Source of the DNA: a virus
Direction: 5' to 3' (one strand)
IMG/VR virus record: IMGVR_UViG_3300007513_002695
Location: 1-59,176 of that record
DNA length: 59,176 nt
Shown: piece after piece, positions 1 to 59,176 of the stretch
Numbering within the stretch: position 1 is the first letter of the stretch
Layout of the letters: the number at the start of each line of letters is the position of its first letter
Notes under the pieces: model-generated
What the model saw: only the letters and a program-made list of their open reading frames with translations
Databases searched by the model: none
What the model was told of the DNA's origin: nothing
Position numbers and translations under genes: made by a program

Positions 1-109
1 TAGAAAGATGACTTAGAAAGTGATCATAGGTTTTAAATCCCATCTTTTTAACCCAAGAACTCACTTGAATTCTTCTTCTCTTAGAATAGTATTCCCACGA
101 AATAGACAA
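1..109 (-). CDS. Partial small protein, 3' part beyond left edge
   Basis: An open frame runs on the minus strand from a TTG at 107-109 to the window edge without a stop. The TTG is seven bases after a strong AAAGGAG that lies in the end of the upstream gene, which is why I accept this start. The visible 36 residues begin MSISWEYYSKRRRIQ and are basic and aromatic-rich. I do not recognise the family. It continues the same operon as the next two genes. Confidence 0.55.
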   Translation of the reverse strand, partial: MSISWEYYSKRRRIQVSSWVKKMGFKTYDHFLSHLS

Positions 110-110
110 T

Positions 111-398
111 TTAACACTCCTTTAAAAATAAATCATTGCTTGTTTCAAGATCGTCTCTAATGATCTCTAACAATATATCTATTTCGCTCTCTGTGTGTGA
201 TCCTAAAAGATAGGACTTTAATAAATGCTCCAGCTCATCGTATGATCTAGGGTGATCAGCCATCGTAGTTATTTCTTGAATTGCGCTTGCACAAAAAATC
301 AAGAGATTTTCAGCCCTCTCTTCAGACCAGTCACAAGCCTCAAGTAATCTAGTTGACTTTCCTAGATCCTTCAAAGAATTAAATAGATAACTAAACAT
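111..398 (-). CDS. Hypothetical protein, 95 aa
   Basis: A small acidic protein, largely helical by composition (many Leu, Glu and Asp), starting with ATG just after the HTH gene upstream, from which it is separated by two bases. It has a leucine-rich middle and ends FLKEC. No motif or membrane segment is evident and I do not recognise the family. Its position in the sigma-factor operon is the only functional hint. Confidence 0.6.
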   Translation of the reverse strand: MFSYLFNSLKDLGKSTRLLEACDWSEERAENLLIFCASAIQEITTMADHPRSYDELEHLLKSYLLGSHTESEIDILLEIIRDDLETSNDLFLKEC

Positions 399-400
399 TT

Positions 401-673
401 TTAATTAGATAAAATATCGCTTACGCTAGACTGAAACCTCGGATCAGAAGCAATCTGGTCAATTTTTTCCTGATTTGTGTCACAGCTATAGAGGTTACAC
501 ACGTCCTTTGCAAGCTTCCGCATTGCAGAAAGAAACACGTTTCTAGCTGTTGAATGATTCATCTTATATCCAGACGCTGTCATTTCCTCGGCAATTTCTC
601 GATATCCGATTCCAAAATCATCTGATACTGTAGCGTATCCGCCCCTTACTTTATATCCTTTCGGCATTGACAT
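401..673 (-). CDS. Small helix-turn-helix protein, sigma region 4.2-like
   Basis: This 90-residue protein carries a helix-turn-helix-like stretch (IGYREIAEEMTASGYKMNHS followed by TARNVFLSAMRKLA, about residues 22-55). In shape it resembles the region 4.2 HTH of sigma-70 factors (xxEIAxxhxhxxxTaRxhhxxAhxKL). It starts 17 bases after the stop of a sigma factor that lacks exactly this part. Seen: the HTH pattern and the adjacency. Inferred: it may supply the -35 recognition function in trans. It could equally be an independent small transcription regulator. Confidence 0.6.
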   Translation of the reverse strand: MSMPKGYKVRGGYATVSDDFGIGYREIAEEMTASGYKMNHSTARNVFLSAMRKLAKDVCNLYSCDTNQEKIDQIASDPRFQSSVSDILSN

Positions 674-689
674 AAATTACTCTCCCTAT

Positions 690-1424
690 TTAAACATTAA
701 ACGATTCGTCTTCGAGAAGGTCTTCAACTATTCCAAATCTCAAACGAAGTATCTTTTCTTCTCTTGCACTAAGTTTCTTAATACAATCTCTAATTGCTCC
801 AGCAACTCTCTCTCTATCAATCATCTCCCCTGGGTCAATTGAACTAGAATCTGCAATTGTCTCTGAAAAAAGCCTGCCGCCTGACTCCTCATTAATCGGA
901 GCATCGATTGACAACATCCTTTGCAAAGCAGCTGATTCCTGGCTAGTCTTAATCATAGACTCTGACACACCTAGCAGATCAGCAAGCTCACTACAGGTTG
1001 GTGTTTCTCCAAATTCAGATTCATACTCTTTGGATGTTCTTCTTATTTTGCTAAGCAATCCGCTTGCATGTGCTGGGATTCTCACAGTGTTGGAATGGGT
1101 TGTAAGATACCTGGTCACTGACTGCTTGATCCACCAGCATGCATAAGTAGAAAATTTAAAACCTCGACGCCAGTCAAAGCGATCAACTGCCTTCATCAGC
1201 CCTATATTAGATTCTTGAATTAAATCTGAAAGAGAGGACTTTGAACCTGGCCTGTAATACTTCTTGGCGATACTAATGGCCAACCTGAGATTTGATTCGA
1301 TCATCTGATCTCTGGCTAGAAGGTCTCCCTTTTCTATTCTTTTTGAAAGTTCAACCTCCTGCTCCTTGCTTAGAAGAGAAGTTTTTCCAACTTCAGTAAA
1401 ATAGGAATCAATGGCTGCCGACAT
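690..1424 (-). CDS. Sigma-70-family RNA polymerase sigma factor, truncated in region 4
   Basis: A 244-residue RpoD/RpoS-like sigma factor that would redirect host RNA polymerase to phage promoters. Region 1.2 is at the N-terminus (DSYFTEVGK, LLSKEQEVELSKRIEKGD). Region 2 is well preserved: NLRLAISIAKKYY, DLIQESNIGLMKAVDRFDW, then FSTYACWWIKQSVTRYL for the -10 contacts. Region 3 follows (RIPAHASGLLSKI ... SELADLLGVSE). Region 4 begins (LSAREEKILRLRFGI) but the protein stops 11 residues later, so the 4.2 recognition helix is missing. The start is ATG behind GGAGAAAAT. The next gene downstream encodes an HTH that could replace the lost part. Confidence 0.93.
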   Translation of the reverse strand: MSAAIDSYFTEVGKTSLLSKEQEVELSKRIEKGDLLARDQMIESNLRLAISIAKKYYRPGSKSSLSDLIQESNIGLMKAVDRFDWRRGFKFSTYACWWIKQSVTRYLTTHSNTVRIPAHASGLLSKIRRTSKEYESEFGETPTCSELADLLGVSESMIKTSQESAALQRMLSIDAPINEESGGRLFSETIADSSSIDPGEMIDRERVAGAIRDCIKKLSAREEKILRLRFGIVEDLLEDESFNV

Positions 1425-1498
1425 ATTTTCTCCACATGGTGTGTGTTTTAGTTTGATATATTAAAAATAGACACATTGCATCTACTTTAAAGGGGAAA

Positions 1499-1723
1499 TT
1501 AGAATCTTCTTTGTTTATTTGCAAGATACGCTTTGTGAGCAAGCTTTCTTCTCTTTCTACTTTCAAGCTCTCTATGAATGTAGCACATTTCAATTTCAGC
1601 TGCAAATGCTCGCTTGTTTCGACCTCTCATGTTTTCAATTATTTCTTTCATGGCGTTATAAGATCTTCCCAGCTCATCATCGTGCATATAATTTAGCTTT
1701 TCACGACTGTACTTTCTCATTCT
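1499..1723 (-). CDS. Small basic protein, 74 aa
   Basis: A strongly basic protein beginning MRKYSREK with a Lys/Arg-rich end (ESRKRRKLAHKAYLANKQRRF). I chose ATG at 1723, not the longer frame to 1792, because AAGGAAG precedes it and a perfect TATAAT lies about 20 bases upstream, inside the longer reading. The charge suggests nucleic-acid or polymerase binding, but no family is recognised. Confidence 0.6.
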   Translation of the reverse strand, partial: RMRKYSREKLNYMHDDELGRSYNAMKEIIENMRGRNKRAFAAEIEMCYIHRELESRKRRKLAHKAYLANKQRRF

Positions 1724-1741
1724 ATCTTGCTTCCTTTTAAT

Positions 1742-1747
1742 ATTATA
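1742..1747 (-). promoter_or_regulatory. Sigma-70 type -10 box (TATAAT)
   Basis: A perfect TATAAT on the minus strand, directly preceded by TG, sits 18 bases before the ATG of the small basic gene. No good -35 element is visible at the expected distance, so it may be an extended -10 or activator-dependent promoter. The 1724-1954 gap otherwise holds no gene I can support. Confidence 0.45.
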
Positions 1748-1954
1748 CATCAAGATTTTTAGTTTTACATGATTTAGTGAGATTATCCTCACAAATAAAG
1801 TATATTACATTTGTTGAAAGTGTACAAGATGTTGTTGTTGATTTTTATCTCTACAAGTCTTTAGAGAGTCTTTAGAGCTTTGGTCATGGTAAATATTAAA
1901 CTATCGGTTCCTATGCAACCAGCAGGGTGTCAGATACCCCTAAGCGCAAAAAAC

Positions 1955-2308
1955 CTAGCCGCTGTTTATTGCATCATACAGTGTCTTAATAATTAAGCCA
2001 ACCATAGACGTAGAAACGACCCACATTAGCTTTTGAAATCCCGACACTTGAGATTTTATTATAGCAAAGTCTTCATTTAAATTTTGAGGATAGTTTGTTT
2101 GAATTTCTTGAAGTCGCTGCTCTAAAAGAGTAATTCTTGTTTCTTGTTTAGCTGTAGCACTTGTTAGAGAGCTCATTGACTTTTCTATCTTTTCAAAACC
2201 TTCCTTTATGATATCAAGCTTTTGTGCAACGCTAGCTGAGGCAATCTTAAGCTCAGTTAAATCATTTGAAAGTTTAGAAATCCACTCTTCAGTCGAACCA
2301 TTTGACAT
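1955..2308 (-). CDS. Coiled-coil protein with C-terminal membrane anchor
   Basis: 117 residues. Residues 1-85 have heptad-like spacing of hydrophobics among polar residues (KLSNDLTELKIASASVAQKL ... KQETRITLLEQRLQEI), and a single hydrophobic segment near 93-110 (LMWVVSTSMVGLIIKTLY) lies at the C-terminus. This layout resembles small phage XhlA/haemolysin-like accessory lysis or membrane proteins, but no signature motif confirms that. Its ATG overlaps the stop of the upstream 83-residue gene, so the two are probably translationally coupled. Confidence 0.6.
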   Translation of the reverse strand: MSNGSTEEWISKLSNDLTELKIASASVAQKLDIIKEGFEKIEKSMSSLTSATAKQETRITLLEQRLQEIQTNYPQNLNEDFAIIKSQVSGFQKLMWVVSTSMVGLIIKTLYDAINSG

Positions 2309-2559
2309 TATTTCACCCTCGCGAACATACCGAATCTATCCTTAACGAGTCGAAAAACGCCGCTTCTTCCGACCCTAGGACTAACTTTAACTTTCATTAA
2401 ATAAGTATTACCAGACTTGATAATCTTCCCGGCGGACTTGATTGCTTTGTTGATCTTTAGCCACAGCAATATTTGAGACATATCCTCATCTGACTGTGTC
2501 AGGATGGTGGCATATTTCCCATTTTCTTTTTTTATTTTTTTTCTACTTTCAAAAATCAC
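2308..2559 (-). CDS. Hypothetical basic protein, 83 aa
   Basis: Begins with GTG. It is a Lys-rich, beta-leaning protein (KSGNTYLMKVKVSPRVGRSG, then VFRLVKDRFGMFARVK). The family is not recognised. It lies between the post-GroEL gene and the coiled-coil membrane protein, with a one-base overlap downstream, and so belongs to the GroEL operon. Confidence 0.55.
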   Translation of the reverse strand: MIFESRKKIKKENGKYATILTQSDEDMSQILLWLKINKAIKSAGKIIKSGNTYLMKVKVSPRVGRSGVFRLVKDRFGMFARVK

Positions 2560-2582
2560 AATGCCCTTAGCCTAGTTTTTTA

Positions 2583-2981
2583 TTAAATTACCAAAGGCTT
2601 GCCGTCTAGCGTAAAATCTCGACCGTTTACTGATAGAACTTTTAGAGATACCACACCGGGCAGGGACTTAACTTTTTCTCCGAGAAGTTTAAGGTTTTTT
2701 TCAAGAGAACCTCCGATTGGTAAGAACTTTATATACATGTCAATATAAGATTTACCATGAGCAACTTTGGGTCTCACAACTTTAGATTTTTGTCCAACAA
2801 CAGTTACCCCGTGAAGGGCGCGAATTCTAGTCATTGTGTCAGGCACGTGCGCTTCTTCTTCCATTGCCAGCCTGTATATGGCGTTTAAAACTTCTTTCTC
2901 AAGCCTATACTTGGGATCAGCTTCTATAAGAAGGGAAATAAAGCTTCTCAGGGTGCGTTCAGAAATATGATCAGACATCAT
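2583..2981 (-). CDS. Hypothetical protein, ACT-like beta-alpha pattern, with N-terminal tag-like helix
   Basis: 132 residues starting ATG ATG. The N-terminus contains SERTLRSFISLLIEADP, similar to the recurrent LRxhI helix found on many proteins in this window. The body (TRIRALHGVTVVGQ ... IDMYIKFLP ... VKSLPGVVSLKVLSVNG) alternates strands and helices in a way that recalls ACT/ferredoxin-like domains, but I cannot name the family. It follows groEL by 27 bases. Confidence 0.6.
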   Translation of the reverse strand: MMSDHISERTLRSFISLLIEADPKYRLEKEVLNAIYRLAMEEEAHVPDTMTRIRALHGVTVVGQKSKVVRPKVAHGKSYIDMYIKFLPIGGSLEKNLKLLGEKVKSLPGVVSLKVLSVNGRDFTLDGKPLVI

Positions 2982-3008
2982 AAAGATAATTATTATGCTG
3001 AATGCAAA

Positions 3009-4827
<1,819 letters not shown>

Positions 4828-4841
4828 TTCAAACTCCTGTC

Positions 4842-5288
4842 TTATATTGCCGAAGAAGAAACTCTCGCCTTTAAGCCTCCTCCAAGATCTACCTCAGCAT
4901 TACTAAAACTTTGAGGTAGTGGAGGCTCCTTGGTGTCAGACGAAATAGCATCTTCATCTATAACACCATTGGCGGGAGAAGTTTCTTGACGTGTTAAATA
5001 ATCAAGCTTTTCACAAGCCACTTTCTTTGAATGGCCAACTATTTCGTCTATCATTCCGGTCGCACGCTCTATCATTTTATCTCGAAGATCATCAACATCC
5101 GTAAAAACTTCAGCGTTTAGATCTCCCAAAGGTGAAACGGTAGATTTTTTATCTGGGAAAACGACATTATAAGAAACAACTTCTTCATCTAGAGTTCTTC
5201 TCACAATTTGTTCTACAATCTTGACCGGGATTACTTTTTTATCCTTTCTAAGAAGTAGAAATATAACTTGACCTACTGTGTACTTCAT
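4842..5288 (-). CDS. Hypothetical protein in the groES position, 148 aa
   Basis: Residues 1-60 are rich in alternating hydrophobics typical of a beta-barrel (YTVGQVIFLLLRK, VIPVKIVEQIV, EVVSYNVVFPD). A helix (DDLRDKMIERATGMIDEIV) and a Pro/Ser-rich tail ending in a Gly-containing strand follow. The order 148-aa gene, 61-aa gene, groEL resembles a bacterial groES-groEL operon, but the N-terminus lacks the GroES PLxDRV signature. It may be a divergent co-chaperonin like T4 gp31; this rests only on position and predicted fold. Confidence 0.6.
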   Translation of the reverse strand: MKYTVGQVIFLLLRKDKKVIPVKIVEQIVRRTLDEEVVSYNVVFPDKKSTVSPLGDLNAEVFTDVDDLRDKMIERATGMIDEIVGHSKKVACEKLDYLTRQETSPANGVIDEDAISSDTKEPPLPQSFSNAEVDLGGGLKARVSSSAI

Positions 5289-5357
5289 CTAATCAAACTT
5301 GGCTTACTCAAGTATCACACAAAAAGCGGGATACGTTAAACTAGCGTGGGCTTAAAC

Positions 5358-5543
5358 TTAACCCTGATGCTTTATAACATCTTCGGTTAAAACCAAAAAA
5401 GTATCTTTGTGTCCCGTTTTCTGTGTATACTCAGTTAAATCGAGATTTTGAAGTGCATCTTTTAAGCGATGCTCTTCTCTATACCCGCCATAGTTTGTAT
5501 AAATTTTAACTAGCCTTTCAATGACTGTGTTATGTAATTTCAA
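5358..5543 (-). CDS. Hypothetical protein, 61 aa
   Basis: A short polar protein (IERLVKIYTNYGGYREEHRL ... TGHKDTFLVLTEDVIKHQG) with no recognisable motif, lying alone between two clusters. The codons and density look like the neighbours. I cannot assign a function. Confidence 0.5.
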   Translation of the reverse strand: MKLHNTVIERLVKIYTNYGGYREEHRLKDALQNLDLTEYTQKTGHKDTFLVLTEDVIKHQG

Positions 5544-5567
5544 TTTTAATCTCGGTTGTTGATTTTT

Positions 5568-6125
5568 TTATCTAAAGCCAACACCTAGTGCGCCCATAGC
5601 GACGCGACCTTTTTTACTACGTGCCGGCTTATTATCACCATACACCCAGGATGAATCACTGTAAACTCTTCCCTCAGATCCAAACATTGACCTAATTTCA
5701 CGTCGGACGGCTTGGCGGACCTTGTTCTCAGCGACAGACTGGCCCCTCTCTTTTCTCATTCTGAGAATCTCTCTCTTGAGCATGGCCTCATCTATCTCAA
5801 CAATCTCATCTTCGCCATCCTCTGTGATTTCAAAAGCATCGAGGGGCGGTGCAATATCAACATCTCCGGGAGTTTCGCCGTCGCCGCCTCTTTCAGAAAG
5901 GCTGCTGAGCCATTCCTCTTCTTCCTCCGGAGACACTTGGCCCCCATCAAGATTAACACCGTCTTGTTCAGAAAGTTGACCTTTTCCATATTGAAGATCT
6001 CTCTCTCCGGCAAGTGCAGAATCTTCATGATAGCTTCTATTTGAAGCTTCATTTAGCATACCGCTTGATTGGTTCCCGGGAGTAACTCCTGCAAGGGCAG
6101 CAAGCCTATCAGCATTAAATCTCAT
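5568..6125 (-). CDS. Acidic virion- or core-type protein, 185 aa
   Basis: The ATG at 6125 (MRFNADRLAALAGV) has AAGGAG nine bases upstream, so the in-frame TTG further up is less likely. The middle is very acidic (runs of Glu, GDVDIAP, EDGEDEIVEIDEA). It is followed by a charged helix and AVRREIRSMFGSEG, which fits the recurrent R-x-I-R tag pattern, and it ends in a basic, Gly-rich tail (KKGRVAMGALGVGFR). Composition suggests a scaffold/core or decoration protein; no family is recognised. Confidence 0.6.
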   Translation of the reverse strand: MRFNADRLAALAGVTPGNQSSGMLNEASNRSYHEDSALAGERDLQYGKGQLSEQDGVNLDGGQVSPEEEEEWLSSLSERGGDGETPGDVDIAPPLDAFEITEDGEDEIVEIDEAMLKREILRMRKERGQSVAENKVRQAVRREIRSMFGSEGRVYSDSSWVYGDNKPARSKKGRVAMGALGVGFR

Positions 6126-6179
6126 TATCTTAGTCTCCTTAGTAGACAATATTAAATATACACGTCAACTAGATTTTTC

Positions 6180-6947
6180 CTAAGAGAATTTTTCTAGAAT
6201 TACGCTGTAGTTTCTCGGAGAACTTTTCCAATAATCTATCTTATTCTGAATCTTAGAAAGCGACCTTGTGCTTTTCTGTTTTTCTCTCTTAAGCATCTTT
6301 ATCAGATTACTCTTTTTTCTTTTTGCATTAGGAGAGCACCTGTTTATTCTAGATGATATCTGTGACTCTTTCTCAGCGAATTTTTTCTTAGAATCATCTA
6401 TGTCTGTATGTAACTTTGCCAAATAGATTTCGCTATTATCTCTAACACTTCCCACTAAAATGTTGCATTTCTCCATGCAACTGGATTTAATCATCTGGGA
6501 TCTTCCTCTTGAGCCGTTTGCTGGCGGTCTAAAATTTTCTATAGTTAAGTTTTCAAAATGAAGGACAGCAAATTCTGAAAAACTAGGAGAGGAAATTATA
6601 TAAATGTAATCCAGAGAACCCTTCGCCCGAAGCGTCTCATAGTCTGTTTGTAAACTGATTTGCCCTGACTTGTTTCTTGTTGTAAGCTTGCATTCAAGCT
6701 CCTTTCCGATTGAACCGACAACTATATCAGGTTGGCCTGGGCGACCATCTGATATTACATCAGAATAAACTTTGCCAATCTCTGCAGCAAGAAACTTTTC
6801 TTGAGACTGGGAAAGAATACAATTCCTTCGGCCAGAATTTTCAAGTAGATCCATATCATGTTTAGAAAAGATGTTTCTAATATCCTCATGAAATTTTTGC
6901 ATATTTAAAATGGCACTCTGGGCCATTTCTTTGGTTATATAGCTCAA
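6180..6947 (-). CDS. PD-(D/E)xK-fold nuclease
   Basis: 255 residues, beginning at a TTG with CGGAGG upstream (next in-frame ATG at residue 8). The nuclease core is visible: FLAAEIGKVYSDVI, then GRPGQPDIVVGSIGKELECK around 68-87, giving D74, E85 and K87 as the PD...ExK metal-binding triad. A following TDYETLRAKGSLDYIYII strand-helix is also typical of restriction-endonuclease-like folds. The C-terminal third is highly basic and may bind DNA. It could process phage DNA or degrade host DNA. The exact role is unknown. Confidence 0.75.
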   Translation of the reverse strand: MSYITKEMAQSAILNMQKFHEDIRNIFSKHDMDLLENSGRRNCILSQSQEKFLAAEIGKVYSDVISDGRPGQPDIVVGSIGKELECKLTTRNKSGQISLQTDYETLRAKGSLDYIYIISSPSFSEFAVLHFENLTIENFRPPANGSRGRSQMIKSSCMEKCNILVGSVRDNSEIYLAKLHTDIDDSKKKFAEKESQISSRINRCSPNAKRKKSNLIKMLKREKQKSTRSLSKIQNKIDYWKSSPRNYSVILEKFS

Positions 6948-6948
6948 A

Positions 6949-7305
6949 CTAATCCTCCGAAGCTATTCGAGTTCTAACATTTGAAGTAATTTTCTTACCC
7001 TTCTCGGCAGCTGCCGCAAGAGGCTCTAGGTCAAGTGCGTGCCTAACCATATCATATACATCATGTGAAAGCTTTTCTTTAAGGACTGCCATATCAGCAT
7101 ACTGATGAAGATCCCACTGAACAACTGGGACATCTTCTCCCTCAAGTCCGGGCTCTAGCTCTCCTGTCTCTCTGCTCTCAAAAATATAAAGAAGTTTTGG
7201 CATTTCTTCTTCAGGGGGAACCATTACAAATGGAAGCTGTGAAGAGCCACCTTCTGCAACCTCTTCGTACATAATTTCAGGAATCCACCTGCTGGTTGGT
7301 GACAT
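6949..7305 (-). CDS. Hypothetical acidic protein, 118 aa
   Basis: The ATG follows GGAGAAATTAACT. The protein is rich in Glu and Pro in the first half (EIMYEEVAEGG, VPPEEEMPKLL), then helical (DMAVLKEKLSHDVYDMVRHA). It ends with ITSNVRTRIASED. It sits between the membrane-active-looking protein and the nuclease in the structural cluster. No family recognised. Confidence 0.55.
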   Translation of the reverse strand: MSPTSRWIPEIMYEEVAEGGSSQLPFVMVPPEEEMPKLLYIFESRETGELEPGLEGEDVPVVQWDLHQYADMAVLKEKLSHDVYDMVRHALDLEPLAAAAEKGKKITSNVRTRIASED

Positions 7306-7353
7306 AGTTAATTTCTCCTTATATTCTAATTGTTACACAAAAAAAGAAGTTGT

Positions 7354-8247
7354 TTAATTAAAAGAGATTTGTGATGATGCTCTTTGAAATACTACGTCAA
7401 AATTATGAAGAACTGTTGGGTTTGAAGCAAGGCTTGGTCCTGCAGCAAGACCTGAATAATCTTTGAGCTGAGCTAAAATATCTAGAAACACTCTCTTTGA
7501 CTCAGCTTTTACATTGTCTAGTGTATACTGCTCTATATCACGCTGTAGTTGCACCAGCTGTTCTTCAGTCAAATTATTAATTTCAGGAGCCTGTGAAGAA
7601 ACCAGGGCCTCTCTCAAGAGATCTTCTGAGGAAGGTATGTTAATACCCGTAGAGTCATATTCATAAAATATTTCATTAATTGTCTGATTTAATGAACTGA
7701 TATCTGGCTGTCTTGCGATGGTAAGGTAGTCTGAAACAACCTGTTGGGCATCTTCCGAAACTCTTCTAATGAAATCATCTACACTGTCACTGCTAGATTC
7801 CCGATACTCTCTGATTCCTCTTCCGCCCGAAATATTTCTAGTAAATCTTCGACCCTGACCAGAAGAAACATCTTGACTAATCCCGGTTGCTGCTGACCCT
7901 CCAAGAGATCCAATCTTCGTAAATACACGTCCCAGCAGTCCGGTAACTACACCGGCTAAGCTAGACACTAGTCCAAAAAGACCTCCTGTCTCTATTGGGT
8001 TCCCATCAGCGTCGACTCCCCCGCCGAAGAGCGTTCTGTATGCGGGGGTAACAAGAGAGTGGATCAGACCAACGTCATCTAAAGTTTGAGGATTTTCACG
8101 ACCAAAAAGCTTCAGCCCTCCGGGAAATTTAGCACCAGCACCGTCAGGGGCTGTGTAACTATAAAACTCTCTTTCCTTTATCAAATTTTGACTCATTGCA
8201 TACTCTCTAATGAGTGTTATTAACAATGCTTTTTCATTCGAATCCAT
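7354..8247 (-). CDS. Candidate internal/ejection-type virion protein with membrane-active segment and tag
   Basis: I use ATG at 8247 (MDSNEKALLI) because AAGGAG lies at the right spacing; the longer frame begins with TTG. The N-terminus has ALLITLIREYAMSQN, an instance of the recurrent LIRE helix. A Gly/Val/Leu-rich stretch (LFGLVSSLAGVVTGLLGRVF, about 90-110) looks membrane-active. Basic and then acidic helical regions follow. The combination suggests a virion-packaged protein that acts at the host membrane; this is inference. It overlaps the upstream 94-residue gene by 14 bases. Confidence 0.55.
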   Translation of the reverse strand: MDSNEKALLITLIREYAMSQNLIKEREFYSYTAPDGAGAKFPGGLKLFGRENPQTLDDVGLIHSLVTPAYRTLFGGGVDADGNPIETGGLFGLVSSLAGVVTGLLGRVFTKIGSLGGSAATGISQDVSSGQGRRFTRNISGGRGIREYRESSSDSVDDFIRRVSEDAQQVVSDYLTIARQPDISSLNQTINEIFYEYDSTGINIPSSEDLLREALVSSQAPEINNLTEEQLVQLQRDIEQYTLDNVKAESKRVFLDILAQLKDYSGLAAGPSLASNPTVLHNFDVVFQRASSQISFN

Positions 8248-8518
8248 TAAATCTATCTCTCCTTTCAGCAAGCGATCTTAAGATAAGACCTGTTCCGGTA
8301 ATTTCTTTATAATAATTAATAATATTCTTTTCAAATTTATTTAAATTTTGCTCTTTGGTTTTAGGATCTCTTGTTGAAAAATTCTTTCTTAGCTTGGGCG
8401 GAAGACCTTTCATGACTTCTTTTTTTACTGTAACCCAGTCATCACAGTTGCTAGTATATGTAGAGACAAATCGAACTTCTTCAAAAATTCTTTCTTTATC
8501 TTCTACGCTAATTGTCAC
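8234..8518 (-). CDS. Hypothetical protein, 94 aa
   Basis: Begins with GTG one base from the stop of the giant polyprotein gene and overlaps the next gene by 14 bases, so it is translated within a coupled series. It is charged and helical (WVTVKKEVMKGLPPKLRKNF, EQNLNKFEKNIINYYKEI). No motif identified. Confidence 0.55.
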   Translation of the reverse strand: MTISVEDKERIFEEVRFVSTYTSNCDDWVTVKKEVMKGLPPKLRKNFSTRDPKTKEQNLNKFEKNIINYYKEITGTGLILRSLAERRDRFNGFE

Positions 8519-11500
8519 TATATTATCTCCCTGATCATTCTTCTTAGCGCTTCAGAGATATTCTCTTCTTCTGACGCCTCCAAAGATTTGACGACCGCCT
8601 TTGGGTCTGGGAAAGAAGATTTCTTAACCATTTTTATAAAATCTTTTCTGTCAGCTTCATTATCCAAATCAATTCCAGAAGTTACCAATTTTTTAAGAGG
8701 ATTCCCAGTTAGCTGGGACCTTATTCCATAATTTCCTCCTCTGAAGTTTCTAAAATAAACGGATCCAAGTGCATCAGGGAAATCAAATATCTTAGTTGAT
8801 CTGTCATTTCCAACGGTTATTTTATAGTCTGGGTGAAGATGAAACAAACCTTTTCCCTTTACTTGAACAAGCCCAGCTTTTTTAAGCATATAGTATTTTC
8901 GAAGAATTTCTGCAGAAACTTTGTAAACTGCTAGAAGGGCACCCTTTATCTCTCTATCTCCGACAGTAATTGGATTATCATTTAGAACAGGTTGAACAAT
9001 GTCCACGTATTCATCTCTAGAAATCTTTCTCAACATGCTCTCTATTTTTGGAGTAGGGCTATTAGCTCGATAGGAATTGATCGCTTTTCTAACTTTTTCA
9101 AGTCTCTTCTTCACCTTCTTTCGAGAGGGATCTGCATTAATTAGATTTGCTATATCTTGATTTTGAGGTTTTGGGTTGGTAGCTAGAAACTCGCCCTTAT
9201 CAAAATCATAGGCAAGTGTAGGCTCACCGGCTTGAGCGTTGGGTAACTTGATCTCAATACCAAGCTTCTCAGGAAGACCCTTTTCGTTGATATCTACCGT
9301 TGGAATATAAATATCAGAGACTGAATTATCTTCTCCGCCGGAAACCGCAGCCCCGGAATCTTCGAGTTGTTTAAGAGAAGCAAGCTCATACTCATACCCA
9401 GCTTTCCGCTGACCACCTGTAACGCCTGCGATTCCAAACAAGATGAGAAGATTTGAATCAACCAAATAATATGCTGTATAAGATCCGCTTGTATTTTTCC
9501 CCTCGAGAGGGGCAAGTTCTCTAACCTGTCCAGCGTGCCCAGGAGAGAGAATATCATAAAGGTTGTTCATCAATAAAGAGAAGTCATGCTTATCTTGTGA
9601 GCCTGACTTTATTCCAAATCTCATTAAACCGAGGGTAGCACTACCCCCAATAGATTTTTCAAAATCTGATCCTAAAAACTCATTAGAAGAAAGTATTTTT
9701 TGAATAACTTTTGTTTTAGCTTTCCAAGTCTTTGCAGAGTTAAACTCGTCTGCTTCAGGCCCAGTCTCCTCCTCCTCCTCCTCTTCAGGAGAGATTAGTG
9801 TATCTTTTCCTATTTCAATATCAACTGAAACATCTTCCTCTTCTTCAAATAGAACAGTCCTTATCATTTTTCTTAAACTGTTTTCTGACACACTCTCTAT
9901 CCTTTTTGATTTAATATACTCCACAGCTTCTTGCGCAGCACTCCTGACTCTCTCTGACTTAGAGCCAAGCCTATTACCAATATAGGTTTCAAATCTATCC
10001 AGAGCCTCTCTGAATTCATCTGCGTTAGATTCTAGCATGTAATCAACAAGTTGATTAAAGGTTCTAACTGTATCCTTTGGAACTGTAATTCCAATCAGCG
10101 GGAGATAATTATCGGGATCAATGATCCTTCCCTCGAGATTCTCTTTACCCCCTATTCTCTCTCTCCAGCCGCCAGGAAAAGCAACCGTGTATTTAATTAC
10201 CTTGTCAGGCGAAGATTCTCTCTCACCTTTTATTTTTGCAAGTAGAGATAGCATCAGCTTATGATACTCTCCTTTTACTTCTCCTTCTCCCCCACCAGAA
10301 AGTTCCCACGCTGTATCTTCAATGCTGCGACTTTTAAATAGATCTACCTGATAATACCTCCCATCAAGATCAATCATGATGGTAGCTGCCTGCCCTCCTG
10401 GTAATTTCATAACCCTTGGGATTCCAGAAACAAGCTCGTCCCTAAGATAAGGTAGACCATTCAATCCGGCAACAAGGGTCGGAAGATCAGGTTCGCTAAC
10501 AACAAGGTCAACATCCCCGATCTCTTTTTTATTTGTTGCAGTGCTTCCGGCAGGTAGATAATCTAGCCCCAAAGGTTGTAAAACATTTCTCTCAACCTCG
10601 CTTGTTATTTTGTCTGCTACCTGTCTCGATATTCTTTCATCTGTAGTTACAGGCGGGCCTGTTGGGCGACCCCTTTCGTCCCTTGGTCGGAAAGCATTTC
10701 CTCCCTCAATAACTAACCTTTCAGATAGTACAGGAAAATATTTATCAATCTTCTCAGCCCTGTTATTATTATGATTAGATCGACTTCTATAGTCTTTAAG
10801 AGACTTTTCAGGATCTAGCTTGTTTCTTTTTGCAAGTCTGCCCATGGCGGGACCACCCATGCTATTGGCAATTCCGTATGCTATGGCGCGCCCCCTGTCA
10901 GTTTGCCAGCGCTTTCCTTTTTCTCCAAACCCTCTAATTTCATCCTCTGCGGGTAGTGCAGTCACATTCAACCAAGCTTTAAGTTGCTTTCCTTGATTTG
11001 CCCGATTGCTGGCAAATCTTTTCATTGACTCTTTCCAGCCAGGAATATTATTATAACAGTGCTTACTCTTGCAATCGATAGACTTTAGCTCGGCTACGGT
11101 CATTCCAGTTTCCCTAACATCATCATCTGTCATTACGTCGTATAATTTAGGCAAGCCATCTGAAGCAAAGTGACCTATTCCGACGGTTCCTCCATCAAGT
11201 GGGAAAACATCATCCCATCTCTTTCCTGATACTAGCGGTGCTTCTCCTCTAATACAATCAGCATCAGGGCACTTTGCAATAACTTTGGCAAGAATCTTCA
11301 ATGCAAGATTTCTATCGAAGCCTGAAACATCTCCGGTAGCTACAACTTCTGGAGAATAGTCGGCATCAGATGAGCTATCAGCCTCTAAGTCAACTGCTTC
11401 ACTTAGGCTTAAAACAGTATGTTGAATTATCTCATTTAGCATCTCTTCAACATCTTCTTCCTGTGGGTCACTTCCCGGAAGAGAAGCCTTTCCGAAACCT

Positions 11501-12801
11501 TCGCGGCCCATGGACTTGCCAAAAAACCCTCTTAGTCTGTTGACAGGAGTAAACAGTCCAGTAAGCTTATATGTCTTGTTGTTGTATGTAAAAACTATCC
11601 CTTCAGTTGCACGCGTAAGTAGATCCTGATTAGATTCCATTCTCGCAAGAGCAACCCGGATGCCTTCGAGTGTCTTCTCGTCAGCAAGAATCTTTCCTTG
11701 ATCAAATGCTGACTGAGCATCTTTTATAAATCCTAGAAGATCTTCATGGTTTCCTGCTGTTAAAGCAAGATCCAGCTTATCAATAATTGTAACCCCGAGC
11801 CTCTGGATAATCTCTTCAAGGGGAATTATTGCTTCTTGCACAATTCTGGCTTTGCTTTTATCTAATGCCCTAAAAGTCTGATACTCTTCGGGAGTTATTT
11901 TCTTTTTTAACTTTAGCGCAATCTTTCCCTTTCCGGTCATAAATCGATCTGCAACGTCTGGAACGAGAGTTTTGGGTATGAAAGAATACTTCTTTTCAAG
12001 AAAGCTCTCAACTCGTGATTTGACATAGTCTCCAACAGTTGCACTCTTTACATCTAGGCCCGCTTCAGAGACAACTCTTTCAAGATCTTTTTCGAGATTT
12101 TCAATCTCTTCATCGTCGATCTCCAGTCCTTTCATTAGCTTTGCAGTTGGAACTTTATCCATAGTAAATGCTTCAGTAGACGCTTTTTTCATCTCTTCTT
12201 CAAATGCTGACAAGGCATCTCTACTGACATCTTCGTCTGTAAGGGGTATGGCTTTGACTGTTCGAAGGGAATCTGTATCATAAAGAATTGTATTGGGATT
12301 CTTAGAGACCATGATCTGCGAAGCTATGACAACCTCCCCATTTCTAAACAATGCATCTTGGTACGGAATAGCTACAGGTTCAAGTGCCTCGTATGCAATG
12401 GCAAATCCATCAGCAATGTTTGATCTGTCACCCACATAAGTAGTCATAATCTCCTCAAGGCTCATCCCGCCGCCCTTGGACTTTGACCTAATTGCTTCAA
12501 GGCGTTTCTCTTTTGCAGACTGACTTTGAAGATCCATTTTCGTAAAAAATCTTAACTGTCCGTCAACAACTGTAAATGCAAGAAATTGCCCATCCATCTT
12601 TTCCTGGACGTTCTCTAGCTTTCCTTCGAGAGCAAGTTTTCCAATTTCTATAATATCTGAAATTGGCATTGAAAGCTCTTCATATAAATTGTAGATATGT
12701 GCCTCTTCTCCCGGAGAAGATGAGGGTGTAGCTTCTTGAGACTCTAGTTTTACCTTATGGTAATATTCTTTAATGACGCTTGGCGGAATAATAATAGCCA
12801 T
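8518..12801 (-). CDS. Giant multi-enzyme protein: ligase-like, lysozyme-like, nucleotidyltransferase and nuclease domains
   Basis: 1427 residues with four separable domains. (1) About 40-425: a covalent-nucleotidyltransferase (ligase) pattern with EKMDG at 67-71 (K68), FRNGEVVIA at 152-160, EGIVF at 400-404 and YKLT at 411-414. (2) About 490-690: GGTVGIGHFASDG at 537-549 recalls the TIGIGH signature of T4-type lysozymes, with E520 as candidate catalytic acid. (3) About 740-900: AGSTATNKKEIGDVDLVV (751-768) plus YYQVDLF gives a Pol-beta-type nucleotidyltransferase with D763, D765 and D820. (4) About 1020-1420: SDIYIP (D1163) and GIEIKL (E1183, K1185) fit a PD-(D/E)xK nuclease. Acidic linkers containing LRKMIR (975-981) separate modules, and the C-terminus is LRRMIREII. 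Probably virion cargo, perhaps proteolysed. Confidence 0.75.
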   Translation of the reverse strand: MAIIIPPSVIKEYYHKVKLESQEATPSSSPGEEAHIYNLYEELSMPISDIIEIGKLALEGKLENVQEKMDGQFLAFTVVDGQLRFFTKMDLQSQSAKEKRLEAIRSKSKGGGMSLEEIMTTYVGDRSNIADGFAIAYEALEPVAIPYQDALFRNGEVVIASQIMVSKNPNTILYDTDSLRTVKAIPLTDEDVSRDALSAFEEEMKKASTEAFTMDKVPTAKLMKGLEIDDEEIENLEKDLERVVSEAGLDVKSATVGDYVKSRVESFLEKKYSFIPKTLVPDVADRFMTGKGKIALKLKKKITPEEYQTFRALDKSKARIVQEAIIPLEEIIQRLGVTIIDKLDLALTAGNHEDLLGFIKDAQSAFDQGKILADEKTLEGIRVALARMESNQDLLTRATEGIVFTYNNKTYKLTGLFTPVNRLRGFFGKSMGREGFGKASLPGSDPQEEDVEEMLNEIIQHTVLSLSEAVDLEADSSSDADYSPEVVATGDVSGFDRNLALKILAKVIAKCPDADCIRGEAPLVSGKRWDDVFPLDGGTVGIGHFASDGLPKLYDVMTDDDVRETGMTVAELKSIDCKSKHCYNNIPGWKESMKRFASNRANQGKQLKAWLNVTALPAEDEIRGFGEKGKRWQTDRGRAIAYGIANSMGGPAMGRLAKRNKLDPEKSLKDYRSRSNHNNNRAEKIDKYFPVLSERLVIEGGNAFRPRDERGRPTGPPVTTDERISRQVADKITSEVERNVLQPLGLDYLPAGSTATNKKEIGDVDLVVSEPDLPTLVAGLNGLPYLRDELVSGIPRVMKLPGGQAATIMIDLDGRYYQVDLFKSRSIEDTAWELSGGGEGEVKGEYHKLMLSLLAKIKGERESSPDKVIKYTVAFPGGWRERIGGKENLEGRIIDPDNYLPLIGITVPKDTVRTFNQLVDYMLESNADEFREALDRFETYIGNRLGSKSERVRSAAQEAVEYIKSKRIESVSENSLRKMIRTVLFEEEEDVSVDIEIGKDTLISPEEEEEEETGPEADEFNSAKTWKAKTKVIQKILSSNEFLGSDFEKSIGGSATLGLMRFGIKSGSQDKHDFSLLMNNLYDILSPGHAGQVRELAPLEGKNTSGSYTAYYLVDSNLLILFGIAGVTGGQRKAGYEYELASLKQLEDSGAAVSGGEDNSVSDIYIPTVDINEKGLPEKLGIEIKLPNAQAGEPTLAYDFDKGEFLATNPKPQNQDIANLINADPSRKKVKKRLEKVRKAINSYRANSPTPKIESMLRKISRDEYVDIVQPVLNDNPITVGDREIKGALLAVYKVSAEILRKYYMLKKAGLVQVKGKGLFHLHPDYKITVGNDRSTKIFDFPDALGSVYFRNFRGGNYGIRSQLTGNPLKKLVTSGIDLDNEADRKDFIKMVKKSSFPDPKAVVKSLEASEEENISEALRRMIREII

Positions 12802-12802
12802 T

Positions 12803-13648
12803 TTATCCTCTTATAATCCCTCTAATGTAGGCTCTAAGATAAACTTCGTCTTGTCTAGAAGGCTGTGTGTCATCTTTAAACCCCAAGAGTATTTGAACAA
12901 TTTGATCTTTTTCATCGCTATTGAGAAACGGCGGGAGGTATCTCTTAGCTTCTTCGGCTGTCTCAATAGAAGATGCTAGATCTCTAACACGAGTACCTCT
13001 AATTGTCTGCCTTGAGACAACCTCGTCGTCCTCAAGATCCTCACCTTTACTAGCATAAAAATCTTTTAGTGCCTCTTGAGCCTCCACCTCGCCTTGCGCC
13101 ATTAGCTGATCAAGCTTCTCAGTGTAGTCATCGGGACTAGTCGGAACAGCACCCCCAAATTGAATTTTACCTATCTGAACATGATCTTTGAACTTTGGGC
13201 TTCTCATGTATGGGCGCATCGAGTTGGCGTCTCCGTAGATTGTTACCTTTTCTATCTCACCGGGATCAGAAACAAAGTCCTCTAGTGTCTTGAAGATCGC
13301 TGTAACGGGTGCACGAATCGATACCAGATTCCCCTGCTCATCTTTTGCCTGACTTTGAATGAGAAATACCTCAACCTCCGGGATTCTCTCTAGAGCAGTT
13401 TTATATATGTTAAAAATACTTTGAGCAACCTGCTCATCATATGTTCGCCCTGAATCGCCGATTCCTCTAAACTTTTGTCCCGACTTTAAGGGCTGGCCCT
13501 TCTTTCCATACCGAGTCGGTTCGAGCTGCTGCATACCATAAAACAGGTACACCTTGTCGTTATCTCTGATAGCATCTGCTAATTTTGCAAAGTGACCTGT
13601 CGTAAAGGGTTTAAACCCGCCACCGTATAGTCCTAGTTTTGTACCCAC
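12803..13648 (-). CDS. NMNAT/CoaD-like nucleotidyltransferase with C-terminal tag
   Basis: 281 residues starting GTG behind GGAGG. The N-terminus (LGLYGGGFKPFTTGHFAKLA) carries the T/HxGH signature of the HIGH-type nucleotidyltransferases that make NAD, CoA or CDP-derivatives. The matching C-terminal motif is SRQTIRGTRVRDL, similar to the (I/V)SxTxxR loop. The last residues (YLRAYIRGIIRG) match the recurrent tag helix. The substrate is unknown: nicotinamide mononucleotide adenylylation is plausible but not shown. It lies two bases from the multi-enzyme gene, so the two are co-expressed. Confidence 0.82.
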   Translation of the reverse strand: MGTKLGLYGGGFKPFTTGHFAKLADAIRDNDKVYLFYGMQQLEPTRYGKKGQPLKSGQKFRGIGDSGRTYDEQVAQSIFNIYKTALERIPEVEVFLIQSQAKDEQGNLVSIRAPVTAIFKTLEDFVSDPGEIEKVTIYGDANSMRPYMRSPKFKDHVQIGKIQFGGAVPTSPDDYTEKLDQLMAQGEVEAQEALKDFYASKGEDLEDDEVVSRQTIRGTRVRDLASSIETAEEAKRYLPPFLNSDEKDQIVQILLGFKDDTQPSRQDEVYLRAYIRGIIRG

Positions 13649-13701
13649 AGAAACGGCCTCCTATATCTAATTATTCACAAAAAATGCAGGTTTACAGGAA
13701 T

Positions 13702-14001
13702 CTAGCAGTCTATTTCTTTAATAAGGCCCGTGCTTATTCCTCGGTTGTAAGCCTTCTTTCTAAGATGCCGCAAACTCTCCATGCACCGAGTGATTCTATC
13801 CTGCTCTTTTCTATCTGATCTTGACAACTGTTTTCTAATAATCTTTAATTCATTGAGAACCTGATCATAAGATTCTACATGTGCCTGTGAACCGTCTTCG
13901 ACTTCTGATCCCTCGAATGTTAAAAACTTCTTTTTACTTTTCGATGTGGATTCTTTTATGAGCTGAAGAAGGGTTTTGATTTTGTTATCGAAAGTCTTCA
14001 T
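13702..14001 (-). CDS. Small helical protein with tag-like N-terminus
   Basis: 99 residues. The N-terminus (IKTLLQLIKESTSKS) resembles the recurrent helix. A basic helical body follows (VLNELKIIRKQLSRSDRKEQ). It is likely a coiled-coil or core-associated protein in the structural cluster; there is no family assignment. Confidence 0.55.
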   Translation of the reverse strand: MKTFDNKIKTLLQLIKESTSKSKKKFLTFEGSEVEDGSQAHVESYDQVLNELKIIRKQLSRSDRKEQDRITRCMESLRHLRKKAYNRGISTGLIKEIDC

Positions 14002-14003
14002 CT

Positions 14004-14222
14004 CTAAAACTCTGTGGGCATGGGTTCATCGACGTACACAGCATCTTCTGTGTTATCAAGTGAAGATCTAAAGCTTTTAAAAACAAATTCTTTAATATCA
14101 TCATCTGTTACCGTTTTATCCTCAGGGATCTTTAGTTGCTCTCTAACTACTTTTAAAAAATCTGACTTATATTCTATCTCTAGAAAATTATCATTAGCAA
14201 TTTGTATTTTTTTCTTTTCCAT
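14004..14222 (-). CDS. Hypothetical acidic protein, 72 aa
   Basis: An ATG-started gene one base from its upstream neighbour and two bases from the next. It has a short beta start (KKKIQIANDNFLEIEY), an acidic helix and a tail (DAVYVDEPMPTEF). Function unknown. Confidence 0.55.
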   Translation of the reverse strand: MEKKKIQIANDNFLEIEYKSDFLKVVREQLKIPEDKTVTDDDIKEFVFKSFRSSLDNTEDAVYVDEPMPTEF

Positions 14223-14932
14223 TACGCTCTCATAAGATCTAGGACTTTTTGTCTTAATGCTTCTTTCATCTGAGATCCAACCTGAATAGGGGGTCTTGTG
14301 TCTTCTTCACCGGGGGATCTTGACGAAGCCGGAGATTGTCGATCTGAGTTTTGACTAGAAGCCTTCTGGCTTGAAGAATCATCCGGAGACGATTTTTTAG
14401 AATCTCTAGAAACACTAATAGAGGTCGGAGGATCACTCGGATCCTGGGGTGCCTGACCCGTCTTATTCATAATATTTGCTACTGATAAAAAGAATGTATA
14501 CATAAGCTCTCGCTCCTCATCGCTAAGATCACTCATGATATACTGCTCCAAAGGCTCAGCAACCTCACTATCTCGGGTAGAATCTCCGGCTCGAATCTGA
14601 TTAATTATATTTCTAATTGAATAATAGTTAATTTCCTCTTTGCTGCTTTCCGACTCTTCAGGCTCAGCTTGTGGCTGTGGATCGTCCTGGTCGGTTTCAC
14701 CCTGATCAGATCCAGCAGAAGGAGTCGGCTCATCCTCGAACTCATCATCTTCCTCTGCTTCATCAAACCTGCCTTTATCACTTTTAATCTTAGCAGTAAT
14801 CTTTTTCTGATATGCGCTGTCTCCCGAATCACTCTCAAGAAGATGGCGCCTTGAGCTAGCAACACTTTCTTCGGCAAGTATTTTTAAAAACGACTCAAGA
14901 CCCGATGCTGTATCTATTTTAATATCAGTCAC
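14222..14932 (-). CDS. Acidic scaffold/core-like protein
   Basis: I set the start at the GTG at 14930-14932, which overlaps the TGA of the upstream 57-codon gene and is preceded by GGAG. The N-terminus holds SGLESFLKILAEESVASS, a weak form of the recurrent helix. Then comes an extremely acidic, Pro/Gln/Ser-rich region, a folded helical core (YYSIRNIINQIRAG ... DEERELMYTFFLSVANIMNK), a Ser-rich linker and a final helix (MKEALRQKVLDLMRA). Low complexity and acidity suggest a prohead core or internal protein. Confidence 0.6.
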   Translation of the reverse strand: MTDIKIDTASGLESFLKILAEESVASSRRHLLESDSGDSAYQKKITAKIKSDKGRFDEAEEDDEFEDEPTPSAGSDQGETDQDDPQPQAEPEESESSKEEINYYSIRNIINQIRAGDSTRDSEVAEPLEQYIMSDLSDEERELMYTFFLSVANIMNKTGQAPQDPSDPPTSISVSRDSKKSSPDDSSSQKASSQNSDRQSPASSRSPGEEDTRPPIQVGSQMKEALRQKVLDLMRA

Positions 14933-15102
14933 TTTTTTCTCCAATCAAATCTTACAGAGTTTTGCCATTTTTCTCTATATCGCTTATTATAAACTCTCTG
15001 TGGAAGCTCTTCTTTTTCATGAACTTTTTCTCTATTTGATTTTTCATTCATTACTTCTCTCTTGACAATATCTTTTACAAATTTATCAAACTTAAATTTC
15101 AT
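14929..15102 (-). CDS. Small basic protein, 57 aa
   Basis: Fills what would otherwise be a 190-base gap. It starts at ATG 15100-15102 behind GAGG, encodes a basic protein (MKFKFDKFVKDIVKREV ... ELPQRVYNKRYREKWQNSV, ending RFDWRKK) and ends in a TGA that overlaps the next GTG start. The good RBS, GTGA coupling and absence of stops support it. Function unknown. Confidence 0.7.
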   Translation of the reverse strand: MKFKFDKFVKDIVKREVMNEKSNREKVHEKEELPQRVYNKRYREKWQNSVRFDWRKK

Positions 15103-15136
15103 ATTCAAAACCCTCTACTATTAAATATCACTGACT

Positions 15137-15532
15137 TTAGGAAATAGTCAAAGCTACAGTGTGAAAATCCCCGGAAGAAAACTTTACAACAAAACTAGAA
15201 ATTATTTCAACGCCCTTTCGAGAAAATATCTTGTTTTCTCCAAACCTTATATTTAACTCTGAGAAGCGAGAATTTGAAAGTAGAGAGGAAATAAGCTCAT
15301 CTGATGAATTTAAAACTACTATAATTGAATTGTCTGGATTCTTTTCTATTTTAGTTATCCTAGACACATGCTCTTTCTTGGAGTCCTCAAGCAAATGACA
15401 AAAATATTCAGAAACAGATACTCTCTTATCTAGAGAAAAAGACATGGGATCTATAATCCCTGCTATGTCTTCACTTACTATAAATCGTTCTGAATTATTG
15501 AAATCTTTCATCATCAACGCCGTCTGCAGCAT
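15137..15532 (-). CDS. Hypothetical protein, about 125-131 aa
   Basis: The reading frame begins inside the end of the upstream gene. The ATGs at 15514 and 15511 (MMKDFNN) may be the true start instead of 15532, since none has a strong RBS. The product alternates strands (ERFIVSEDIAGII, NSIIVVLNSSDELI, VEIISSFVVKFSSG, FHTVALTIS) and ends in a strand, suggesting a beta-rich virion protein. The family is not recognised. Confidence 0.55.
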   Translation of the reverse strand: MLQTALMMKDFNNSERFIVSEDIAGIIDPMSFSLDKRVSVSEYFCHLLEDSKKEHVSRITKIEKNPDNSIIVVLNSSDELISSLLSNSRFSELNIRFGENKIFSRKGVEIISSFVVKFSSGDFHTVALTIS

Positions 15533-15908
15533 AATAATAATCTACATCTTCATATACAAGATCTGCATACTCAGCAAGATTTTTATCTAGCTCTGTCACA
15601 GAGTTTAAATCCTGGGTAGTTGATTCTATTTTAACACTAAGGTGATCAATTGTAATAGTTGCATGATGCCTTATTTTCTCCTGATATATAAGCATGTCTG
15701 AAACAAAATCATACATTTTTCTAAAATCATTAAAAATGAAAGTCCTGGCAAGCCTGTCAGGATCTCTCAAGACTTCCCATCTAGAAGAGAGCGGATCAAT
15801 CGGGAGTGACTGAGACTCTTTGATAATTCTAGAAGAAATCCTTTTATCAGAAACGGAACTGACAGAGGCTGCGTTTTTTGCCTCAATGTCGAACTCTATT
15901 AATTTCAC
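15495..15908 (-). CDS. Pterin-4a-carbinolamine dehydratase-like protein, probably non-catalytic
   Basis: 137 residues from GTG with AGGAAAG upstream. Residues about 70-125 match the PCD/DCoH fold: FNDFRKMYDFVSDMLIYQEK, RHHATITIDHLSVKIESTTQ, DLNSVTELDKNLAEYAD. This corresponds to the family's HHP...V.V.L.THD...lT.LD..lA..iD. The first His pair is kept, but the THD histidine is replaced by Gln (TTQD), so dehydratase activity is unlikely. Surrounded by core and structural-type genes, it may have been repurposed as a dimerisation or structural domain. Confidence 0.65.
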   Translation of the reverse strand: MKLIEFDIEAKNAASVSSVSDKRISSRIIKESQSLPIDPLSSRWEVLRDPDRLARTFIFNDFRKMYDFVSDMLIYQEKIRHHATITIDHLSVKIESTTQDLNSVTELDKNLAEYADLVYEDVDYYYAADGVDDERFQ

Positions 15909-15912
15909 TTTA

Positions 15913-17817
15913 TTACTTTCCTTTCTGATTTTCGGATTTTAACTTGGCAATATATCTATCTCTTCTCTTTGGAGCCTTGCTCAGAGCCCTTCCGATCACA
16001 TCAAATATCCTCTTTTGAGACCGGGGTGTGTCTTTCTTAAAGGAGTCATACATTCTAACCTGACCTTTTATAAATTCATCGAAATCTTCTCGGGCATCGA
16101 GCGTTCCAAATACATCGTGATTATCTTCAAAATCTTTTATAATCATCTTCAATCCACCCTTCGCCTTGACATCTTCAGGTACAATGTGATCTTTTGCCAT
16201 AATATCAATAAACTCTTGAATAGCTTCATAGGCAGATCTTGTATCTCTAAATGTGGTGCTATCTACGTCAGTATCTTCAGAAGGAAGACCCACGACAGAT
16301 TGTAATCTCTGATAGCCTTCGAGTCCTGGCTGATATAGTCCAGACGGTCCCAGTAGTTTATCTTCAAGGTCAGATGCTATGGGATCTTCTGCATCAATCC
16401 TGTCTTTTAAAAATATACCTAGATTGTGCATAAAGACGTCGTAGAGCTTTGTTACAACCTCTTCTTCAGCTCTGACTTTTAATGGATCATAAATTAATGG
16501 AATATTTTTCCTTCCCCTCGGCATTCTTCGGAGACCAAAGATCTTTCTTAAAACCTCATTATCCATTCCGCTGGCTTTCAAATCTTCATAGAAGATATTT
16601 CTAACATCACCTACTGACTGACCTGTCTCTTCAGATATTTTTTCTATAAAGGCGCGAATTGCCTCTTGGCTAAAGTTGAGCTTACCCGGCTCATATTCTG
16701 AAGCAAGGGTTTCCTCGCGGATCATTTTTCTTATAGCTTCAACCTCAGCTTTTGACAACCCTTCTTCATCAGACTCAGATTCAACATCTTCTTCAGAAGT
16801 TGATTGAGTCTCTATCTCTTTGATTGCATCTTGCTTAGCATCTTCAATAAACTCAAGCATTTTTTCTACTGTGACGCTATAGGTTCCTAGCTCAGCTATC
16901 TTAAATGTGAATTCATCCTCAGGACTCTTGCCTGAAAGCTGTTTGGAATCTTTGGTTATGTAGACATTAATTCGGTTTTTGAATTTTTCAATATCACCCT
17001 CAGCGGCTTTCATTTCTGTGTCAATCAATATGTTAGAAAACATCTCAGCTGCAAGATCATCGTCAACCTTTTCCTCTTTTCCTAGATAGCCGAGGAGATC
17101 TTCCCTGACCATAGTTATAAAAATTGACTCATTGATATTAAGCTCTGATATTGCCGCTTCAATCGCCCTGGCTATGTCCTCTCTTTCAAATGCCCTGTTC
17201 AAAACATACATAACAGCGGCCTGACTAGCCACAACCTTCATCGGTCGCTTGTCACCGGTTTTAAAATCAAGAACATCTGCCCCGGGTAACTCAACGAGAT
17301 GAAGCTTAGACTTAATTATCATGTCAACTATGTCATCAACTTTTCTTGAAATGTGATATTCCCTGCCTTTCTCATCTGGTAAATCTTCATCAGAAAGATC
17401 TACATCTTCCTCAGAATCAACTTCTTCGGTCCCGTCAGAGCTCTCAGCTAAAGCTTTTAAAAATCCAAGCAGTGCTGATTCAGAAATTCTATTTTTACTA
17501 TCTTGCTTATCAAGAGACATGTCTAGAAGCTTGTGAAGACCTTGATAAAAATATTGAACCTGATCATTGGGAACTTCATCGATAATAGCCCTTGCTGCTG
17601 TGGCAAGACTTGGCTTAGAAGTCGGAGAGTAATCAGGATCTTCAACCGGAGGTTTTTCTGAAGCGAGCTGTGTAGCCATCTCAGGTGTTGGATCTATTGG
17701 AAATTCATCATCCTTCGCAGGAATCTCCGCCATATCACCGGAATGATATGTTCTATTTTCTGATGTTAGCTTTTCTATTAAACCTATCAAAGCTGATTTT
17801 TTGACAACTACGCTCAT
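15913..17817 (-). CDS. Large acidic tag-bearing protein, candidate prohead core or internal protein
   Basis: The ATG at 17817 (MSVVVKKSALIGL) follows GGAGG by six bases; the longer frame starts with TTG. The 634-residue acidic protein has repeated helical modules of the recurrent type: ALIGLIEKLTSEN at the N-terminus, SALLGFLKALAESSDG near 110, and AEVEAIRKMIREETLASEYE near 360. Between these are folded helical blocks. The C-terminus is basic (KAPKRRDRYIAKLKSENQKGK). Several copies of the tag in one protein suggest a scaffold on which tagged cargo assembles, or a precursor that is cleaved. No enzyme motif seen. Confidence 0.6.
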   Translation of the reverse strand: MSVVVKKSALIGLIEKLTSENRTYHSGDMAEIPAKDDEFPIDPTPEMATQLASEKPPVEDPDYSPTSKPSLATAARAIIDEVPNDQVQYFYQGLHKLLDMSLDKQDSKNRISESALLGFLKALAESSDGTEEVDSEEDVDLSDEDLPDEKGREYHISRKVDDIVDMIIKSKLHLVELPGADVLDFKTGDKRPMKVVASQAAVMYVLNRAFEREDIARAIEAAISELNINESIFITMVREDLLGYLGKEEKVDDDLAAEMFSNILIDTEMKAAEGDIEKFKNRINVYITKDSKQLSGKSPEDEFTFKIAELGTYSVTVEKMLEFIEDAKQDAIKEIETQSTSEEDVESESDEEGLSKAEVEAIRKMIREETLASEYEPGKLNFSQEAIRAFIEKISEETGQSVGDVRNIFYEDLKASGMDNEVLRKIFGLRRMPRGRKNIPLIYDPLKVRAEEEVVTKLYDVFMHNLGIFLKDRIDAEDPIASDLEDKLLGPSGLYQPGLEGYQRLQSVVGLPSEDTDVDSTTFRDTRSAYEAIQEFIDIMAKDHIVPEDVKAKGGLKMIIKDFEDNHDVFGTLDAREDFDEFIKGQVRMYDSFKKDTPRSQKRIFDVIGRALSKAPKRRDRYIAKLKSENQKGK

Positions 17818-17855
17818 CAAGCCCTCCAATCAATAAATATGGTGCTTAGGACAAA

Positions 17856-18326
17856 TTAATTATTTGCTATCTGACCATATGACCATGCTGCACCCATTCC
17901 CAACAAGAGTCCCGAAGCAATCCCGATGACTAACCATAGTTCATTGTTAGGGTTGGCGGATCTTTGAAGCTGTTGATCCAAAAAATCTATGTGATTATCT
18001 TTTAAAGAAGTAACTTGATCATATCTCAAATTCGAAGCATCGAGAGATGAATTGAGATTATCAATATCAAGCTGAAACCTTGCAGATGAAATTTCTAGCT
18101 CCCTGTCTATTCTAACCTGACACGATTCATTTGAAAGTTGAATTTCAGCGAGAAGCTTTGCTGCAGCTTCTGTACTAAAAAGAGTCCCGTCAAAGGGTGC
18201 CGCTTCCCCTTCCAAAATGGAGGTTACAACTTCATTTTCTACAGTATCAGCATGAGCAACGGGAAAAAAGATAAGCGTAAAGCTTATCATAAAAGACATA
18301 GAATAATTTAAAATTTTACTTAACAT
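17856..18326 (-). CDS. Secreted/membrane protein, candidate outer spanin-like lysis protein
   Basis: I start at ATG 18326, overlapping the stop of the upstream gene as ATGTTAA; the longer frame begins with TTG. An N-terminal signal peptide (ILNYSMSFMISFTLIFFPVAHA) is followed by a periplasmic helical region (SARFQLDIDNLNSSLDASNL) and a C-terminal membrane segment (LWLVIGIASGLLLGMGAAW). Together with the preceding coiled-coil membrane protein and a holin-like gene it forms a plausible lysis cassette. It lacks a lipobox, so it is not a classical outer-membrane spanin lipoprotein. Confidence 0.6.
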   Translation of the reverse strand: MLSKILNYSMSFMISFTLIFFPVAHADTVENEVVTSILEGEAAPFDGTLFSTEAAAKLLAEIQLSNESCQVRIDRELEISSARFQLDIDNLNSSLDASNLRYDQVTSLKDNHIDFLDQQLQRSANPNNELWLVIGIASGLLLGMGAAWSYGQIANN

Positions 18327-18741
18327 GAACTTCAAACCCGAGCTCTTTCGCAAGCTCTCTTGTTATTGCATCAGGATCCTCAGAGTTAGAGTCTATAATC
18401 TCCCTAACTCTCTCTCTTTTTCTCTCATCGAGAATCTCTTCCTTCTCTGCATATTTTTCTTCAGCCAGCCTAATAGCTTCATGATATCTCGTGATAGCTT
18501 TGTCTCTCTTTTCTATTTCTTCTGTATGAGACTGTTCTATGGCTTCTATTTGGGATTTATAATTCTCCTTTTTTTCTGATATAACTTTAGAAAGATCTGT
18601 TCGTTTTCTCGTTAAGAGAAAGACAACAGCACTAATGGAAACTACTAGAACTATGTGTCCATTAACTTTTACCCAGGCCCAGAACTTTTTTAAATAAGTG
18701 GGTACCTTTTTCATGAATTCAGAAAGAGCCAGGGTCCACAT
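18316..18741 (-). CDS. Inner-membrane coiled-coil protein, candidate i-spanin-like
   Basis: 141 residues. One transmembrane segment near 29-43 (HIVLVVSISAVVFLLT) is followed by a long charged coiled coil (KENYKSQIEAIEQSHTEEIE ... YAEKEEILDERKRER) projecting away from the membrane. This N-in anchor plus periplasmic coiled coil is the usual layout of Rz-type inner-membrane spanins. It sits between a holin-like gene and a signal-peptide gene that overlaps its end. Assignment is by topology only. Confidence 0.6.
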   Translation of the reverse strand: MWTLALSEFMKKVPTYLKKFWAWVKVNGHIVLVVSISAVVFLLTRKRTDLSKVISEKKENYKSQIEAIEQSHTEEIEKRDKAITRYHEAIRLAEEKYAEKEEILDERKRERVREIIDSNSEDPDAITRELAKELGFEVHVK

Positions 18742-18743
18742 TT

Positions 18744-18959
18744 TTATGACCCGTGTCTAAATATTTTCATAGCATCAACAGCAGCCTGAGATCCGATATA
18801 TACTATTGCTATCATCCCCCAGGTCTCAGAATCTAAAAGAGAGTTAGACATAAGGCCTGTGGCAGTCAAAAAAACAAGAAGCTTTCTAGAAATAAGCTTT
18901 TCCATAATCGTATCCAATCTTGAATTTTTTGACTGGATTGCTTTCGGGTGTTCGGACAT
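18744..18959 (-). CDS. Candidate holin, small two-segment membrane protein
   Basis: 71 residues with an N-terminal polar part and two hydrophobic stretches, LLVFLTATGLMSNSLL and WGMIAIVYIGSQAAVDA. It ends in basic residues (KIFRHGS). AGGAGG precedes the ATG. Size, topology and position ahead of two spanin-like genes support a holin role, in which it would permeabilise the inner membrane and release the amidase encoded 30 kb away. Confidence 0.6.
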   Translation of the reverse strand: MSEHPKAIQSKNSRLDTIMEKLISRKLLVFLTATGLMSNSLLDSETWGMIAIVYIGSQAAVDAMKIFRHGS

Positions 18960-18985
18960 GTTATGCCTCCTATGCTAACATAATG

Positions 18986-19270
18986 TTAATTTATCAAATC
19001 GTCGTCATCTGACGAAGAAGAAAGAAACCTTATGGTAGCTTTTTTCGGGGTGGAAAATTTTCTCAATGCATCAGAGATTGCAAAGCACTCAGCAGCTAGG
19101 TCAGATTGCATTGTTGATAAATATAATATCATTGCCCTTTGATCATCTACTGTCTTAGAAAGAATATTAATTTCTTCTCGCAAAGAATCCAGTGTGCCGG
19201 AAAGCTCTGTGTATTTATCACTCTCATCTTCTGGTTTAAAAGGTAAAAATATATTTCTAAAGATACTCAC
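18986..19270 (-). CDS. Hypothetical helical protein, 94 aa
   Basis: Starts with GTG, overlapping the TGA of the upstream gene (GTGA). It contains a probable coiled coil (DSLREEINILSKTVDDQRAM) and a C-terminus rich in Ser and Asp (LSSSSDDDDLIN). No known family. Confidence 0.5.
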   Translation of the reverse strand: MSIFRNIFLPFKPEDESDKYTELSGTLDSLREEINILSKTVDDQRAMILYLSTMQSDLAAECFAISDALRKFSTPKKATIRFLSSSSDDDDLIN

Positions 19271-19569
19271 TTATCACCTGCCATTGGGTTTTCATTTTCT
19301 ATTATACTAAAAAGAGACTCGGCGTCATCTTTAGATAAGCTTTTTATAACTTTTTCTCTCTTTTTTCTAGAGAGTTCTTCCATAATCTTTACAACATCAG
19401 GAGACTCAGAGGCTATTTTTTGACCAAATTCTTCAAAAAGCTCCTGCATAGAAAGCTTATGCTTAAAGCAATTTATCCTAACCTGGGCATGGGCATCTCT
19501 GGTCATATTAAAATGAACAGTTTTCTTAGTTTCAAAATCCAGAAGAGTTTTCTTCTTACCAGCCAACAC
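19267..19569 (-). CDS. Candidate ribbon-helix-helix DNA-binding protein
   Basis: 100 residues from GTG, overlapping the stop of the upstream gene with GGAGG in place. TKKTVHFNMTRDAHAQVRIN followed by CFKHKLSMQELFEEFGQKIA reads as a strand then two helices, as in CopG/Arc-type regulators. It may be a DNA-binding regulator or a packaged DNA-binding protein. The match is by pattern, not by a strict signature. Confidence 0.5.
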   Translation of the reverse strand: MLAGKKKTLLDFETKKTVHFNMTRDAHAQVRINCFKHKLSMQELFEEFGQKIASESPDVVKIMEELSRKKREKVIKSLSKDDAESLFSIIENENPMAGDK

Positions 19570-20180
19570 TAACCTCCCCCTCCGAGTCCGCCTCCTGGGC
19601 CACCCGCACCAACAGCGAGTGGCGGCTCTGGAATCTCAGGAGGTCCATCGAGATTGAAGTCAAATTGATTGTCAAGTATTTCCTTAAATTCATCAATCTC
19701 CTCCTTTTCATAGTTTTCTTCCAAAAATGCTATTGCTCTATTTACTACAACAGTTTTAACATCTAGTAAAACTTCATAATTTTTTGCCAATCTAGCGACC
19801 CTGTTAGTAAACGCATCCATGTCAATATTTGGTTTTTCTCTTTTTTCTACACCCGGATCTTCGGTCTCTGCCGCTTCGGGGGTCTCGTCGTCAGCTGGGG
19901 GTTCGGGATCTGCCTCTTCTTCGTCTTCCCCTTCAGGATCATCTTGCTCAAGTAAAATATGAGACATGGTAAGACTATTTAGGGATTCAGCAAGAGGATC
20001 AGGCTCTTTGAGGGAATAAGATTCAAAATCAATTATCATTGAATCTATTTGATCATCAACAGAATCAACTGCAAGCCTAGTTGCACCTGTATCATTTTCC
20101 AGGCTGTCAATTTGCTCAAGCTCGTCTGAAGCTTCGTTTATTAATTTTCTTAACTCGCTTATCGTTATTTTCCTCGTCAT
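19569..20180 (-). CDS. Acidic tag-bearing protein with Gly-rich tail
   Basis: 203 residues. The N-terminus (TRKITISELRKLINEASDEL) is a clear example of the recurrent S-x-L-R-x-h-I-x-E helix. The middle is an acidic Pro/Glu/Asp linker, followed by a helical domain (FTNRVARLAKNYEVLLDVKT ... AIAFLEENYEKEEIDEF). The C-terminus is Pro/Gly-rich, ending GGPGGGLGGGG. It lies directly after the SOD gene. The composition resembles core or internal virion proteins. Confidence 0.6.
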   Translation of the reverse strand: MTRKITISELRKLINEASDELEQIDSLENDTGATRLAVDSVDDQIDSMIIDFESYSLKEPDPLAESLNSLTMSHILLEQDDPEGEDEEEADPEPPADDETPEAAETEDPGVEKREKPNIDMDAFTNRVARLAKNYEVLLDVKTVVVNRAIAFLEENYEKEEIDEFKEILDNQFDFNLDGPPEIPEPPLAVGAGGPGGGLGGGG

Positions 20181-20181
20181 T

Positions 20182-20895
20182 TTATCCTCTCATTGCTCCG
20201 TGTATTTTTTCTGCTCGAGAAAACCTGCTGCCAATTACATTCCAATTTAGCTCTTTCATCATAGCATACACATAAGTCTTTCTATCATTTAAATAATCTC
20301 TATAGTAAGAGTGCTCCCATGCATCCATAACAATTACAGGAAAAATTCCAATCATGTGGTTTAAGCTATGCAAGTCAACAACAGTGTTTACATATCTTTG
20401 AAGATACATGTGATATCCTGTTACAACCCAGCCGTTCCGTGCAGAAAGAGAGCATGCTATAAAATCTTTTTGCCAAGCGTCAAAAGATCCAAAGTCTCTT
20501 TCAAGTCGCATGTATGGAATAGAGTCCATTGCTATTTCGCTTCTAAGATCACTAATATTTGCAAAATAAAGCTCATGAAGCCAAAGCGCATTAAGATTAT
20601 AAGACTCATCTATTTTAAGAGATCTAAATGCTGAGTGATTTAAATTTGCCTCTTCTCTGTTGGCGGTATCAAGCTCAGCGCTTACTCTATTAAAAGCATT
20701 AACATAGCTGTCGTAAAGCTCTTTATGAGAAACCTTGTTTTTCTGACTAAGAAACTCTGTCTTTAGATCAAACGGTTTTGTCTGAGCAACATAGTTCTCT
20801 TTTAGAACTTTAGAGTCAGAGTGCCCAGGGTTGCTATCAATCCCCAGAGACTCTCTTATAATGTTTGCTACTTCTAAATTTTTTATATCTGACAT
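20182..20895 (-). CDS. sod: Fe/Mn superoxide dismutase with N-terminal tag extension
   Basis: 237 residues. It converts superoxide to oxygen and hydrogen peroxide. The four metal ligands are visible: H57 (SHKELY), H107 (LWLHELY), and D191 and H195 in VMDAWEHSYYRDY. The core covers about 35-230. Residues 1-34 form an extra extension with LEVANIIRESLGI, matching the tag helix seen on other enzymes here, which suggests packaging. Upstream is a small unknown gene, downstream an acidic tag protein. The choice of Fe or Mn cannot be read safely from this sequence. Confidence 0.93.
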   Translation of the reverse strand: MSDIKNLEVANIIRESLGIDSNPGHSDSKVLKENYVAQTKPFDLKTEFLSQKNKVSHKELYDSYVNAFNRVSAELDTANREEANLNHSAFRSLKIDESYNLNALWLHELYFANISDLRSEIAMDSIPYMRLERDFGSFDAWQKDFIACSLSARNGWVVTGYHMYLQRYVNTVVDLHSLNHMIGIFPVIVMDAWEHSYYRDYLNDRKTYVYAMMKELNWNVIGSRFSRAEKIHGAMRG

Positions 20896-20902
20896 TTTTT
20901 AA

Positions 20903-21178
20903 CTACAACCTATTGTATAATTTTAAATCTGACTCTGGAATTTTGATCACAGTTCCGTCACCTCTCTGACATCTTAGATAAAAATCATTACCAGATTTAA
21001 TTATAGATATCACAGTGTAGACCAGTCCCGACTTGGGTTCCTGTAATTTGAGTCCGGGTGAGAGAATTATCTTTTTTTGACCACCGTCACCAGAAAACAG
21101 CTTGATCTCAGAAACACTTTTATCTTGTATCTCTGATACCATGGCTTCTATATCTTTTCCTGATAAGGTGTCTTTCAC
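20903..21178 (-). CDS. Hypothetical protein, 91 aa
   Basis: A beta-rich small protein (LKLQEPKSGLVYTVISIIKS, DFYLRCQRGDGTVIKIPESD) with a helical N-terminus. It resembles a small SH3-like or KOW-like barrel in pattern, but nothing specific is recognised. It lies seven bases before the SOD gene. Confidence 0.5.
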   Translation of the reverse strand: MKDTLSGKDIEAMVSEIQDKSVSEIKLFSGDGGQKKIILSPGLKLQEPKSGLVYTVISIIKSGNDFYLRCQRGDGTVIKIPESDLKLYNRL

Positions 21179-21243
21179 TCTGTCTCCAAGAATAAGGGCA
21201 TAATACTAATTATTTAAATAAATTTAATTTACAGATAAAGAAA

Positions 21244-21660
21244 TTAGTCAATGCTATGTTGCCTTACTTTGACCCCGGCATCTGATAAAATACCCAGGCC
21301 TGATATATCCCTGTACTCTTCTAAAAATACCACCTCTTTTATGCCAGAGTTGATTATCGATTTTGCGCACATTCTACATGGAGAAAGTGTGACATATAGA
21401 ATCTTATCTTTTGGATTGTTATAATCCATCTTGAGAAGAGCATTAATTTCTGCATGAATAAGCCCAGACTCCCCCGGGAAGTCTGACTCAGGCTCGTTTG
21501 GTCCGCCGGCATAGTTTCCATTATACCCAACTGAAAGAACCTGGGTGTTGTCTGTTGTAACAATTATAACTCCAACCTGGTGCCTCGGATCGCAAGATCT
21601 CCCAGCAATCGTCTTTGCAGTTTTAATCCAGACTGTATCCCAGGTCGGCCTACTGATCAC
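21244..21660 (-). CDS. dCMP deaminase
   Basis: 138 residues starting with GTG that overlaps the stop of the DHH gene. It deaminates dCMP to dUMP for thymidylate synthesis. The zinc-binding cytidine-deaminase motifs are clear: HAEINAL and SPCRMCAKSIINSGI. The GYNGNYAGGPNEPESDFPGE loop fits the dCMP deaminase (ComEB/T4 Cd) type. It supplies substrate to the ThyX encoded further along in the same metabolic block. Confidence 0.93.
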   Translation of the reverse strand: MISRPTWDTVWIKTAKTIAGRSCDPRHQVGVIIVTTDNTQVLSVGYNGNYAGGPNEPESDFPGESGLIHAEINALLKMDYNNPKDKILYVTLSPCRMCAKSIINSGIKEVVFLEEYRDISGLGILSDAGVKVRQHSID

Positions 21661-22580
21661 TATTTTTTATCTTCAGGTTTGACGGACTGTGTAGTCTCGC
21701 TTTTCTTTCTAGTCTGTCTCTTCTTAGTGACCTTAGCTTTTTCCGGTTTGTCAAACAGGTCTTCAACATGTTTGTTTTTGGGAAGTTGAAAACCAGCTGC
21801 TTTCTTGTGGCCGCCTCCGCCGAATTTCTTTGAAATCTCTGAAACGTCTACAGCTTCGTGAAAAGCTCGGAGGCTTACTTTTGTCTCCTTGGATTCATGA
21901 TCCCAATACCATATCATGGCAAAGTCGCAGTCCGGAGCAAGACGAGCACCGATCTCTGACATCCAGTGAGATGAATTTACAACAAGAACATCTTTGCTAT
22001 CTAGCTTTCTCTTAGAAGCTTTTTCACATACCTTCTTGACAACAGTCTTGCTATATGCTAGAATATAAGAACCCCGCTTGCATGCGTCGTCAAAGACTGA
22101 ATCATCTTCAAACTTTTCAAACTCTTCAAACTCAAATGGCACCATGTCAAATGCTGCACTAAACTCTTTTGAGTATTCAAGCTCCCACTTCCACAAATCT
22201 CTATCTTGAATGTATTTAATAAATTTAGGAGGCTCTTTTCCTGGATGAAAAAATTCCCAAGATAAAATTGCACCAGATTTTGTCATATCAAAATGAGTGT
22301 TAGCAATATCATGTAGCTCGACCATCGCCGACTTATGGTGATCTATTACAAGAAGAGAATTAGAATCTTCAATCATCTGCTTTGTAGTTGCATTTCCAAA
22401 CGAAAAATCCAAGATTACAACGTTTTTTCCTTTGACATTTGGCGGAGGCGTACCGTGCTTGCATGGATGATACTCAGCTCGGTTTCCAAGCAATTTCCAT
22501 GCCGAGTAGGCAGCACCAAAACCATCAGTGCAATCTGCATGATAAATGACGCAGTTTACAGATGTTGGTTCGTTAATCAT
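21660..22580 (-). CDS. DHH/DHHA1-family phosphoesterase
   Basis: 306 residues. Motifs in order: HADCTDGFGAA at the N-terminus, VVILDFSFG, VIDHHKSA (the DHH motif), QDRDLWKW, and the C-terminal DHHA1 signature GGGGHKKAAGF. These enzymes hydrolyse short oligonucleotides or cyclic dinucleotides, as in the nanoRNase and RecJ families. A basic low-complexity tail follows (KAKVTKKRQTRKKSETT). It could recycle nanoRNA or destroy nucleotide second messengers used in antiphage defence. Sequence alone does not decide which. Confidence 0.9.
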   Translation of the reverse strand: MINEPTSVNCVIYHADCTDGFGAAYSAWKLLGNRAEYHPCKHGTPPPNVKGKNVVILDFSFGNATTKQMIEDSNSLLVIDHHKSAMVELHDIANTHFDMTKSGAILSWEFFHPGKEPPKFIKYIQDRDLWKWELEYSKEFSAAFDMVPFEFEEFEKFEDDSVFDDACKRGSYILAYSKTVVKKVCEKASKRKLDSKDVLVVNSSHWMSEIGARLAPDCDFAMIWYWDHESKETKVSLRAFHEAVDVSEISKKFGGGGHKKAAGFQLPKNKHVEDLFDKPEKAKVTKKRQTRKKSETTQSVKPEDKK

Positions 22581-23148
22581 CTCTTCCTCTTTGATTCATG
22601 AAATCATGGTATTCCCAGCACCGAGGCTCATACAAATCAGAGCCACCTACAGTAATCTCTGCGCCGGAATACTTTCTATGTGTATAGTATGCATCCTTCC
22701 CTGTAACAGTGCACACAGCTGGGCAGATTTCTATTTTAGTCGCCCAGGGCATCATGTCTCTAATTTCTTCAAAAATATTTCCTGTTGCAGAAAGCTGAAG
22801 AGAAGAGACAACAATGGACATTCCCTCTCTAAACAGCTTCAATAATGCGCCTGCAACACCATCTATCATAAATGCTTCATCCACAGCAATAACATCGAAT
22901 GTCTCTCCGGATCCATAAATATATTCTAACATATCTTCTCCAGAGTTTACACCAATTCCTGGAAGTCTTCCTCCTGAATGTGTGGCAATTTCAACATCAG
23001 AATATCTATCATCCATAATAGGTTTAAAAGCTATTATTTTTTTATTTTGATACCTGTATCTGTCAACTGCTGCTAGAAGCCTAGTAGTCTTAGATCCAAA
23101 CATTGGCCCAGTAAAAATAATAAATTCAGGATCTAAAGTAATTTTCAT
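22573..23148 (-). CDS. tdk: Thymidine kinase (type II, TK1-like)
   Basis: Phosphorylates thymidine to dTMP. I choose ATG 23148 (MKITLDPEF), one base past the upstream stop and six bases after GGAAGAG, over the upstream ATGs. The P-loop is GPMFGSKT, the Walker B-like region is VIAVDEAFMIDG, and SLQLSATG matches the conserved G(L/Q)xxD/TG lid region. The zinc site is CPAVCTVTG plus EPRCWEYH, where some ligands differ from the standard C..C/C..C set. Part of the nucleotide-salvage cluster. Confidence 0.9.
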   Translation of the reverse strand: MKITLDPEFIIFTGPMFGSKTTRLLAAVDRYRYQNKKIIAFKPIMDDRYSDVEIATHSGGRLPGIGVNSGEDMLEYIYGSGETFDVIAVDEAFMIDGVAGALLKLFREGMSIVVSSLQLSATGNIFEEIRDMMPWATKIEICPAVCTVTGKDAYYTHRKYSGAEITVGGSDLYEPRCWEYHDFMNQRGRDD

Positions 23149-23149
23149 C

Positions 23150-23566
23150 CTATGCTCTTCCATAGTCATCTTCTATTCTCTCGGGGAGATCCTGATTATT
23201 GTTTCCTATTTCTATAATCTCACAATCTGTTATGGCTTCAATCCTATACGGACAACAAGACTGAACTAGCAGAGTGTTACCCGACTTCATCCTTTTCACT
23301 TGAATTGGATGGGCAACAGCATCAGATATAGAAAGCTCATTTCCAAAAGTTACTTCTGCTTCTCCGGAAACTAAAAAAAGAACCTCATTTTTTAACTTAT
23401 GATATTTAAAACTAGTCCTATGACCAGCATTTATATAAAGTAGCTTACCATGAACACCGTCAAATCCCGACCAAGATTTCTCACTCCCCCAGGGTTTTTC
23501 TTTTGTGACGGGGGGCCCTTTAGTTATCCAGCTAGATTTTACATGTTTTGAAATTTTATATGACAC
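23150..23566 (-). CDS. Cupin, mannose-6-phosphate isomerase type II-like
   Basis: 138 residues that match the cupin domain of bifunctional phosphomannose isomerases: KPWGSEKSWSG, then LLYINAGHRTSFKYHKLKNE, VLFLVSGEAEVTFG, and IEIGN with RIEDDYGR. The metal ligands His/His/Glu are in SFKYHKLKNE. It probably isomerises a sugar phosphate or sugar nucleotide for a surface-glycan or DNA/protein glycosylation pathway, together with the neighbouring epimerase. Confidence 0.82.
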   Translation of the reverse strand: MSYKISKHVKSSWITKGPPVTKEKPWGSEKSWSGFDGVHGKLLYINAGHRTSFKYHKLKNEVLFLVSGEAEVTFGNELSISDAVAHPIQVKRMKSGNTLLVQSCCPYRIEAITDCEIIEIGNNNQDLPERIEDDYGRA

Positions 23567-24603
23567 TAATCATCTCCCGGCATTCTAAGTATGTGCGGAG
23601 TTCCCTCCAAATGACCAGAGGGTGTCTGAGTCCCCCATCTGGCAACAACTGAAATTTCTGATAATTTTCTAGCCCCCATATATGACATTCCGCTTCTTAT
23701 CCCTGATTGGAAATTTCTAATAATATTTCTTACAGGGCCTTTTACTGTAACAGTAGTTTTTACTCCCTCACCAACGGGCAGGTCATTACTATTTCTATTA
23801 TTTCTATCTACCATCGCTGCAGTTGAAGCCATGCCCCGAAAGACCTTATAATCTTTTCCGTTTGTAGTGATAGTTTCACCGGGAGTTTCATCAGTCCCAG
23901 ACAGTAAACTTCCCACCATAATAAAATCTGACCCTGCTGAAAGAGCCTTGACTGCATCCCCAGAGGATCTTATCCCTCCGTCAGCTATGATTTGTACTCC
24001 TAGTGTATCTGCAATTTCACAGCATTCAAGAAGACAAGTAAACATGGGGACACCATGACCAGTAATCACTCTAGTTGAGCAACAAGAGCCTCCACCAATT
24101 CCAACCTTAATACAATCTGCTCCCCACGCAGACAAATCGGCAACAGCGTCAGGTGTAGCAACATTTCCTGCAACTATATAAATGGAATCCCCAAATGTGT
24201 TCCTCATTACCCTGAGAGTATGTCTCATCATAGTGCTATGTCCATGTGCTATATCTACAATAAAATTTCTAGCTCCGGCAGCATACAGGGCACGGGCTCT
24301 TTTTAAATCTATTTCATTTACCCCGACTGAAACGAGACAGTCAGCACCAGAATCAACTACTTCTTTATATTCTTTTACTGCTTGTTCTATTGGGGTAAAT
24401 CTATGTAATGCACCGACAGCACCAGCTTTAAACATCTCAATTGCCATCTTTGGACCCGTAACTGTGTCCATATTAGAAGAAATAACTGGGACATCAAGAT
24501 TGATACTTCCAATCTGCGCTGACGTATCTAGTTCTGACCTAGACAGGCAATCTGTCATTTGCGGAACTAAGAAGACGTCGTTAAACGTATAATAGGTTTT
24601 CAT
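23566..24603 (-). CDS. IMP dehydrogenase / GMP reductase family protein
   Basis: 345 residues from ATG 24603, one base past the upstream stop. It begins YTFNDVFLVP as in IMPDH/GMPR. The catalytic loop is GIGGGSCCSTR with the reactive Cys, followed by IIADGGIRSSGDAVKALSAG and FIMVGSLLSG. There are no CBS domains. The flap residues near RGMASTAAM fit this superfamily. It either makes XMP from IMP (towards GTP) or converts GMP to IMP. Without alignment I cannot tell which. Confidence 0.9.
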   Translation of the reverse strand: MKTYYTFNDVFLVPQMTDCLSRSELDTSAQIGSINLDVPVISSNMDTVTGPKMAIEMFKAGAVGALHRFTPIEQAVKEYKEVVDSGADCLVSVGVNEIDLKRARALYAAGARNFIVDIAHGHSTMMRHTLRVMRNTFGDSIYIVAGNVATPDAVADLSAWGADCIKVGIGGGSCCSTRVITGHGVPMFTCLLECCEIADTLGVQIIADGGIRSSGDAVKALSAGSDFIMVGSLLSGTDETPGETITTNGKDYKVFRGMASTAAMVDRNNRNSNDLPVGEGVKTTVTVKGPVRNIIRNFQSGIRSGMSYMGARKLSEISVVARWGTQTPSGHLEGTPHILRMPGDD

Positions 24604-24604
24604 G

Positions 24605-25606
24605 CTACGAAAGATCCCACCATTCAACTGTTCTCTCTAGCCCCTCCCAGAGTCTCACCTTAGGATCATACCCAAGTCGATCTCTAGCTGCAGAAATATC
24701 TGCCTGTGTATGCATAACATCGCCTGGCCGCCAAGGTGCATCCACAACCTCAGAGTTTGGAAATTTTTCTTTAAAATAGTCTAATATTTCCCTATTAGAA
24801 GTTCTATCACCGCAGGCAATATTGTAACATTCGCCCCTAAACTTTCCAGAAGCTTCAGCAGCCAAAACATTGGCATCCACAGTGTTATCTACATAGCAAA
24901 GGTCACGTGTCTGTGCCCCGTCTCCATCTGATCTCATTTGAGTTCCTAGTTTAATTGCATTGCACCAGGCAGAAATAGCTGTCGAATAAGGTGAATCTCC
25001 CCTCTGCCCAGGACCGAAAACATTAAAATATCTAAGACAAACAATATCCATATCATATAAATTTGAAAAAACTTTGGCAACATCTTCAATGGCTGATTTT
25101 TGCCAAGCGTAGGGAGACTTTGGATCTTTCGAATAAGTCTCAGAAGTCGGAAGAACGTCAGCGCCGCCGTACACAGAAGAAGAAGAGGCAAAAATAAACC
25201 TATCTATTTTCCCCCTGCAGGCTTCAAGAAGCCTAACAGTTCCAGCAATATTTACATCTGTTGTTACCGAAGGATTTTCAACAGAATATAAAACTCTTGG
25301 AATAGCTGCCTGATGAAAGACAACATTGTATTCTCCGCCCGCTATTCTTTGCAATATTCCCGAATGAGAAAAATCATCTGATATAACAAGCACGTCGTGA
25401 TTGCTTGGTTTTTGATTATTTATTTTTTCAAAATCTCTTAAGAAAGAAGCGTTAGGTAATACTCTAATTTTTAAACCTTCAAGATTTTCCAAATAACCGT
25501 TTGAAAGATTATCTACAACATCTACAGACCACCCCTCAGAAACAAGTCTTTTTGTTAAATTAGAACCTATAAACCCACACCCACCTGTAACTAAACATTT
25601 TTTCAT
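24605..25606 (-). CDS. NAD-dependent sugar-nucleotide epimerase/dehydratase
   Basis: 333 residues of the extended short-chain dehydrogenase family, GalE/WbpP-like. The Rossmann motif TGGCGFIGSN lies at 7-16. The catalytic SSSSVYGG and YAWQK (Tyr-x3-Lys) motifs, RYFNVFGPGQ and the substrate-binding WRPGDVMHT are all visible. It interconverts UDP- or GDP-sugars. With the cupin isomerase it forms a two-gene sugar-nucleotide unit, likely for host surface change or virion/DNA glycosylation. Confidence 0.93.
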   Translation of the reverse strand: MKKCLVTGGCGFIGSNLTKRLVSEGWSVDVVDNLSNGYLENLEGLKIRVLPNASFLRDFEKINNQKPSNHDVLVISDDFSHSGILQRIAGGEYNVVFHQAAIPRVLYSVENPSVTTDVNIAGTVRLLEACRGKIDRFIFASSSSVYGGADVLPTSETYSKDPKSPYAWQKSAIEDVAKVFSNLYDMDIVCLRYFNVFGPGQRGDSPYSTAISAWCNAIKLGTQMRSDGDGAQTRDLCYVDNTVDANVLAAEASGKFRGECYNIACGDRTSNREILDYFKEKFPNSEVVDAPWRPGDVMHTQADISAARDRLGYDPKVRLWEGLERTVEWWDLS

Positions 25607-25636
25607 TTTATGTACTCCATTCTAAATAATACTAAA

Positions 25637-26575
25637 TTAGCACACCGGGTTAATATAATTCAAAATATGGGCAGAATTAAAATTAAGCCTAACTTGAACT
25701 GACTCCAGATCTGTCATAACACCCAGCCTATTAAAAATCTGGCTAGATAAATAGTAAATGAAATTTAAATCATTCTCCAATTTTTCCGTTACGTTTGTTG
25801 ATCTCATGACTGCATGAATATCAAGAATTTTATCTCTAGCTGTGGCATGAATCAAGGAGATACAGGAATCATTAGTATAAATAAACCTTCTAGAAGAAGC
25901 AGTCTGAACTAAATTATATTCATTTTTTCCAGATATCTCATCCTCTATCTTTTTCATCATTCCGTAAAATATAGATTCATAGTATTCTCTTTCTGAAGGG
26001 GTTTTTAGAATGGAACTATCTACATTTTCGAAACCTGTATCCTCAAAAAATCGGAGACTTATTCCTGTTGCCTCTCTTCTTGGGCTAGCCCTGGCTAGCA
26101 TAGAGATCTCTTCAGAAATTCTAGATAGAGAAATATTTTCCCTTGACTCAACCAAAGAAATCAAATAGTCTCTTGTTTTCTCGGGACTAGAAAGATAATG
26201 TGAAGGAACTATTCGGACATTTGGCATATCTAACAAGCTTCCACACTCTGCGGAAAAAGCATCATAAACATTTTTTAGGGAATCTATGTCATGAATCTCA
26301 TCACCTCTTTTACTAAACCTCTCCTGAATAATCTTCCACTCTGGGACAAGGATTATAAAGACATTGTTTAAATCGAAAATCTCTCTTTTATAATCTGATC
26401 TTATTCCGGGTAAATCTCTATTATACATTTTAGCGAAAATTCTTCTAGATATTTGGGATCTATCCATTAGATGCCATCTGTATCCTGTTGAATCATGCAC
26501 ATTTTTAATAAGGGTGGTTTTTCCCGAACAATCGGGACCTTCAACAAAAATGTTGTGTGCCGGAAGTTTAATCAT
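25637..26575 (-). CDS. Fusion of thymidylate-kinase-like P-loop domain and ThyA-like domain
   Basis: 312 residues. The N-terminus has VEGPDCSGKTTL (P-loop at 13-20) as in deoxynucleotide monophosphate kinases. The C-terminal 110 residues resemble the thymidylate synthase/hydroxymethylase fold: SSRRFIYTNDS, C238 placed 20 residues before the MRS motif (R258, S259), and NSAHILNYI at the end. In ThyA the catalytic Cys and the Arg of QRSCD are separated by the same 20 residues. The usual PCH is SCI here, so the His next to the Cys is lost. It may act on dUMP or dCMP, or only bind nucleotide. Confidence 0.7.
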   Translation of the reverse strand: MIKLPAHNIFVEGPDCSGKTTLIKNVHDSTGYRWHLMDRSQISRRIFAKMYNRDLPGIRSDYKREIFDLNNVFIILVPEWKIIQERFSKRGDEIHDIDSLKNVYDAFSAECGSLLDMPNVRIVPSHYLSSPEKTRDYLISLVESRENISLSRISEEISMLARASPRREATGISLRFFEDTGFENVDSSILKTPSEREYYESIFYGMMKKIEDEISGKNEYNLVQTASSRRFIYTNDSCISLIHATARDKILDIHAVMRSTNVTEKLENDLNFIYYLSSQIFNRLGVMTDLESVQVRLNFNSAHILNYINPVC

Positions 26576-26607
26576 TAATATATTCTACCTAGTCATATCA
26601 TTTTTTA

Positions 26608-29600
26608 TTAGATGTTTATCTGTCTCATTTTATATGATGAAGTGCTACATCCCCACGATTCTGTAGAGGCAACTTCAGCAAGCCAAATCGTATAGAGCTC
26701 AGGAATAATTTTAAACTTTGTCCACACTCTAAGCCACTTACTTTCTGAGTTATTGTCACAAACTCTCATCTTATAGAAAACTTTTCCATTCTTAGTCTCC
26801 TTTTCATGAATCTCTTGTATGCAAAACCATACCACATCTTTCATTTTTCCAGAAAGTGATGTAATAGGGTCTAGATCAGACTTTCTAATCCTCTCCATAA
26901 TTCTTGGAGGAAATACCAGTGACTCATCAGCTCCGGACATTAATTCAACACTCATCCCTATTTTAGCAGACCTTGACCAGTCCTTTACTGAATCTGTCTC
27001 TACTATTAGACTTGGAACATATTCATTGACATAGCCTTGCTGCTTCATCAATTTTTTATAAGCAGTCTTTGTCATGCCATACATTCCTTTCTTTAGTTGA
27101 TCATAATTTCCAACAATAATATCATATAACTGCCTATGATTAGAAATCTCTTTGCTCTGCATCTCTGACAGGCTTGAAAAAGCCTCTACCTTGCACAAAG
27201 AATCAAAACATGTCTTATTCATCTTAGAAGGTTTCCAGCCCCCTTCTTCGTTAAAAAGAACATCAGATAAGTCCCTATACGGCCTGTTAATCATAATTTC
27301 TTCTACGGCAGCATCACCGACGCCCTTAATTGCTGTAAGGGGAGGAACAAACCCTTCTCGATCTTCACTATACACCCAGACATCGGACGATGCATTGATG
27401 TCAGGTGGGAGAATTGTATATCCTAGTGATTTAATTTCTGATATAACTTTTCCGAATTTATTAGTACCATTCTGAGTCTGAAGGCATGTTGCTAGCCATT
27501 CCTTTTCATAGTAGGAGTGAAGCCATGCAGAGTAATAAGAATCAATGGCGTAAGACACAGCATGAGACTTGTTGAAGCCATACCCAGAAAAGAATTCAAT
27601 TGTCTCATATAGCTTCTCTGCCTTGGCTTGATCCATTCCAGATACCTCGACAGCACCGCTAACAAACTTCTTTCGAAGATCAATTCTCTCCTGAACTTTC
27701 GCTGCATTTGAATCAAGAGACTTCTTAACCAAAGTTTTTCTCATTTTATCAGATGCACCCTTGTCAAAGTTGGCGAGCTTCTGCGCCAAAAGCATGAACT
27801 GCTCCTGGAATGAAATAAATCCATATGTCTCGCTTAGAATCTCCTCAATAACAGGATGATCATATTTAATCGGATTTCCATCCTCAACAGACTTCTTAGC
27901 TCTCACATACTTCCGATGAACACCGGCTGCCAGGGGTCCGGGACGATAAATTGCAGTAATAGTTGCTAGCTCTTCAATGGTTCTAGGTTTAGCAGCCATG
28001 CAAAAATTTCTTGCACCCTGTTGGGTAAACTGAAACACTTGAACAAATCTTCCTCTGTGATAGACATGCTCCCAGACCCTCTGGTCATCCAGGTTGTTAT
28101 ATCTACAATTCATGTTATCATCAAAGAATTTATGAATATCGTCAAATGTAGGTGAAGGATTTCCTTGTTTTCTTAGAATTAGCCTAATACAATCTTCAAC
28201 CATTTTAAGAGTTGTCAGCCCTAAGAAATCAAACTTAAGAAAACCATTTGGCTCAAGGTGTCTAAAATTCATTCCTTCAGACCACGGCGTCTGTAACTCT
28301 CCTCGGACCTTAATCACTGGCATATATTTTTCAAGATCAGGGCAGATTAAAACACCGCCAGCATGTCTTCCAATTGATCTTGACTCCATAAATAGATTTT
28401 GAACATGCTCTCTTACTTTGGGATATTCATCCATGAACTCAACATACTTAGATGAATACCTCATACAATCTTCATGTGTAAGGACATACGTCGATCTTTC
28501 TTCGTGATCTCCCATTGCTTTGTGCATGACATCTTTTTCTAAAGTATTTGTCATCGAATTGACTTCACTAAAGTCAATCCCATAAAACTTTGAAACGTCT
28601 TTAATAAGAGATTTAAGCTTCAGTGTATTAAAGTTAGAAACGGGAACAACGGACTCTTCTCCAAAAAGTTGTCTTGAGGCATCGATTAATACATCCCTGT
28701 CTCCTGCATCAGTATCAATATCAGGCCACCCAGCCTTTGTTCGGTGGAGAAATCTTTCCCACAAGAGGCCGTATTTAATTGGATCTGTAGTCGTAATCCC
28801 CAGGAGATAATTTACCAAAGACCCGGCGCCAGATCCTCGACCTGGTCCGATAATAGTTTCCTTAGACGCAAGATCAAATACCTTTGTCATAGTCAAAAAG
28901 TAATTTTCAAACCCAAGGTATTTAATATCTTCAAGCTCCATTTTAGTTCTTTCAACATATTCTTGTTTTACATGTAGTCCCTCATCTATCAGTGATTGCC
29001 TGACTCTTTTTACAAGTTGATTAAAAGCAGAATTACCAGGTTCATCAAATGTTGGAAGCTTAGCCTCTTCATCAAACCAAACCTCATCACACTGATCCCA
29101 CGCAATATCGTGTGTCCTTTCAATAGCATCGCAAATTAATTGATCTTTACCTTGATAAAAGTCATAATCTGGAACGTGCTTTTTATATTCTTCCCACATT
29201 TGCTCTGCATTCTTGGGATAAAGTTCACACTTTAAATCTTCAAATGCAGGAAGTGAGGGCATGTCATCACCTCTTGCGCCCATTCTCCCGAGCTTTCGAT
29301 AAAGCTCACGAGCTTCCCACATGTCACGACTATAATAATGACTATCAGCAGTTGCAACAAGCGGAATCCCGGTTTTTTCATGCAGTGAGATAAGATGCTT
29401 ATTCGTCTTATGCTGCATCGATAGAGAATTAAACTGAATCTCAAGATTAAAGTTCTTCTCACCAACAGCATCTACGAATCTATCAGACATGTTTTCAAGA
29501 TCTCTAAGGATTTCTACATTAGATTTTCCAAGAGCCTCTCCCCTTGCGATCAAAGAAGCAGGATAGCCCCCGATACACGCTGTGCTTACAATCAATCCTT

Positions 29601-30174
29601 CTCCGTGAAGATTGAGCATATTGTAGTCAATTCTTGGAAACCTATAAAACCCGTCGGTATAAGACTTTTTAACTAGTGTAAAAAGATTCTGCAAGCCCTT
29701 CTGATTCTTGGCAAAAACTACAAGATGATAGCGTCGCTTCCAGTCGTTTTTTTCAAAGTCTGCCTTGGTCTCGTCTTCATCTTCAATTACAAGCCCACCG
29801 GAGATTTCATCCTCAGAATTAATATCTGTAGATTCCCTCGCCTTTTTCTCACTGCGAGCAGCGCGAACTTCTTCTCTATGTTTTTCATAAGAAATCCTCC
29901 ACTCAGAAAGCGAGGGAACAAAATAAAACTCTACACCGTAAAGCTGTCTATATTTTCTACCCTGCTTTTTAAGCTTTTTTGCATATGTATGCGCGTGTGC
30001 AAGACCGTTTCCATTTCCATGATCTGTTAAAGCCCAGGCATCCATCCCGTTGGATAGAACAAAATCAATATGTTGATTCGGATACCCCAAACCATCATAC
30101 GGAGATCCCGTCCCGCAATGTGCGTGCAACCCAACAAATCTTGACGGAATGATTAGCTTCCCATTTTTTGACAT
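26608..30174 (-). CDS. dnaE: DNA polymerase III alpha subunit (DnaE)
   Basis: 1188 residues, bacterial-type replicative polymerase. The PHP domain begins GLHAHCGTGSP (H17, H19) with LTDHGNGNG at 49-57. Residues 105-142 form an acidic charged insert. The C-family catalytic core has GPGRGSGAGSLVNY (443-456) and WPDIDTD (483-489), where D485 and D487 bind metal. Fingers and helix-hairpin-helix regions follow (SGYGFNKSHAVSYA, AIKGVGDAAVEEI). The C-terminus includes an OB-like part but is shorter than in E. coli. No beta-clamp or clamp-loader gene is in this window. Confidence 0.97.
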   Translation of the reverse strand: MSKNGKLIIPSRFVGLHAHCGTGSPYDGLGYPNQHIDFVLSNGMDAWALTDHGNGNGLAHAHTYAKKLKKQGRKYRQLYGVEFYFVPSLSEWRISYEKHREEVRAARSEKKARESTDINSEDEISGGLVIEDEDETKADFEKNDWKRRYHLVVFAKNQKGLQNLFTLVKKSYTDGFYRFPRIDYNMLNLHGEGLIVSTACIGGYPASLIARGEALGKSNVEILRDLENMSDRFVDAVGEKNFNLEIQFNSLSMQHKTNKHLISLHEKTGIPLVATADSHYYSRDMWEARELYRKLGRMGARGDDMPSLPAFEDLKCELYPKNAEQMWEEYKKHVPDYDFYQGKDQLICDAIERTHDIAWDQCDEVWFDEEAKLPTFDEPGNSAFNQLVKRVRQSLIDEGLHVKQEYVERTKMELEDIKYLGFENYFLTMTKVFDLASKETIIGPGRGSGAGSLVNYLLGITTTDPIKYGLLWERFLHRTKAGWPDIDTDAGDRDVLIDASRQLFGEESVVPVSNFNTLKLKSLIKDVSKFYGIDFSEVNSMTNTLEKDVMHKAMGDHEERSTYVLTHEDCMRYSSKYVEFMDEYPKVREHVQNLFMESRSIGRHAGGVLICPDLEKYMPVIKVRGELQTPWSEGMNFRHLEPNGFLKFDFLGLTTLKMVEDCIRLILRKQGNPSPTFDDIHKFFDDNMNCRYNNLDDQRVWEHVYHRGRFVQVFQFTQQGARNFCMAAKPRTIEELATITAIYRPGPLAAGVHRKYVRAKKSVEDGNPIKYDHPVIEEILSETYGFISFQEQFMLLAQKLANFDKGASDKMRKTLVKKSLDSNAAKVQERIDLRKKFVSGAVEVSGMDQAKAEKLYETIEFFSGYGFNKSHAVSYAIDSYYSAWLHSYYEKEWLATCLQTQNGTNKFGKVISEIKSLGYTILPPDINASSDVWVYSEDREGFVPPLTAIKGVGDAAVEEIMINRPYRDLSDVLFNEEGGWKPSKMNKTCFDSLCKVEAFSSLSEMQSKEISNHRQLYDIIVGNYDQLKKGMYGMTKTAYKKLMKQQGYVNEYVPSLIVETDSVKDWSRSAKIGMSVELMSGADESLVFPPRIMERIRKSDLDPITSLSGKMKDVVWFCIQEIHEKETKNGKVFYKMRVCDNNSESKWLRVWTKFKIIPELYTIWLAEVASTESWGCSTSSYKMRQINI

Positions 30175-30193
30175 ATCTTTATCCTCTATGAGA

Positions 30194-30199
30194 ATTATA
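30194..30199 (-). promoter_or_regulatory. Sigma-70 type -10 box upstream of dnaE
   Basis: A perfect TATAAT on the minus strand, 20 bases before the dnaE start, followed by AGAGGATAAAG as RBS. The -35 region at 16-18 bases is poor (TGTAAA-like). It suggests a promoter that resets transcription for dnaE. Confidence 0.5.
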
Positions 30200-30227
30200 C
30201 TATATAAAATTCACGTTTACACGAAGA

Positions 30228-30938
30228 TTATATCGTAATATCAGAAGAAGAATGACAATCTTTCTCAGGTACTGGGTCTCCATTTACGACATCAAACGTA
30301 TTGACGGAAAGACCTGGATATTCTTCTGAACAAAGCGTAAGAATTGCCCCTAAGTTTCTCTTAGAGTCATCATAGAAAAATATCTCTCGAGGGGAGTGAT
30401 CCTCAACATATTTTCTTACAATATTGAGCTTATCTTCGGGTTTACCCCCACTATCACCAACCGTGTGAACAGGTATATTTTTTAACCCTTTGCTCTCTAA
30501 AAAGTCAGATATATCTTTTCTATTTTGTTCTCCTGCCCTGGCAGTGACAATTGCAACTACACTAGACTCCGCTTCGCTTGCTTTCCTAATAAGATCAATT
30601 AAAGATTTTATTTCAACTGGATTAAGGACAGATTCAAAATTATCATAGTTAACAACGTCTTTTTCTCTTTGAGGAAAGGGCTTCTGTCTATAAATTTCAA
30701 AAGATTCTGAATCCATTGACTCAGTCTCCCCGACCTCTCCTGTGTCAGGATCGACGAATGTAACCTTCACTACATTATCTGTGTGGGCAAGTGTATCATC
30801 AAAATCAAAAAAATGAAGAGTAATATCGCCAGGGCGATATAAGCCTTCTTCTGAAAAAGGTGACTCAGAAACTAGTCTTATTAGTTCCTCTCTAATAATT
30901 TTCTCAATCAAGCTTCGGGATATTTTTGTTGATGCCAT
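30228..30938 (-). CDS. HAD-superfamily phosphatase with N-terminal tag
   Basis: 236 residues. The N-terminal 26 residues contain SRSLIEKIIREELIRL, the clearest form of the recurrent helix. The enzyme part begins with HFFDFDDTL (nucleophile D45, acid D47), later AIVTARAG (motif II) and FFYDDSKRN (motif IV). It resembles polynucleotide-kinase 3'-phosphatase or 5'-nucleotidase types of HAD enzyme, but the substrate is not evident. The tag suggests that it may be packaged in the virion. Confidence 0.85.
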   Translation of the reverse strand: MASTKISRSLIEKIIREELIRLVSESPFSEEGLYRPGDITLHFFDFDDTLAHTDNVVKVTFVDPDTGEVGETESMDSESFEIYRQKPFPQREKDVVNYDNFESVLNPVEIKSLIDLIRKASEAESSVVAIVTARAGEQNRKDISDFLESKGLKNIPVHTVGDSGGKPEDKLNIVRKYVEDHSPREIFFYDDSKRNLGAILTLCSEEYPGLSVNTFDVVNGDPVPEKDCHSSSDITI

Positions 30939-30952
30939 AAGGATAATTATTT

Positions 30953-31423
30953 CTATTTTGCGTGTTTATCAGCAATTGAAAACGAAGCCCACGAATTGGG
31001 CTTAATTTTATTTTCGAATCCGGCAGATTCAACATACCCTCTGATCGATTCACTAAAGCTAGACGTAGCAGCATGAGAAGTTGAAGGACTAACATCCAGA
31101 TGAACTTCTATTCCATCTAGACATAAGTCTCTAAACACACCGCCGACTGCTATCGATCTCTGCGTCTCATAAAAAATTCTGTGATATAGGGACCCAAATT
31201 TTTTAGATTTAATTTTATGCCTAGTAAAATAATATTTTCCACCAGACTGCATAGGAGCTCCGTGCAAGCAGATAACAGTTGCAAAAATAAAATTATCACC
31301 TGACCTGTGAGAATCTGTTCCTATAAATATTTTTCCACTCTTTCCGTGATGATGAACAACATCACATATTATATCATCAAATTCCGTAATGCTTCCATTT
31401 CCAGAAAACCACTGAGCGTTCAT
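30953..31423 (-). CDS. YkuK-like RNase H-fold protein (DUF458)
   Basis: I start at ATG 31423, with GGGAGG seven bases upstream; the longer frame starts TTG. Motifs: KIFIGTDSHRSGD, FATVICLHG, EVHLDVSPST and the C-terminal KPNSWASFSIADKHAK, matching the YkuK/DUF458 family, which has an RNase H-like fold with Asp residues in the first strand and near the end. The role is unknown; it could be a nuclease acting on structured RNA or DNA. Confidence 0.78.
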   Translation of the reverse strand: MNAQWFSGNGSITEFDDIICDVVHHHGKSGKIFIGTDSHRSGDNFIFATVICLHGAPMQSGGKYYFTRHKIKSKKFGSLYHRIFYETQRSIAVGGVFRDLCLDGIEVHLDVSPSTSHAATSSFSESIRGYVESAGFENKIKPNSWASFSIADKHAK

Positions 31424-31482
31424 CGAGAAACCTCCCGGCAAGCATACAAATAATTATGTAAAAAAATATTTAAATTTAAAAA

Positions 31483-31932
31483 CTACTCTATTTCCTGATC
31501 ATACGGTTCGAAAATTAAATCTCCCGACTCACACACTCTGTCTAAATAATCTGCAAGCTGAGAAAAAGTAGTGCAAACCTTGACACCGCTTCTTGCTAGC
31601 ATCAGGTTAAACTTTGCACCCTCAGGTAACCCTTGACAAAAATATACGATAGGAACCTCATTTGCATATGCATAGCCAGCCTCCCAAATTGTACCAATAT
31701 CCTTGTCACGAGTATTGACAATAAGGAAATCAGCAGTCTTGATATGATGAAGATTTCCATCAAACGTTGCATCCTGTGTTTCCTTTGGTGCATTCGGGGG
31801 ACAGACAAAGATTCTTCTTGGACTAGCAAGCTCAATCCACTCCCGCGAATCACAAATCTCCTCAAGTGTCGTTAGTTCTTCAGCTTGCGTCGGATTAAAC
31901 CATCCGGATGCAAGGTAAATTTTCTTAGTCAT
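31483..31932 (-). CDS. Nucleoside 2-deoxyribosyltransferase-like protein
   Basis: 149 residues. Opens with IYLASGWFNPTQ, then TADFLIVNT and DIGTIWEAGYAYA, the family's D...GT..E.G.A motif with the catalytic Glu in WEAGYA. These enzymes transfer 2-deoxyribose between bases, or hydrolyse dNMPs. It fits the salvage cluster, releasing or exchanging bases during nucleotide recycling. Confidence 0.87.
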   Translation of the reverse strand: MTKKIYLASGWFNPTQAEELTTLEEICDSREWIELASPRRIFVCPPNAPKETQDATFDGNLHHIKTADFLIVNTRDKDIGTIWEAGYAYANEVPIVYFCQGLPEGAKFNLMLARSGVKVCTTFSQLADYLDRVCESGDLIFEPYDQEIE

Positions 31933-31948
31933 TTTTCACTCCTTTAAA

Positions 31949-32152
31949 TCATTCCTCGTCTACGGGTCTAGACCTTTTATTTCTTGCGTCAGCGATTGCA
32001 CCAGTTTTAAAAGATGGTCGCGGAGCATCTCCCGAGCAATAAGCCAGCTCTTTCTCCAGGCCTGCTACTGAGATACCTTTTTTCTTAAACTTATCTATCT
32101 TATTAATCAACCTTCTCATATGTTGATTTTGTCTTTGAGCTTTTGATCCCAT
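31949..32152 (-). CDS. Small basic protein, 67 aa
   Basis: A basic, polar protein (RQNQHMRRLINKIDKFKKKG) with a tail KRSRPVDEE. It adjoins another small basic gene of similar composition directly upstream. Possible RNA- or DNA-binding peptide. No family recognised. Confidence 0.5.
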   Translation of the reverse strand: MGSKAQRQNQHMRRLINKIDKFKKKGISVAGLEKELAYCSGDAPRPSFKTGAIADARNKRSRPVDEE

Positions 32153-32401
32153 TTACTTTTTCCTATTTTTAGATACACGATCTTTTTTTCTTGATTTGTT
32201 TGAAGCGGATTTTTCTTCCAGTGCAGTAATTCGTGAAAGAAGTCGATCTCTTTCTTTCTTGGCACCTTGTCCACTTCCAAGCAAAGCATCTAGATGTTCT
32301 AGCTGTTGTTGGTCAGTTCTCTTATTACGCTCTTCACGTAACTCAGTAGCACGAACCCTTCTAGCTTCTCTTCTGTGCGCCATATTTTTCTTTCCAGCCA
32401 C
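32153..32401 (-). CDS. Small basic coiled-coil protein, 82 aa
   Basis: Very basic (AHRREARRVRATELREERNK) with a coiled-coil middle (LEHLDALLGSGQGAKKERDR) and a Lys/Arg tail (SRKKDRVSKNRKK). It lies one base from thyX. Charge suggests nucleic-acid binding. Function unknown. Confidence 0.5.
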   Translation of the reverse strand: MAGKKNMAHRREARRVRATELREERNKRTDQQQLEHLDALLGSGQGAKKERDRLLSRITALEEKSASNKSRKKDRVSKNRKK

Positions 32402-33376
32402 TTAATCTTCCTTGTATGATAACTCTAGAAGCCTTATCTCATCTAGAGTCTTATTCCAGTATTGTCTAAACTTGGTATTACCATCCTGCTCTTCTTCAGG
32501 CGGATTGATTCCGTTTAAGTCATATCGATGGGCCTGATAGATTGTATCATTGGGGTGATATTCAATATGATTATCACTGTCTGAGTCAGGCCAATAGAGG
32601 TTTGTTCCTGTCCCAGCCCTGACGTTCTTAATATAGTGCCATGCAGGGCTTGCGAGAGTATTTGTTCCAATAACAGCACTGGCCTCTGGAAGAACTTTAA
32701 TAATAGCGTGGGCCATCTTTGCTGCAATTAAGTTATCAACTGTGGGTTGAATTTGCTTATCAGATCTCTGCTTAACAAACCCGATAATATCTTTTAGATT
32801 AAATCGACCGTAATAAAAAGTTGATAGACATTTTGGAAGGATAGTTCTTGCATCCATCATAGAAATCTGCTTGGTATCGACCATGTCTGCGTAAAGCTGC
32901 TTAGCATCCTCAACGTGTCGTCGCCAGCGGCGGTAGAGCTCTGGGCTGTTCTCGACAGCACTTGGGACAAGGCAAGGCTCGTGATGAAGGAATCTATCAC
33001 CAGTGCACTGAGCGGCCCATGAACCTGCACGATGTCGAATGAGATGTGTAACAGTCTGAAGATCTATACCTGCAAACTTAAACGTAAAGCTAAAGATCTC
33101 CATCGGAGTGGGCAATGCCCTAAAGCAAAGGACATCTTCAAGATTCTCACTAAGCTCTGCCTGTGGGACACCTGTTGGATCTGTGACCTCTGGGGTGTCT
33201 GCCCAAGTTGCCTTAACGTATCTCCACGCAACGTCTCTCATTTGCTCAGCTGTGGGATGATCAACAAGCTCAACCTGTAATGCATCGAGATCATTGAGAA
33301 ATTCAGTCGTGGGTTCTTCATCAAACCTAAGGGACATAGGAAGATTAACGGGTTCTAAGTTTTTATTTTGTGGCAA
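32402..33376 (-). CDS. thyX: FAD-dependent thymidylate synthase (ThyX), divergent
   Basis: 324 residues, starting with TTG behind AAGGAG. It makes dTMP from dUMP using FAD and folate. The signature is HLIRHRAGSWAAQCTGDRFL (111-130): the RHR (114-116) and Ser119 are kept, but the usual NExSxRY end is altered. ARTILPKCL and FNLKDIIGFVKQRSDKQIQP correspond to the second conserved block (ARxxLP, NxxxxxxFxxxRxxxxAQ). It is longer than typical ThyX (about 220), with extra N- and C-terminal parts. Activity is likely but not certain. Confidence 0.87.
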   Translation of the reverse strand: MPQNKNLEPVNLPMSLRFDEEPTTEFLNDLDALQVELVDHPTAEQMRDVAWRYVKATWADTPEVTDPTGVPQAELSENLEDVLCFRALPTPMEIFSFTFKFAGIDLQTVTHLIRHRAGSWAAQCTGDRFLHHEPCLVPSAVENSPELYRRWRRHVEDAKQLYADMVDTKQISMMDARTILPKCLSTFYYGRFNLKDIIGFVKQRSDKQIQPTVDNLIAAKMAHAIIKVLPEASAVIGTNTLASPAWHYIKNVRAGTGTNLYWPDSDSDNHIEYHPNDTIYQAHRYDLNGINPPEEEQDGNTKFRQYWNKTLDEIRLLELSYKED

Positions 33377-34319
33377 TTTGAGTCTCCTTAAGATTGCGTA
33401 TTAGATTATAGACCAGTCTTGGATCTTTGTATAGTGTAACTTTTGAAATATTTTTTAATTCTTGGTTATAGCTTTTTACTGGAGAGAGGACTTCAACGCT
33501 GTGCTTGGCATATTCAGAAGCGTGCTTTGCTGAATCATCAATCGCGCAAACAACCCGATCTTCATCATAAAAATCCCTTTGAACAAGCCATCTAAACTTT
33601 TCAGGAGAAAAATCTAGATGGTGAAATTTTACACCGGCTTGTGATATCCAGTGAAAAGTATCATGCAAGCATGTGATATTATCTTTCGGTCTAGCTGTCA
33701 ATATTTGAATCCAAAACCCATCATCATAAAGCTTGTTAATAACATCGATCATCTCTCTATCGGGTCTAATGCTTCTGAGGCCGCCTGCTAGAATGAATTC
33801 TTGAAAAACACCCTCGGGTAAAAGTCCGGCTTCCTTTACTTCTTTTGTACTATAATACTCTGTAGAATTAGGGTCAGTAAAAACCCCCTTCTCATCTCTT
33901 AGCCAATCTGTAAAGTCCTCCCTAAAACAATTCAGAACATCGTCCATGTCAACTATAAGAACAGGCTGACCATTCCAAACGTTCTTTTCCATCTCATATC
34001 GTGTATGAAGATAGAGATCCTTGTTCCAAAAAGCATTTATAAAATCTTCTGTATCAAATCCCCACATATTTAATGTCGCAAGAAGGTACCTGAAAGTATC
34101 CACAGACTTATATAAAATCCTCTCTCTGTCAACCTCTCTCTTGACAAGCCTGTGGTCTTTAAAGTTAACAGAATTTGCAAGGTTTGTAACCTCGGCATGC
34201 AAAGCCAGGGCAAAAGACTTTGTCATCTCTTCACGGTCTTGATCAGAAAGATTCTCATTATTAAAAAATAAAGAAGAAAATTCTTTCTGTCGCTGAAACA
34301 TCTCGTCGATTATAGGCAA
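33363..34319 (-). CDS. Fusion of all-alpha NTP pyrophosphatase-like and HAD phosphatase domains
   Basis: 318 residues, starting at a TTG behind AAGGAG. Residues 1-112 resemble dimeric dUTPase/MazG-type all-alpha pyrophosphatases (MFQRQKEFSSLFF, LHAEVTNLANSVNF, YKSVDTFRYLLATLNMWGF, AFWNKDLYLHTRY), although the usual metal-binding EExxE set is weak. Residues 118-318 are a HAD phosphatase: VLIVDMDDVLN (D124, D126), IQILTARP and CAIDDS. Together they could take dUTP or a modified dNTP to the nucleoside. The paralogous single-domain gene lies directly upstream. Confidence 0.78.
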   Translation of the reverse strand: MPIIDEMFQRQKEFSSLFFNNENLSDQDREEMTKSFALALHAEVTNLANSVNFKDHRLVKREVDRERILYKSVDTFRYLLATLNMWGFDTEDFINAFWNKDLYLHTRYEMEKNVWNGQPVLIVDMDDVLNCFREDFTDWLRDEKGVFTDPNSTEYYSTKEVKEAGLLPEGVFQEFILAGGLRSIRPDREMIDVINKLYDDGFWIQILTARPKDNITCLHDTFHWISQAGVKFHHLDFSPEKFRWLVQRDFYDEDRVVCAIDDSAKHASEYAKHSVEVLSPVKSYNQELKNISKVTLYKDPRLVYNLIRNLKETQIATK

Positions 34320-34372
34320 TTTGATCTCCTTTCCATATTAAATTATAAAACATCTTTAAATGATTTTACAAT

Positions 34373-34750
34373 TTAATATCCTGATCGGACTCTCTCCCTT
34401 ATAACCCTATCTTTCTTTTCATAGGCGTCAAATAATTCTTCAGAAGAAACCCCGACGAGAACTAAAACAGATAAAAAATAATTAAAGGCATCAACTATTT
34501 CCTCTAGAAACTCTTCTCTATTAAACTCTGTTACCTCTGTTAGCCTATGTGGTTTCCAGTTTTTTAGATGCTGCAATGCTTCAAACATTTCCTCAACCCC
34601 TCGGAGCGCCATATCTCTAATATGCTGCTGCGATTCTTTGTCACCCAAATCCACGGGCCACGATGGTCCGATATCTGATTTTTTTTGCTTCAAGGTCTTC
34701 ATAAAGCTCTCCCTCAGGAAGAACATTGAATCAAGCCTGTCTTTACTCAT
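34373..34750 (-). CDS. Dimeric dUTPase/MazG-like all-alpha NTP pyrophosphatase
   Basis: 125 residues. RLDSMFFLRESFM, WPVDLGDKESQQHIRD, GVEEMFEALQHLKNW and EFLEEIVDAFNYFLSVLVLVG carry the helical EExxE...ExxD metal-site pattern. It likely hydrolyses dUTP or a similar dNTP, preventing uracil incorporation and feeding dUMP to ThyX. Its ATG overlaps the stop of the preceding gene. Confidence 0.85.
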   Translation of the reverse strand: MSKDRLDSMFFLRESFMKTLKQKKSDIGPSWPVDLGDKESQQHIRDMALRGVEEMFEALQHLKNWKPHRLTEVTEFNREEFLEEIVDAFNYFLSVLVLVGVSSEELFDAYEKKDRVIRERVRSGY

Positions 34751-34973
34751 TTTCCCCGGGCTCTACATTAGCAATTTGATCCTGGAGCTTTTGAAGATTT
34801 GATTCAAATACTTCAAGGTACTCAACTGTTGGATCTAAAGTGTCACTGCCCTCGTCAGAGAGAGTTACTCTCATCAACCTCAGGTTATCAACAACGTCAG
34901 TTCCGGTTAAAATTGCTAGCTGAACTAGCTTGGCTATCTGGCCAATAGTTTCATCAGAAAGTTTATATTGCAT
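34743..34973 (-). CDS. Small helical protein, 76 aa
   Basis: I choose ATG 34973 (MQYKLSDETIGQIAKL) because AGGAG is in place; the frame extends further to a weaker start inside the Fpg gene. The protein is helical and acidic (VVDNLRLMRVTLSDEGS, EVFESNLQKLQDQI). It ends with an ATG overlap to the dUTPase-like gene. No function known. Confidence 0.6.
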   Translation of the reverse strand: MQYKLSDETIGQIAKLVQLAILTGTDVVDNLRLMRVTLSDEGSDTLDPTVEYLEVFESNLQKLQDQIANVEPGENE

Positions 34974-34981
34974 TTTTTCTC

Positions 34982-35785
34982 CTATTTCTGCACTTCTGGG
35001 ACCCAATGAGTAGTCCTACCATCTCTGGTCTTTTCCTTTATAACAGGATTCCCAAGGGGATCTTGCTTTTGATTATACACAATGAATCTCTCTCCGTATT
35101 CGCCAGATTCTCCATTAAATCCCTTATAGGTTCTAATTGTTGCCCCACCCGATGCAAAGCTTTCTTTCATAACAGCATGAATATTTGTTTTTAAGCTGAC
35201 TAGCTCTTCATCTGTAATGGAAGAAATAATCCTGTGGGGTGAAAGCTTTGAAAGATAGAGACATTCAGCTTTTATATAATTTCCTACACCAGCTATAATG
35301 CTCTGATTCATTAAAACTTCGGGAAGTGTTTTTTTCTCATGTCTTCTCATTATCTTTAAAAAATCAGAGTCAGGAAGTGTTGAAGCTAGCATATCAGGTC
35401 CCAGTGATCTAAGCTTTGAAACCAGCTGCTGACTTTCATTTACAAGCTTTATTGTTCCAAAATTTCTCTGATCATTAAAGAATACAGACCCATCGTCTAA
35501 AACGAATTCAATTCTACTATGTTTTTCTCTTTTTTCTGACCAGCTTCCGGTCATTCCTAGCGTATTCCAGATAGACCATTTATTTTTTAGTATAATAAAA
35601 ATAAATTTTCCGTGGACGCCCGGGCCTGCTATTTCGACAGGTAATTGATTGCACAGGTCAGAAAAATTGTCAGGAAGGTTTTTCTGATATCTTCCTCCTA
35701 AGATGTTGATCTGCTTTAACACTCTTAGAGATATCCTTTCTGCAAGAGACTCGCCAATTCTTTTTACTTCAGGCCCTTCTGGCAT
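34982..35785 (-). CDS. Zincless Fpg/Nei-type DNA glycosylase
   Basis: 267 residues. Begins MPEGPEVKRI with the catalytic Pro and Glu of base-excision glycosylases. NTLGMTGSW and VFFNDQRNFG match the middle, and PEVLMNQSIIAGVGNYIKAE is the helix-two-turn-helix with its conserved Asn. The C-terminal finger lacks all four Cys (RFIVYNQKQDPLGNPVIKEK, then GRTTHWVPEVQK), the zincless form known from NEIL1 and plant or viral Nei. It excises oxidised bases. It has its own promoter, divergent from the plus-strand gene. Confidence 0.92.
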   Translation of the reverse strand: MPEGPEVKRIGESLAERISLRVLKQINILGGRYQKNLPDNFSDLCNQLPVEIAGPGVHGKFIFIILKNKWSIWNTLGMTGSWSEKREKHSRIEFVLDDGSVFFNDQRNFGTIKLVNESQQLVSKLRSLGPDMLASTLPDSDFLKIMRRHEKKTLPEVLMNQSIIAGVGNYIKAECLYLSKLSPHRIISSITDEELVSLKTNIHAVMKESFASGGATIRTYKGFNGESGEYGERFIVYNQKQDPLGNPVIKEKTRDGRTTHWVPEVQK

Positions 35786-35787
35786 TT

Positions 35788-35816
35788 TTGAACTTTATCT
35801 CCTATGTGTGTATTAT
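35788..35816 (+). promoter_or_regulatory. Sigma-70 type promoter for the plus-strand phosphoesterase gene
   Basis: TTGAAC (35788-35793), 17-base spacer, TATTAT (35811-35816), with AAGGTAAGGT as RBS before the ATG at 35840. The -10 overlaps that of the opposite promoter. Confidence 0.6.
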
Positions 35817-35840
35817 ATAAAAGGTAAGGTCTTTGTTCAA
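35812..35840 (-). promoter_or_regulatory. Sigma-70 type promoter for the glycosylase operon
   Basis: On the minus strand: TTGAAC (35835-35840), 17-base spacer, TATAAT (35812-35817), then AGGAG before the Fpg/Nei ATG. The two promoters share their -10 bases, so polymerase can occupy only one of them at a time. Confidence 0.62.
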
Positions 35841-36499
35841 TGAAGCGTATAATCATATCAGATACGCACATCGGCACCAAGTTCTACAGGGCCGATGAGC
35901 TCCTGTCTTTTCTTGAGTCATCAGAGTGTGACGAGCTTATTTTAGCAGGAGACATTATTGACTTTATTAAAATTCCTGTATTCACCGAGAGATGTCTTCA
36001 GATTATAAGTCGGATTGGTGAATATAAAAGAATTGTCTACGTCGTTGGAAATCACGATGAGGGATTGCTAGGGGTTGTAGGTAAGAAAGTAATGGGAGTT
36101 AAGTTTGTCAAACGTTACGAATTCGAAGAAGGGGGTAGAAAATTTAGAATAGAGCACGGTGATGCATATGATAAGGGAGCAATACACAATAGAATTTTTG
36201 TTAAGTTTCTATCGGTCATTCAAAATATGCTTGAATTCACTTTTAACTTTGATTTCACCACCTGGTGGACAGAAATACAGATCAAAAAGCACAAGCTAAG
36301 AAGTATTATTAACATACTTCGTCATCACCCGAAGATCGACGTTTTTATCATGGGACACACCCACATTCCCGAAGCTGTAATCTGGGTGGACGAAGACCAG
36401 AATATTAAGACATATATCAACGCTGGAGACTGGGTTACACACCAGACATATGTAACTGTCGATGACGGGGTTGCAAGGTTAAGAAAGTTTGAAGATTAA
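35840..36499 (+). CDS. Calcineurin-like metallophosphoesterase (LpxH-like)
   Basis: The only plus-strand gene. 219 residues with the full metallophosphoesterase set: SDTHIG (D8, H10), AGDIIDF (D38), VVGNHDEG (N71, H72), EHGDAYD and MGHTHIPE. Length and motif order resemble UDP-2,3-diacylglucosamine hydrolase (LpxH) of lipid A synthesis, though other phosphodiester or nucleotide substrates are possible. It has its own promoter facing away from the glycosylase and overlaps the convergent lipoprotein gene by four bases, so it is a separate transcription unit. Confidence 0.9.
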   Translation: MKRIIISDTHIGTKFYRADELLSFLESSECDELILAGDIIDFIKIPVFTERCLQIISRIGEYKRIVYVVGNHDEGLLGVVGKKVMGVKFVKRYEFEEGGRKFRIEHGDAYDKGAIHNRIFVKFLSVIQNMLEFTFNFDFTTWWTEIQIKKHKLRSIINILRHHPKIDVFIMGHTHIPEAVIWVDEDQNIKTYINAGDWVTHQTYVTVDDGVARLRKFED

Positions 36500-36834
36500 T
36501 ACTGACAATCACACAGCGTGACTTCTTGTGACTGATAGTTTACAATCACACAGCCTGATTCATTTCCAACAGTTTCGGCACTTTCTCCGTCCAGGGTCAC
36601 TTCATAAATGCAGTTTTCATCTCTGTCAACGATTTCCCAAAATCCGATCCCCCAGATAACATCTTGGTTTTTTTCTATCATGAGAAAATCTGAGGATAGC
36701 AAATAACAATTCTCAAGAGATTGTATCGATGACACTTCAAACCACCTTTCAACGAGATCATCTTCTGTTACGCAGGGATTGATTGGCTGATTAGTGCACC
36801 CGATCAGCATGATCAAAGGTGCAATTCGAATCAT
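36496..36834 (-). CDS. Small lipoprotein
   Basis: 112 residues beginning with a short hydrophobic signal and a lipobox, LIMLIGC, so Cys13 would be lipidated and the protein anchored in the host envelope. The mature part is acidic with several Cys (ENCIYEVTLDGES, ESGCVIVNYQS, VTLCDCQY). It may modify the infected cell surface, for example in superinfection exclusion; this is only a suggestion. Its ATG overlaps the stop of the membrane hydroxylase-like gene. Confidence 0.75.
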   Translation of the reverse strand: MIRIAPLIMLIGCTNQPINPCVTEDDLVERWFEVSSIQSLENCYLLSSDFLMIEKNQDVIWGIGFWEIVDRDENCIYEVTLDGESAETVGNESGCVIVNYQSQEVTLCDCQY

Positions 36835-37286
36835 TTTTGATTTTTCTTAATCCGGACGGGAACCAGTTCATAAGTTCCAAGCAGCCTGTCAATAAAGGGA
36901 TATGCACCGGAGAAATTAGCTGATGGCTTTCCGCGATGGTGGCTTCTGTGATGCCTGCCAGACCTTGTATCGGCTCCCATGTGAGCTGCCCTATGCCTAT
37001 ATGCATAATACGCAAAGAAGCTAGCTAGTCCTATGGCGAAAACAGGTGTCACGAAGAATAGACCAATAGCAAGCGACCATATTAAAAGATTGGCCCACCA
37101 CGGAAAGAAAAATGTACCCGGATCATCAGGTCTTTTATGGTGTCTAATGTGAATGGAGCTCCACTGCCTAAGAAGCGGATACTTTCCCAAAGATCCATGA
37201 AAGATATATCGATGAAAAAAGTAAAACATGTAAGCACCAAAAAAGTGACCTACCCCAAAGAGCAGTAGTGCTGATATTGGCTCCAT
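36831..37286 (-). CDS. Fatty acid hydroxylase/sterol desaturase-superfamily membrane protein
   Basis: 151 residues from ATG 37286 with GCAGGAG six bases upstream. Histidine boxes of the di-iron membrane hydroxylases are visible: FHRYIFHG, HIRHHKRPDDP, and HHRSHHRGKP, with PFIDRLLGTYE at the end. Two or three hydrophobic segments lie between them (FGVGHFFGAYMFYFF, LLIWSLAIGLFFVTPVFAIG). It probably hydroxylates or desaturates a lipid or carotenoid in the host membrane. Unusual for a phage. Confidence 0.85.
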   Translation of the reverse strand: MEPISALLLFGVGHFFGAYMFYFFHRYIFHGSLGKYPLLRQWSSIHIRHHKRPDDPGTFFFPWWANLLIWSLAIGLFFVTPVFAIGLASFFAYYAYRHRAAHMGADTRSGRHHRSHHRGKPSANFSGAYPFIDRLLGTYELVPVRIKKNQK

Positions 37287-37342
37287 CGACGACTCCTGCA
37301 AATAAGTATACAGTGCAGAGAGTTTGCTGGTATAATTTTATA

Positions 37343-38143
37343 TTAAAGTTCTTCTCTAATAATCTGGATAAGTCGGGACTCTTTAATTGACATTGACGCG
37401 TCATAGGCATCATTCTTTATGTTTGAAAGTTTTTCAAGACTTCCGTTTCTTCTAAGAACCTTGAAGGCGATATTTCCCGTTGAGTACTGACCCTTTCTAG
37501 TTCTCAACCCTGACTTTCTCATTCTTCTTATCTTTTCCTTCACCTTTTCTGCTAGCTCAATAGTCTCTTCAGGACTAGATTCTAGCTTCTCAAGCTCAGC
37601 AATTTGTCTCATAATCCCAGCTGCTTTCTTCTTGACAGAATCGAAGCTAATCTTTTCACCCTGCTCATCCGGAGGAACTCTAATCCACTCTCCGTTTAAA
37701 ACTGAATATAATCCTGTGGACATATGCTCTTCACCCATGTTCTCAACGTATATCTCAACATCATATCCTTTGGCCTTGATATCGTGTCTAAGATTCCAAA
37801 GTGCAGCAGCAGAGTTAAAGTATCCCTCTACAAGGTCCTGGTCTTCGTCTACTTCTGAAAAATTAACTACGACATGCAGGTCAACATCAGAATATTTTGA
37901 CCAGTTATAGTTTGCCAGTGAGCCGGTTAGTCGTATATCTTCTGGCCGGACATCTATCGAGAGCCCTTCAGCAAAGTCGTCAGCTACAGCCAGAAGAGCT
38001 TCTCGAACGTCAGGTCGCATGGTATTATCAGAATCCCACACTCTTTTTTCCAGCGTGTCATTAAATGAAAATCCATCGACGCTAACATCTTGTGCTGCTA
38101 TTTCTCTTACGAGTTTCCGCAAGAGTCTCTTGGTGCCAGACAT
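37343..38143 (-). CDS. Pol-beta-type nucleotidyltransferase with tags at both ends
   Basis: 266 residues. Residues 4-15 (TKRLLRKLVREI) and the last 15 (IKESRLIQIIREEL) both fit the recurrent tag. Between them is a minimal nucleotidyltransferase: LTGSLANYNWSKYSDVDLHV with G74, S75, D86 and D88, and the third acid in GYDVEIYVE. A helical C-terminal part (SVKKKAAGIMRQIAELEKLE ...) follows. Proteins of this kind transfer nucleotides to RNA, proteins or small molecules; the target is unknown. Confidence 0.8.
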   Translation of the reverse strand: MSGTKRLLRKLVREIAAQDVSVDGFSFNDTLEKRVWDSDNTMRPDVREALLAVADDFAEGLSIDVRPEDIRLTGSLANYNWSKYSDVDLHVVVNFSEVDEDQDLVEGYFNSAAALWNLRHDIKAKGYDVEIYVENMGEEHMSTGLYSVLNGEWIRVPPDEQGEKISFDSVKKKAAGIMRQIAELEKLESSPEETIELAEKVKEKIRRMRKSGLRTRKGQYSTGNIAFKVLRRNGSLEKLSNIKNDAYDASMSIKESRLIQIIREEL

Positions 38144-38157
38144 ATAAATAAATATCT

Positions 38158-38598
38158 CTACATGACCGATCTATCAGAACTATATTTTTCCTTTAAAAAG
38201 TTATGATAATTTATCAGGGCACCGTCTTTTGGCTCAATATCTTGCCACTGGCCCAAGCAGAAGATTCGATAGGCATCAGAAGCATACTTTCCGATCCCAT
38301 AGAGAACTTCTGGTTTATCCTGCCAGCTTTTTAACAGGTAATCATTAGACATCCTGACCAAGGCAACAGAACGTCTTCTAGACAGCCCTATGGGCTGTAT
38401 CATCAATTCTATCTCCATAGGGTTTGCTTGAGATGCAGCATCAGCATCCGGATATTTTGAAAAAAAATCCCACATAAAAGGCTCTGACTGAACCCTCTTT
38501 GTCAAATTACAAAAAATACAAGCAACAAATATCTTCCAGGGATCTTTCCAGAGCTGCTCTTGAATCAATCCGTAGGGTGATTTTGGAGGAATCCACAT
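38158..38598 (-). CDS. HhH-GPD DNA glycosylase, MBD4-like
   Basis: 146 residues. SPYGLIQEQLWKDPWKIFVA near the N-terminus, LMIQPIGLSRRRS, then LYGIGKYASDAYRIFC (helix-hairpin-helix) and EPKDGALINYHNFL with the catalytic Asp. This is the glycosylase domain found in MBD4, which removes T or U from G mismatches. It fits a repair role linked to cytosine deamination or unusual bases in the phage DNA. Confidence 0.85.
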   Translation of the reverse strand: MWIPPKSPYGLIQEQLWKDPWKIFVACIFCNLTKRVQSEPFMWDFFSKYPDADAASQANPMEIELMIQPIGLSRRRSVALVRMSNDYLLKSWQDKPEVLYGIGKYASDAYRIFCLGQWQDIEPKDGALINYHNFLKEKYSSDRSVM

Positions 38599-38638
38599 GA
38601 AAATATTATAATATCAAATCAAAAGGTTTACACGATTA

Positions 38639-39367
38639 CTATGTCTTTATTCTTTTTCTAGCCCAACTAAGAGATTTTCCTGGACGACCATCTTTTCTAG
38701 ATCTCCTGATAGCTGCTCCCGGAGAAGTCCACCCCTTTTGTTTCACAAAATTTAATACGATCGTCTCTTTTTCTTCTTCAGAGACATGCCACCAAAGCCA
38801 AAAAAGAGTCTCTTTAATAGAGATAGTATCTTTGGAATATTTTTCTGACTCCGCAGAAAGAATTTCCATTATCTCCGAAACATCTGGAATATCGATATTG
38901 AGATCAACAGCAGCCATTAAAACTTTAGAATATTCTTCATTAGAGTATGACTCGACCACTTCTTCATATATCTTTACCAATCTTATCTTTTCTTCTTCAT
39001 CTTCAAGCTTAACTAGCTTATCCGGATGTGTCTTGAAAGTAACTTTTCTATATAGTGCCTTTGCCCAAGGCGGGTGCGATATTTTTTTAGAAGGATTATC
39101 CTCTTCGCTTAAGTCGCAATCATCATCAGGTGGGCTTTGTGAAATTTCTGGTGCATGATTTTCTCCTTGCATGTCCTGAGATTCTGAATTCTTATCTCGG
39201 TACTGTCCGTCGAAATCTTTATCATACACATTGAGATCATACTGGATTTTCTTTACCCTGTTAAAAAATTCAGTCTTTGCTAGGTCGTGGATCTCAACTG
39301 CTTCTTCATACTCTACTTTGAAGAACTTTACTTTATAAATATTCTTTTTTACTTTTAAATCAGACAT
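38639..39367 (-). CDS. J-domain (DnaJ-like) protein
   Basis: 242 residues. The J domain lies near residues 99-150 with WAKALYRKVTFKTHPDKLVK (HPD at 114-116) and an acidic helix after it. Before it is a 60-residue charged N-terminal domain and an acidic linker. The C-terminal part has FWLWWHVSEEEKETIVLNF and a basic tail (RRSRKDGRPGKSLSWARKRIKT). It could recruit host DnaK to phage proteins or complexes. Its start codon lies in the stem of an inverted repeat. Confidence 0.85.
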   Translation of the reverse strand: MSDLKVKKNIYKVKFFKVEYEEAVEIHDLAKTEFFNRVKKIQYDLNVYDKDFDGQYRDKNSESQDMQGENHAPEISQSPPDDDCDLSEEDNPSKKISHPPWAKALYRKVTFKTHPDKLVKLEDEEEKIRLVKIYEEVVESYSNEEYSKVLMAAVDLNIDIPDVSEIMEILSAESEKYSKDTISIKETLFWLWWHVSEEEKETIVLNFVKQKGWTSPGAAIRRSRKDGRPGKSLSWARKRIKT

Positions 39368-39391
39368 ATACCCGAACCACTATCGGGTATA
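39367..39391 (-). promoter_or_regulatory. Inverted repeat at the start codon of the J-domain gene
   Basis: A 9-base stem, TATACCCGA/TCGGGTATA, with a 7-base loop. The stem's last base is the A of the ATG at 39365-39367. In the transcript it would put the initiation region into a hairpin, a layout typical of translational operators. It could also be a weak terminator, but no U-run follows. Confidence 0.5.
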
Positions 39392-39395
39392 AATA

Positions 39396-39704
39396 TTACA
39401 GTGTCTTCTGAACAAGCCTAACATAAGAATATGCTTGCTCAAGATACATCTTTTGTTGATAGAGTTTATTTATTAAATTGTCAATTACAAGACCTTGCTC
39501 TTGAATACACCCTATCGATCTAAAGTCTGTGGACTCTCCTCTCTCCTGAAGAGTCTCTGCAGCTGTTTGTAATTTTGCGCTTAGTGTGCCTAGTTGAGAT
39601 CTTAACAAGAGTAGTGTGTGATCAATAGAGGTCCTGGCACTTGAAATTTCTTCAGATAAAGAAAGGTGTGTAATAGTAGAGTGCGTTTTTTCTGACATGC
39701 TCAA
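39396..39704 (-). CDS. Small helical protein under a long inverted repeat
   Basis: About 100 residues, helical (ISSARTSIDHTLLLLRSQLG, LSAKLQTAAETLQERGES). The start is either TTG at 39702-39704, ten bases after AAGGTG, or ATG at 39696-39698. No family recognised. Its RBS is in one arm of a perfect 17-base inverted repeat whose other arm is in its first codons, suggesting tight translational control. Confidence 0.6.
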   Translation of the reverse strand: MSMSEKTHSTITHLSLSEEISSARTSIDHTLLLLRSQLGTLSAKLQTAAETLQERGESTDFRSIGCIQEQGLVIDNLINKLYQQKMYLEQAYSYVRLVQKTL

Positions 39705-39721
39705 TACTATTACACACCTTT
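39662..39721 (-). promoter_or_regulatory. Perfect 17-base inverted repeat spanning RBS and early codons
   Basis: Arms at 39662-39678 and 39705-39721 (AAAGGTGTGTAATAGTA and its complement), 26 bases apart. In the minus-strand transcript the first arm includes the AAGGTG ribosome-binding site and the second arm lies in the coding region (T-I-T-H-L codons). Folding would hide the RBS. A terminator role is less likely, since the only following T-rich stretch is weak. Confidence 0.65.
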
Positions 39722-39737
39722 TAAAATGTTTATATTC

Positions 39738-40061
39738 TTATCTGACCCAGTGCCCCGGGACCCAGCGTCGATGTCGACGGTTGCCTTCCCAGTGACCAGG
39801 GATCCACCTTGCATGAGCATGAGGGCTCTGGGGTGGAGGACCCGACACGTGGGATCGATATGATCTACCGTGATGTGGGTGATGCCAGTGACCTGATCGA
39901 AACAGGGTGGCTTCTACCCAGGCCCACTGAACAGTTACAGTAACAGCAGCTGTGGGTACGGGCTTTCGAACTTTCGATCTATGCCTGTGATGTGCATCTG
40001 CACTAGATGGAGCAATAAGAAGCCCAACTACAGCAGAGATTCCAACAATTTTTGATAGCAT
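39738..40061 (-). CDS. Secreted His-rich protein with YXWGXW-like repeats
   Basis: 107 residues. An N-terminal signal peptide (MLSKIVGISAVVGLLIAP, cleaved near SADA-HH) is followed by a His/Arg/Trp-rich region with ARWIPGHWEGN and RRWVPGHWVR, like the YXWGXW/WxxGHW repeat proteins of bacterial envelopes. Many His residues suggest metal binding in the periplasm. It is first after a promoter and terminator, with GAAGGAGG as RBS. Its role in infection is unknown. Confidence 0.75.
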   Translation of the reverse strand: MLSKIVGISAVVGLLIAPSSADAHHRHRSKVRKPVPTAAVTVTVQWAWVEATLFRSGHWHHPHHGRSYRSHVSGPPPQSPHAHARWIPGHWEGNRRHRRWVPGHWVR

Positions 40062-40096
40062 TGCTACCTCCTTCGGCTATCCAGCCTTGCAATAAA

Positions 40097-40124
40097 ATTA
40101 TACAATAGTTGTTCAAAATGTACA
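40097..40124 (-). promoter_or_regulatory. Sigma-70 type promoter upstream of the secreted His-rich gene
   Basis: TGTACA (40119-40124), 16-base spacer, TATAAT (40097-40102) on the minus strand, directly downstream of a candidate terminator. It marks the start of the 40061-36496 transcription unit. Confidence 0.6.
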
Positions 40125-40127
40125 CAT

Positions 40128-40155
40128 AAAAAAGAATCACTTACTGTGATTTCTT
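40128..40155 (-). terminator. Candidate intrinsic terminator after the small membrane protein gene
   Basis: On the minus strand AAGAAATCAC-AGTAA-GTGATTCTT, a nine-pair stem with one bulge, runs into T residues. It overlaps the stop codon of the upstream gene. The stem is AT-rich, so it is moderate at best, but the promoter right after it supports a transcription boundary. Confidence 0.5.
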
Positions 40156-40377
40156 ATTTTTAAAAATATACAATAAGTCAAGAATTAATCTTACAGGCCA
40201 GATAAGAGACCAGGCTGCTCTTGCCCTATACTCTTTTACTATGACTTCAACTGCCCTTAATGAATCTCGGGATCTATATTTTTTACCAGCCATAGTGTGT
40301 ATGACTATCTTAGAAAGACTAGAGCAAAGTATAGAAATAAAAACTAAAACATATAAAGTAACAATATTAGAAATCAT
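40141..40377 (-). CDS. Small membrane protein, 78 aa
   Basis: An N-terminal hydrophobic segment (IVTLYVLVFISILCSSLS) is followed by a basic cytoplasmic-type region (MAGKKYRSRDSLRAVEVIVK). A second moderately hydrophobic helix (AAWSLIWPVRLILDLLYIF) is present. It probably sits in the inner membrane. No family recognised. Confidence 0.55.
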   Translation of the reverse strand: MISNIVTLYVLVFISILCSSLSKIVIHTMAGKKYRSRDSLRAVEVIVKEYRARAAWSLIWPVRLILDLLYIFKNKKSQ

Positions 40378-40380
40378 CCC

Positions 40381-40935
40381 CTATCCTTTTTTTAAAAAAG
40401 CACCTCTAATTAGAGATCTAAGCTCTTTCTCATCTAAATCAGAGAGAGATACCTGCTGCCTGTTTCTTCTTTTACTTTCGTCGACTTTTGGTTTTTTCTG
40501 CTGTCTTGTCGGAGAAAGTCTATATTTTTCTTTTATATCAAGTAGATCAGATTCTGAAGGACCTTTCTTAACAGGTCTTGTCATAAATGTAGCAGAAGCA
40601 GAAACCTTTGGAGAGCGACGCTTGGGAACAACAGCTTCAGCAGTAACCTTCACAGTCTTTTCAAAATTAACTGACAAGCTAAGGGGCTTAAATATTCTAT
40701 CATCTACGATTACCTCTAGGTCAGACTTATAAGTTCCCTCCTTGAGAACCTTATCCATCGAAGGTATAACTACAGTAACCTCACCCTGACTATCAACTGT
40801 CCCGGGAAATGTATAGGACATGTCAGGGCCTTCTATCATTAATCTGCAAGAAGATTCTCCGGGACGAGATCCCTCTACTCTGACCATAAAATTGAGCTCA
40901 TTATCAGAGTCAAGCTCTAAGTCAACTAACTGCAT
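40381..40935 (-). CDS. Virion-type beta-sandwich protein with C-terminal tag-like helix
   Basis: 184 residues. The first 95 are beta-rich (LDSDNELNFMVRVEGSRPGE, CRLMIEGPDMSYTFPGTVDS, GTYKSDLEVIVDDRIFKP), in the manner of an immunoglobulin-like domain. A flexible Pro/Lys-rich linker follows. The C-terminus is DLDEKELRSLIRGAFLKKG, similar to the recurrent helix. It lies within a run of small structural-type genes after the tail fibres; probably a head or neck component. Confidence 0.6.
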   Translation of the reverse strand: MQLVDLELDSDNELNFMVRVEGSRPGESSCRLMIEGPDMSYTFPGTVDSQGEVTVVIPSMDKVLKEGTYKSDLEVIVDDRIFKPLSLSVNFEKTVKVTAEAVVPKRRSPKVSASATFMTRPVKKGPSESDLLDIKEKYRLSPTRQQKKPKVDESKRRNRQQVSLSDLDEKELRSLIRGAFLKKG

Positions 40936-41288
40936 CAGCTATCTCCCTTTTTAACCTTAACGTCAGATATAACTATTCGGTAAGGTGTGCTCTTTATAGA
41001 AGTAGTTGCTATATCGCTGACAGTTACAGTAGACTCATGATCTTCGTAAACCTCTGTTACCAGAAGCTTTGAAGTCGGTGTAATAATTTCTTCACTATTT
41101 ACTGCCAGAAGCATAGCCCGGACCCTGTACATCTCGGGTATAATTTCGGCAATTCTTTTTGCACCGTTTCCGACTCTCCTGATAACCTTCCTGATTACCT
41201 CAATCGTCCGAGCGACCATTCCCCGAAAAATTAAGCTTGACGGTGATGAACCCGACCCGAGGCCCCTCGTTACAGTAAATCCAGGCAC
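40935..41288 (-). CDS. Hypothetical virion-type protein, 117 aa
   Basis: Begins with a Gly/Ser-rich segment (TVTRGLGSGSSPSSLI), then a basic helix (MVARTIEVIRKVIRRVGNGA) and beta strands (YRIVISDVKVKKGDS). It overlaps both neighbours by one base, a pattern typical of co-translated structural subunits. No family recognised. Confidence 0.55.
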   Translation of the reverse strand: MPGFTVTRGLGSGSSPSSLIFRGMVARTIEVIRKVIRRVGNGAKRIAEIIPEMYRVRAMLLAVNSEEIITPTSKLLVTEVYEDHESTVTVSDIATTSIKSTPYRIVISDVKVKKGDS

Positions 41289-41719
41289 TATACGCTCCCA
41301 GTACCTACTAGCTTTCTCTCAAATAGCTCATCAATTGATGCCACACCATTTCGATCAAATAGCCCAAATCTAGCAATTTCTGTTGAATTATCATCCTGAT
41401 AAAAGATCATTTCCTTTTCAGTTTCATCTACAACCCATCTCCCAGTGTGAATATATCTCGCCATCTTCTGGTCAATCTTTACCTCTTCAGTTGCAAACAC
41501 GGATGAATTACCGCTAACTGACCAGACTATTGATCCGCTAAACTGGGTAGACAAATTTAGCTCTACACCGTAGAGTCCGGTTAAACTGCCGAGCTCATAC
41601 ACTCCCGAGTTTGTTGCACTAACAGTTTCTGTTCCAAGTGTGTCATAAAGAGAATATCGTATACTTCCTGAAATTCCCCCGAGACCTCTTCCTAAATTTG
41701 CCGTTTGTAAAACTTTCAA
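41288..41719 (-). CDS. Hypothetical virion-type protein, 143 aa
   Basis: A beta-rich protein: ISGSIRYSLYDTLGTETVSA, YGVELNLSTQFSGSIVWSVS, then TGRWVVDETEKEMIFYQDDN and IARFGLFDRNG. The last pattern is often seen in phage tail or baseplate-adjacent proteins. It overlaps the upstream gene by four bases. Assignment to the virion is by composition and context. Confidence 0.55.
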   Translation of the reverse strand: MKVLQTANLGRGLGGISGSIRYSLYDTLGTETVSATNSGVYELGSLTGLYGVELNLSTQFSGSIVWSVSGNSSVFATEEVKIDQKMARYIHTGRWVVDETEKEMIFYQDDNSTEIARFGLFDRNGVASIDELFERKLVGTGSV

Positions 41720-42228
41720 CTGTCATCACCTAAACTAGAAGCAGCTTCTGGTAATCCCTGAGTATTTCTAATATATTTCAACTTCTCTGGATGCTCACCT
41801 GGACCTCTTCGTTCGATGTTTAGATCATCCCCATTCTCAACTCTCTTTTGAACCCTATCTTCGGCCGCTCTCCTGTTTTTCTCAGCCTGATTTTTATCAT
41901 CTTCGGCATCTAAAGAATTTTTAATATATTTTACAACCTCGTTGGTAACAACTATTTTCCCAAGTGTCTGATCAAAAGAAGATTTTTCATCAACGAACTT
42001 TTTTATCTCAAGTTTCAAAAGTTCACAAATTAAAGACTTGGCTGAAGTCATATCATCATTTTCTTTAGAGATATCTACAATACGATCAATAGAGGATTCT
42101 ATAAGGTCATGTAAGAATCCTATTCTATTATTAATAATTTTTCCCTGTTCTCTTGCAAGCTCGGATACATTCTCCCCAAATCTTTCACAATTTTCCATCA
42201 GAGATACGGCAATAGTATTATCACTCAT
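41716..42228 (-). CDS. Hypothetical helical protein, 170 aa
   Basis: A charged, helical protein (NCERFGENVSELAREQGKII, SIDRIVDISKENDDMTSAKS) with a polar C-terminal tail (ERRGPGEHPEKLKYIRNTQG). It is the first gene after the tail-fibre terminator, with TAGGAG as RBS. The family is not recognised. Confidence 0.55.
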   Translation of the reverse strand: MSDNTIAVSLMENCERFGENVSELAREQGKIINNRIGFLHDLIESSIDRIVDISKENDDMTSAKSLICELLKLEIKKFVDEKSSFDQTLGKIVVTNEVVKYIKNSLDAEDDKNQAEKNRRAAEDRVQKRVENGDDLNIERRGPGEHPEKLKYIRNTQGLPEAASSLGDDS

Positions 42229-42274
42229 TTCTAAAATAACTCCTATAATAAAATATTACCTTAAATAATAAAAA

Positions 42275-42305
42275 ATCTCCCGGTGAAGTAAATTCACCGG
42301 GAGAT
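42275..42305 (-). terminator. Strong intrinsic terminator after the tail-fibre operon
   Basis: A perfect 13-base stem (ATCTCCCGGTGAA/TTCACCGGGAGAT) with a 5-base loop, followed on the minus strand by a T-run (TTTTTATTATTT). It lies about 20 bases after the fibre stop codon. Confidence 0.92.
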
Positions 42306-42326
42306 AGATTAATCAAAAAGCTTTAA

Positions 42327-45300
42327 TTACATTGGGCTCTTAGTGAAGATAACAATGTCATCTGCCTCAAGTCCGAATGTAAAGCTAACCGTTGTTACTG
42401 CGGAACCCTCACCTCTATAATCAGCTGCGCCGCCGGATGCCATCAGCTGTCCGTTAACGAAAACATCTACCAGGGTGTTATTGCTAGGTCCACCGAAGTC
42501 GAATCCAGCAACATCCAAAGCCGATCCGGATGGAACAGAAGCTGTAATTGTAGTAGTGATCTTAGCTCGAGACGATGAAGAGCCGCTGAGAAGAACGTTA
42601 CCATCATGCATCAACTGATTGTTTATTGCATACAACTTGGAAGCACCAACTGTTGGATTGGTGACAAGATCATCGAACTCAAGGGGTGAATTTATAATCG
42701 AAATAACATCGTTTTTATCACCGCCGATAATCTGAACACCGCCGCCTGGACCGTTTCCGCCATCAATAACAATGGCGTCTACGGCGTCAAGTGCACTTTG
42801 CAACCTAACCCTTCGAGAAGCACCGATATCAATGTCATCCTTAGCATCAGACCCAGAGGCGAAGATATCAATACCGCCATTGAGTGACTCTAGGAAGATA
42901 GAAGAATTTGCGTCCTGAGCAGCCTTGACATAGATTTGACCTCCTGCCTGAGCTGTGATACCGGTGGCACCTCCGAGACCAAGGTGTCCAGAGGAACCCA
43001 AGTCAGTTCTCTGAGAACCAGTTATCTGAATGTAACCGCCTCGGAAAGATCCCGATGCAGTATTACCGGCGTCGATGTCGACACCACTATCGGTATCTTC
43101 ACCCCAGATTCTAACAGCGTAGTCGCCCTTAGCAGAGCCGGTTAGTCCGACTCGATCTGCCTCAATGTCAAGGTATCCTGACTGATTAGCATACATTGCT
43201 GCACCAGCATCTCCGAAGTGCAACTCTTTTCCTGATGCAATTTTAAATGCTGCATCACCGCCGTCAAATCTAGCAACCTCACCGAAAGTTCCGCCTGAAT
43301 TAACCTTGAAGACCAAGTCAGCGTTTGAGACATGAGTTTCAAGGGTGACATCACCTGAGCTGTTTGTTAGAACAAGTGTGTTGAGACCTCCATCTTGGAA
43401 AAAGACGTTTCCTCCGTCTGCATCAAGGAAGATGTCTCCGGCGGCGTCGATTGTCACATCAGTTGCAACGACCGCAAGATCATTTGCCGTAAGTGAGTGA
43501 ATGTATGAGTTTGCATCTCTAAACTGGAGCTTGTCTGTTGTATCAATCGTCAGAGCGTTTGCACTGTGTGTCAACTTAAAGTTTCCGTTATCGAAGTCAA
43601 TCACACCCTCACTTGCAAGGAATAGATCTGACCATCTTTCGTCAATATCACCAAGAGCTGCACCGTCATCGCTGATCGGCTTAAGGTGACCAGTTCTAAG
43701 AGGAACACCTGCAACATGGTTACCCATTGACTGAGATGTCGGAGATGCATTGAATGTTGCAAGCTCAAACTCTGATCCGTCATAACTTAGAGCTGGCAAC
43801 GCGCTGTAGTCAGCAGCCCCTCGAGCAAAGATTATTGCTCTATCGCCGACATTGTTGAAGTTGTCACCAGTAGCAGCAGAACCAGAGATACCTAGACCAA
43901 TGATTGAATCTTGGACGACCAGGTTTGAAGATGAAACTGTTGTTGTTGCACCTACTACGATAAGATCACCAGTAACGGTTAGATTATCACCTACGATTGT
44001 CTCAGATGTTCCGTGGCCAAGTGTAATAGTTGCTCCACTGATACCGCTAGCAATATTGACATCTCGATCATCCTCAACCTCGATAACAGTAGTACCGTCT
44101 TCCTTAATAAGCACACCGGTCTTACCTTCTATGGTAAGAGCACCCGCTGAAGTGGTAAAGCTCGAGGCAGCGGCAGCATCAATAGTCACAGCAGCGCCAG
44201 CATTAATGTCAACTGCACCAGCAGGTGCTGTAAGATCAAGCTCTCCGTCACCACTCTGTAGTGTAACTCCGTTTGCACCAGATAGTGCTAGAGTTCCCCC
44301 TAGAGTCGTAAAGTTAGAGTTACCAACACCATCTAAAGATATAACTCCTGTTCCATCTATATTAATTGCGGCGCCATCTACATCAATTGTTTGACCTGTT
44401 CCGTCAAGCGTAAGTGTTCCACCACGAGAGTTAACTGTAGCTGTAGTTGTACCATCACCAGCACCAAGCTGAATTGTTCTTGTGCCGTTACCACCAATAG
44501 TGATGTTCTGATTAACATCATCAGCACCAATACTAATAGCACCACCTGATGAATCGATTGTGATTGCCCCAGAACCGTCTATATCAATAGCAGCAGCATT
44601 TGCAACTGTTAAGTTACGGTTGTCTGCAATTGCAATGATGGAAGCACCATTCTCTTGAATGTTAACACCAGTCTGACCATCAAGGGTCAAAGCACCAGCA
44701 GAAGTACTGAAGTTTGAAGCAGCACCGGCATCAATGGTGACTGCAGCAGAAGCATTAATATCAACTGCACCTCGTGCAGCAGTTATGTCAACTTCACCAT
44801 CACCAGCAATAACCTGCGCACCATCAGCACCCGAAAGAATTAGAGTTCCGCCGAGAGTTGTCCAGTTAGAGTTACCAACACCATCTAAAGATATAGCGCC
44901 TGTTCCATCTATATTAATTGCGGCGCCATCTATGTCAACTGTTTGACCTGTACCATCGAGCGTGAGCGTTCCACCGCGAGAGTTAACTGTAGTAGTAGAT
45001 GTACCGTCGCCAGCACCAACTTGAATTGCTCTTGTACCGTCGCCACCAATAGTGATGTTTTGGTTGACGTCATCAGCACCAATACTGATTGCACCGCCTG
45101 ATGAATCAATTGTTACTGCACCAGTTGAATTTACATCAAAGATGCTTGTGTCGAATGTTCCCTCTGCTTGGTTAAAGACTTCGGAAGAAGCCTTACCATG
45201 AATTCTTTGAACTGCTGCAGCGAGGGCACCAACAATATCCTGAATATCAGAACCTGTTAGAGCTGCAGCAGTAGTCGGCGTAACGTACTGGACAACTTCG

Positions 45301-45359
45301 CTTTTTATGTCGATAGCTGACCCGGTGACTTGCGCCGATGTTAACTGTGTTCTAGCCAT
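42327..45359 (-). CDS. Large repetitive tail-fibre/adhesin protein
   Basis: 1010 residues, rich in Gly, Asp, Ala, Thr and Ser. Much of it consists of short beta-helix-like steps of the type TIDSSGGAISIGADD and LTLDGTGQTVDIDG. Residues 81-264 and 265-448 are a near-identical tandem duplication (184 residues). A head-like N-terminus (LTSAQVTGSAIDIKSEVVQY) probably attaches to the virion, and the C-terminus has VDVFVNGQLMASGGAADYRG, a module shared with the 329-residue neighbour. It ends before a strong terminator. Likely binds a host surface receptor. Confidence 0.85.
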   Translation of the reverse strand: MARTQLTSAQVTGSAIDIKSEVVQYVTPTTAAALTGSDIQDIVGALAAAVQRIHGKASSEVFNQAEGTFDTSIFDVNSTGAVTIDSSGGAISIGADDVNQNITIGGDGTRAIQVGAGDGTSTTTVNSRGGTLTLDGTGQTVDIDGAAINIDGTGAISLDGVGNSNWTTLGGTLILSGADGAQVIAGDGEVDITAARGAVDINASAAVTIDAGAASNFSTSAGALTLDGQTGVNIQENGASIIAIADNRNLTVANAAAIDIDGSGAITIDSSGGAISIGADDVNQNITIGGNGTRTIQLGAGDGTTTATVNSRGGTLTLDGTGQTIDVDGAAINIDGTGVISLDGVGNSNFTTLGGTLALSGANGVTLQSGDGELDLTAPAGAVDINAGAAVTIDAAAASSFTTSAGALTIEGKTGVLIKEDGTTVIEVEDDRDVNIASGISGATITLGHGTSETIVGDNLTVTGDLIVVGATTTVSSSNLVVQDSIIGLGISGSAATGDNFNNVGDRAIIFARGAADYSALPALSYDGSEFELATFNASPTSQSMGNHVAGVPLRTGHLKPISDDGAALGDIDERWSDLFLASEGVIDFDNGNFKLTHSANALTIDTTDKLQFRDANSYIHSLTANDLAVVATDVTIDAAGDIFLDADGGNVFFQDGGLNTLVLTNSSGDVTLETHVSNADLVFKVNSGGTFGEVARFDGGDAAFKIASGKELHFGDAGAAMYANQSGYLDIEADRVGLTGSAKGDYAVRIWGEDTDSGVDIDAGNTASGSFRGGYIQITGSQRTDLGSSGHLGLGGATGITAQAGGQIYVKAAQDANSSIFLESLNGGIDIFASGSDAKDDIDIGASRRVRLQSALDAVDAIVIDGGNGPGGGVQIIGGDKNDVISIINSPLEFDDLVTNPTVGASKLYAINNQLMHDGNVLLSGSSSSRAKITTTITASVPSGSALDVAGFDFGGPSNNTLVDVFVNGQLMASGGAADYRGEGSAVTTVSFTFGLEADDIVIFTKSPM
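44016..45119. repeat. 552-bp tandem direct repeat inside the tail-fibre gene
   Basis: Two in-frame copies, 44568-45119 and 44016-44567, encode the duplicated 184-residue segment. Spot comparison of aligned 60-base blocks shows roughly four in five bases identical, with many third-position changes. This indicates an old duplication kept by protein-level selection. Confidence 0.85.
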
Positions 45360-45476
45360 TTTTTTATTTCCTATTATTAGAAGATTATTTTAAAAACATA
45401 CTTTAAAATCTTATAATACGCAACTGACCAGACTAATCTTTAACTTCAATAATAACTATATAGAACTAGCTGAAAA

Positions 45477-45484
45477 AATTTATA
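45477..45484 (-). promoter_or_regulatory. TATAAATT, T4-late-like box upstream of the fibre gene
   Basis: TATAAATT followed by T residues lies just after the stop of the DUF5659-like gene and about 118 bases before the fibre start. It differs from T4's late TATAAATA by one base. The same octamer precedes the HTH gene at 49158. In AT-rich sequence this is weak evidence. Confidence 0.3.
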
Positions 45485-45486
45485 AA

Positions 45487-45717
45487 TTACCCCTTGTAAA
45501 GAATCTTCTTTAGTGATCTCAAGTGGTTGTCAAACTTACAAAATTCACTGTTAACAAACTCTAGAGCAAGGGTAAATGCAGTCTCTTCAGGGTCAAAAAA
45601 TATAAATTCAAACTTCCCACCAGAAGATCTTCTTGCATCTTTAAGCTTTAGATCTTTCATCATTAAATAAGCTGCAAGAGGAAGATCAGATGTGGTATAT
45701 AGTTTTTTATCTGTCAT
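45487..45717 (-). CDS. DUF5659-like small protein
   Basis: 76 residues. YTTSDLPLAAYLMMKDLKLK, then GGKFEFIFFDPEETA, and FVNSEFCKFDNHLRSLKKIL match the small DUF5659 family found in phages and prophages. Function unknown. It lies between two tail-fibre genes, so it may be a virion-assembly or regulatory accessory. Confidence 0.7.
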   Translation of the reverse strand: MTDKKLYTTSDLPLAAYLMMKDLKLKDARRSSGGKFEFIFFDPEETAFTLALEFVNSEFCKFDNHLRSLKKILYKG

Positions 45718-45759
45718 TTACATCATTCCCATGGCTATAAGTATCATGCACCCGCCAAC

Positions 45760-46749
45760 CTATGAATCTTTATTATAAATTGCCAGGACAAGACTTTCAG
45801 AAGGAGGAGCGGACGCAGTTGTAAAAAATACATTGCTACCAGTGACAGAGTAGTCTTGAAAAGTGTGAATGCCAGTGGGAGTTTGAAGCTGACCGTTAAC
45901 AAATACGGAAACCTCAGAAACTGCAGAAGGAGTATTTGCAAGGGCAAATAGCGTATTTGTTCCATTGGCAACCCCTGTAAGCTTTTCATTAAAAACAAGT
46001 GATTTTGATGATGAGCCCCCGGTAGCAGAAATAGTTACCTGTCCGTTCGAAGCAGAGGTAATAGTGACATTGCTACCTGCTGCAAGATAAGAAGTTCCAT
46101 CAGTGAGTTTTGTTAAAGAGCCAGAAAGGCCTGTTTTAAATTTTCCATCCTCAACATAGCTTCCAACGTATAGAAAAGCATCAACATATCTAGGGTTAGT
46201 AGCATTATCACCTGTACCTGCCGGATCTTGCTGAAAAAATATGCCGTTGAAATAGTCTAAAAACCAATCTCTAGAATCAAGAACTGGAATTTGAGTCTGA
46301 ACGTTGCTAGACGAATGGTAGGGTGTGGCTTCATAGTCGGAGTCAAATGCTGGAGGAATTAGCTGAAGTGCGCCTGTGGTTACGTATATTTGCCTCCTGT
46401 TCAAGAATGGGTCGGTTCCTGCGAGGGGATTTTTTGAATTTGTCTCATAGTCGTCTGGTAGCTGTAAAGCAAATCCATGACGACCAGAATCAGAGTCTGT
46501 TCCTGCAATAAACGAAGCAGAAAGCCTAAGAAACTCTACAACCCCCTGCCCGGAAGAGTTTGATAAAATAAGATACTGAGGGGCTGATCCTGTATGAGAA
46601 GGTATTGATTGTGCAAATACTGTGTCCAGGGCTTGAGAAATTCCCGAAGGTAGCGCTTCATTTGCAACATCTTTGTCATTTGATGTGTGCGCTTTTCCAA
46701 TAAGCTTTTTTATTGATATTAGCGTCTTTGAAGTATCAGACAGTGACAT
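45760..46749 (-). CDS. Tail-fibre or adhesin protein, 329 aa
   Basis: The N-terminus is helical (LSDTSKTLISIKKLIGKAHT), with a central domain (ALQLPDDYETNSKNPLAGTD, SRDWFLDYFNGIFFQQDP) and a C-terminal module with SEVSVFVNGQLQTPTGIHTF and ESLVLAIYNKDS. The VFVNGQL module recurs at the end of the large fibre protein, suggesting a common tip or trimerisation part. AGGGG precedes the ATG. Confidence 0.75.
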   Translation of the reverse strand: MSLSDTSKTLISIKKLIGKAHTSNDKDVANEALPSGISQALDTVFAQSIPSHTGSAPQYLILSNSSGQGVVEFLRLSASFIAGTDSDSGRHGFALQLPDDYETNSKNPLAGTDPFLNRRQIYVTTGALQLIPPAFDSDYEATPYHSSSNVQTQIPVLDSRDWFLDYFNGIFFQQDPAGTGDNATNPRYVDAFLYVGSYVEDGKFKTGLSGSLTKLTDGTSYLAAGSNVTITSASNGQVTISATGGSSSKSLVFNEKLTGVANGTNTLFALANTPSAVSEVSVFVNGQLQTPTGIHTFQDYSVTGSNVFFTTASAPPSESLVLAIYNKDS

Positions 46750-46758
46750 TTCTACCCC

Positions 46759-48825
46759 TTATGACCAGGACACTGTCATCTGACTAATATAGCCAGTAAA
46801 AGAAGCATCAGCTTCAACACGAATAGCAATGTATTCATCATCAGCTACAAACTGTGTTCCAAACGTAACAGTGTTTGTTGCATTAAGTGAAGAATCAAGG
46901 GAACCCTCTAGACACCCGTCGTTGTCTGACACTTGGCCAGTAGAAAAGGCAGTGGCTAGGTCCATCCACCCAGTAGCCTGTCCTCCTGATGTGGTGGGTA
47001 ATTTTACAAAAACCCTTATTCTCGATGAATTTAGGGAAGTAGTGCTGGAAACGATTGTTCCTGATCCCTGTATTACTAATGAAAATCCTGTTTTTGACCC
47101 TCCACTATTGTTTTGAAAGTATCTATAAAAAGTTCTCTGTCCGCTAGTTATTCCACTATAGTTTGGATTATCTCCATGAGCATTAGAAATACCGGAGAAA
47201 TTTCCACTATTTGCCCCCTGGCTGGGAGAATATAGTCTTTGATTATAGAATAGCAATCCGTCTGAGTAAGCACTAGATCCCGTCATAATTGTGGTGCTAT
47301 TCCACGTATTGCTAGCGTTTGTCACACTATTTTGATCAGTATAGCTACCCGATACTATTCTATAATTTTCTCTTCTAAATGTCTCCCTTAAGACAGTAGA
47401 GCTATTGGAATATCCCCATAATAAAATTCCAGAAATAGACTGAGACCCGCCGCTAGACAGGTTAGACTTTAAAGGATGAGAAACATTGACAGCAGAAGAT
47501 ATAGATCCGTTTAAAAGAGAGCTTGCAGTAATTGTAGCGCTACCCGTTAAGTGAAGGGTCTTGGTCTCATCTTCTCCGCCCCCAATAGAGGGCATTGACT
47601 GCGCTGATATTGAACAGTTACTTGTTGCAAATGTAATGTTGCTAGTTGTATAAACATTTTTATACGCATTTGAAACTCTAGCACGATAATTTGCTGTGCC
47701 TGCCGAATGATACCTAACGCCTGAGAGAGAGACTAGCCCAGACATGGCTAGCGTATCAAACGCAGAGCCTGCAGCAGATAGCGCATTTGAATCACTATCA
47801 TTAACCCATTCAACGTAATTTGTCGTAACATCACTAGACGTGTCACTCATAGTGCTGGCTTTTCTATGAATAACTCTAATATAGTTTAAACCTTCATTCT
47901 GGTCGTTAGCAGCAATAGCGTACGTACCCGACCTATGCATAAAAACATCGAGCTCAGTACCATCTGTAAATCTTGCCTGTGAAGCCGAATGTATTGTAAG
48001 CACACTTCCGCCAGCTGATGACGTTGTAACCGGATGATCATTGATTCCTAAAGAAGCAGAAAGCAAATGATCACCATTTAGCTGAAGAATTACAAAACCA
48101 GTCTTTCCATCCCCAAAGGAATCAGCCCCATAATTGATTCCGTCCGAAGTTACATCATCATTTAAATTTCCGTTGATTACTGTAGACTTATTAAATAATC
48201 CCCTTCTTAAATCATTGGATGAAGCAACAGCAGAGTATGAACCATTCATGTCTACAGCAGACTGGTTTCCAATTGCAGTTACGTTAGTATACCCGCTTAC
48301 AGCATTCGAAGCTCCAAATGAAAGATTTCCAGACTGTCCGGAATCAGCACACCCAATATCATCAAGGTTTGGAGCAGGGCTCGGGGAAAGTGCCTTAAGA
48401 ATTTCATTAAATCTATCTATTGCTGTTCCAACCGGCGTGTTGTTTGTAAGATCAGTAAATAATCCGTCTGCATAAGAACCATCCTCAGCTGGTCCCAAGG
48501 TTCCTGTTCCATATATTGTTCCCGACACGATGAGATGTCCAGTTGCAACTTCGTCTACTTCGACAACTTGTTTTTCGGCATATAGCGTACCAGAAATCAC
48601 AACATCACCGCCAAAGACTGACGTGCCTGCTATTCCCTGATGCTTTGAATCAATTGCACCGCTAACAAATAAAACGGCGTCAGACCCCATGGTAACTCCG
48701 GCACCATCGACGACCCCGGAGCCTGATTTAAAAAGAATGTTGGTAGGCTCAAATCCACCATAAGAGTTTGCAGACTGTATGACACCAATTGAGCCTGATG
48801 CTTCGGTAACTCTAATAGCAGTCAT
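46759..48825 (-). CDS. Tail-fibre/adhesin protein, 688 aa
   Basis: Rich in Ser, Gly, Thr and Asn. The N-terminal 110 residues (TAIRVTEASGSIGVIQSANS, VLFVSGAIDSKHQGIAGTSV) resemble fibre attachment regions. Beyond that are beta-rich modules with many Ser/Thr (SSGGSQSISGILLWGY, SGSYTDQNSVTNASNTWNST). The end FTGYISQMTVSWS is strand-like. It starts in an ATGA overlap with the HTH gene. Likely binds host surface glycans. Confidence 0.75.
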   Translation of the reverse strand: MTAIRVTEASGSIGVIQSANSYGGFEPTNILFKSGSGVVDGAGVTMGSDAVLFVSGAIDSKHQGIAGTSVFGGDVVISGTLYAEKQVVEVDEVATGHLIVSGTIYGTGTLGPAEDGSYADGLFTDLTNNTPVGTAIDRFNEILKALSPSPAPNLDDIGCADSGQSGNLSFGASNAVSGYTNVTAIGNQSAVDMNGSYSAVASSNDLRRGLFNKSTVINGNLNDDVTSDGINYGADSFGDGKTGFVILQLNGDHLLSASLGINDHPVTTSSAGGSVLTIHSASQARFTDGTELDVFMHRSGTYAIAANDQNEGLNYIRVIHRKASTMSDTSSDVTTNYVEWVNDSDSNALSAAGSAFDTLAMSGLVSLSGVRYHSAGTANYRARVSNAYKNVYTTSNITFATSNCSISAQSMPSIGGGEDETKTLHLTGSATITASSLLNGSISSAVNVSHPLKSNLSSGGSQSISGILLWGYSNSSTVLRETFRRENYRIVSGSYTDQNSVTNASNTWNSTTIMTGSSAYSDGLLFYNQRLYSPSQGANSGNFSGISNAHGDNPNYSGITSGQRTFYRYFQNNSGGSKTGFSLVIQGSGTIVSSTTSLNSSRIRVFVKLPTTSGGQATGWMDLATAFSTGQVSDNDGCLEGSLDSSLNATNTVTFGTQFVADDEYIAIRVEADASFTGYISQMTVSWS

Positions 48826-49097
48826 GCGAGAGCCTCAACAGCAGCTATAATTCTTTCCATAGTTTTCCTGTCTTCTTCAGAAAGACTCTTTTCAGCAAAA
48901 ACTTTCATATGAGATAGAAATTCTTTTAATGTTACTTCGTCTGATCCTAGTCTAGACAGGGCCTCTATTGACTCGTCAGGGACGATAATGGTACCTGAAG
49001 GAAGTCGATATGCACCCGGAATTTGCCCACTCTTCATCATTCTGAGTGCGGTTCCGTAAGATATCCCTAAAGTATTGGCAAAATTCTTAAGCTTCAC
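48822..49097 (-). CDS. Small HTH (excisionase/MerR-like) protein
   Basis: 91 residues. KNFANTLGISYGTALRMMKS followed by GQIPGAYRLPSGTIIVPDE matches the winged HTH_17/excisionase pattern (turn, recognition helix, then a short wing). A helical tail follows (LKEFLSHMKVFAEKSLSEED). It may regulate the fibre operon that it heads, or act in DNA packaging or recognition. It has no integrase neighbour, so an excisionase role is unlikely. Confidence 0.7.
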   Translation of the reverse strand: MKLKNFANTLGISYGTALRMMKSGQIPGAYRLPSGTIIVPDESIEALSRLGSDEVTLKEFLSHMKVFAEKSLSEEDRKTMERIIAAVEALA

Positions 49098-49157
49098 AAC
49101 TTATAATTATTTCACGAATTCTCGATTTGATAACGCTTGATATCACATAAAATGAAA

Positions 49158-49165
49158 AATTTATA
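49158..49165 (-). promoter_or_regulatory. TATAAATT, T4-late-like box upstream of the HTH/fibre operon
   Basis: TATAAATTTTT lies about 60 bases before the HTH gene start, within a 97-base gap that otherwise holds no gene. It is identical to the octamer before the large fibre gene. Weak, since the region is AT-rich. Confidence 0.3.
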
Positions 49166-49194
49166 ACATTTGTAATATCATTTGTAATAATTCA

Positions 49195-50115
49195 TCAACT
49201 TTTTGATCTTTTAACATCTTCTAGAAGAGAAATAAGATCTAAGCCAGCACAATCTATTTTGTTTTTTGTGTAATTATAATGATTTACAAAACCAGAAAAC
49301 TTTCCACTCACAACATCTCCAACAACGCCTGTATCAAGCGATCCATTGGATCGAGTCGGACACACTAGTGGGATTCCCGTTCCAGTGTGAATAGCCTTCC
49401 AAAGGGCCTTAAGTGCTTCAATTTGAACTGAATAAAAATCTAAAAACGGAGACAGTTTTCTACCATGAACCCATCCCGCTTCCTGGATAGGTCTTTCACC
49501 AAATCCGTTTTTTACATACCAGTCTTGATACTTTGTATAGTATGCATTGCTTATTTCGACCCCAATTCCCTTTTTATTTCCAGACACGTTTCCGGCATGC
49601 CAGGCACCGTGCTGCGTATCTAAAAGCTGGTAAATTGTTCCGTCGTTGTCAATACAAAAGTGAACTGAGACTTTTCTCCTGTTTAAAACTTTTGCGCATG
49701 ATTCAGAGCTTAGACAGACATCCCAGTGATTGACGAAAACATTTGGCTTTCGATCTGGTTTTCCAGAATAGTCATAATAAGTTCCGGGTTTCATCTTTAG
49801 TCCCCCGTTCTCATTCCACAAAACTACCCTGGGCCACTCTATCTCTACAAGCTTTGAATTACAAACTATAAAACTATGATCCTTTTCCTTGGGACAAAAA
49901 TTTCTATAAGTCCCGATATCAGACTCCCTCTCTGTCCAGATTCTACGATAAGTAGTGGGGCCACAAAGACCATCAGCTACAAGCCCTCTTTTCTTTTGCC
50001 ACTTTCTAATTTCACCTACAAGATCTTCATCATGATATACTGCACCAAACCAGTCCGGCTCCCAGCCGAGAGAATCTGATGAACTTTTATTGTAGAATAC
50101 TTTATCAACAGTCAT
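49195..50115 (-). CDS. N-acetylmuramoyl-L-alanine amidase endolysin
   Basis: 306 residues. The N-terminal peptidoglycan-binding domain is visible (LVGEIRKWQKKRGLVADGLC, then GPTTYRRIW). The amidase_2 domain has FVNHWDVCLSS (H130), VHFCIDNDGTIYQLLDTQHG, AWHAGNVSGNKKGIGVEISN and the late KIDCAGLD. Zinc is held by His/His/Cys. It cuts the bond between MurNAc and L-Ala for host lysis. It lacks a signal peptide, so it probably relies on the holin-like protein encoded at 18744. Confidence 0.9.
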   Translation of the reverse strand: MTVDKVFYNKSSSDSLGWEPDWFGAVYHDEDLVGEIRKWQKKRGLVADGLCGPTTYRRIWTERESDIGTYRNFCPKEKDHSFIVCNSKLVEIEWPRVVLWNENGGLKMKPGTYYDYSGKPDRKPNVFVNHWDVCLSSESCAKVLNRRKVSVHFCIDNDGTIYQLLDTQHGAWHAGNVSGNKKGIGVEISNAYYTKYQDWYVKNGFGERPIQEAGWVHGRKLSPFLDFYSVQIEALKALWKAIHTGTGIPLVCPTRSNGSLDTGVVGDVVSGKFSGFVNHYNYTKNKIDCAGLDLISLLEDVKRSKS

Positions 50116-51308
50116 TTTAACCTCTTTTCAATTAAATACATAGATTTTAACCAGGAGGCAATCTGATCGTTAACAGGGGGGTCATACTCTCCCTCGGGCC
50201 ATCCGCCATGTGAGGTGGGTTTATCAAGATGAAGATTTTTCTTATTTGCCTTCTGATAGGAGTCTTCTGGGTATGAACCCTTCACAGTTTCATATATCCC
50301 TCTGTCAGTCAAAGACATTATTTGATCATACACTTTTTTCATAAGTTTTTGAGAAGCTTGTTTTCCTGGGACGTTTTCAAGATATTCTTTAAACTGATCA
50401 GATAAATCTACAAGCTCGGGAGAAACCTTACCTCTAAGAATATCTAGAGACTTTTCTTTTCCATATTTTTGTAATAGATTTTCAGCAAATTCATGTGCGT
50501 AAGCATCGATCTCTATGTTGGATCTTAAATACTGCGATCTATCTTCTGAACTTGGTATTTCCCCTTCTTTTTCATACTGTGACTTGGCGATTTGTCTAGA
50601 AACCCCCTGATTTCTTCTTCTCTTGTCAATTTGTCTGGCATGAATGTATTCATGTCTCACAATATTTCCAACTATTTTTGATATGGTAGAAATATCAACA
50701 TCCCCAGGATTAAAGTCATCGGAAACTGGAATCATATTGAGATACATTACAAATCTACCTCTGCTACTAACACCCTGGGAGCCACCTACAACTAGTCTAT
50801 TTGGATACAGCCGGTGGTCTGATCCCATAGGAAGCTTGAGCTTGGTATTAAAATCAGGCTCAGCTGACCTAACAGCTATGGTGATCGGAATCCCGGAGGA
50901 CACCAGAAAGTTTTGTATTGCGCTCCCTAGAACTTCAGCAGCAGGGGTCTGATTATGCCATTCTCCTCCGACACTCACCATATCAGCTTCGTCAGGAGTA
51001 TTTTCATGTGTCCAAAATTTTGAATCAGCTATCGCTTTCTCAAGCTTAGAATAGAAAAAATCAGGCAAATGAGATGCTCTCTTGATTTCTTCAGATTCTT
51101 TTATAATTTCTCTGATTAGCAGCCTGATGTTTTTAATTGGTTCAGAGTTTTCATGCATTCCCCTGGCTCTTCTAGCTGCATCCGCCTTTTCCTTGCTAGC
51201 ATGGCAAGATGCCTTCTCCCATTTGCCCGATTTTTTCTTTTGCAAAACATACGATCCTGATTTTCCATCAGACTGCTTGCACTTTTGCTTCTTTACTTTG
51301 TAGGGCAT
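50112..51308 (-). CDS. Zinc metallopeptidase-like protein with internal tag
   Basis: 398 residues. Residues 1-50 form a small basic domain (YKVKKQKCKQSDGKSGSYVL, KKSGKWEKASCHASKEKADA) common in phage structural fusions. Residues 58-73 are the tag (IKNIRLLIREIIKESE). The zincin domain has IVRHEYIHARQID with HExxH at 219-223, and NIEIDAYAHEFAE may supply the third ligand. It overlaps the amidase gene by four bases. It may act on phage proteins, or on cell-wall or envelope proteins after delivery. Confidence 0.75.
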   Translation of the reverse strand: MPYKVKKQKCKQSDGKSGSYVLQKKKSGKWEKASCHASKEKADAARRARGMHENSEPIKNIRLLIREIIKESEEIKRASHLPDFFYSKLEKAIADSKFWTHENTPDEADMVSVGGEWHNQTPAAEVLGSAIQNFLVSSGIPITIAVRSAEPDFNTKLKLPMGSDHRLYPNRLVVGGSQGVSSRGRFVMYLNMIPVSDDFNPGDVDISTISKIVGNIVRHEYIHARQIDKRRRNQGVSRQIAKSQYEKEGEIPSSEDRSQYLRSNIEIDAYAHEFAENLLQKYGKEKSLDILRGKVSPELVDLSDQFKEYLENVPGKQASQKLMKKVYDQIMSLTDRGIYETVKGSYPEDSYQKANKKNLHLDKPTSHGGWPEGEYDPPVNDQIASWLKSMYLIEKRLK

Positions 51309-51321
51309 GATATTAAATATT

Positions 51322-51924
51322 TCACTCTAGTTCAATATCAACAGATATATCTACATGAATTGATGGGACCCTAAGATGATTCGACAGGCCGTGTCTTTTT
51401 GCTTCATTTGCATTTAAAAACCAGTCAGCGTGTTTCTTTTTATCAACTATCTTTAAAAAGTAGTCGTCTTTCTTTCCGCAGTTTTGAGCCATCATCTTAT
51501 AAACAATAGAATTAAGACGATCAGCTTCAGCTGCTCCAGCTTTAAGCTCTTCGACTTTTCCCATATCCATAGAGCTTACATCATGAATCATCAGGGTCGC
51601 ATCGGGATCCATAAATCTGCGCCCCTGCTCTCCAAAAGAAAATAGAATCGCACCGCATGACATAGCTTTACCTTCCACGATCGTTGCAACCGGAAGCTCT
51701 GCATGTTTTATAGCACTGATCATAGCCATCAGACTATAGACTTGACCACCGTACGAATCAATGACTACTGGGATAACTTTCTGCCCTGTGTTGTGTGCAA
51801 GTGCCATTTGCTCAGAAAACTTCTTTGCAGCTTCTTCATCAAATTTATTTACTCTAATTATAACCGGACTCTTTCTTAGCTCATACTCTTTTAAAAGAGG
51901 CGATACATTAATTTTCCACTTCAT
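51322..51924 (-). CDS. ClpP-like serine protease
   Basis: 200 residues. The ClpP/S14 triad is visible: S89 in EGKAMSCGA, H114 in TLMIHDVS, and D167 in HADWFLNANEAKRHGLS. VVIDSYGGQVYSLMAMISAI is the conserved nucleophile-preceding part. There is no ATPase partner in the window. It could be a prohead maturation protease (S14-type head proteases are known), which might also cleave the acidic tagged proteins, or a ClpP homologue that uses the host ATPase. Confidence 0.88.
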   Translation of the reverse strand: MKWKINVSPLLKEYELRKSPVIIRVNKFDEEAAKKFSEQMALAHNTGQKVIPVVIDSYGGQVYSLMAMISAIKHAELPVATIVEGKAMSCGAILFSFGEQGRRFMDPDATLMIHDVSSMDMGKVEELKAGAAEADRLNSIVYKMMAQNCGKKDDYFLKIVDKKKHADWFLNANEAKRHGLSNHLRVPSIHVDISVDIELE

Positions 51925-51936
51925 TTTTTTCCTATT

Positions 51937-54429
51937 TTATCCACACTTTCCGTGACCGCACGATTTGCACATTACACACCCTTCTTGATACACAAGTGAA
52001 TCTTCAGAGTTGCAGTTTTCACAAACTGTTTTTCCAGGAACAGTTCCATCCTTAATATATGTTTTCAATACGCGAGCAATTACTTTAGAAAAAGAAAACA
52101 TATCCATCTCTATATCTTTTTGAAGTTGTTCAACAACATATTGAATAGCTGCCCCATGCCTCAAAGCTAAAGAGATTGTTCTGGTAAACCCTGCATGGTT
52201 CGGATTATCAAATACAGAGACAATATCTTTGATTATGAATTCGTCTCCATTCTTCCCAACCCTAAGATCATATCTTGAGTTTTTAGTCTTGTATGGGTGC
52301 TTAATGATGACACCCTTTTTATATTTCTTAGGAATTTCTATATATTTCTGAAGACCTCCCATGACTTCGTAAGGTCTACCGTGCATTAATCCTACCAGTA
52401 TGGTCCATGCCTCTCCCTTGATGGTTGCATGGTGAATTGAGCATGTAAGTTCATCAGGTCTCTCGGGGGCAGAATGAGTTTGAAAGGTAGTCTTGGGCTT
52501 TTCAGGAACCAGCACTCCGGACCTTGCTCCATCCCTATAGACTGTCACTCCTTTGCATCCAAGCTCCCATCCGGTCATATAGACCTTCTTAACTGTCTCA
52601 GCATCTACATCTGCGGGAAGGTTTGTTGTATTTGATATTGCATGGCATACCCACTTTTGGGCAGCAGCTTGCATCTTCACTTTGGCAACCCAGTCAATTT
52701 CACTCGCTGTTGCACCAGCATATGGACTCATAGCGACAAGCTCCTCGTCTGTAAGCCCGCCGAGCACACCATCGTCTGATTCATCTGTGTATTGCATCCA
52801 TCGATTGAATCCATGATGGTAAACAGTATACTCTTGCCACTTATCACCACTATCGTCTACGAAATCAACTCTCGCATCTTCATCTTGACCTGTCAATTTC
52901 TTTCGACGCGTATAGTGTAGCATGAACGCGGGCTCAATACCTGACGTCGTCTGAGTTAAAACAGAGACAGACCCGGCGGGTGCTGTTGTAGTAAGGGCAA
53001 TATTTCTACGACCATACTTTCTACTCATTTCATATATCTCCGGCGATTCATTCCAGATTCTTTCGAGAAATGGGTGTCCTACTTCTTTATCATGATTGTG
53101 AACTTCAAATGCACCTCTTTCTTTTGCCATATTACAAGAAGAATAATATGAATTTAAAGCAAGTGTTTTATAAAATCTTTCAACTGTTTTAATAGATTTG
53201 TCTGATCCGTATTGAATCCCAAGGGCGGCGAGAGCATCTCCGACAGCAGTCACACCAAGGCCGGTCCGACGGCCACGACGGGCCTGGGTTTCGATATCAA
53301 GCCAGAGATCTTTTTCTATCTTTTTGACAGAATTTGATTCTGGATCACTATCTATTTTTTGAAGAATTTTTTCCACCTGTTCAATCTCAAGATCTACCAT
53401 GTCATCCATAAGACGCTGTGCTTTTCTAACTGTCCGTCCCATTAGATTATAATCAAACTTTGCCTCTTTAGAAAAGGCATTTTTAACAAATGAGAGAAGG
53501 TTTACAACCATAAGTCTACAACTATCATAAGGAGATAAAATAATCTCTCCACATGGATTGGTAGAGGTTGAACCAAATCCCTCCTCTTGATAAATATCAG
53601 AAGGCGTATATTTTTTTGCATTATCCCAGAATAAAAGACCGGGTTCTGCGGAAGAGTGTGCAGACTCAATTATTTCATTCCAGACTGATTGAGCATCTAC
53701 GTAAGATTCAATTGTTGGATTTTCTGTTTCTTCTACAGGGAATCTTAAATGAAAATTTTCTTTATTTTTAACAGCATTTAAAAATTCATCTGTAAGTCTA
53801 ATTGATATATTAGCTCCCGTAACTTTTTTTAAATCTCTCTTGATGTTTATAAATGATCTTATGTCTGGATGATGAACTGAAATTGTGAGCATTAGAGCGC
53901 CTCGTCTTCCGCCCTGGGCAACCTCTCTACATGAATTAGAAAACCTTTCCATAAAAACACTTATTCCATCTGTAGTTTTTGCAGCATTGGAAGTAGCCAG
54001 CCCTCTCGGCCTAATTGAGCTTATATCAAATCCGACTCCTCCTCGTCTTTTTGCAATTTGAACAAGCTCCTGGTCTGTCTTTAAAATTCCTCCGTATGAA
54101 TCACATGGAGAATCTATAACAAAACAGTTTGAAATAGATTGAACCTGATGATCATTCCCAATTCCTGACATCGGGGAGCCCTGGGGAATGATGTACTTAA
54201 AGTCCTTAAATAGGTTATAGATCTCTTCTTCAGACATAGGGTTTGGATATCTTTTCTCTATTCTTGCAAACTCCTTTGCAAGTCTTAGATGCATATCGTC
54301 AGGTGTCTTTTCTTGATACTTGCCAGAAGAAGTAACTAGTGCATACTTTGTAGTAAAAACGTTAGCTGCTAGCTCATCTCCTTCAAAGTAATCAATTGAT
54401 TTCTCTATAACCTTTTCATAATCTTCCAA
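51937..54429 (-). CDS. nrdJ: Class II (B12-dependent) ribonucleotide reductase
   Basis: 830 residues from TTG with GGAG nine bases upstream. It makes dNDPs/dNTPs for phage DNA. C102 (QSISNCFVID) and C293-G-E295 (STNPCGEIIL) are active-site parts. The N-terminal QGSPMSGIG and middle RRGGVGFDISSIRPRG fit NrdJ. The C-terminal TSCPD-like region (LTCSIHHATIKGEAWTILVG) and a Cys-rich tail (CENCNSED ... CVMCKSCGHGKCG) bind zinc and regenerate the thiols. It needs adenosylcobalamin from the host, and no R2 partner is present. Confidence 0.95.
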   Translation of the reverse strand: MEDYEKVIEKSIDYFEGDELAANVFTTKYALVTSSGKYQEKTPDDMHLRLAKEFARIEKRYPNPMSEEEIYNLFKDFKYIIPQGSPMSGIGNDHQVQSISNCFVIDSPCDSYGGILKTDQELVQIAKRRGGVGFDISSIRPRGLATSNAAKTTDGISVFMERFSNSCREVAQGGRRGALMLTISVHHPDIRSFINIKRDLKKVTGANISIRLTDEFLNAVKNKENFHLRFPVEETENPTIESYVDAQSVWNEIIESAHSSAEPGLLFWDNAKKYTPSDIYQEEGFGSTSTNPCGEIILSPYDSCRLMVVNLLSFVKNAFSKEAKFDYNLMGRTVRKAQRLMDDMVDLEIEQVEKILQKIDSDPESNSVKKIEKDLWLDIETQARRGRRTGLGVTAVGDALAALGIQYGSDKSIKTVERFYKTLALNSYYSSCNMAKERGAFEVHNHDKEVGHPFLERIWNESPEIYEMSRKYGRRNIALTTTAPAGSVSVLTQTTSGIEPAFMLHYTRRKKLTGQDEDARVDFVDDSGDKWQEYTVYHHGFNRWMQYTDESDDGVLGGLTDEELVAMSPYAGATASEIDWVAKVKMQAAAQKWVCHAISNTTNLPADVDAETVKKVYMTGWELGCKGVTVYRDGARSGVLVPEKPKTTFQTHSAPERPDELTCSIHHATIKGEAWTILVGLMHGRPYEVMGGLQKYIEIPKKYKKGVIIKHPYKTKNSRYDLRVGKNGDEFIIKDIVSVFDNPNHAGFTRTISLALRHGAAIQYVVEQLQKDIEMDMFSFSKVIARVLKTYIKDGTVPGKTVCENCNSEDSLVYQEGCVMCKSCGHGKCG

Positions 54430-54442
54430 CTTTCTATCTCCT

Positions 54443-55828
54443 CTAAGAGTTATTAATTTCTTTCCACTTCGACTTTAACAGGTCCTTCATAGAATTATTA
54501 GACGACTGAATCGCTTCGTTAACAGTCATGTGATCTTCATCTAAAATTTTTATCTTAGACATAGAAGTATCTATCTTTATCGGAAACAGTATTCCATCTT
54601 TTCCTGCCCTATTTTTTGCAATAAAAAGTCGTCCGGAACCCGAGGCTTTTTCCGATGGTTTCCTAGAGACAGATATTACAACATCAGCTACCATTGCCTT
54701 TCCGTAAGCTTCGGACATATTTTCAAGGCCTACCACACTTGCATTTGCTGAATCTCTATTTGCCTGAGAAGCTGTCCATATGGGTATGTTCATATCCATT
54801 GCTAGATTTCTAATCTCCTCGTAGATAAGCTTGAGTTCGTGTCGCATAGTGTCATACTTTCTAGTTGATCTCATAATATCTGCATAATCTATAATGATCA
54901 TGTGAGGGACAAATGCTTTTAAGAGAAGTTTCTCTATGTGGCTTCTTAAAGTTATAATTGAGGCGGATCCTGTCGGGTATGATTTAATTATTAACCTTCC
55001 AAACTCTTCGTCATTGTATTTTTCAATTATTTCATCTTTTCTCTCAATAACTTCATCGCTTGGAATGCTGCAAAGATTAGAATCATATCTCCAACCAACC
55101 GCATTTTCTGAAAGCTCGAACGTATAGTGGACTACGTTTTTTCCTCTCTTGATTGCCTCTGCCCCGAGAGAGACCAGAAAATGACTTTTACCAACCCCGG
55201 TGTTTGCAGTAATTACGCCAATCTCTCCCTTTCCAAGGCCGCCATTCAATATTCCCTTTTTATCGATTTCAGGCAAGCCCGTAGGGCATGCAGCCCTGTT
55301 AACTTTTTCAAATCTGGAAGCCATGTCTTCAAAGAAATCATGTCCTGCAGTATTTGGCATTCCTAATGCACAGGCATTTTTCATCCTGTCTACAACAATA
55401 TCAAACTTCCCTTCGTCAATATCCTGAACAGCTTTCTCCAGTGCCTCTCTGAACGCCTGCCTCTTGCAAAAATCTAATGTCTTTTCTTTGACATACGCAA
55501 GGTCACCTACATCCGGATTTGATCTCACCCTATGGAGAAAATCAATAATCTGATCTCTAAGAACTGCATCTCTATTTTCTCTTAGGGATTCTTTAACTAT
55601 ATTAATTAAAACCGGAAGTGTAGGGAAAGTTTTATATTTTTCGTGATAAGAAAAGTACTTTTCAGTCAAAAACTTTAAATATCCAATTTCAAAAAATCCA
55701 GGCTCCATAATTTCAACCATTTGAAGCGTCCAGTTATTATCAGTTAAAAAAGACTGGAATATTTTTTCCTGAAATGGTTTACCGTATTTCTTGAAGTACT
55801 CAGGATCATGGTGCATGGAATGGTTCAT
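54443..55828 (-). CDS. DnaB/gp41-type replicative helicase
   Basis: 461 residues. Walker A ANTGVGKS at 208-215, VVHYTFELSENAVGWRYDSN (motif Ia), HMIIIDYADIMRST (Walker B), WTASQANRDSAN (motif III-like) and a late RLFIAKNRAGKDG finger are all RecA-fold helicase features. The N-terminal 160 residues are helical. It unwinds DNA ahead of the DnaE polymerase. It is four bases from the exonuclease gene. No separate primase gene is visible in this window. Confidence 0.93.
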   Translation of the reverse strand: MNHSMHHDPEYFKKYGKPFQEKIFQSFLTDNNWTLQMVEIMEPGFFEIGYLKFLTEKYFSYHEKYKTFPTLPVLINIVKESLRENRDAVLRDQIIDFLHRVRSNPDVGDLAYVKEKTLDFCKRQAFREALEKAVQDIDEGKFDIVVDRMKNACALGMPNTAGHDFFEDMASRFEKVNRAACPTGLPEIDKKGILNGGLGKGEIGVITANTGVGKSHFLVSLGAEAIKRGKNVVHYTFELSENAVGWRYDSNLCSIPSDEVIERKDEIIEKYNDEEFGRLIIKSYPTGSASIITLRSHIEKLLLKAFVPHMIIIDYADIMRSTRKYDTMRHELKLIYEEIRNLAMDMNIPIWTASQANRDSANASVVGLENMSEAYGKAMVADVVISVSRKPSEKASGSGRLFIAKNRAGKDGILFPIKIDTSMSKIKILDEDHMTVNEAIQSSNNSMKDLLKSKWKEINNS

Positions 55829-55831
55829 TTT

Positions 55832-56779
55832 TTAGCTCCCGATTGAATTAAAAGATAGAAAAAATCTGTCAACATCGAGAGTTTTTATCCCCTCTCTAAT
55901 TAAAGTTCTCATTACAGAGATTTTATCCCTACGGGAGTCAAAAGTATCAATTGTATCGTTTATTCTTTTAATTTGACTATGAGATAAATTTTTAGTATCC
56001 AAGTAGATCAAACGCCAGTTTCTCTCTACTATTTTCCTATTTTTAAGAAGATCTCTGTATATTTTTGGGCTACGCTTGTCACTACTTCTTTCTTGACAAA
56101 TTTTTAAAATTTCCCCTATGTCTGCACTTTCTCTATCTCTGAGAAGGGGGAATCTTTTTGCAATTGTCTTAAATCCCGCCCCTTTGATCCCAGAAATGTT
56201 GTCAGAGCTATCACCGCAGATAGACTTGGCAAGGCAAAAGTTTTCCGGAGATATATTATATTCACATGTTACGTCTGTGTGTGTTATTCTTTTTTTTCTT
56301 GTAGGTGTATATATTTCAATTTTTTCTCCTAAAAGCTGATAAAAATCTTTATCAGAAGATAATATAACTTTCTTTTCTCCTGGGTAGGAGTATCTCGCGA
56401 GATAACCTATGACATCATCTGCTTCACAATCCGGAACATACATTTGACAAATAGGAGTCTTTTTTAATATTTCCACTATAACAGATATCTGATTATCTCT
56501 TCCCTGAACTGTATCTGGTATTTCATCGTCATAATATCTATTTAACTTCTGAGGGCGCCTGTGTGATTTATACTCGGGTAAGATCGCTCGTCTTCTAGGT
56601 GACCCTCCACTCTCCCATATTACAAAAACCTTTTCAGGTGAAAATCTTTCATTCATCAACCTTAGAGAATTTAGAAAACCTACTATTCCTCCTACATGAT
56701 ATCCATGATCACTCATCGCTGGGTTAGCAACAAAATGACGCGTAAAAAGATTTAAAGCGTCTACAAGGAGAATGCTCAA
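55832..56779 (-). CDS. 5'-3' exonuclease (FEN/RNase H-type)
   Basis: 315 residues from TTG with AGGAG upstream. The active-site acids lie in LVDALN (D7), CEADDVIG (E119, D121, D122), SSDKDFYQLL (D143, D145) and GDSSDNI (D190, D193). SDNISGIKGAGFKTIAKRFP is the helix-three-turn-helix. WESGGSPRRRAILPEYKSHR takes the place of the helical-arch region. It removes RNA primers and flaps during lagging-strand synthesis. Confidence 0.92.
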   Translation of the reverse strand: MSILLVDALNLFTRHFVANPAMSDHGYHVGGIVGFLNSLRLMNERFSPEKVFVIWESGGSPRRRAILPEYKSHRRPQKLNRYYDDEIPDTVQGRDNQISVIVEILKKTPICQMYVPDCEADDVIGYLARYSYPGEKKVILSSDKDFYQLLGEKIEIYTPTRKKRITHTDVTCEYNISPENFCLAKSICGDSSDNISGIKGAGFKTIAKRFPLLRDRESADIGEILKICQERSSDKRSPKIYRDLLKNRKIVERNWRLIYLDTKNLSHSQIKRINDTIDTFDSRRDKISVMRTLIREGIKTLDVDRFFLSFNSIGS

Positions 56780-56788
56780 CGTAATCTC

Positions 56789-57952
56789 CTATGAGTTAAT
56801 TTGGATATCTAAAGATCGTATTTCTTCAAAAGATTCTGGGTTAATATCTGGATCTTCATTAAAAATCTTAACCATTGTAACTTCAAGAAGATCTTCTATA
56901 TATTTTTTATACTCTGGGTTTGACATAATTTGATTAAACTTCGGCTTATGAAACTTTTTCTCAATTAAAACTTCACCTGTCTTTGTATCTGTAACTGAAA
57001 ATGTTTTCCAAGACCCAGTTCCCGCAACCTCGATCTCTTTTCCGCCAATGACAGCAGGGCCATTTTTTCTTAGCATGTCAAATATCTGCTCATGCTCTTT
57101 GATTCCGACACCGAAGTGGATTTCGAAATCAATCTTCCTAAACGGCGGAGCTACTTTATTCTTAATTGTTTTTGCAGAGACATGAATTCCTATAACATCA
57201 TCCCCATCCTTAATCTGCTGTCCGGCACCGAGCTTAATCCTTGTAGAGGCATGAAATGGAATTGCCTTGCCGCCGGGAGTTGTATCGGGATCACCATACA
57301 TCACTCCAATCTTGGTGCGAATTTGATTAAGAATTACAAACAGCGTATTAGTCTGTCCAATCACACCTGTAATTTTTCTCATGCCCTTTGAAATTGCTCG
57401 AGCCTGAAGGCCTATTGATTCTTTATCATAGTCTCCAAGGAGCTCTGCTTTTGGAGAAGAAGCTGCAACAGAATCCCAGATAATTGTAACCGGTACATCT
57501 TTGTCCATCGCTTTCGCCTTAAGAATGGTGGATTCAGCAATAGAGAGAACCTCTTCTGTACAATGTGTATCAACATAGACAAATCTCTTGCTAATGTCAA
57601 CACCAAGCATACCTAGATTTTCAACCGATGTTGCGTTTTCTGTGTCAATATAGACTACTATACCACCCATAGCCTGGGTTGTTCTTGCAATTTGTGTTGC
57701 TATGTGTGACTTTCCGATTGAAGGTGGCCCGAATATCTCCACTATCCTCCCCTCAGGGAGGCCGCCGCCCCGCCTGTTTGAGCAAATATAGTCTAAAAGC
57801 ATTGACCCTGTGCTAATCCATCTGTTGACGTGTGTTGGTGATTCGTCAACACTCAGATTGTATGCAACCCTTGATCCGTTTTCTTTGTTTAAGGACTTGA
57901 TCAGGTCTACTGTGAAATCATCTGAAGAACTTTTTTTTCTTTCTTTTCTCAA
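56789..57952 (-). CDS. RecA/UvsX-type recombinase
   Basis: 387 residues from TTG behind GAGGG. Walker A GPPSIGKS at 75-82, Walker B VTIIWDS at 155-161, and LFVILNQIRTKIGVMYGDPD followed by TTPGGKAIPFHASTRI (loop L2 and the following motif) are all clear. The first 30 residues are charged and disordered, the C-terminus acidic. It forms the filament for strand exchange and recombination-dependent replication. It has its own near-consensus promoter after the gp32 terminator. Confidence 0.95.
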   Translation of the reverse strand: MRKERKKSSSDDFTVDLIKSLNKENGSRVAYNLSVDESPTHVNRWISTGSMLLDYICSNRRGGGLPEGRIVEIFGPPSIGKSHIATQIARTTQAMGGIVVYIDTENATSVENLGMLGVDISKRFVYVDTHCTEEVLSIAESTILKAKAMDKDVPVTIIWDSVAASSPKAELLGDYDKESIGLQARAISKGMRKITGVIGQTNTLFVILNQIRTKIGVMYGDPDTTPGGKAIPFHASTRIKLGAGQQIKDGDDVIGIHVSAKTIKNKVAPPFRKIDFEIHFGVGIKEHEQIFDMLRKNGPAVIGGKEIEVAGTGSWKTFSVTDTKTGEVLIEKKFHKPKFNQIMSNPEYKKYIEDLLEVTMVKIFNEDPDINPESFEEIRSLDIQINS

Positions 57953-57984
57953 TGTAACCCTCTGTTATTTTAACTTACACTAAA

Positions 57985-58013
57985 ATTATACTCTTGTTCA
58001 ATAGATCTGTGAA
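57985..58013 (-). promoter_or_regulatory. Near-consensus sigma-70 promoter for recA/uvsX
   Basis: Minus strand TTCACA (58008-58013), 17-base spacer, TATAAT (57985-57990). 11 of 12 consensus bases match at optimal spacing. It lies between the gp32 terminator and the recombinase gene. Confidence 0.85.
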
Positions 58014-58019
58014 ACAAAA

Positions 58020-58040
58020 TCGGGAGGCAAAGCCTCCCGA
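58020..58040 (-). terminator. Intrinsic terminator after gp32
   Basis: A nine-base stem (TCGGGAGGC/GCCTCCCGA) with a 3-base loop, followed on the minus strand by TTTTGTTTC. It is 22 bases downstream of the gp32 stop codon and directly ahead of the recA promoter. Confidence 0.88.
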
Positions 58041-58062
58041 CACAATCTAAAAAATCAATTAG

Positions 58063-58845
58063 CTATTCATCTATTAGATCGGCAAATGCATCATCAAGAG
58101 ATTTATACTTTTGTCCTTCTTGCGCAGAAGAGCTTCCCTGAGTCTTGGGTGCACTACTAGAGGGCGCACTATTCGACTCGCCCTGGTCAAAAGATCCGTT
58201 GATCCAATCATTCACGATCTTTGAAAGCTCATCATATGACTTACATTCATACATTGCAGAGACATCAGGGATATTTTCTACCCATTCATTCGTCTTGTCA
58301 GAAGAAGTCGACAAGGGGGTTTGTCTACCTCTGGGGAGGACTTCAGTTGTTGTCCACTTCTTTCCAGGTTGCTTTGAGCAGCTAACCTTAATGTCTCTTC
58401 CTGTAGCAGGATCAGTAATATCACCGTAATCTTCATCAAGCATGATGTTCAGCAAAGACTGGTACACCATCTTTCCAAATCCCCAGATCTGAACACCCTT
58501 GTCTTCTTCTCCTCGGACAATTACAGGTGCATAGGTTCGCATCTTAGGGTAGAGCTTCTTGGCAAGCTCATAAGATTCCTTGGTCCCTTCATCCCTTAGC
58601 GTGTTAATAAGCTCTTGAATAGGATCTGGGTTATTAAATTGGTACGGTGCCAAGAGACCCGGATTGTTTCCAATATTGTAATAAAACCAAAGCTCCTTAA
58701 AAGGTTGCCCGTCGTTATCAGAGAACGATAGTAGGCGGACAGTATAGTCTTCGCCCTCCTTAGGTCTCCAGTTTTTTGTTTGTCTGCGGTTATTTCCGCT
58801 AAGTTGGTTTAGCTTGCGACGAATCGCTTCAAAGTCAACTGCCAT
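58063..58845 (-). CDS. gp32-type single-stranded DNA-binding protein
   Basis: 260 residues. A basic N-terminus (FEAIRRKLNQLSGNNRRQTK), the OB-fold core (YTVRLLSFSDN, LWFYYNIGNNPGLLAPYQF, MVYQSLLNIMLDEDYGDITD, ATGRDIKV) and an acidic C-terminal tail ending SLDDAFADLIDE, linked by a Ser/Pro/Gln region. This matches T4 gp32 layout: cooperativity domain, DNA-binding core, and protein-recruiting acidic tail. It coats ssDNA and coordinates helicase, recombinase and polymerase. It has its own promoter and terminator. Confidence 0.93.
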   Translation of the reverse strand: MAVDFEAIRRKLNQLSGNNRRQTKNWRPKEGEDYTVRLLSFSDNDGQPFKELWFYYNIGNNPGLLAPYQFNNPDPIQELINTLRDEGTKESYELAKKLYPKMRTYAPVIVRGEEDKGVQIWGFGKMVYQSLLNIMLDEDYGDITDPATGRDIKVSCSKQPGKKWTTTEVLPRGRQTPLSTSSDKTNEWVENIPDVSAMYECKSYDELSKIVNDWINGSFDQGESNSAPSSSAPKTQGSSSAQEGQKYKSLDDAFADLIDE

Positions 58846-58860
58846 TTTTAACTCCTTAAT

Positions 58861-58888
58861 ATTTAATGGTTATTGATTAAATTGTCAA
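58861..58888 (-). promoter_or_regulatory. Sigma-70 type promoter for gp32
   Basis: Minus strand TTGACA (58883-58888, perfect), 16-base spacer, TTAAAT (58861-58866), just before AAGGAG and the ATG of gp32. The start of transcription would be very near the RBS. Confidence 0.65.
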
Positions 58889-58958
58889 ATGATAATGATT
58901 AATTTCCATGATGACTATAGAATATTAACCTTTAAATTTCTAAATGTTCAAAATTAAT

Positions 58959-59176
58959 TTATATTTTTCCGCCAAAAGATTTTTCAGCTGCATCAATCGC
59001 CCTTTTCCTGGCAGCTGACCCACTAGATGCTTTTCCGTCCGGACCTGTTCCCATAGGTGTCACAACACCTGGAACCCCTCCTGCAGAATATTCATCAATA
59101 AAATCTTCATCCTCCTCTGTAACACTAGATGGTCCTGAATCTAGTTCGTCAAGGGTGGCGTCTAAGTTTTTTTTTT
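58959..59176 (-). CDS. Partial protein, C-terminal 72 residues, start beyond right edge
   Basis: An open minus-strand frame runs from the window edge to a TAA at 58959-58961. The visible part is acidic, then Gly/Pro/Ser-rich, then a basic helix: LDATLDELDSGPSSVTEEDE, VPGVVTPMGTGPDGKASSGS, AARKRAIDAAEKSFGGKI. Being directly before gp32 it may be a replication or recombination accessory. I do not recognise it. The edge itself is a T10 tract. Confidence 0.6.
   Translation of the reverse strand, partial: KKNLDATLDELDSGPSSVTEEDEDFIDEYSAGGVPGVVTPMGTGPDGKASSGSAARKRAIDAAEKSFGGKI

Follow-up and report, generated by a model that had tools for sequence, protein, structure and literature searches.

A likely two-polypeptide sigma factor, cut inside domain 4, in uncultured T4-like phages

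The window analyzed here, a 59,176-base linear virus record (IMG/VR IMGVR_UViG_3300007513_002695), encodes a sigma-70 family factor that stops inside region 4 and, directly after it, a small HTH protein. This arrangement raises the question of whether the two genes jointly specify a single sigma factor. The sigma gene (690..1424, minus strand; 244 amino acids) comprises regions 1.2, 2, 3 and 4.1 and lacks region 4.2. The HTH gene (401..673, minus strand; 90 amino acids) is proposed to supply region 4.2 in trans, based on its conserved partnership with the sigma gene and on AF2 modeling of a pseudo-fusion from relative L060 (see below). The initial annotation had given the positions and lengths of both ORFs correctly and had recognized a sigma factor with regions 1.2, 2 and 3 that ends inside region 4; Pfam analysis and all 45 close relatives bore this out. 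Its claim of a 17-base gap failed: 16 bases (674..689, minus strand, by sequence) separate the sigma stop from the HTH start codon, and the two frames differ by one. Its central idea of a sigma factor made in two pieces, the second of them similar to region 4.2, was supported. We consider it likely, at a probability near 0.75, that the two genes make one sigma factor in two polypeptides; that these bind one another and RNA polymerase is so far only a prediction.

In the 244-residue protein, the Pfam profiles for regions 1.2, 2 and 3 are matched above cut-off and essentially over their full length (E values of 8e-12, 4e-19 and 1e-9, respectively); the region 4 profile is matched at positions 1-20 of 50 only. 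Alignments to sigma factors of solved structure in the PDB stop at residue 232-234, at an RFGI motif. A complete region 4 that includes the region 4.2 HTH in one chain is present neither in this protein nor in any of its 45 full-length relatives. The region 2.3 residues FSTYAxWW and the equivalent of Q437 are conserved in the large piece, which fits a TATAAT-type -10 element. A search for a second sigma in two nearly whole split-sigma genomes found none.

Scanning IMG/VR with the window sigma returned 47 relatives, among them one full-length sigma (L046, 32% identity) and one fragment (L047); the other 45 (L001-L045) were counted as full-length close relatives. All 45 end a short way past the RFGI motif, no more than about 60 residues from it, with acidic tails of variable length, and all 45 have the HTH gene directly downstream, the gene ends often overlapping. 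This count includes L027, whose HTH was overlooked by the script yet is encoded in its DNA. An independent scan with an HTH profile identified 251 relatives (candidate viral stretches), and a truncated sigma was found upstream of the HTH in each of the 80 loci examined (the best 80 of the 251). In a third clade, mostly GC-richer, one small gene separates sigma and HTH. No natural sigma-HTH fusion was seen among the loci examined (45 sigma relatives and 80 HTH loci). Between the two genes the offset varies, with -49 bases at one extreme and +489 at the other, and a shared frame is seen in only 14 of 78 distinct pairs, so the arrangement cannot be put down to a sequencing error or to conserved read-through. 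The initial annotation had called for a check of the reads for a frameshift, a possibility ruled out because dozens of diverged contigs share the split. The conserved truncation with an HTH partner is thus far beyond chance and no artefact. As to the gene lying between sigma and HTH in the third clade (L104, 3328-3980; L131, 3785-4000), it is short and shows a possible membrane segment when inspected by eye.

The HTH protein is not readily recognized by its sequence. Searches of Pfam, PHROGs and PDB sequences gave nothing significant for the window HTH or for representatives of clades 2 and 3, and tblastn with three clade representatives found no relative in 50,697 phage records. The Pfam Sigma70_r4 and r4_2 profiles gave a best E value of 0.02 against the HTH family, below cut-off and in 2 of 29 members. 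HHalign placed the HTH in register on region 4.2 with weak statistics (P 0.06-0.08), pairing YREIAE with TLEEVG and MNHSTARN with VTRERIRQ. Sequence similarity to region 4.2 is marginal. In an alignment of 70 HTH sequences, R44, F80 and Q81 are invariant and M38, N39, H40 and N45 are each at least 90% conserved. Several of these positions fall in the recognition helix of the window protein (approximately residues 40-61, KMNHSTARNVFLSAMRKLA), and in the HHalign register we take H40, S41, R44 and N45 to lie at sigma-70 R584, E585, R588 and Q589, which contact the -35 element. AF2 modeling of the window HTH alone yielded confident helices at residues 24-33, 40-61, 68-75 and 78-89. A structure search with this model listed no sigma match (best Z 4.3), a result that does not exclude a relation to region 4.

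The chain submitted to AF2 was built from relative L060, in which both genes are in frame; it comprised the region 4.1 part and the HTH, with stop codons read as Ser, and its alignment held 113 rows, mostly unpaired. The pLDDT exceeded 90 in both pieces, reaching 95 or more, and the pTM was 0.72 despite some 45 disordered linker residues. All 50 rows listed in the VIA alignments were sigma structures, and the alignments cover both pieces. Best matches included AlgU (Z 9.8, 1.4 A over 73 residues), region 4 of SigmaE with -35 DNA (Z 9.0, 1.3 A over 69 of 69 residues) and region 4 of T. aquaticus SigA. The model thus predicts, for this relative and without binding data, that the small HTH packs on the C-terminal helices of the sigma at the position of region 4.2, forming one domain from two chains; the initial annotation had named a small HTH that fails to pack on the sigma C-terminus as a refutation, and on this point its idea is upheld at the level of prediction only. 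The support is limited: AF2 knows sigma domains, joining the chains favors contact, and there was no matched control with an unrelated HTH. Moreover, Z scores of 8-10 are inconclusive by themselves for helical folds.

A working model can be drawn from these data. Judging from the sequence, the large piece would bind core RNA polymerase through regions 1.2, 2 and 3 and would recognize and melt the -10 element; it also contains region 4.1, the opening half of domain 4, and its obligate neighbor is the small piece. The small piece is predicted to dock on the region 4.1 helices, supplying region 4.2 and completing domain 4. The recognition helix would then contact -35 DNA, with the joined domain seated on the beta flap of the host polymerase, a placement that is predicted without a model of the RNA polymerase complex. 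We infer that the pair would redirect the host polymerase to one class of phage promoters. One could speculate that, with -35 reading assigned to a protein of its own, the polymerase could be switched between -35-dependent and -35-independent modes.

Precedents for divided sigma factors differ from this one in where the cut falls. Phage T4 gp55 and gp33 have been termed a split sigma (PMC2988020). They resemble the present pair in that the phages are T4-like, gp55 recognizes the -10 and gp33 occupies the beta flap site used by sigma domain 4. Here, unlike in T4, regions 1.2, 3 and 4.1 remain on the large piece and the cut lies inside domain 4. Furthermore, gp33 does not recognize DNA and a -35 is absent from T4 late promoters (PMC2988020), whereas the small piece retains a recognition helix of the region 4.2 type. 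The likeness to gp55/gp33 drawn in the initial annotation needs one correction: in contrast to gp33, the HTH still has the helix with which region 4.2 contacts DNA, and promoters with a distinct -35 box occur in these phages. No gp55 homologue was detected in the window or in the two nearly whole genomes (phmmer with a single distant query, HTVC008M gp55). In the SigO-RsoA pair of Bacillus subtilis (MacLellan 2009), domains 4 and 2 are on different proteins (PMC8103513). As in our case, sigma functions are shared by two proteins encoded together, but the SigO-RsoA cut falls between domains, whereas here one chain carries domains 2 and 3 and half of domain 4, with only the remainder of domain 4 on the other. 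SPO1 gp34 is a late sigma (PMC9429907), and SPO1 gp33/gp34 represent a phage late sigma working with a second small phage protein. The pair studied here is alike in combining a sigma with a small partner; its cut is not known to fall at an equivalent place. Finally, the predicted joined domain superposes across both pieces on sigma-70/ECF region 4 bound to -35 DNA (PDB 2h27, 1ku7); unlike those single polypeptides, it consists of two and has about five extra residues in the HTH turn. No phage sigma cut inside domain 4 was found in the open-access literature searched (subscription journals were not covered), and on that basis the arrangement appears new.

Which promoters might the pair read? 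In 630 intergenic sequences around split-sigma operons, the coding strand is enriched for GTGTAAA, GTGCAAA and TATAAT. GTG[TC]AA is followed by TA[TA]AAT at the canonical 17-base spacing in 38 cases, against 1 on the antisense strand and 0 in shuffles; TTGACA shows no such 17-base pairing in the same sequences and is not enriched. A promoter matrix matched 118 of the 630 sequences in sense and 10 in antisense orientation, a partly circular result since the matrix was trained on the same regions. In whole records, the exact GTGYAA-N17-TATAAT pattern occurs 234 times in 60 split-sigma records (reversed pattern, 3) and only 4 times in 31 records without a detected HTH. The hosts of these 31 may differ, and absence of the HTH is there the outcome of an empty search, weak when taken alone, although the same alignment found the HTH in other records. 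In 62 of 78 loci, a matrix match of at least 13 bits is found within the 700 bp that precede the sigma gene. The fourth base of the -35 covaries with HTH residues 41 and 43, a correlation confounded by descent.

Six matrix matches above 15 bits are found in the window, all on the coding strand. One (1739..1772, minus strand; 20.0 bits), of the form ATGTAAA ... TATAAT, lies upstream of the sigma operon; between it and the sigma gene the ORF list shows a small ORF (1499..1720, minus strand; 73 amino acids from the ATG at 1720) with no Pfam match. The sequence GTGTAAAC-N16-TATAAT occurs both directly upstream of the DNA polymerase gene (promoter at 30191..30224, minus strand, 21.7 bits; gene at 26608-30174, PHROG 405, E 3e-226) and upstream of a 146-amino-acid ORF (38602..38635, minus strand; 22.8 bits). 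GTGTACA-N16-TATAAT precedes a 107-amino-acid ORF (40094..40127, minus strand; 20.0 bits), and TTGTAAA-N17-TATAAT (34339..34373, minus strand; 15.8 bits) a dUTPase/nucleotidase-like gene (33363-34319) whose weak Pfam matches, dUTPase_2 and NT5C, are both below cut-offs. Promoters of this class precede early-type genes (RNA ligase, endonuclease, DNA polymerase, the sigma operon itself) and not capsid genes. Elsewhere in the window, TTGACA-N17-TAAATA, a possible host-type early promoter, is seen in the 58725-58845 region (minus strand) upstream of a gp32-like gene (58063-58845).

The association between motif and HTH is not absolute. Among 76 records chosen by the motif alone, 10 have the HTH, and at least three others (G013, G027 and G055, with no HTH) have a DNA polymerase 54-61% identical to that of the window; they are probably parts of phages of the same type. 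G002 (L451-L456; IMGVR_UViG_3300025141_014429) carries about 35 GTGYAA/TATAAT promoters, most of them in a 15-kb array of small genes; it gave no HTH match and contains two sigma fragments of 154-160 amino acids that likewise end at region 4.1. The motif as an exclusive mark of the HTH is weakened by this record. Conversely, several split-sigma records (for example G121, G125 and G127, and G087 and G158 in clade 3) have no match to the exact motif.

A second motif is found in the structural (morphogenesis) regions of split-sigma phages, where ATATTTA occurs 40 times in sense and 5 times in antisense orientation with no clear -35. A GTGYAA-type -35 upstream of ATATTTA was considered and not retained, being weak in 30 cases and unsupported in 137. 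Two gp55-type phages have TAAATA-type motifs in place of ATATTTA. The form ATA[TGC]TTAT is a likely late promoter element of the split-sigma lineage. It was observed, in strand-specific fashion, upstream of structural genes in G080, G122, G082, G132, G044 and G085 (L373-L450).

Which class the pair reads is not settled, and the data allow both readings. GTGYAA-N17-TATAAT is the best candidate because it is the only class with a conserved -35 box, matching the conserved recognition helix; even so, we would not put the odds of its being the target above those of a coin toss. The same promoter before the sigma operon counts against it, since the operon's first transcription must then occur without the phage sigma. 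That the pair reads the late ATANTTA class is a weaker proposition, which we consider less likely than not, and that it reads neither class is improbable. A bolder reading, in which a domain 4 built from two polypeptides serves a dedicated GTGYAA promoter class and -35 recognition becomes a separate, possibly regulated subunit, can be offered only tentatively, the odds being a little against it.

The main rival to the GTGYAA reading holds that the pair is a late sigma comparable to T4 gp55 and gp33, the large piece reading the -10-like ATANTTA and the small piece capping the beta flap without a conserved -35, while the host sigma-70 holoenzyme reads the GTGYAA early promoters. In its favor are the 40:5 strand bias of ATATTTA in morphogenesis regions, where no clear -35 is seen and from which gp55-type phages differ; the failure to find a gp55 homologue; the position of GTGYAA promoters before early-type genes and the sigma operon; the presence of this class in G002 without an HTH match; and the lack of enrichment for TTGACA promoters, which leaves some other sequence to serve as the early promoter. 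In T4, too, early promoters carry a -35 other than TTGACA. Against it, a recognition helix so highly conserved calls for an explanation, and a conserved -35 is missing from the late class; in addition, GTGYAA/TATAAT is nearly absent from the 31 records without HTH, with the reservation about hosts made above. On balance we regard this rival as less likely than not.

Two further explanations concern the gene pair itself. The HTH could be an independent regulator that shares an operon by chance with a sigma working without region 4.2. Its lack of a sequence family tie to sigma factors, the weak HHalign support and the small gene between sigma and HTH in one clade speak for this view; the strict co-occurrence of sigma and HTH in all loci examined speaks against it, as does the finding that the HTH modeled alone lacks a complete known DNA-binding fold whereas the joined pieces reproduce region 4 at 1.3-1.4 A. 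We regard it as unlikely. The remaining possibility, that the split results from a sequencing or assembly frameshift or from programmed frameshifting or read-through, is suggested by the proximity of the two frames in the window. It is all but excluded by dozens of independent contigs that show the split, with the variable offsets and few in-frame pairs described above, and by the intervening gene in some relatives. We retain the two-polypeptide sigma factor as the preferred reading.

Known split sigmas either divide whole domains or swap domain 4 for a protein that does not read DNA. A cut inside one small domain, kept across diverse phages, constitutes a natural test of the uncoupling of -10 and -35 recognition. 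If the reading is true, an unannotated HTH family (251 candidate viral stretches) gains a family name and a testable role, and a promoter motif becomes available for annotating these uncultured phages. The lineage is one of widespread, mostly marine, uncultured T4-like phages, with distant T4-like terminase, portal, protease, capsid and sheath genes. Three matches were found in bacterial genome contigs, all of them metagenome bins, so no reliable host could be assigned. In two clades the operon has a third gene after the HTH (for example, L008 6081-6422 and L030 5647-5991), encoding a small protein with an N-terminal YxxFxxRR and a lysine-rich tail. Lastly, a GroEL-like chaperonin, identified by reading the translation by eye, is encoded a few genes away from the sigma operon in the window (3009-4634, minus strand).

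Follow-up and report, generated by a model that had tools for sequence, protein, structure and literature searches.

What kind of protein would carry several unrelated enzymes in one chain in a virus, and where would it act? The question is raised by a 1427-aa ORF on the minus strand of the window, the whole 59,176-nt stretch of DNA analysed here, a 59-kb fragment derived from an uncultured virus. The ORF runs from 12801 to 8518, with an ATG start and without internal stops. The first-pass annotation, made from the letters alone, had read in it four enzyme-like domains (a ligase-type KxDG nucleotidyltransferase, a lysozyme-like domain, a Pol-beta nucleotidyltransferase and a PD-(D/E)xK-like nuclease) separated by acidic linkers with a recurrent tag, and had suggested a virion-packaged polyprotein. 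The residues singled out there (K68, EGIVF at 400-404, TVGIGH at 539-544, GS at 752-753, D763, D765, D820, D1163, E1183 and K1185) are all found where they had been placed. Coordinates of the features discussed below are given in the Table.

Relatives and domain architectures

Searches of databases were informative only with profiles built from relatives. The whole 1427-aa protein had only sub-threshold matches in Pfam, PHROGs, NCBIfam and PDB; no relative was seen in 50,697 phage records by whole-protein tblastn, nor in a scan of bacterial and archaeal genomes. Matches to DUF2884, 40S S3a, NusA and PP_kinase_N were put down to chance, each being short, under the cut-off or away from the active site.

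Five full-length relatives, L001-L005, with 51-73% identity to the window protein were found in IMG/VR; the named catalytic residues are identical in all five, the TVGIGH region excepted. Three of these relatives (L001, L004 and L005, 1143-1198 aa) do not have window residues ~465-694; thus, the lysozyme-like module has been inserted into the window protein. The insert is missing from L002 and L003 as well (1429-1439 aa), but these carry ~285 extra N-terminal residues, homologous to the product of the separate upstream gene, which in the window is separated from the ORF by a single base (12801/12803). In the coding frame of the three shared domains dN/dS was 0.02-0.14 wherever computable, while the linkers were looser, with dN/dS of 0.07-0.5 (several pairs were saturated at synonymous sites); modules 1, 3 and 4 are each maintained under purifying selection.

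Profile searches with module 1 produced 27 loci with at least six architectures. We observed (i) nucleotidylyltransferase, ligase and family-X polymerase (PolX) in one chain (L014, L043), in L042 with the addition of a different C-terminal domain having a D...ExK-like motif; (ii) ligase and nucleotidylyltransferase (L016 and others); (iii) the latter pair with a ParB-like domain (L006, L034; PF08857 E 4.7e-4, below cut-off); (iv) the same pair preceded by an HExxH domain with no match in Pfam (L024). The upstream nucleotidylyltransferase gene matches phrog_3462 (E 0.0019), and its relatives match CTP_transf_like; in L002, L003, L014, L042 and L043 it forms the N-terminal part of the long chain. 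Gain, loss and fusion of modules (the insert, the nucleotidylyltransferase, the ParB-like domain) occurred exactly at the tag linkers.

Table. Features of the multi-enzyme ORF and of other tagged genes in the window
Feature	Coordinates	Strand	Remarks
Whole ORF, multi-enzyme protein	8518..12801	-	1427 aa; five full-length relatives
Module 1, covalent nucleotidyltransferase, RNA/DNA-ligase type (residues 30-430)	11512..12714	-	EKMDG 67-71, EGIVF 400-404, YKLTG
Tag/linker 1 (residues 451-469, VEEMLNEIIQHTVLSLSEA)	11395..11451	-	between modules; relatives have KIIMKMLSE|GG
Module 2, inserted TVGIGH lysozyme-like domain (residues 488-694)	10720..11340	-	absent in L001-L005; stand-alone relatives
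Module 3, family-X DNA polymerase / Pol-beta nucleotidyltransferase (residues 697-970)	9892..10713	-	GS 752-753, D763, D765, D820
Tag 2 (residues 973-987, ENSLRKMIRTVLFEE), then acidic linker	9841..9885	-	between modules 3 and 4
Module 4, probable PD-(D/E)xK nuclease (residues 1025-1399)	8605..9729	-	D1163, E1183, K1185
C-terminal tag (residues 1415-1427, ISEALRRMIREII)	8521..8559	-	PSSM 22.4 bits
HIGH-type nucleotidylyltransferase (NMNAT/cytidylyltransferase-like), separate upstream gene	12803..13648	-	C-terminal tag YLRAYIRGIIRG
Fe/Mn superoxide dismutase, N-terminal tag VANIIRESLG	20182..20895	-	PF02777 E 1.3e-18
Polynucleotide-kinase-like (HAD) phosphatase, N-terminal tag	30228..30938	-	phrog_415 E 3e-8
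Minimal nucleotidyltransferase, tag at both termini	37343..38143	-	PF01909; phrog_36119 E 8e-37
Tagged HExxH protein (HEYIH), putative metalloprotease	50112..51308	-	motif read directly; no Pfam support

Identity of the enzyme modules

Module 1 has the motifs of the covalent nucleotidyltransferase superfamily: in 27 sequences E-K-x-D-G, E-G-x-V and a downstream K were invariant or nearly so, with the G of EG conserved in at least 90%. Pfam RNA_ligase was matched by five of the 27 relatives (best E 2.2e-5). AlphaFold modelled L001, which is 1198 aa long, with pLDDT of about 85 in this domain; viral RNA ligases appeared as weak Foldseek matches to the model (E 2e-3 and above), the PDB matches listed for it being filled by PolX. 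These observations agree with the ligase-type reading of the KxDG motif. From sequence, the reaction may be RNA sealing, DNA sealing or adenylylation of something else.

The Pol-beta assignment of module 3 was not only borne out but sharpened to the DNA polymerase X type. The profile of the module matched pol lambda in PDB (E 0.0014) with GS and D-x-D aligned, as well as Repair DNA polymerase X chains (E 0.005), and Foldseek matched the L001 model to pol lambda and pol beta (E 2e-5 and above). The module has the GS...D-x-D motif, the third D and the palm fold of DNA polymerase X; D763, D765 and D820 are invariant in the window protein and L001-L005. We consider the family assignments of modules 1 and 3 highly secure.

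In module 4 the triad D1163, E1183 and K1185 is invariant in six of six sequences. In the L001 model, at low pLDDT, the D is at the start of a strand (933-941) and the E at the end of the strand that follows (947-953). No profile match was found, and no fold match among the Foldseek matches listed. The proposed PD-(D/E)xK identity is plausible given the invariant, strand-placed triad; judging from the triad, module 4 is probably a nuclease of this kind.

The TVGIGH region, a 230-residue insertion unique to the window protein among its homologues, interrupts the tag linker that joins module 1 to module 3. It has stand-alone relatives (L086/L088, L087/L091, L089 and L090), of which L086/L088 start with MIKLKNLLTE, L087/L091 carry the N-terminal tag KITRKQLRRLIIEQ, and L089 and L090 are membrane-anchored. 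Residues D531, D536, T539 and H544 (window numbering) are kept in L086 and L087; the position of the lysozyme Glu is occupied by C, Q or K in the window protein, L086 and L087, with Glu present only in L089/L090. E520 is not conserved either. No lysozyme family was matched in Pfam, NCBIfam or PDB, and a single-sequence structure prediction of the insert had pLDDT of 40.6, too low for reading the fold. Of the earlier lysozyme-like claim, what stands is that TVGIGH belongs to a real small family; GH24-type identity did not hold up: the catalytic Glu before the T-x-G-x-G-H hairpin is not conserved, and there is no profile match. Lysozyme activity of module 2 appears doubtful from these residues. 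The stand-alone relatives make up a small protein family around LDGGTVGIAHFA(S/V)(D/G)GL, in which Glu is at the lysozyme position in membrane-anchored members and not in tagged ones.

Tag helices and linkers

The tag is a helix of the form L-R-x-x-I-R-x-x-L/I located in acidic linkers. Such linkers, described already in the first-pass annotation, are found between modules 1 and 3, between modules 3 and 4 and at the end of the protein. In the L001 model tag/linker 1 is a helix within a low-confidence segment. The C-terminal tag also ends L001; it was not recognisable in L002-L005.

We scanned proteins with a tag matrix of nine positions, trained on window proteins only, at a threshold of at least 14 bits. 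Twelve window proteins reached the threshold versus 0.05 expected from shuffled proteins. The same matrix found three proteins in genome G002 and four in G013 versus 0.15 expected in each; no seeds were drawn from either genome, so these are independent tests. Tag matches were at termini in 10 of 14 cases in the window (P=5e-7, a value partly circular because the seeds came from the window), in 3/4 in G002 and in 5/8 in G013 (P about 0.007 each). The tags are non-random. None of the window polymerases, helicases, recombinases, reductases or chaperonins reached 14 bits; a helicase and an RNase H-like protein had internal matches only, at 11.5-12.6 bits.

Two observations were made on the side. 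In relatives of the tagged superoxide dismutase the start region ends with N-E-A/S; possibly, it is a virion-packaged SOD. Also, a small basic-cysteine module (YVLQKKKSGKWEKASCHASKEKADAARRA / KYCLxSKKxxKNLGCYxSKxxAxKRExQVQYFKH) is present at module boundaries of unrelated proteins: in the window at 50112-51308 (-), and in L019, L022 and L027.

Head genes, prohead protease and candidate cleavage motifs

No capsid or protease gene was found in the 59-kb window. Its close relative G002 is, as judged from gene lists, broadly collinear with the window and extends further, into a structural block of T4 type that encodes an S77 prohead protease (95403-96017) and a Gp23 capsid protein; S77 protease and T4-type major capsid protein (MCP) are also present in more distant relatives. 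In G002 the gene of the multi-enzyme protein is far from the head cluster. In Microcystis phage Mel-JY01 a ligase/nucleotidylyltransferase gene is ~2.6 kb from the terminase gene, with the protease and capsid genes a few kb off.

Behind the tag helices one often finds (I/L)xE, the cleavage signature of T4. Prohead-core genes adjacent to the protease open with a helix that is similar to the tag and closes with (I/L)xE: SALKGIVKECLVEILQE|G in G002 and IKPIIKQCIKEVLFE|E in G013. The neighbour of the Mel-JY01 protease has the helix start YQKIVQEVVREVIAE|N, ending VIAE|N, and the protease itself carries NVQKIIKE|S near its N-terminus. The likeness of these prohead-core helices to the tag is one seen by eye; in G002, L050 and L051 they do not reach the threshold of the matrix. 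The N-termini of MCPs carry QLLRE|S or ELLRE|A near the position of the T4 gp23 cut.

In the linkers (I/L)xE[AGSQNTED] occurs 2.6 times per 100 residues, ~six-fold more densely than in the three domains (0.43); the motif is loose, and its frequency in linkers equals that in shuffled linker sequence, hence the contrast with domains is partly one of composition. Near N-termini (I/L)xE[AGSQN] was observed 17 times in the window versus 8.1+-2.5 in shuffled sequences, 22 versus 10.5+-2.9 in G002, and 31 versus 19.8+-4.0, less than twofold, in G013. Only 3/8 N-tagged window proteins have the motif at residues 6-45.

Some features of these genomes deserve mention in their own right. The motif R-x-x-x-LAG(I/V/L) ends a T4-type scaffold-like protein (SRWAQLAGLK; ERMRILAGISKK) and recurs at the N-terminus of a 193-aa window protein (NADRLAALAGV...MLNE|AS) and its orthologues; it could be a second head signal (window 5568-6149 (-); G002 91913-93397; G013 98382-99362). 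Between the protease and capsid genes of Mel-JY01 (L085) there is, at 22429-23595, a gene of a hypothetical protein, whose C-terminal half is ADP-ribosyltransferase-like (YRAV...STTLNP...ESEIILPR) and reminiscent of T4 Alt. A bacterial PolIII-alpha-like polymerase and GroEL (window 26608-30174 and 3009-4634) occur alongside a T4-type head (G002); G002 also encodes DnaK and DnaJ-like chaperones (35081-38044).

Proposed function and alternative explanations

Our confidence is evenly balanced on the reading that we prefer as a whole: a polyvalent cargo protein of a T4-type bacteriophage that would be packaged by means of capsid-targeting-like tags, cut and injected. By binding to the prohead core, the terminal and inter-module tag helices would carry the protein into the head, where the S77 prohead protease would cleave it after (I/L)-x-E, either within the linkers or immediately past them. 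The cleavage would free the ligase-type nucleotidyltransferase, the family-X polymerase, the probable PD-(D/E)xK nuclease and, in the window protein only, the lysozyme-like module. The freed enzymes would enter the host with the DNA and could mend nucleic acid at nicks, gaps or ends, at a stage when the phage has yet to produce enzymes of its own. Packaging and cleavage, suggested by the tags, the protease and capsid of relatives, the linker (I/L)xE motifs and the starts of prohead-core proteins, we place at the same midpoint between acceptance and rejection; the injected end-repair function is a more tentative proposal.

Nothing need be packaged if the protein stays in the cytoplasm as a repair enzyme with several functions, for DNA or RNA, after the manner of bacterial LigD or the Phaeocystis globosa virus PolX-ligase; its ligase, family-X polymerase and nuclease would jointly process breaks during infection, and the tags would dock it to a replication or repair complex. 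Ligase, PolX and nuclease do make a coherent end-repair set, a viral PolX-ligase fusion has been proven biochemically (PMC5537341), and the distance of the gene from the G002 head cluster is in line with such a role. However, the tag is also on superoxide dismutase, a protein without a role in repair, whereas the replication and nucleotide-metabolism enzymes of the window do not reach the threshold and the two weaker matches are at internal sites; prohead-core proteins, on the other hand, open with similar helices. We regard cytoplasmic repair as rather unlikely. Still less likely is a polyvalent protein that is packaged but uses its tags for targeting alone, the chain being injected whole or cut by another protease, with its cell-wall and nucleic-acid modules acting as one. 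For known phage polyvalent proteins the predicted processing is by metallopeptidases within the chain and not by the prohead protease (PMC5512222), and L024 has a fused HExxH domain; yet the 1427-aa protein is without a metallopeptidase, (I/L)xE is denser in its linkers than in its folded domains, and a T4-type S77 protease is present in relatives.

One could also think of the tags as generic amphipathic linker helices with no targeting role, produced by drift and fusion of neighbouring cistrons. Near-touching adjacent genes, such as those with the one-base gap noted above, fuse easily, and the linkers evolve fast; but the tag is present on unrelated proteins in three genomes, at termini and far above shuffled expectation, and strong copies are missing from the replication enzymes, which makes this explanation very improbable.

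Returning to the packaged and cleaved cargo protein, one could speculate further that aquatic T4-type phages load a swappable enzyme kit via a portable tag, located at ends and between modules, as cleavable head polyproteins, for immediate genome repair and protection; we offer this slightly more cautiously than the end-repair function itself. The kit would include ligase, PolX, nuclease, nucleotidylyltransferase, polynucleotide-kinase-like phosphatase, superoxide dismutase and others. If true, the principle of T4 internal proteins would be generalised into a modular cargo system. Capsid targeting as in T4 and polyvalent proteins that are injected, both familiar as ideas, would come together in one rule readable from sequence, namely that the tag points to the cargo. 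One could then predict from sequence which enzymes uncultured aquatic phages package in their virions; injection by phages of enzymes for DNA/RNA end repair would be suggested, and a short packaging tag of a new kind, working also between domains, would become available.

Comparison with known systems

In T4 the CTS propeptides direct internal proteins to the core and are removed by gp21; Alt is processed at both termini (PMC9026906, PMC5694885). The tagged proteins resemble T4 internal proteins and Alt in their short terminal tags, putative propeptides often followed by (I/L)-x-E, with T4-type protease and capsid in relatives. The differences are that the T4 CTSs are N-terminal (Alt having a C-terminal propeptide as well), while here the tags are also between modules, and that the LRxxIRxxL sequence differs from the T4 CTS. 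On marine capsid-targeting tags we found nothing in the literature beyond T4 and giant-phage work.

The PolX-ligase of Phaeocystis globosa virus is likewise a virus-encoded fusion of a family-X polymerase and a ligase, but it comes from a eukaryotic virus, its ligase is of NAD+ type and C-terminal to PolX, and it has no nuclease, tags or insert (PMC5537341). A cytidylyltransferase-like protein of Mel-JY01 (PP395634, WWT39297.1) combines the same ligase-type module with a HIGH-type nucleotidylyltransferase. It has these two enzyme modules only, without PolX or nuclease. Bacterial LigD of the NHEJ pathway unites ligase, polymerase and nuclease/phosphoesterase in one protein, as here; however, its polymerase is of the primase (AEP) type and not PolX, its ligase and nuclease belong to other families, and it is not known to carry tags.

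The closest class is that of polyvalent proteins of phages and conjugative elements (Iyer et al. 2017, PMC5512222); for these, packaging, injection and processing by metallopeptidases in the same chain have been predicted. The window protein shares with them several unrelated enzyme domains per chain, shuffled between relatives; their lysozyme and ParB-like modules have lysozyme-like and ParB-like counterparts here, and an occasional late-gene or structural context is shared as well (PMC5512222). At least two disparate enzyme domains (ligase type and PolX type, at the sequence/fold level) and domain shuffling, features of the class, are present. In the parts of that survey consulted, a ligase-type module is unreported, and Pol-beta nucleotidyltransferases are minimal versions confined to proteins of conjugative elements, whereas here Pol-beta is of PolX type; tag helices and candidate prohead-protease motifs are found here, with no metallopeptidase in the chain (PMC5512222). 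The initial statement that no described protein has this combination holds for the 50,697 phage records and the papers searched, but not for the class, described since 2017. Polyvalent proteins are a known class; new here are the set of modules and the tag helices between them.
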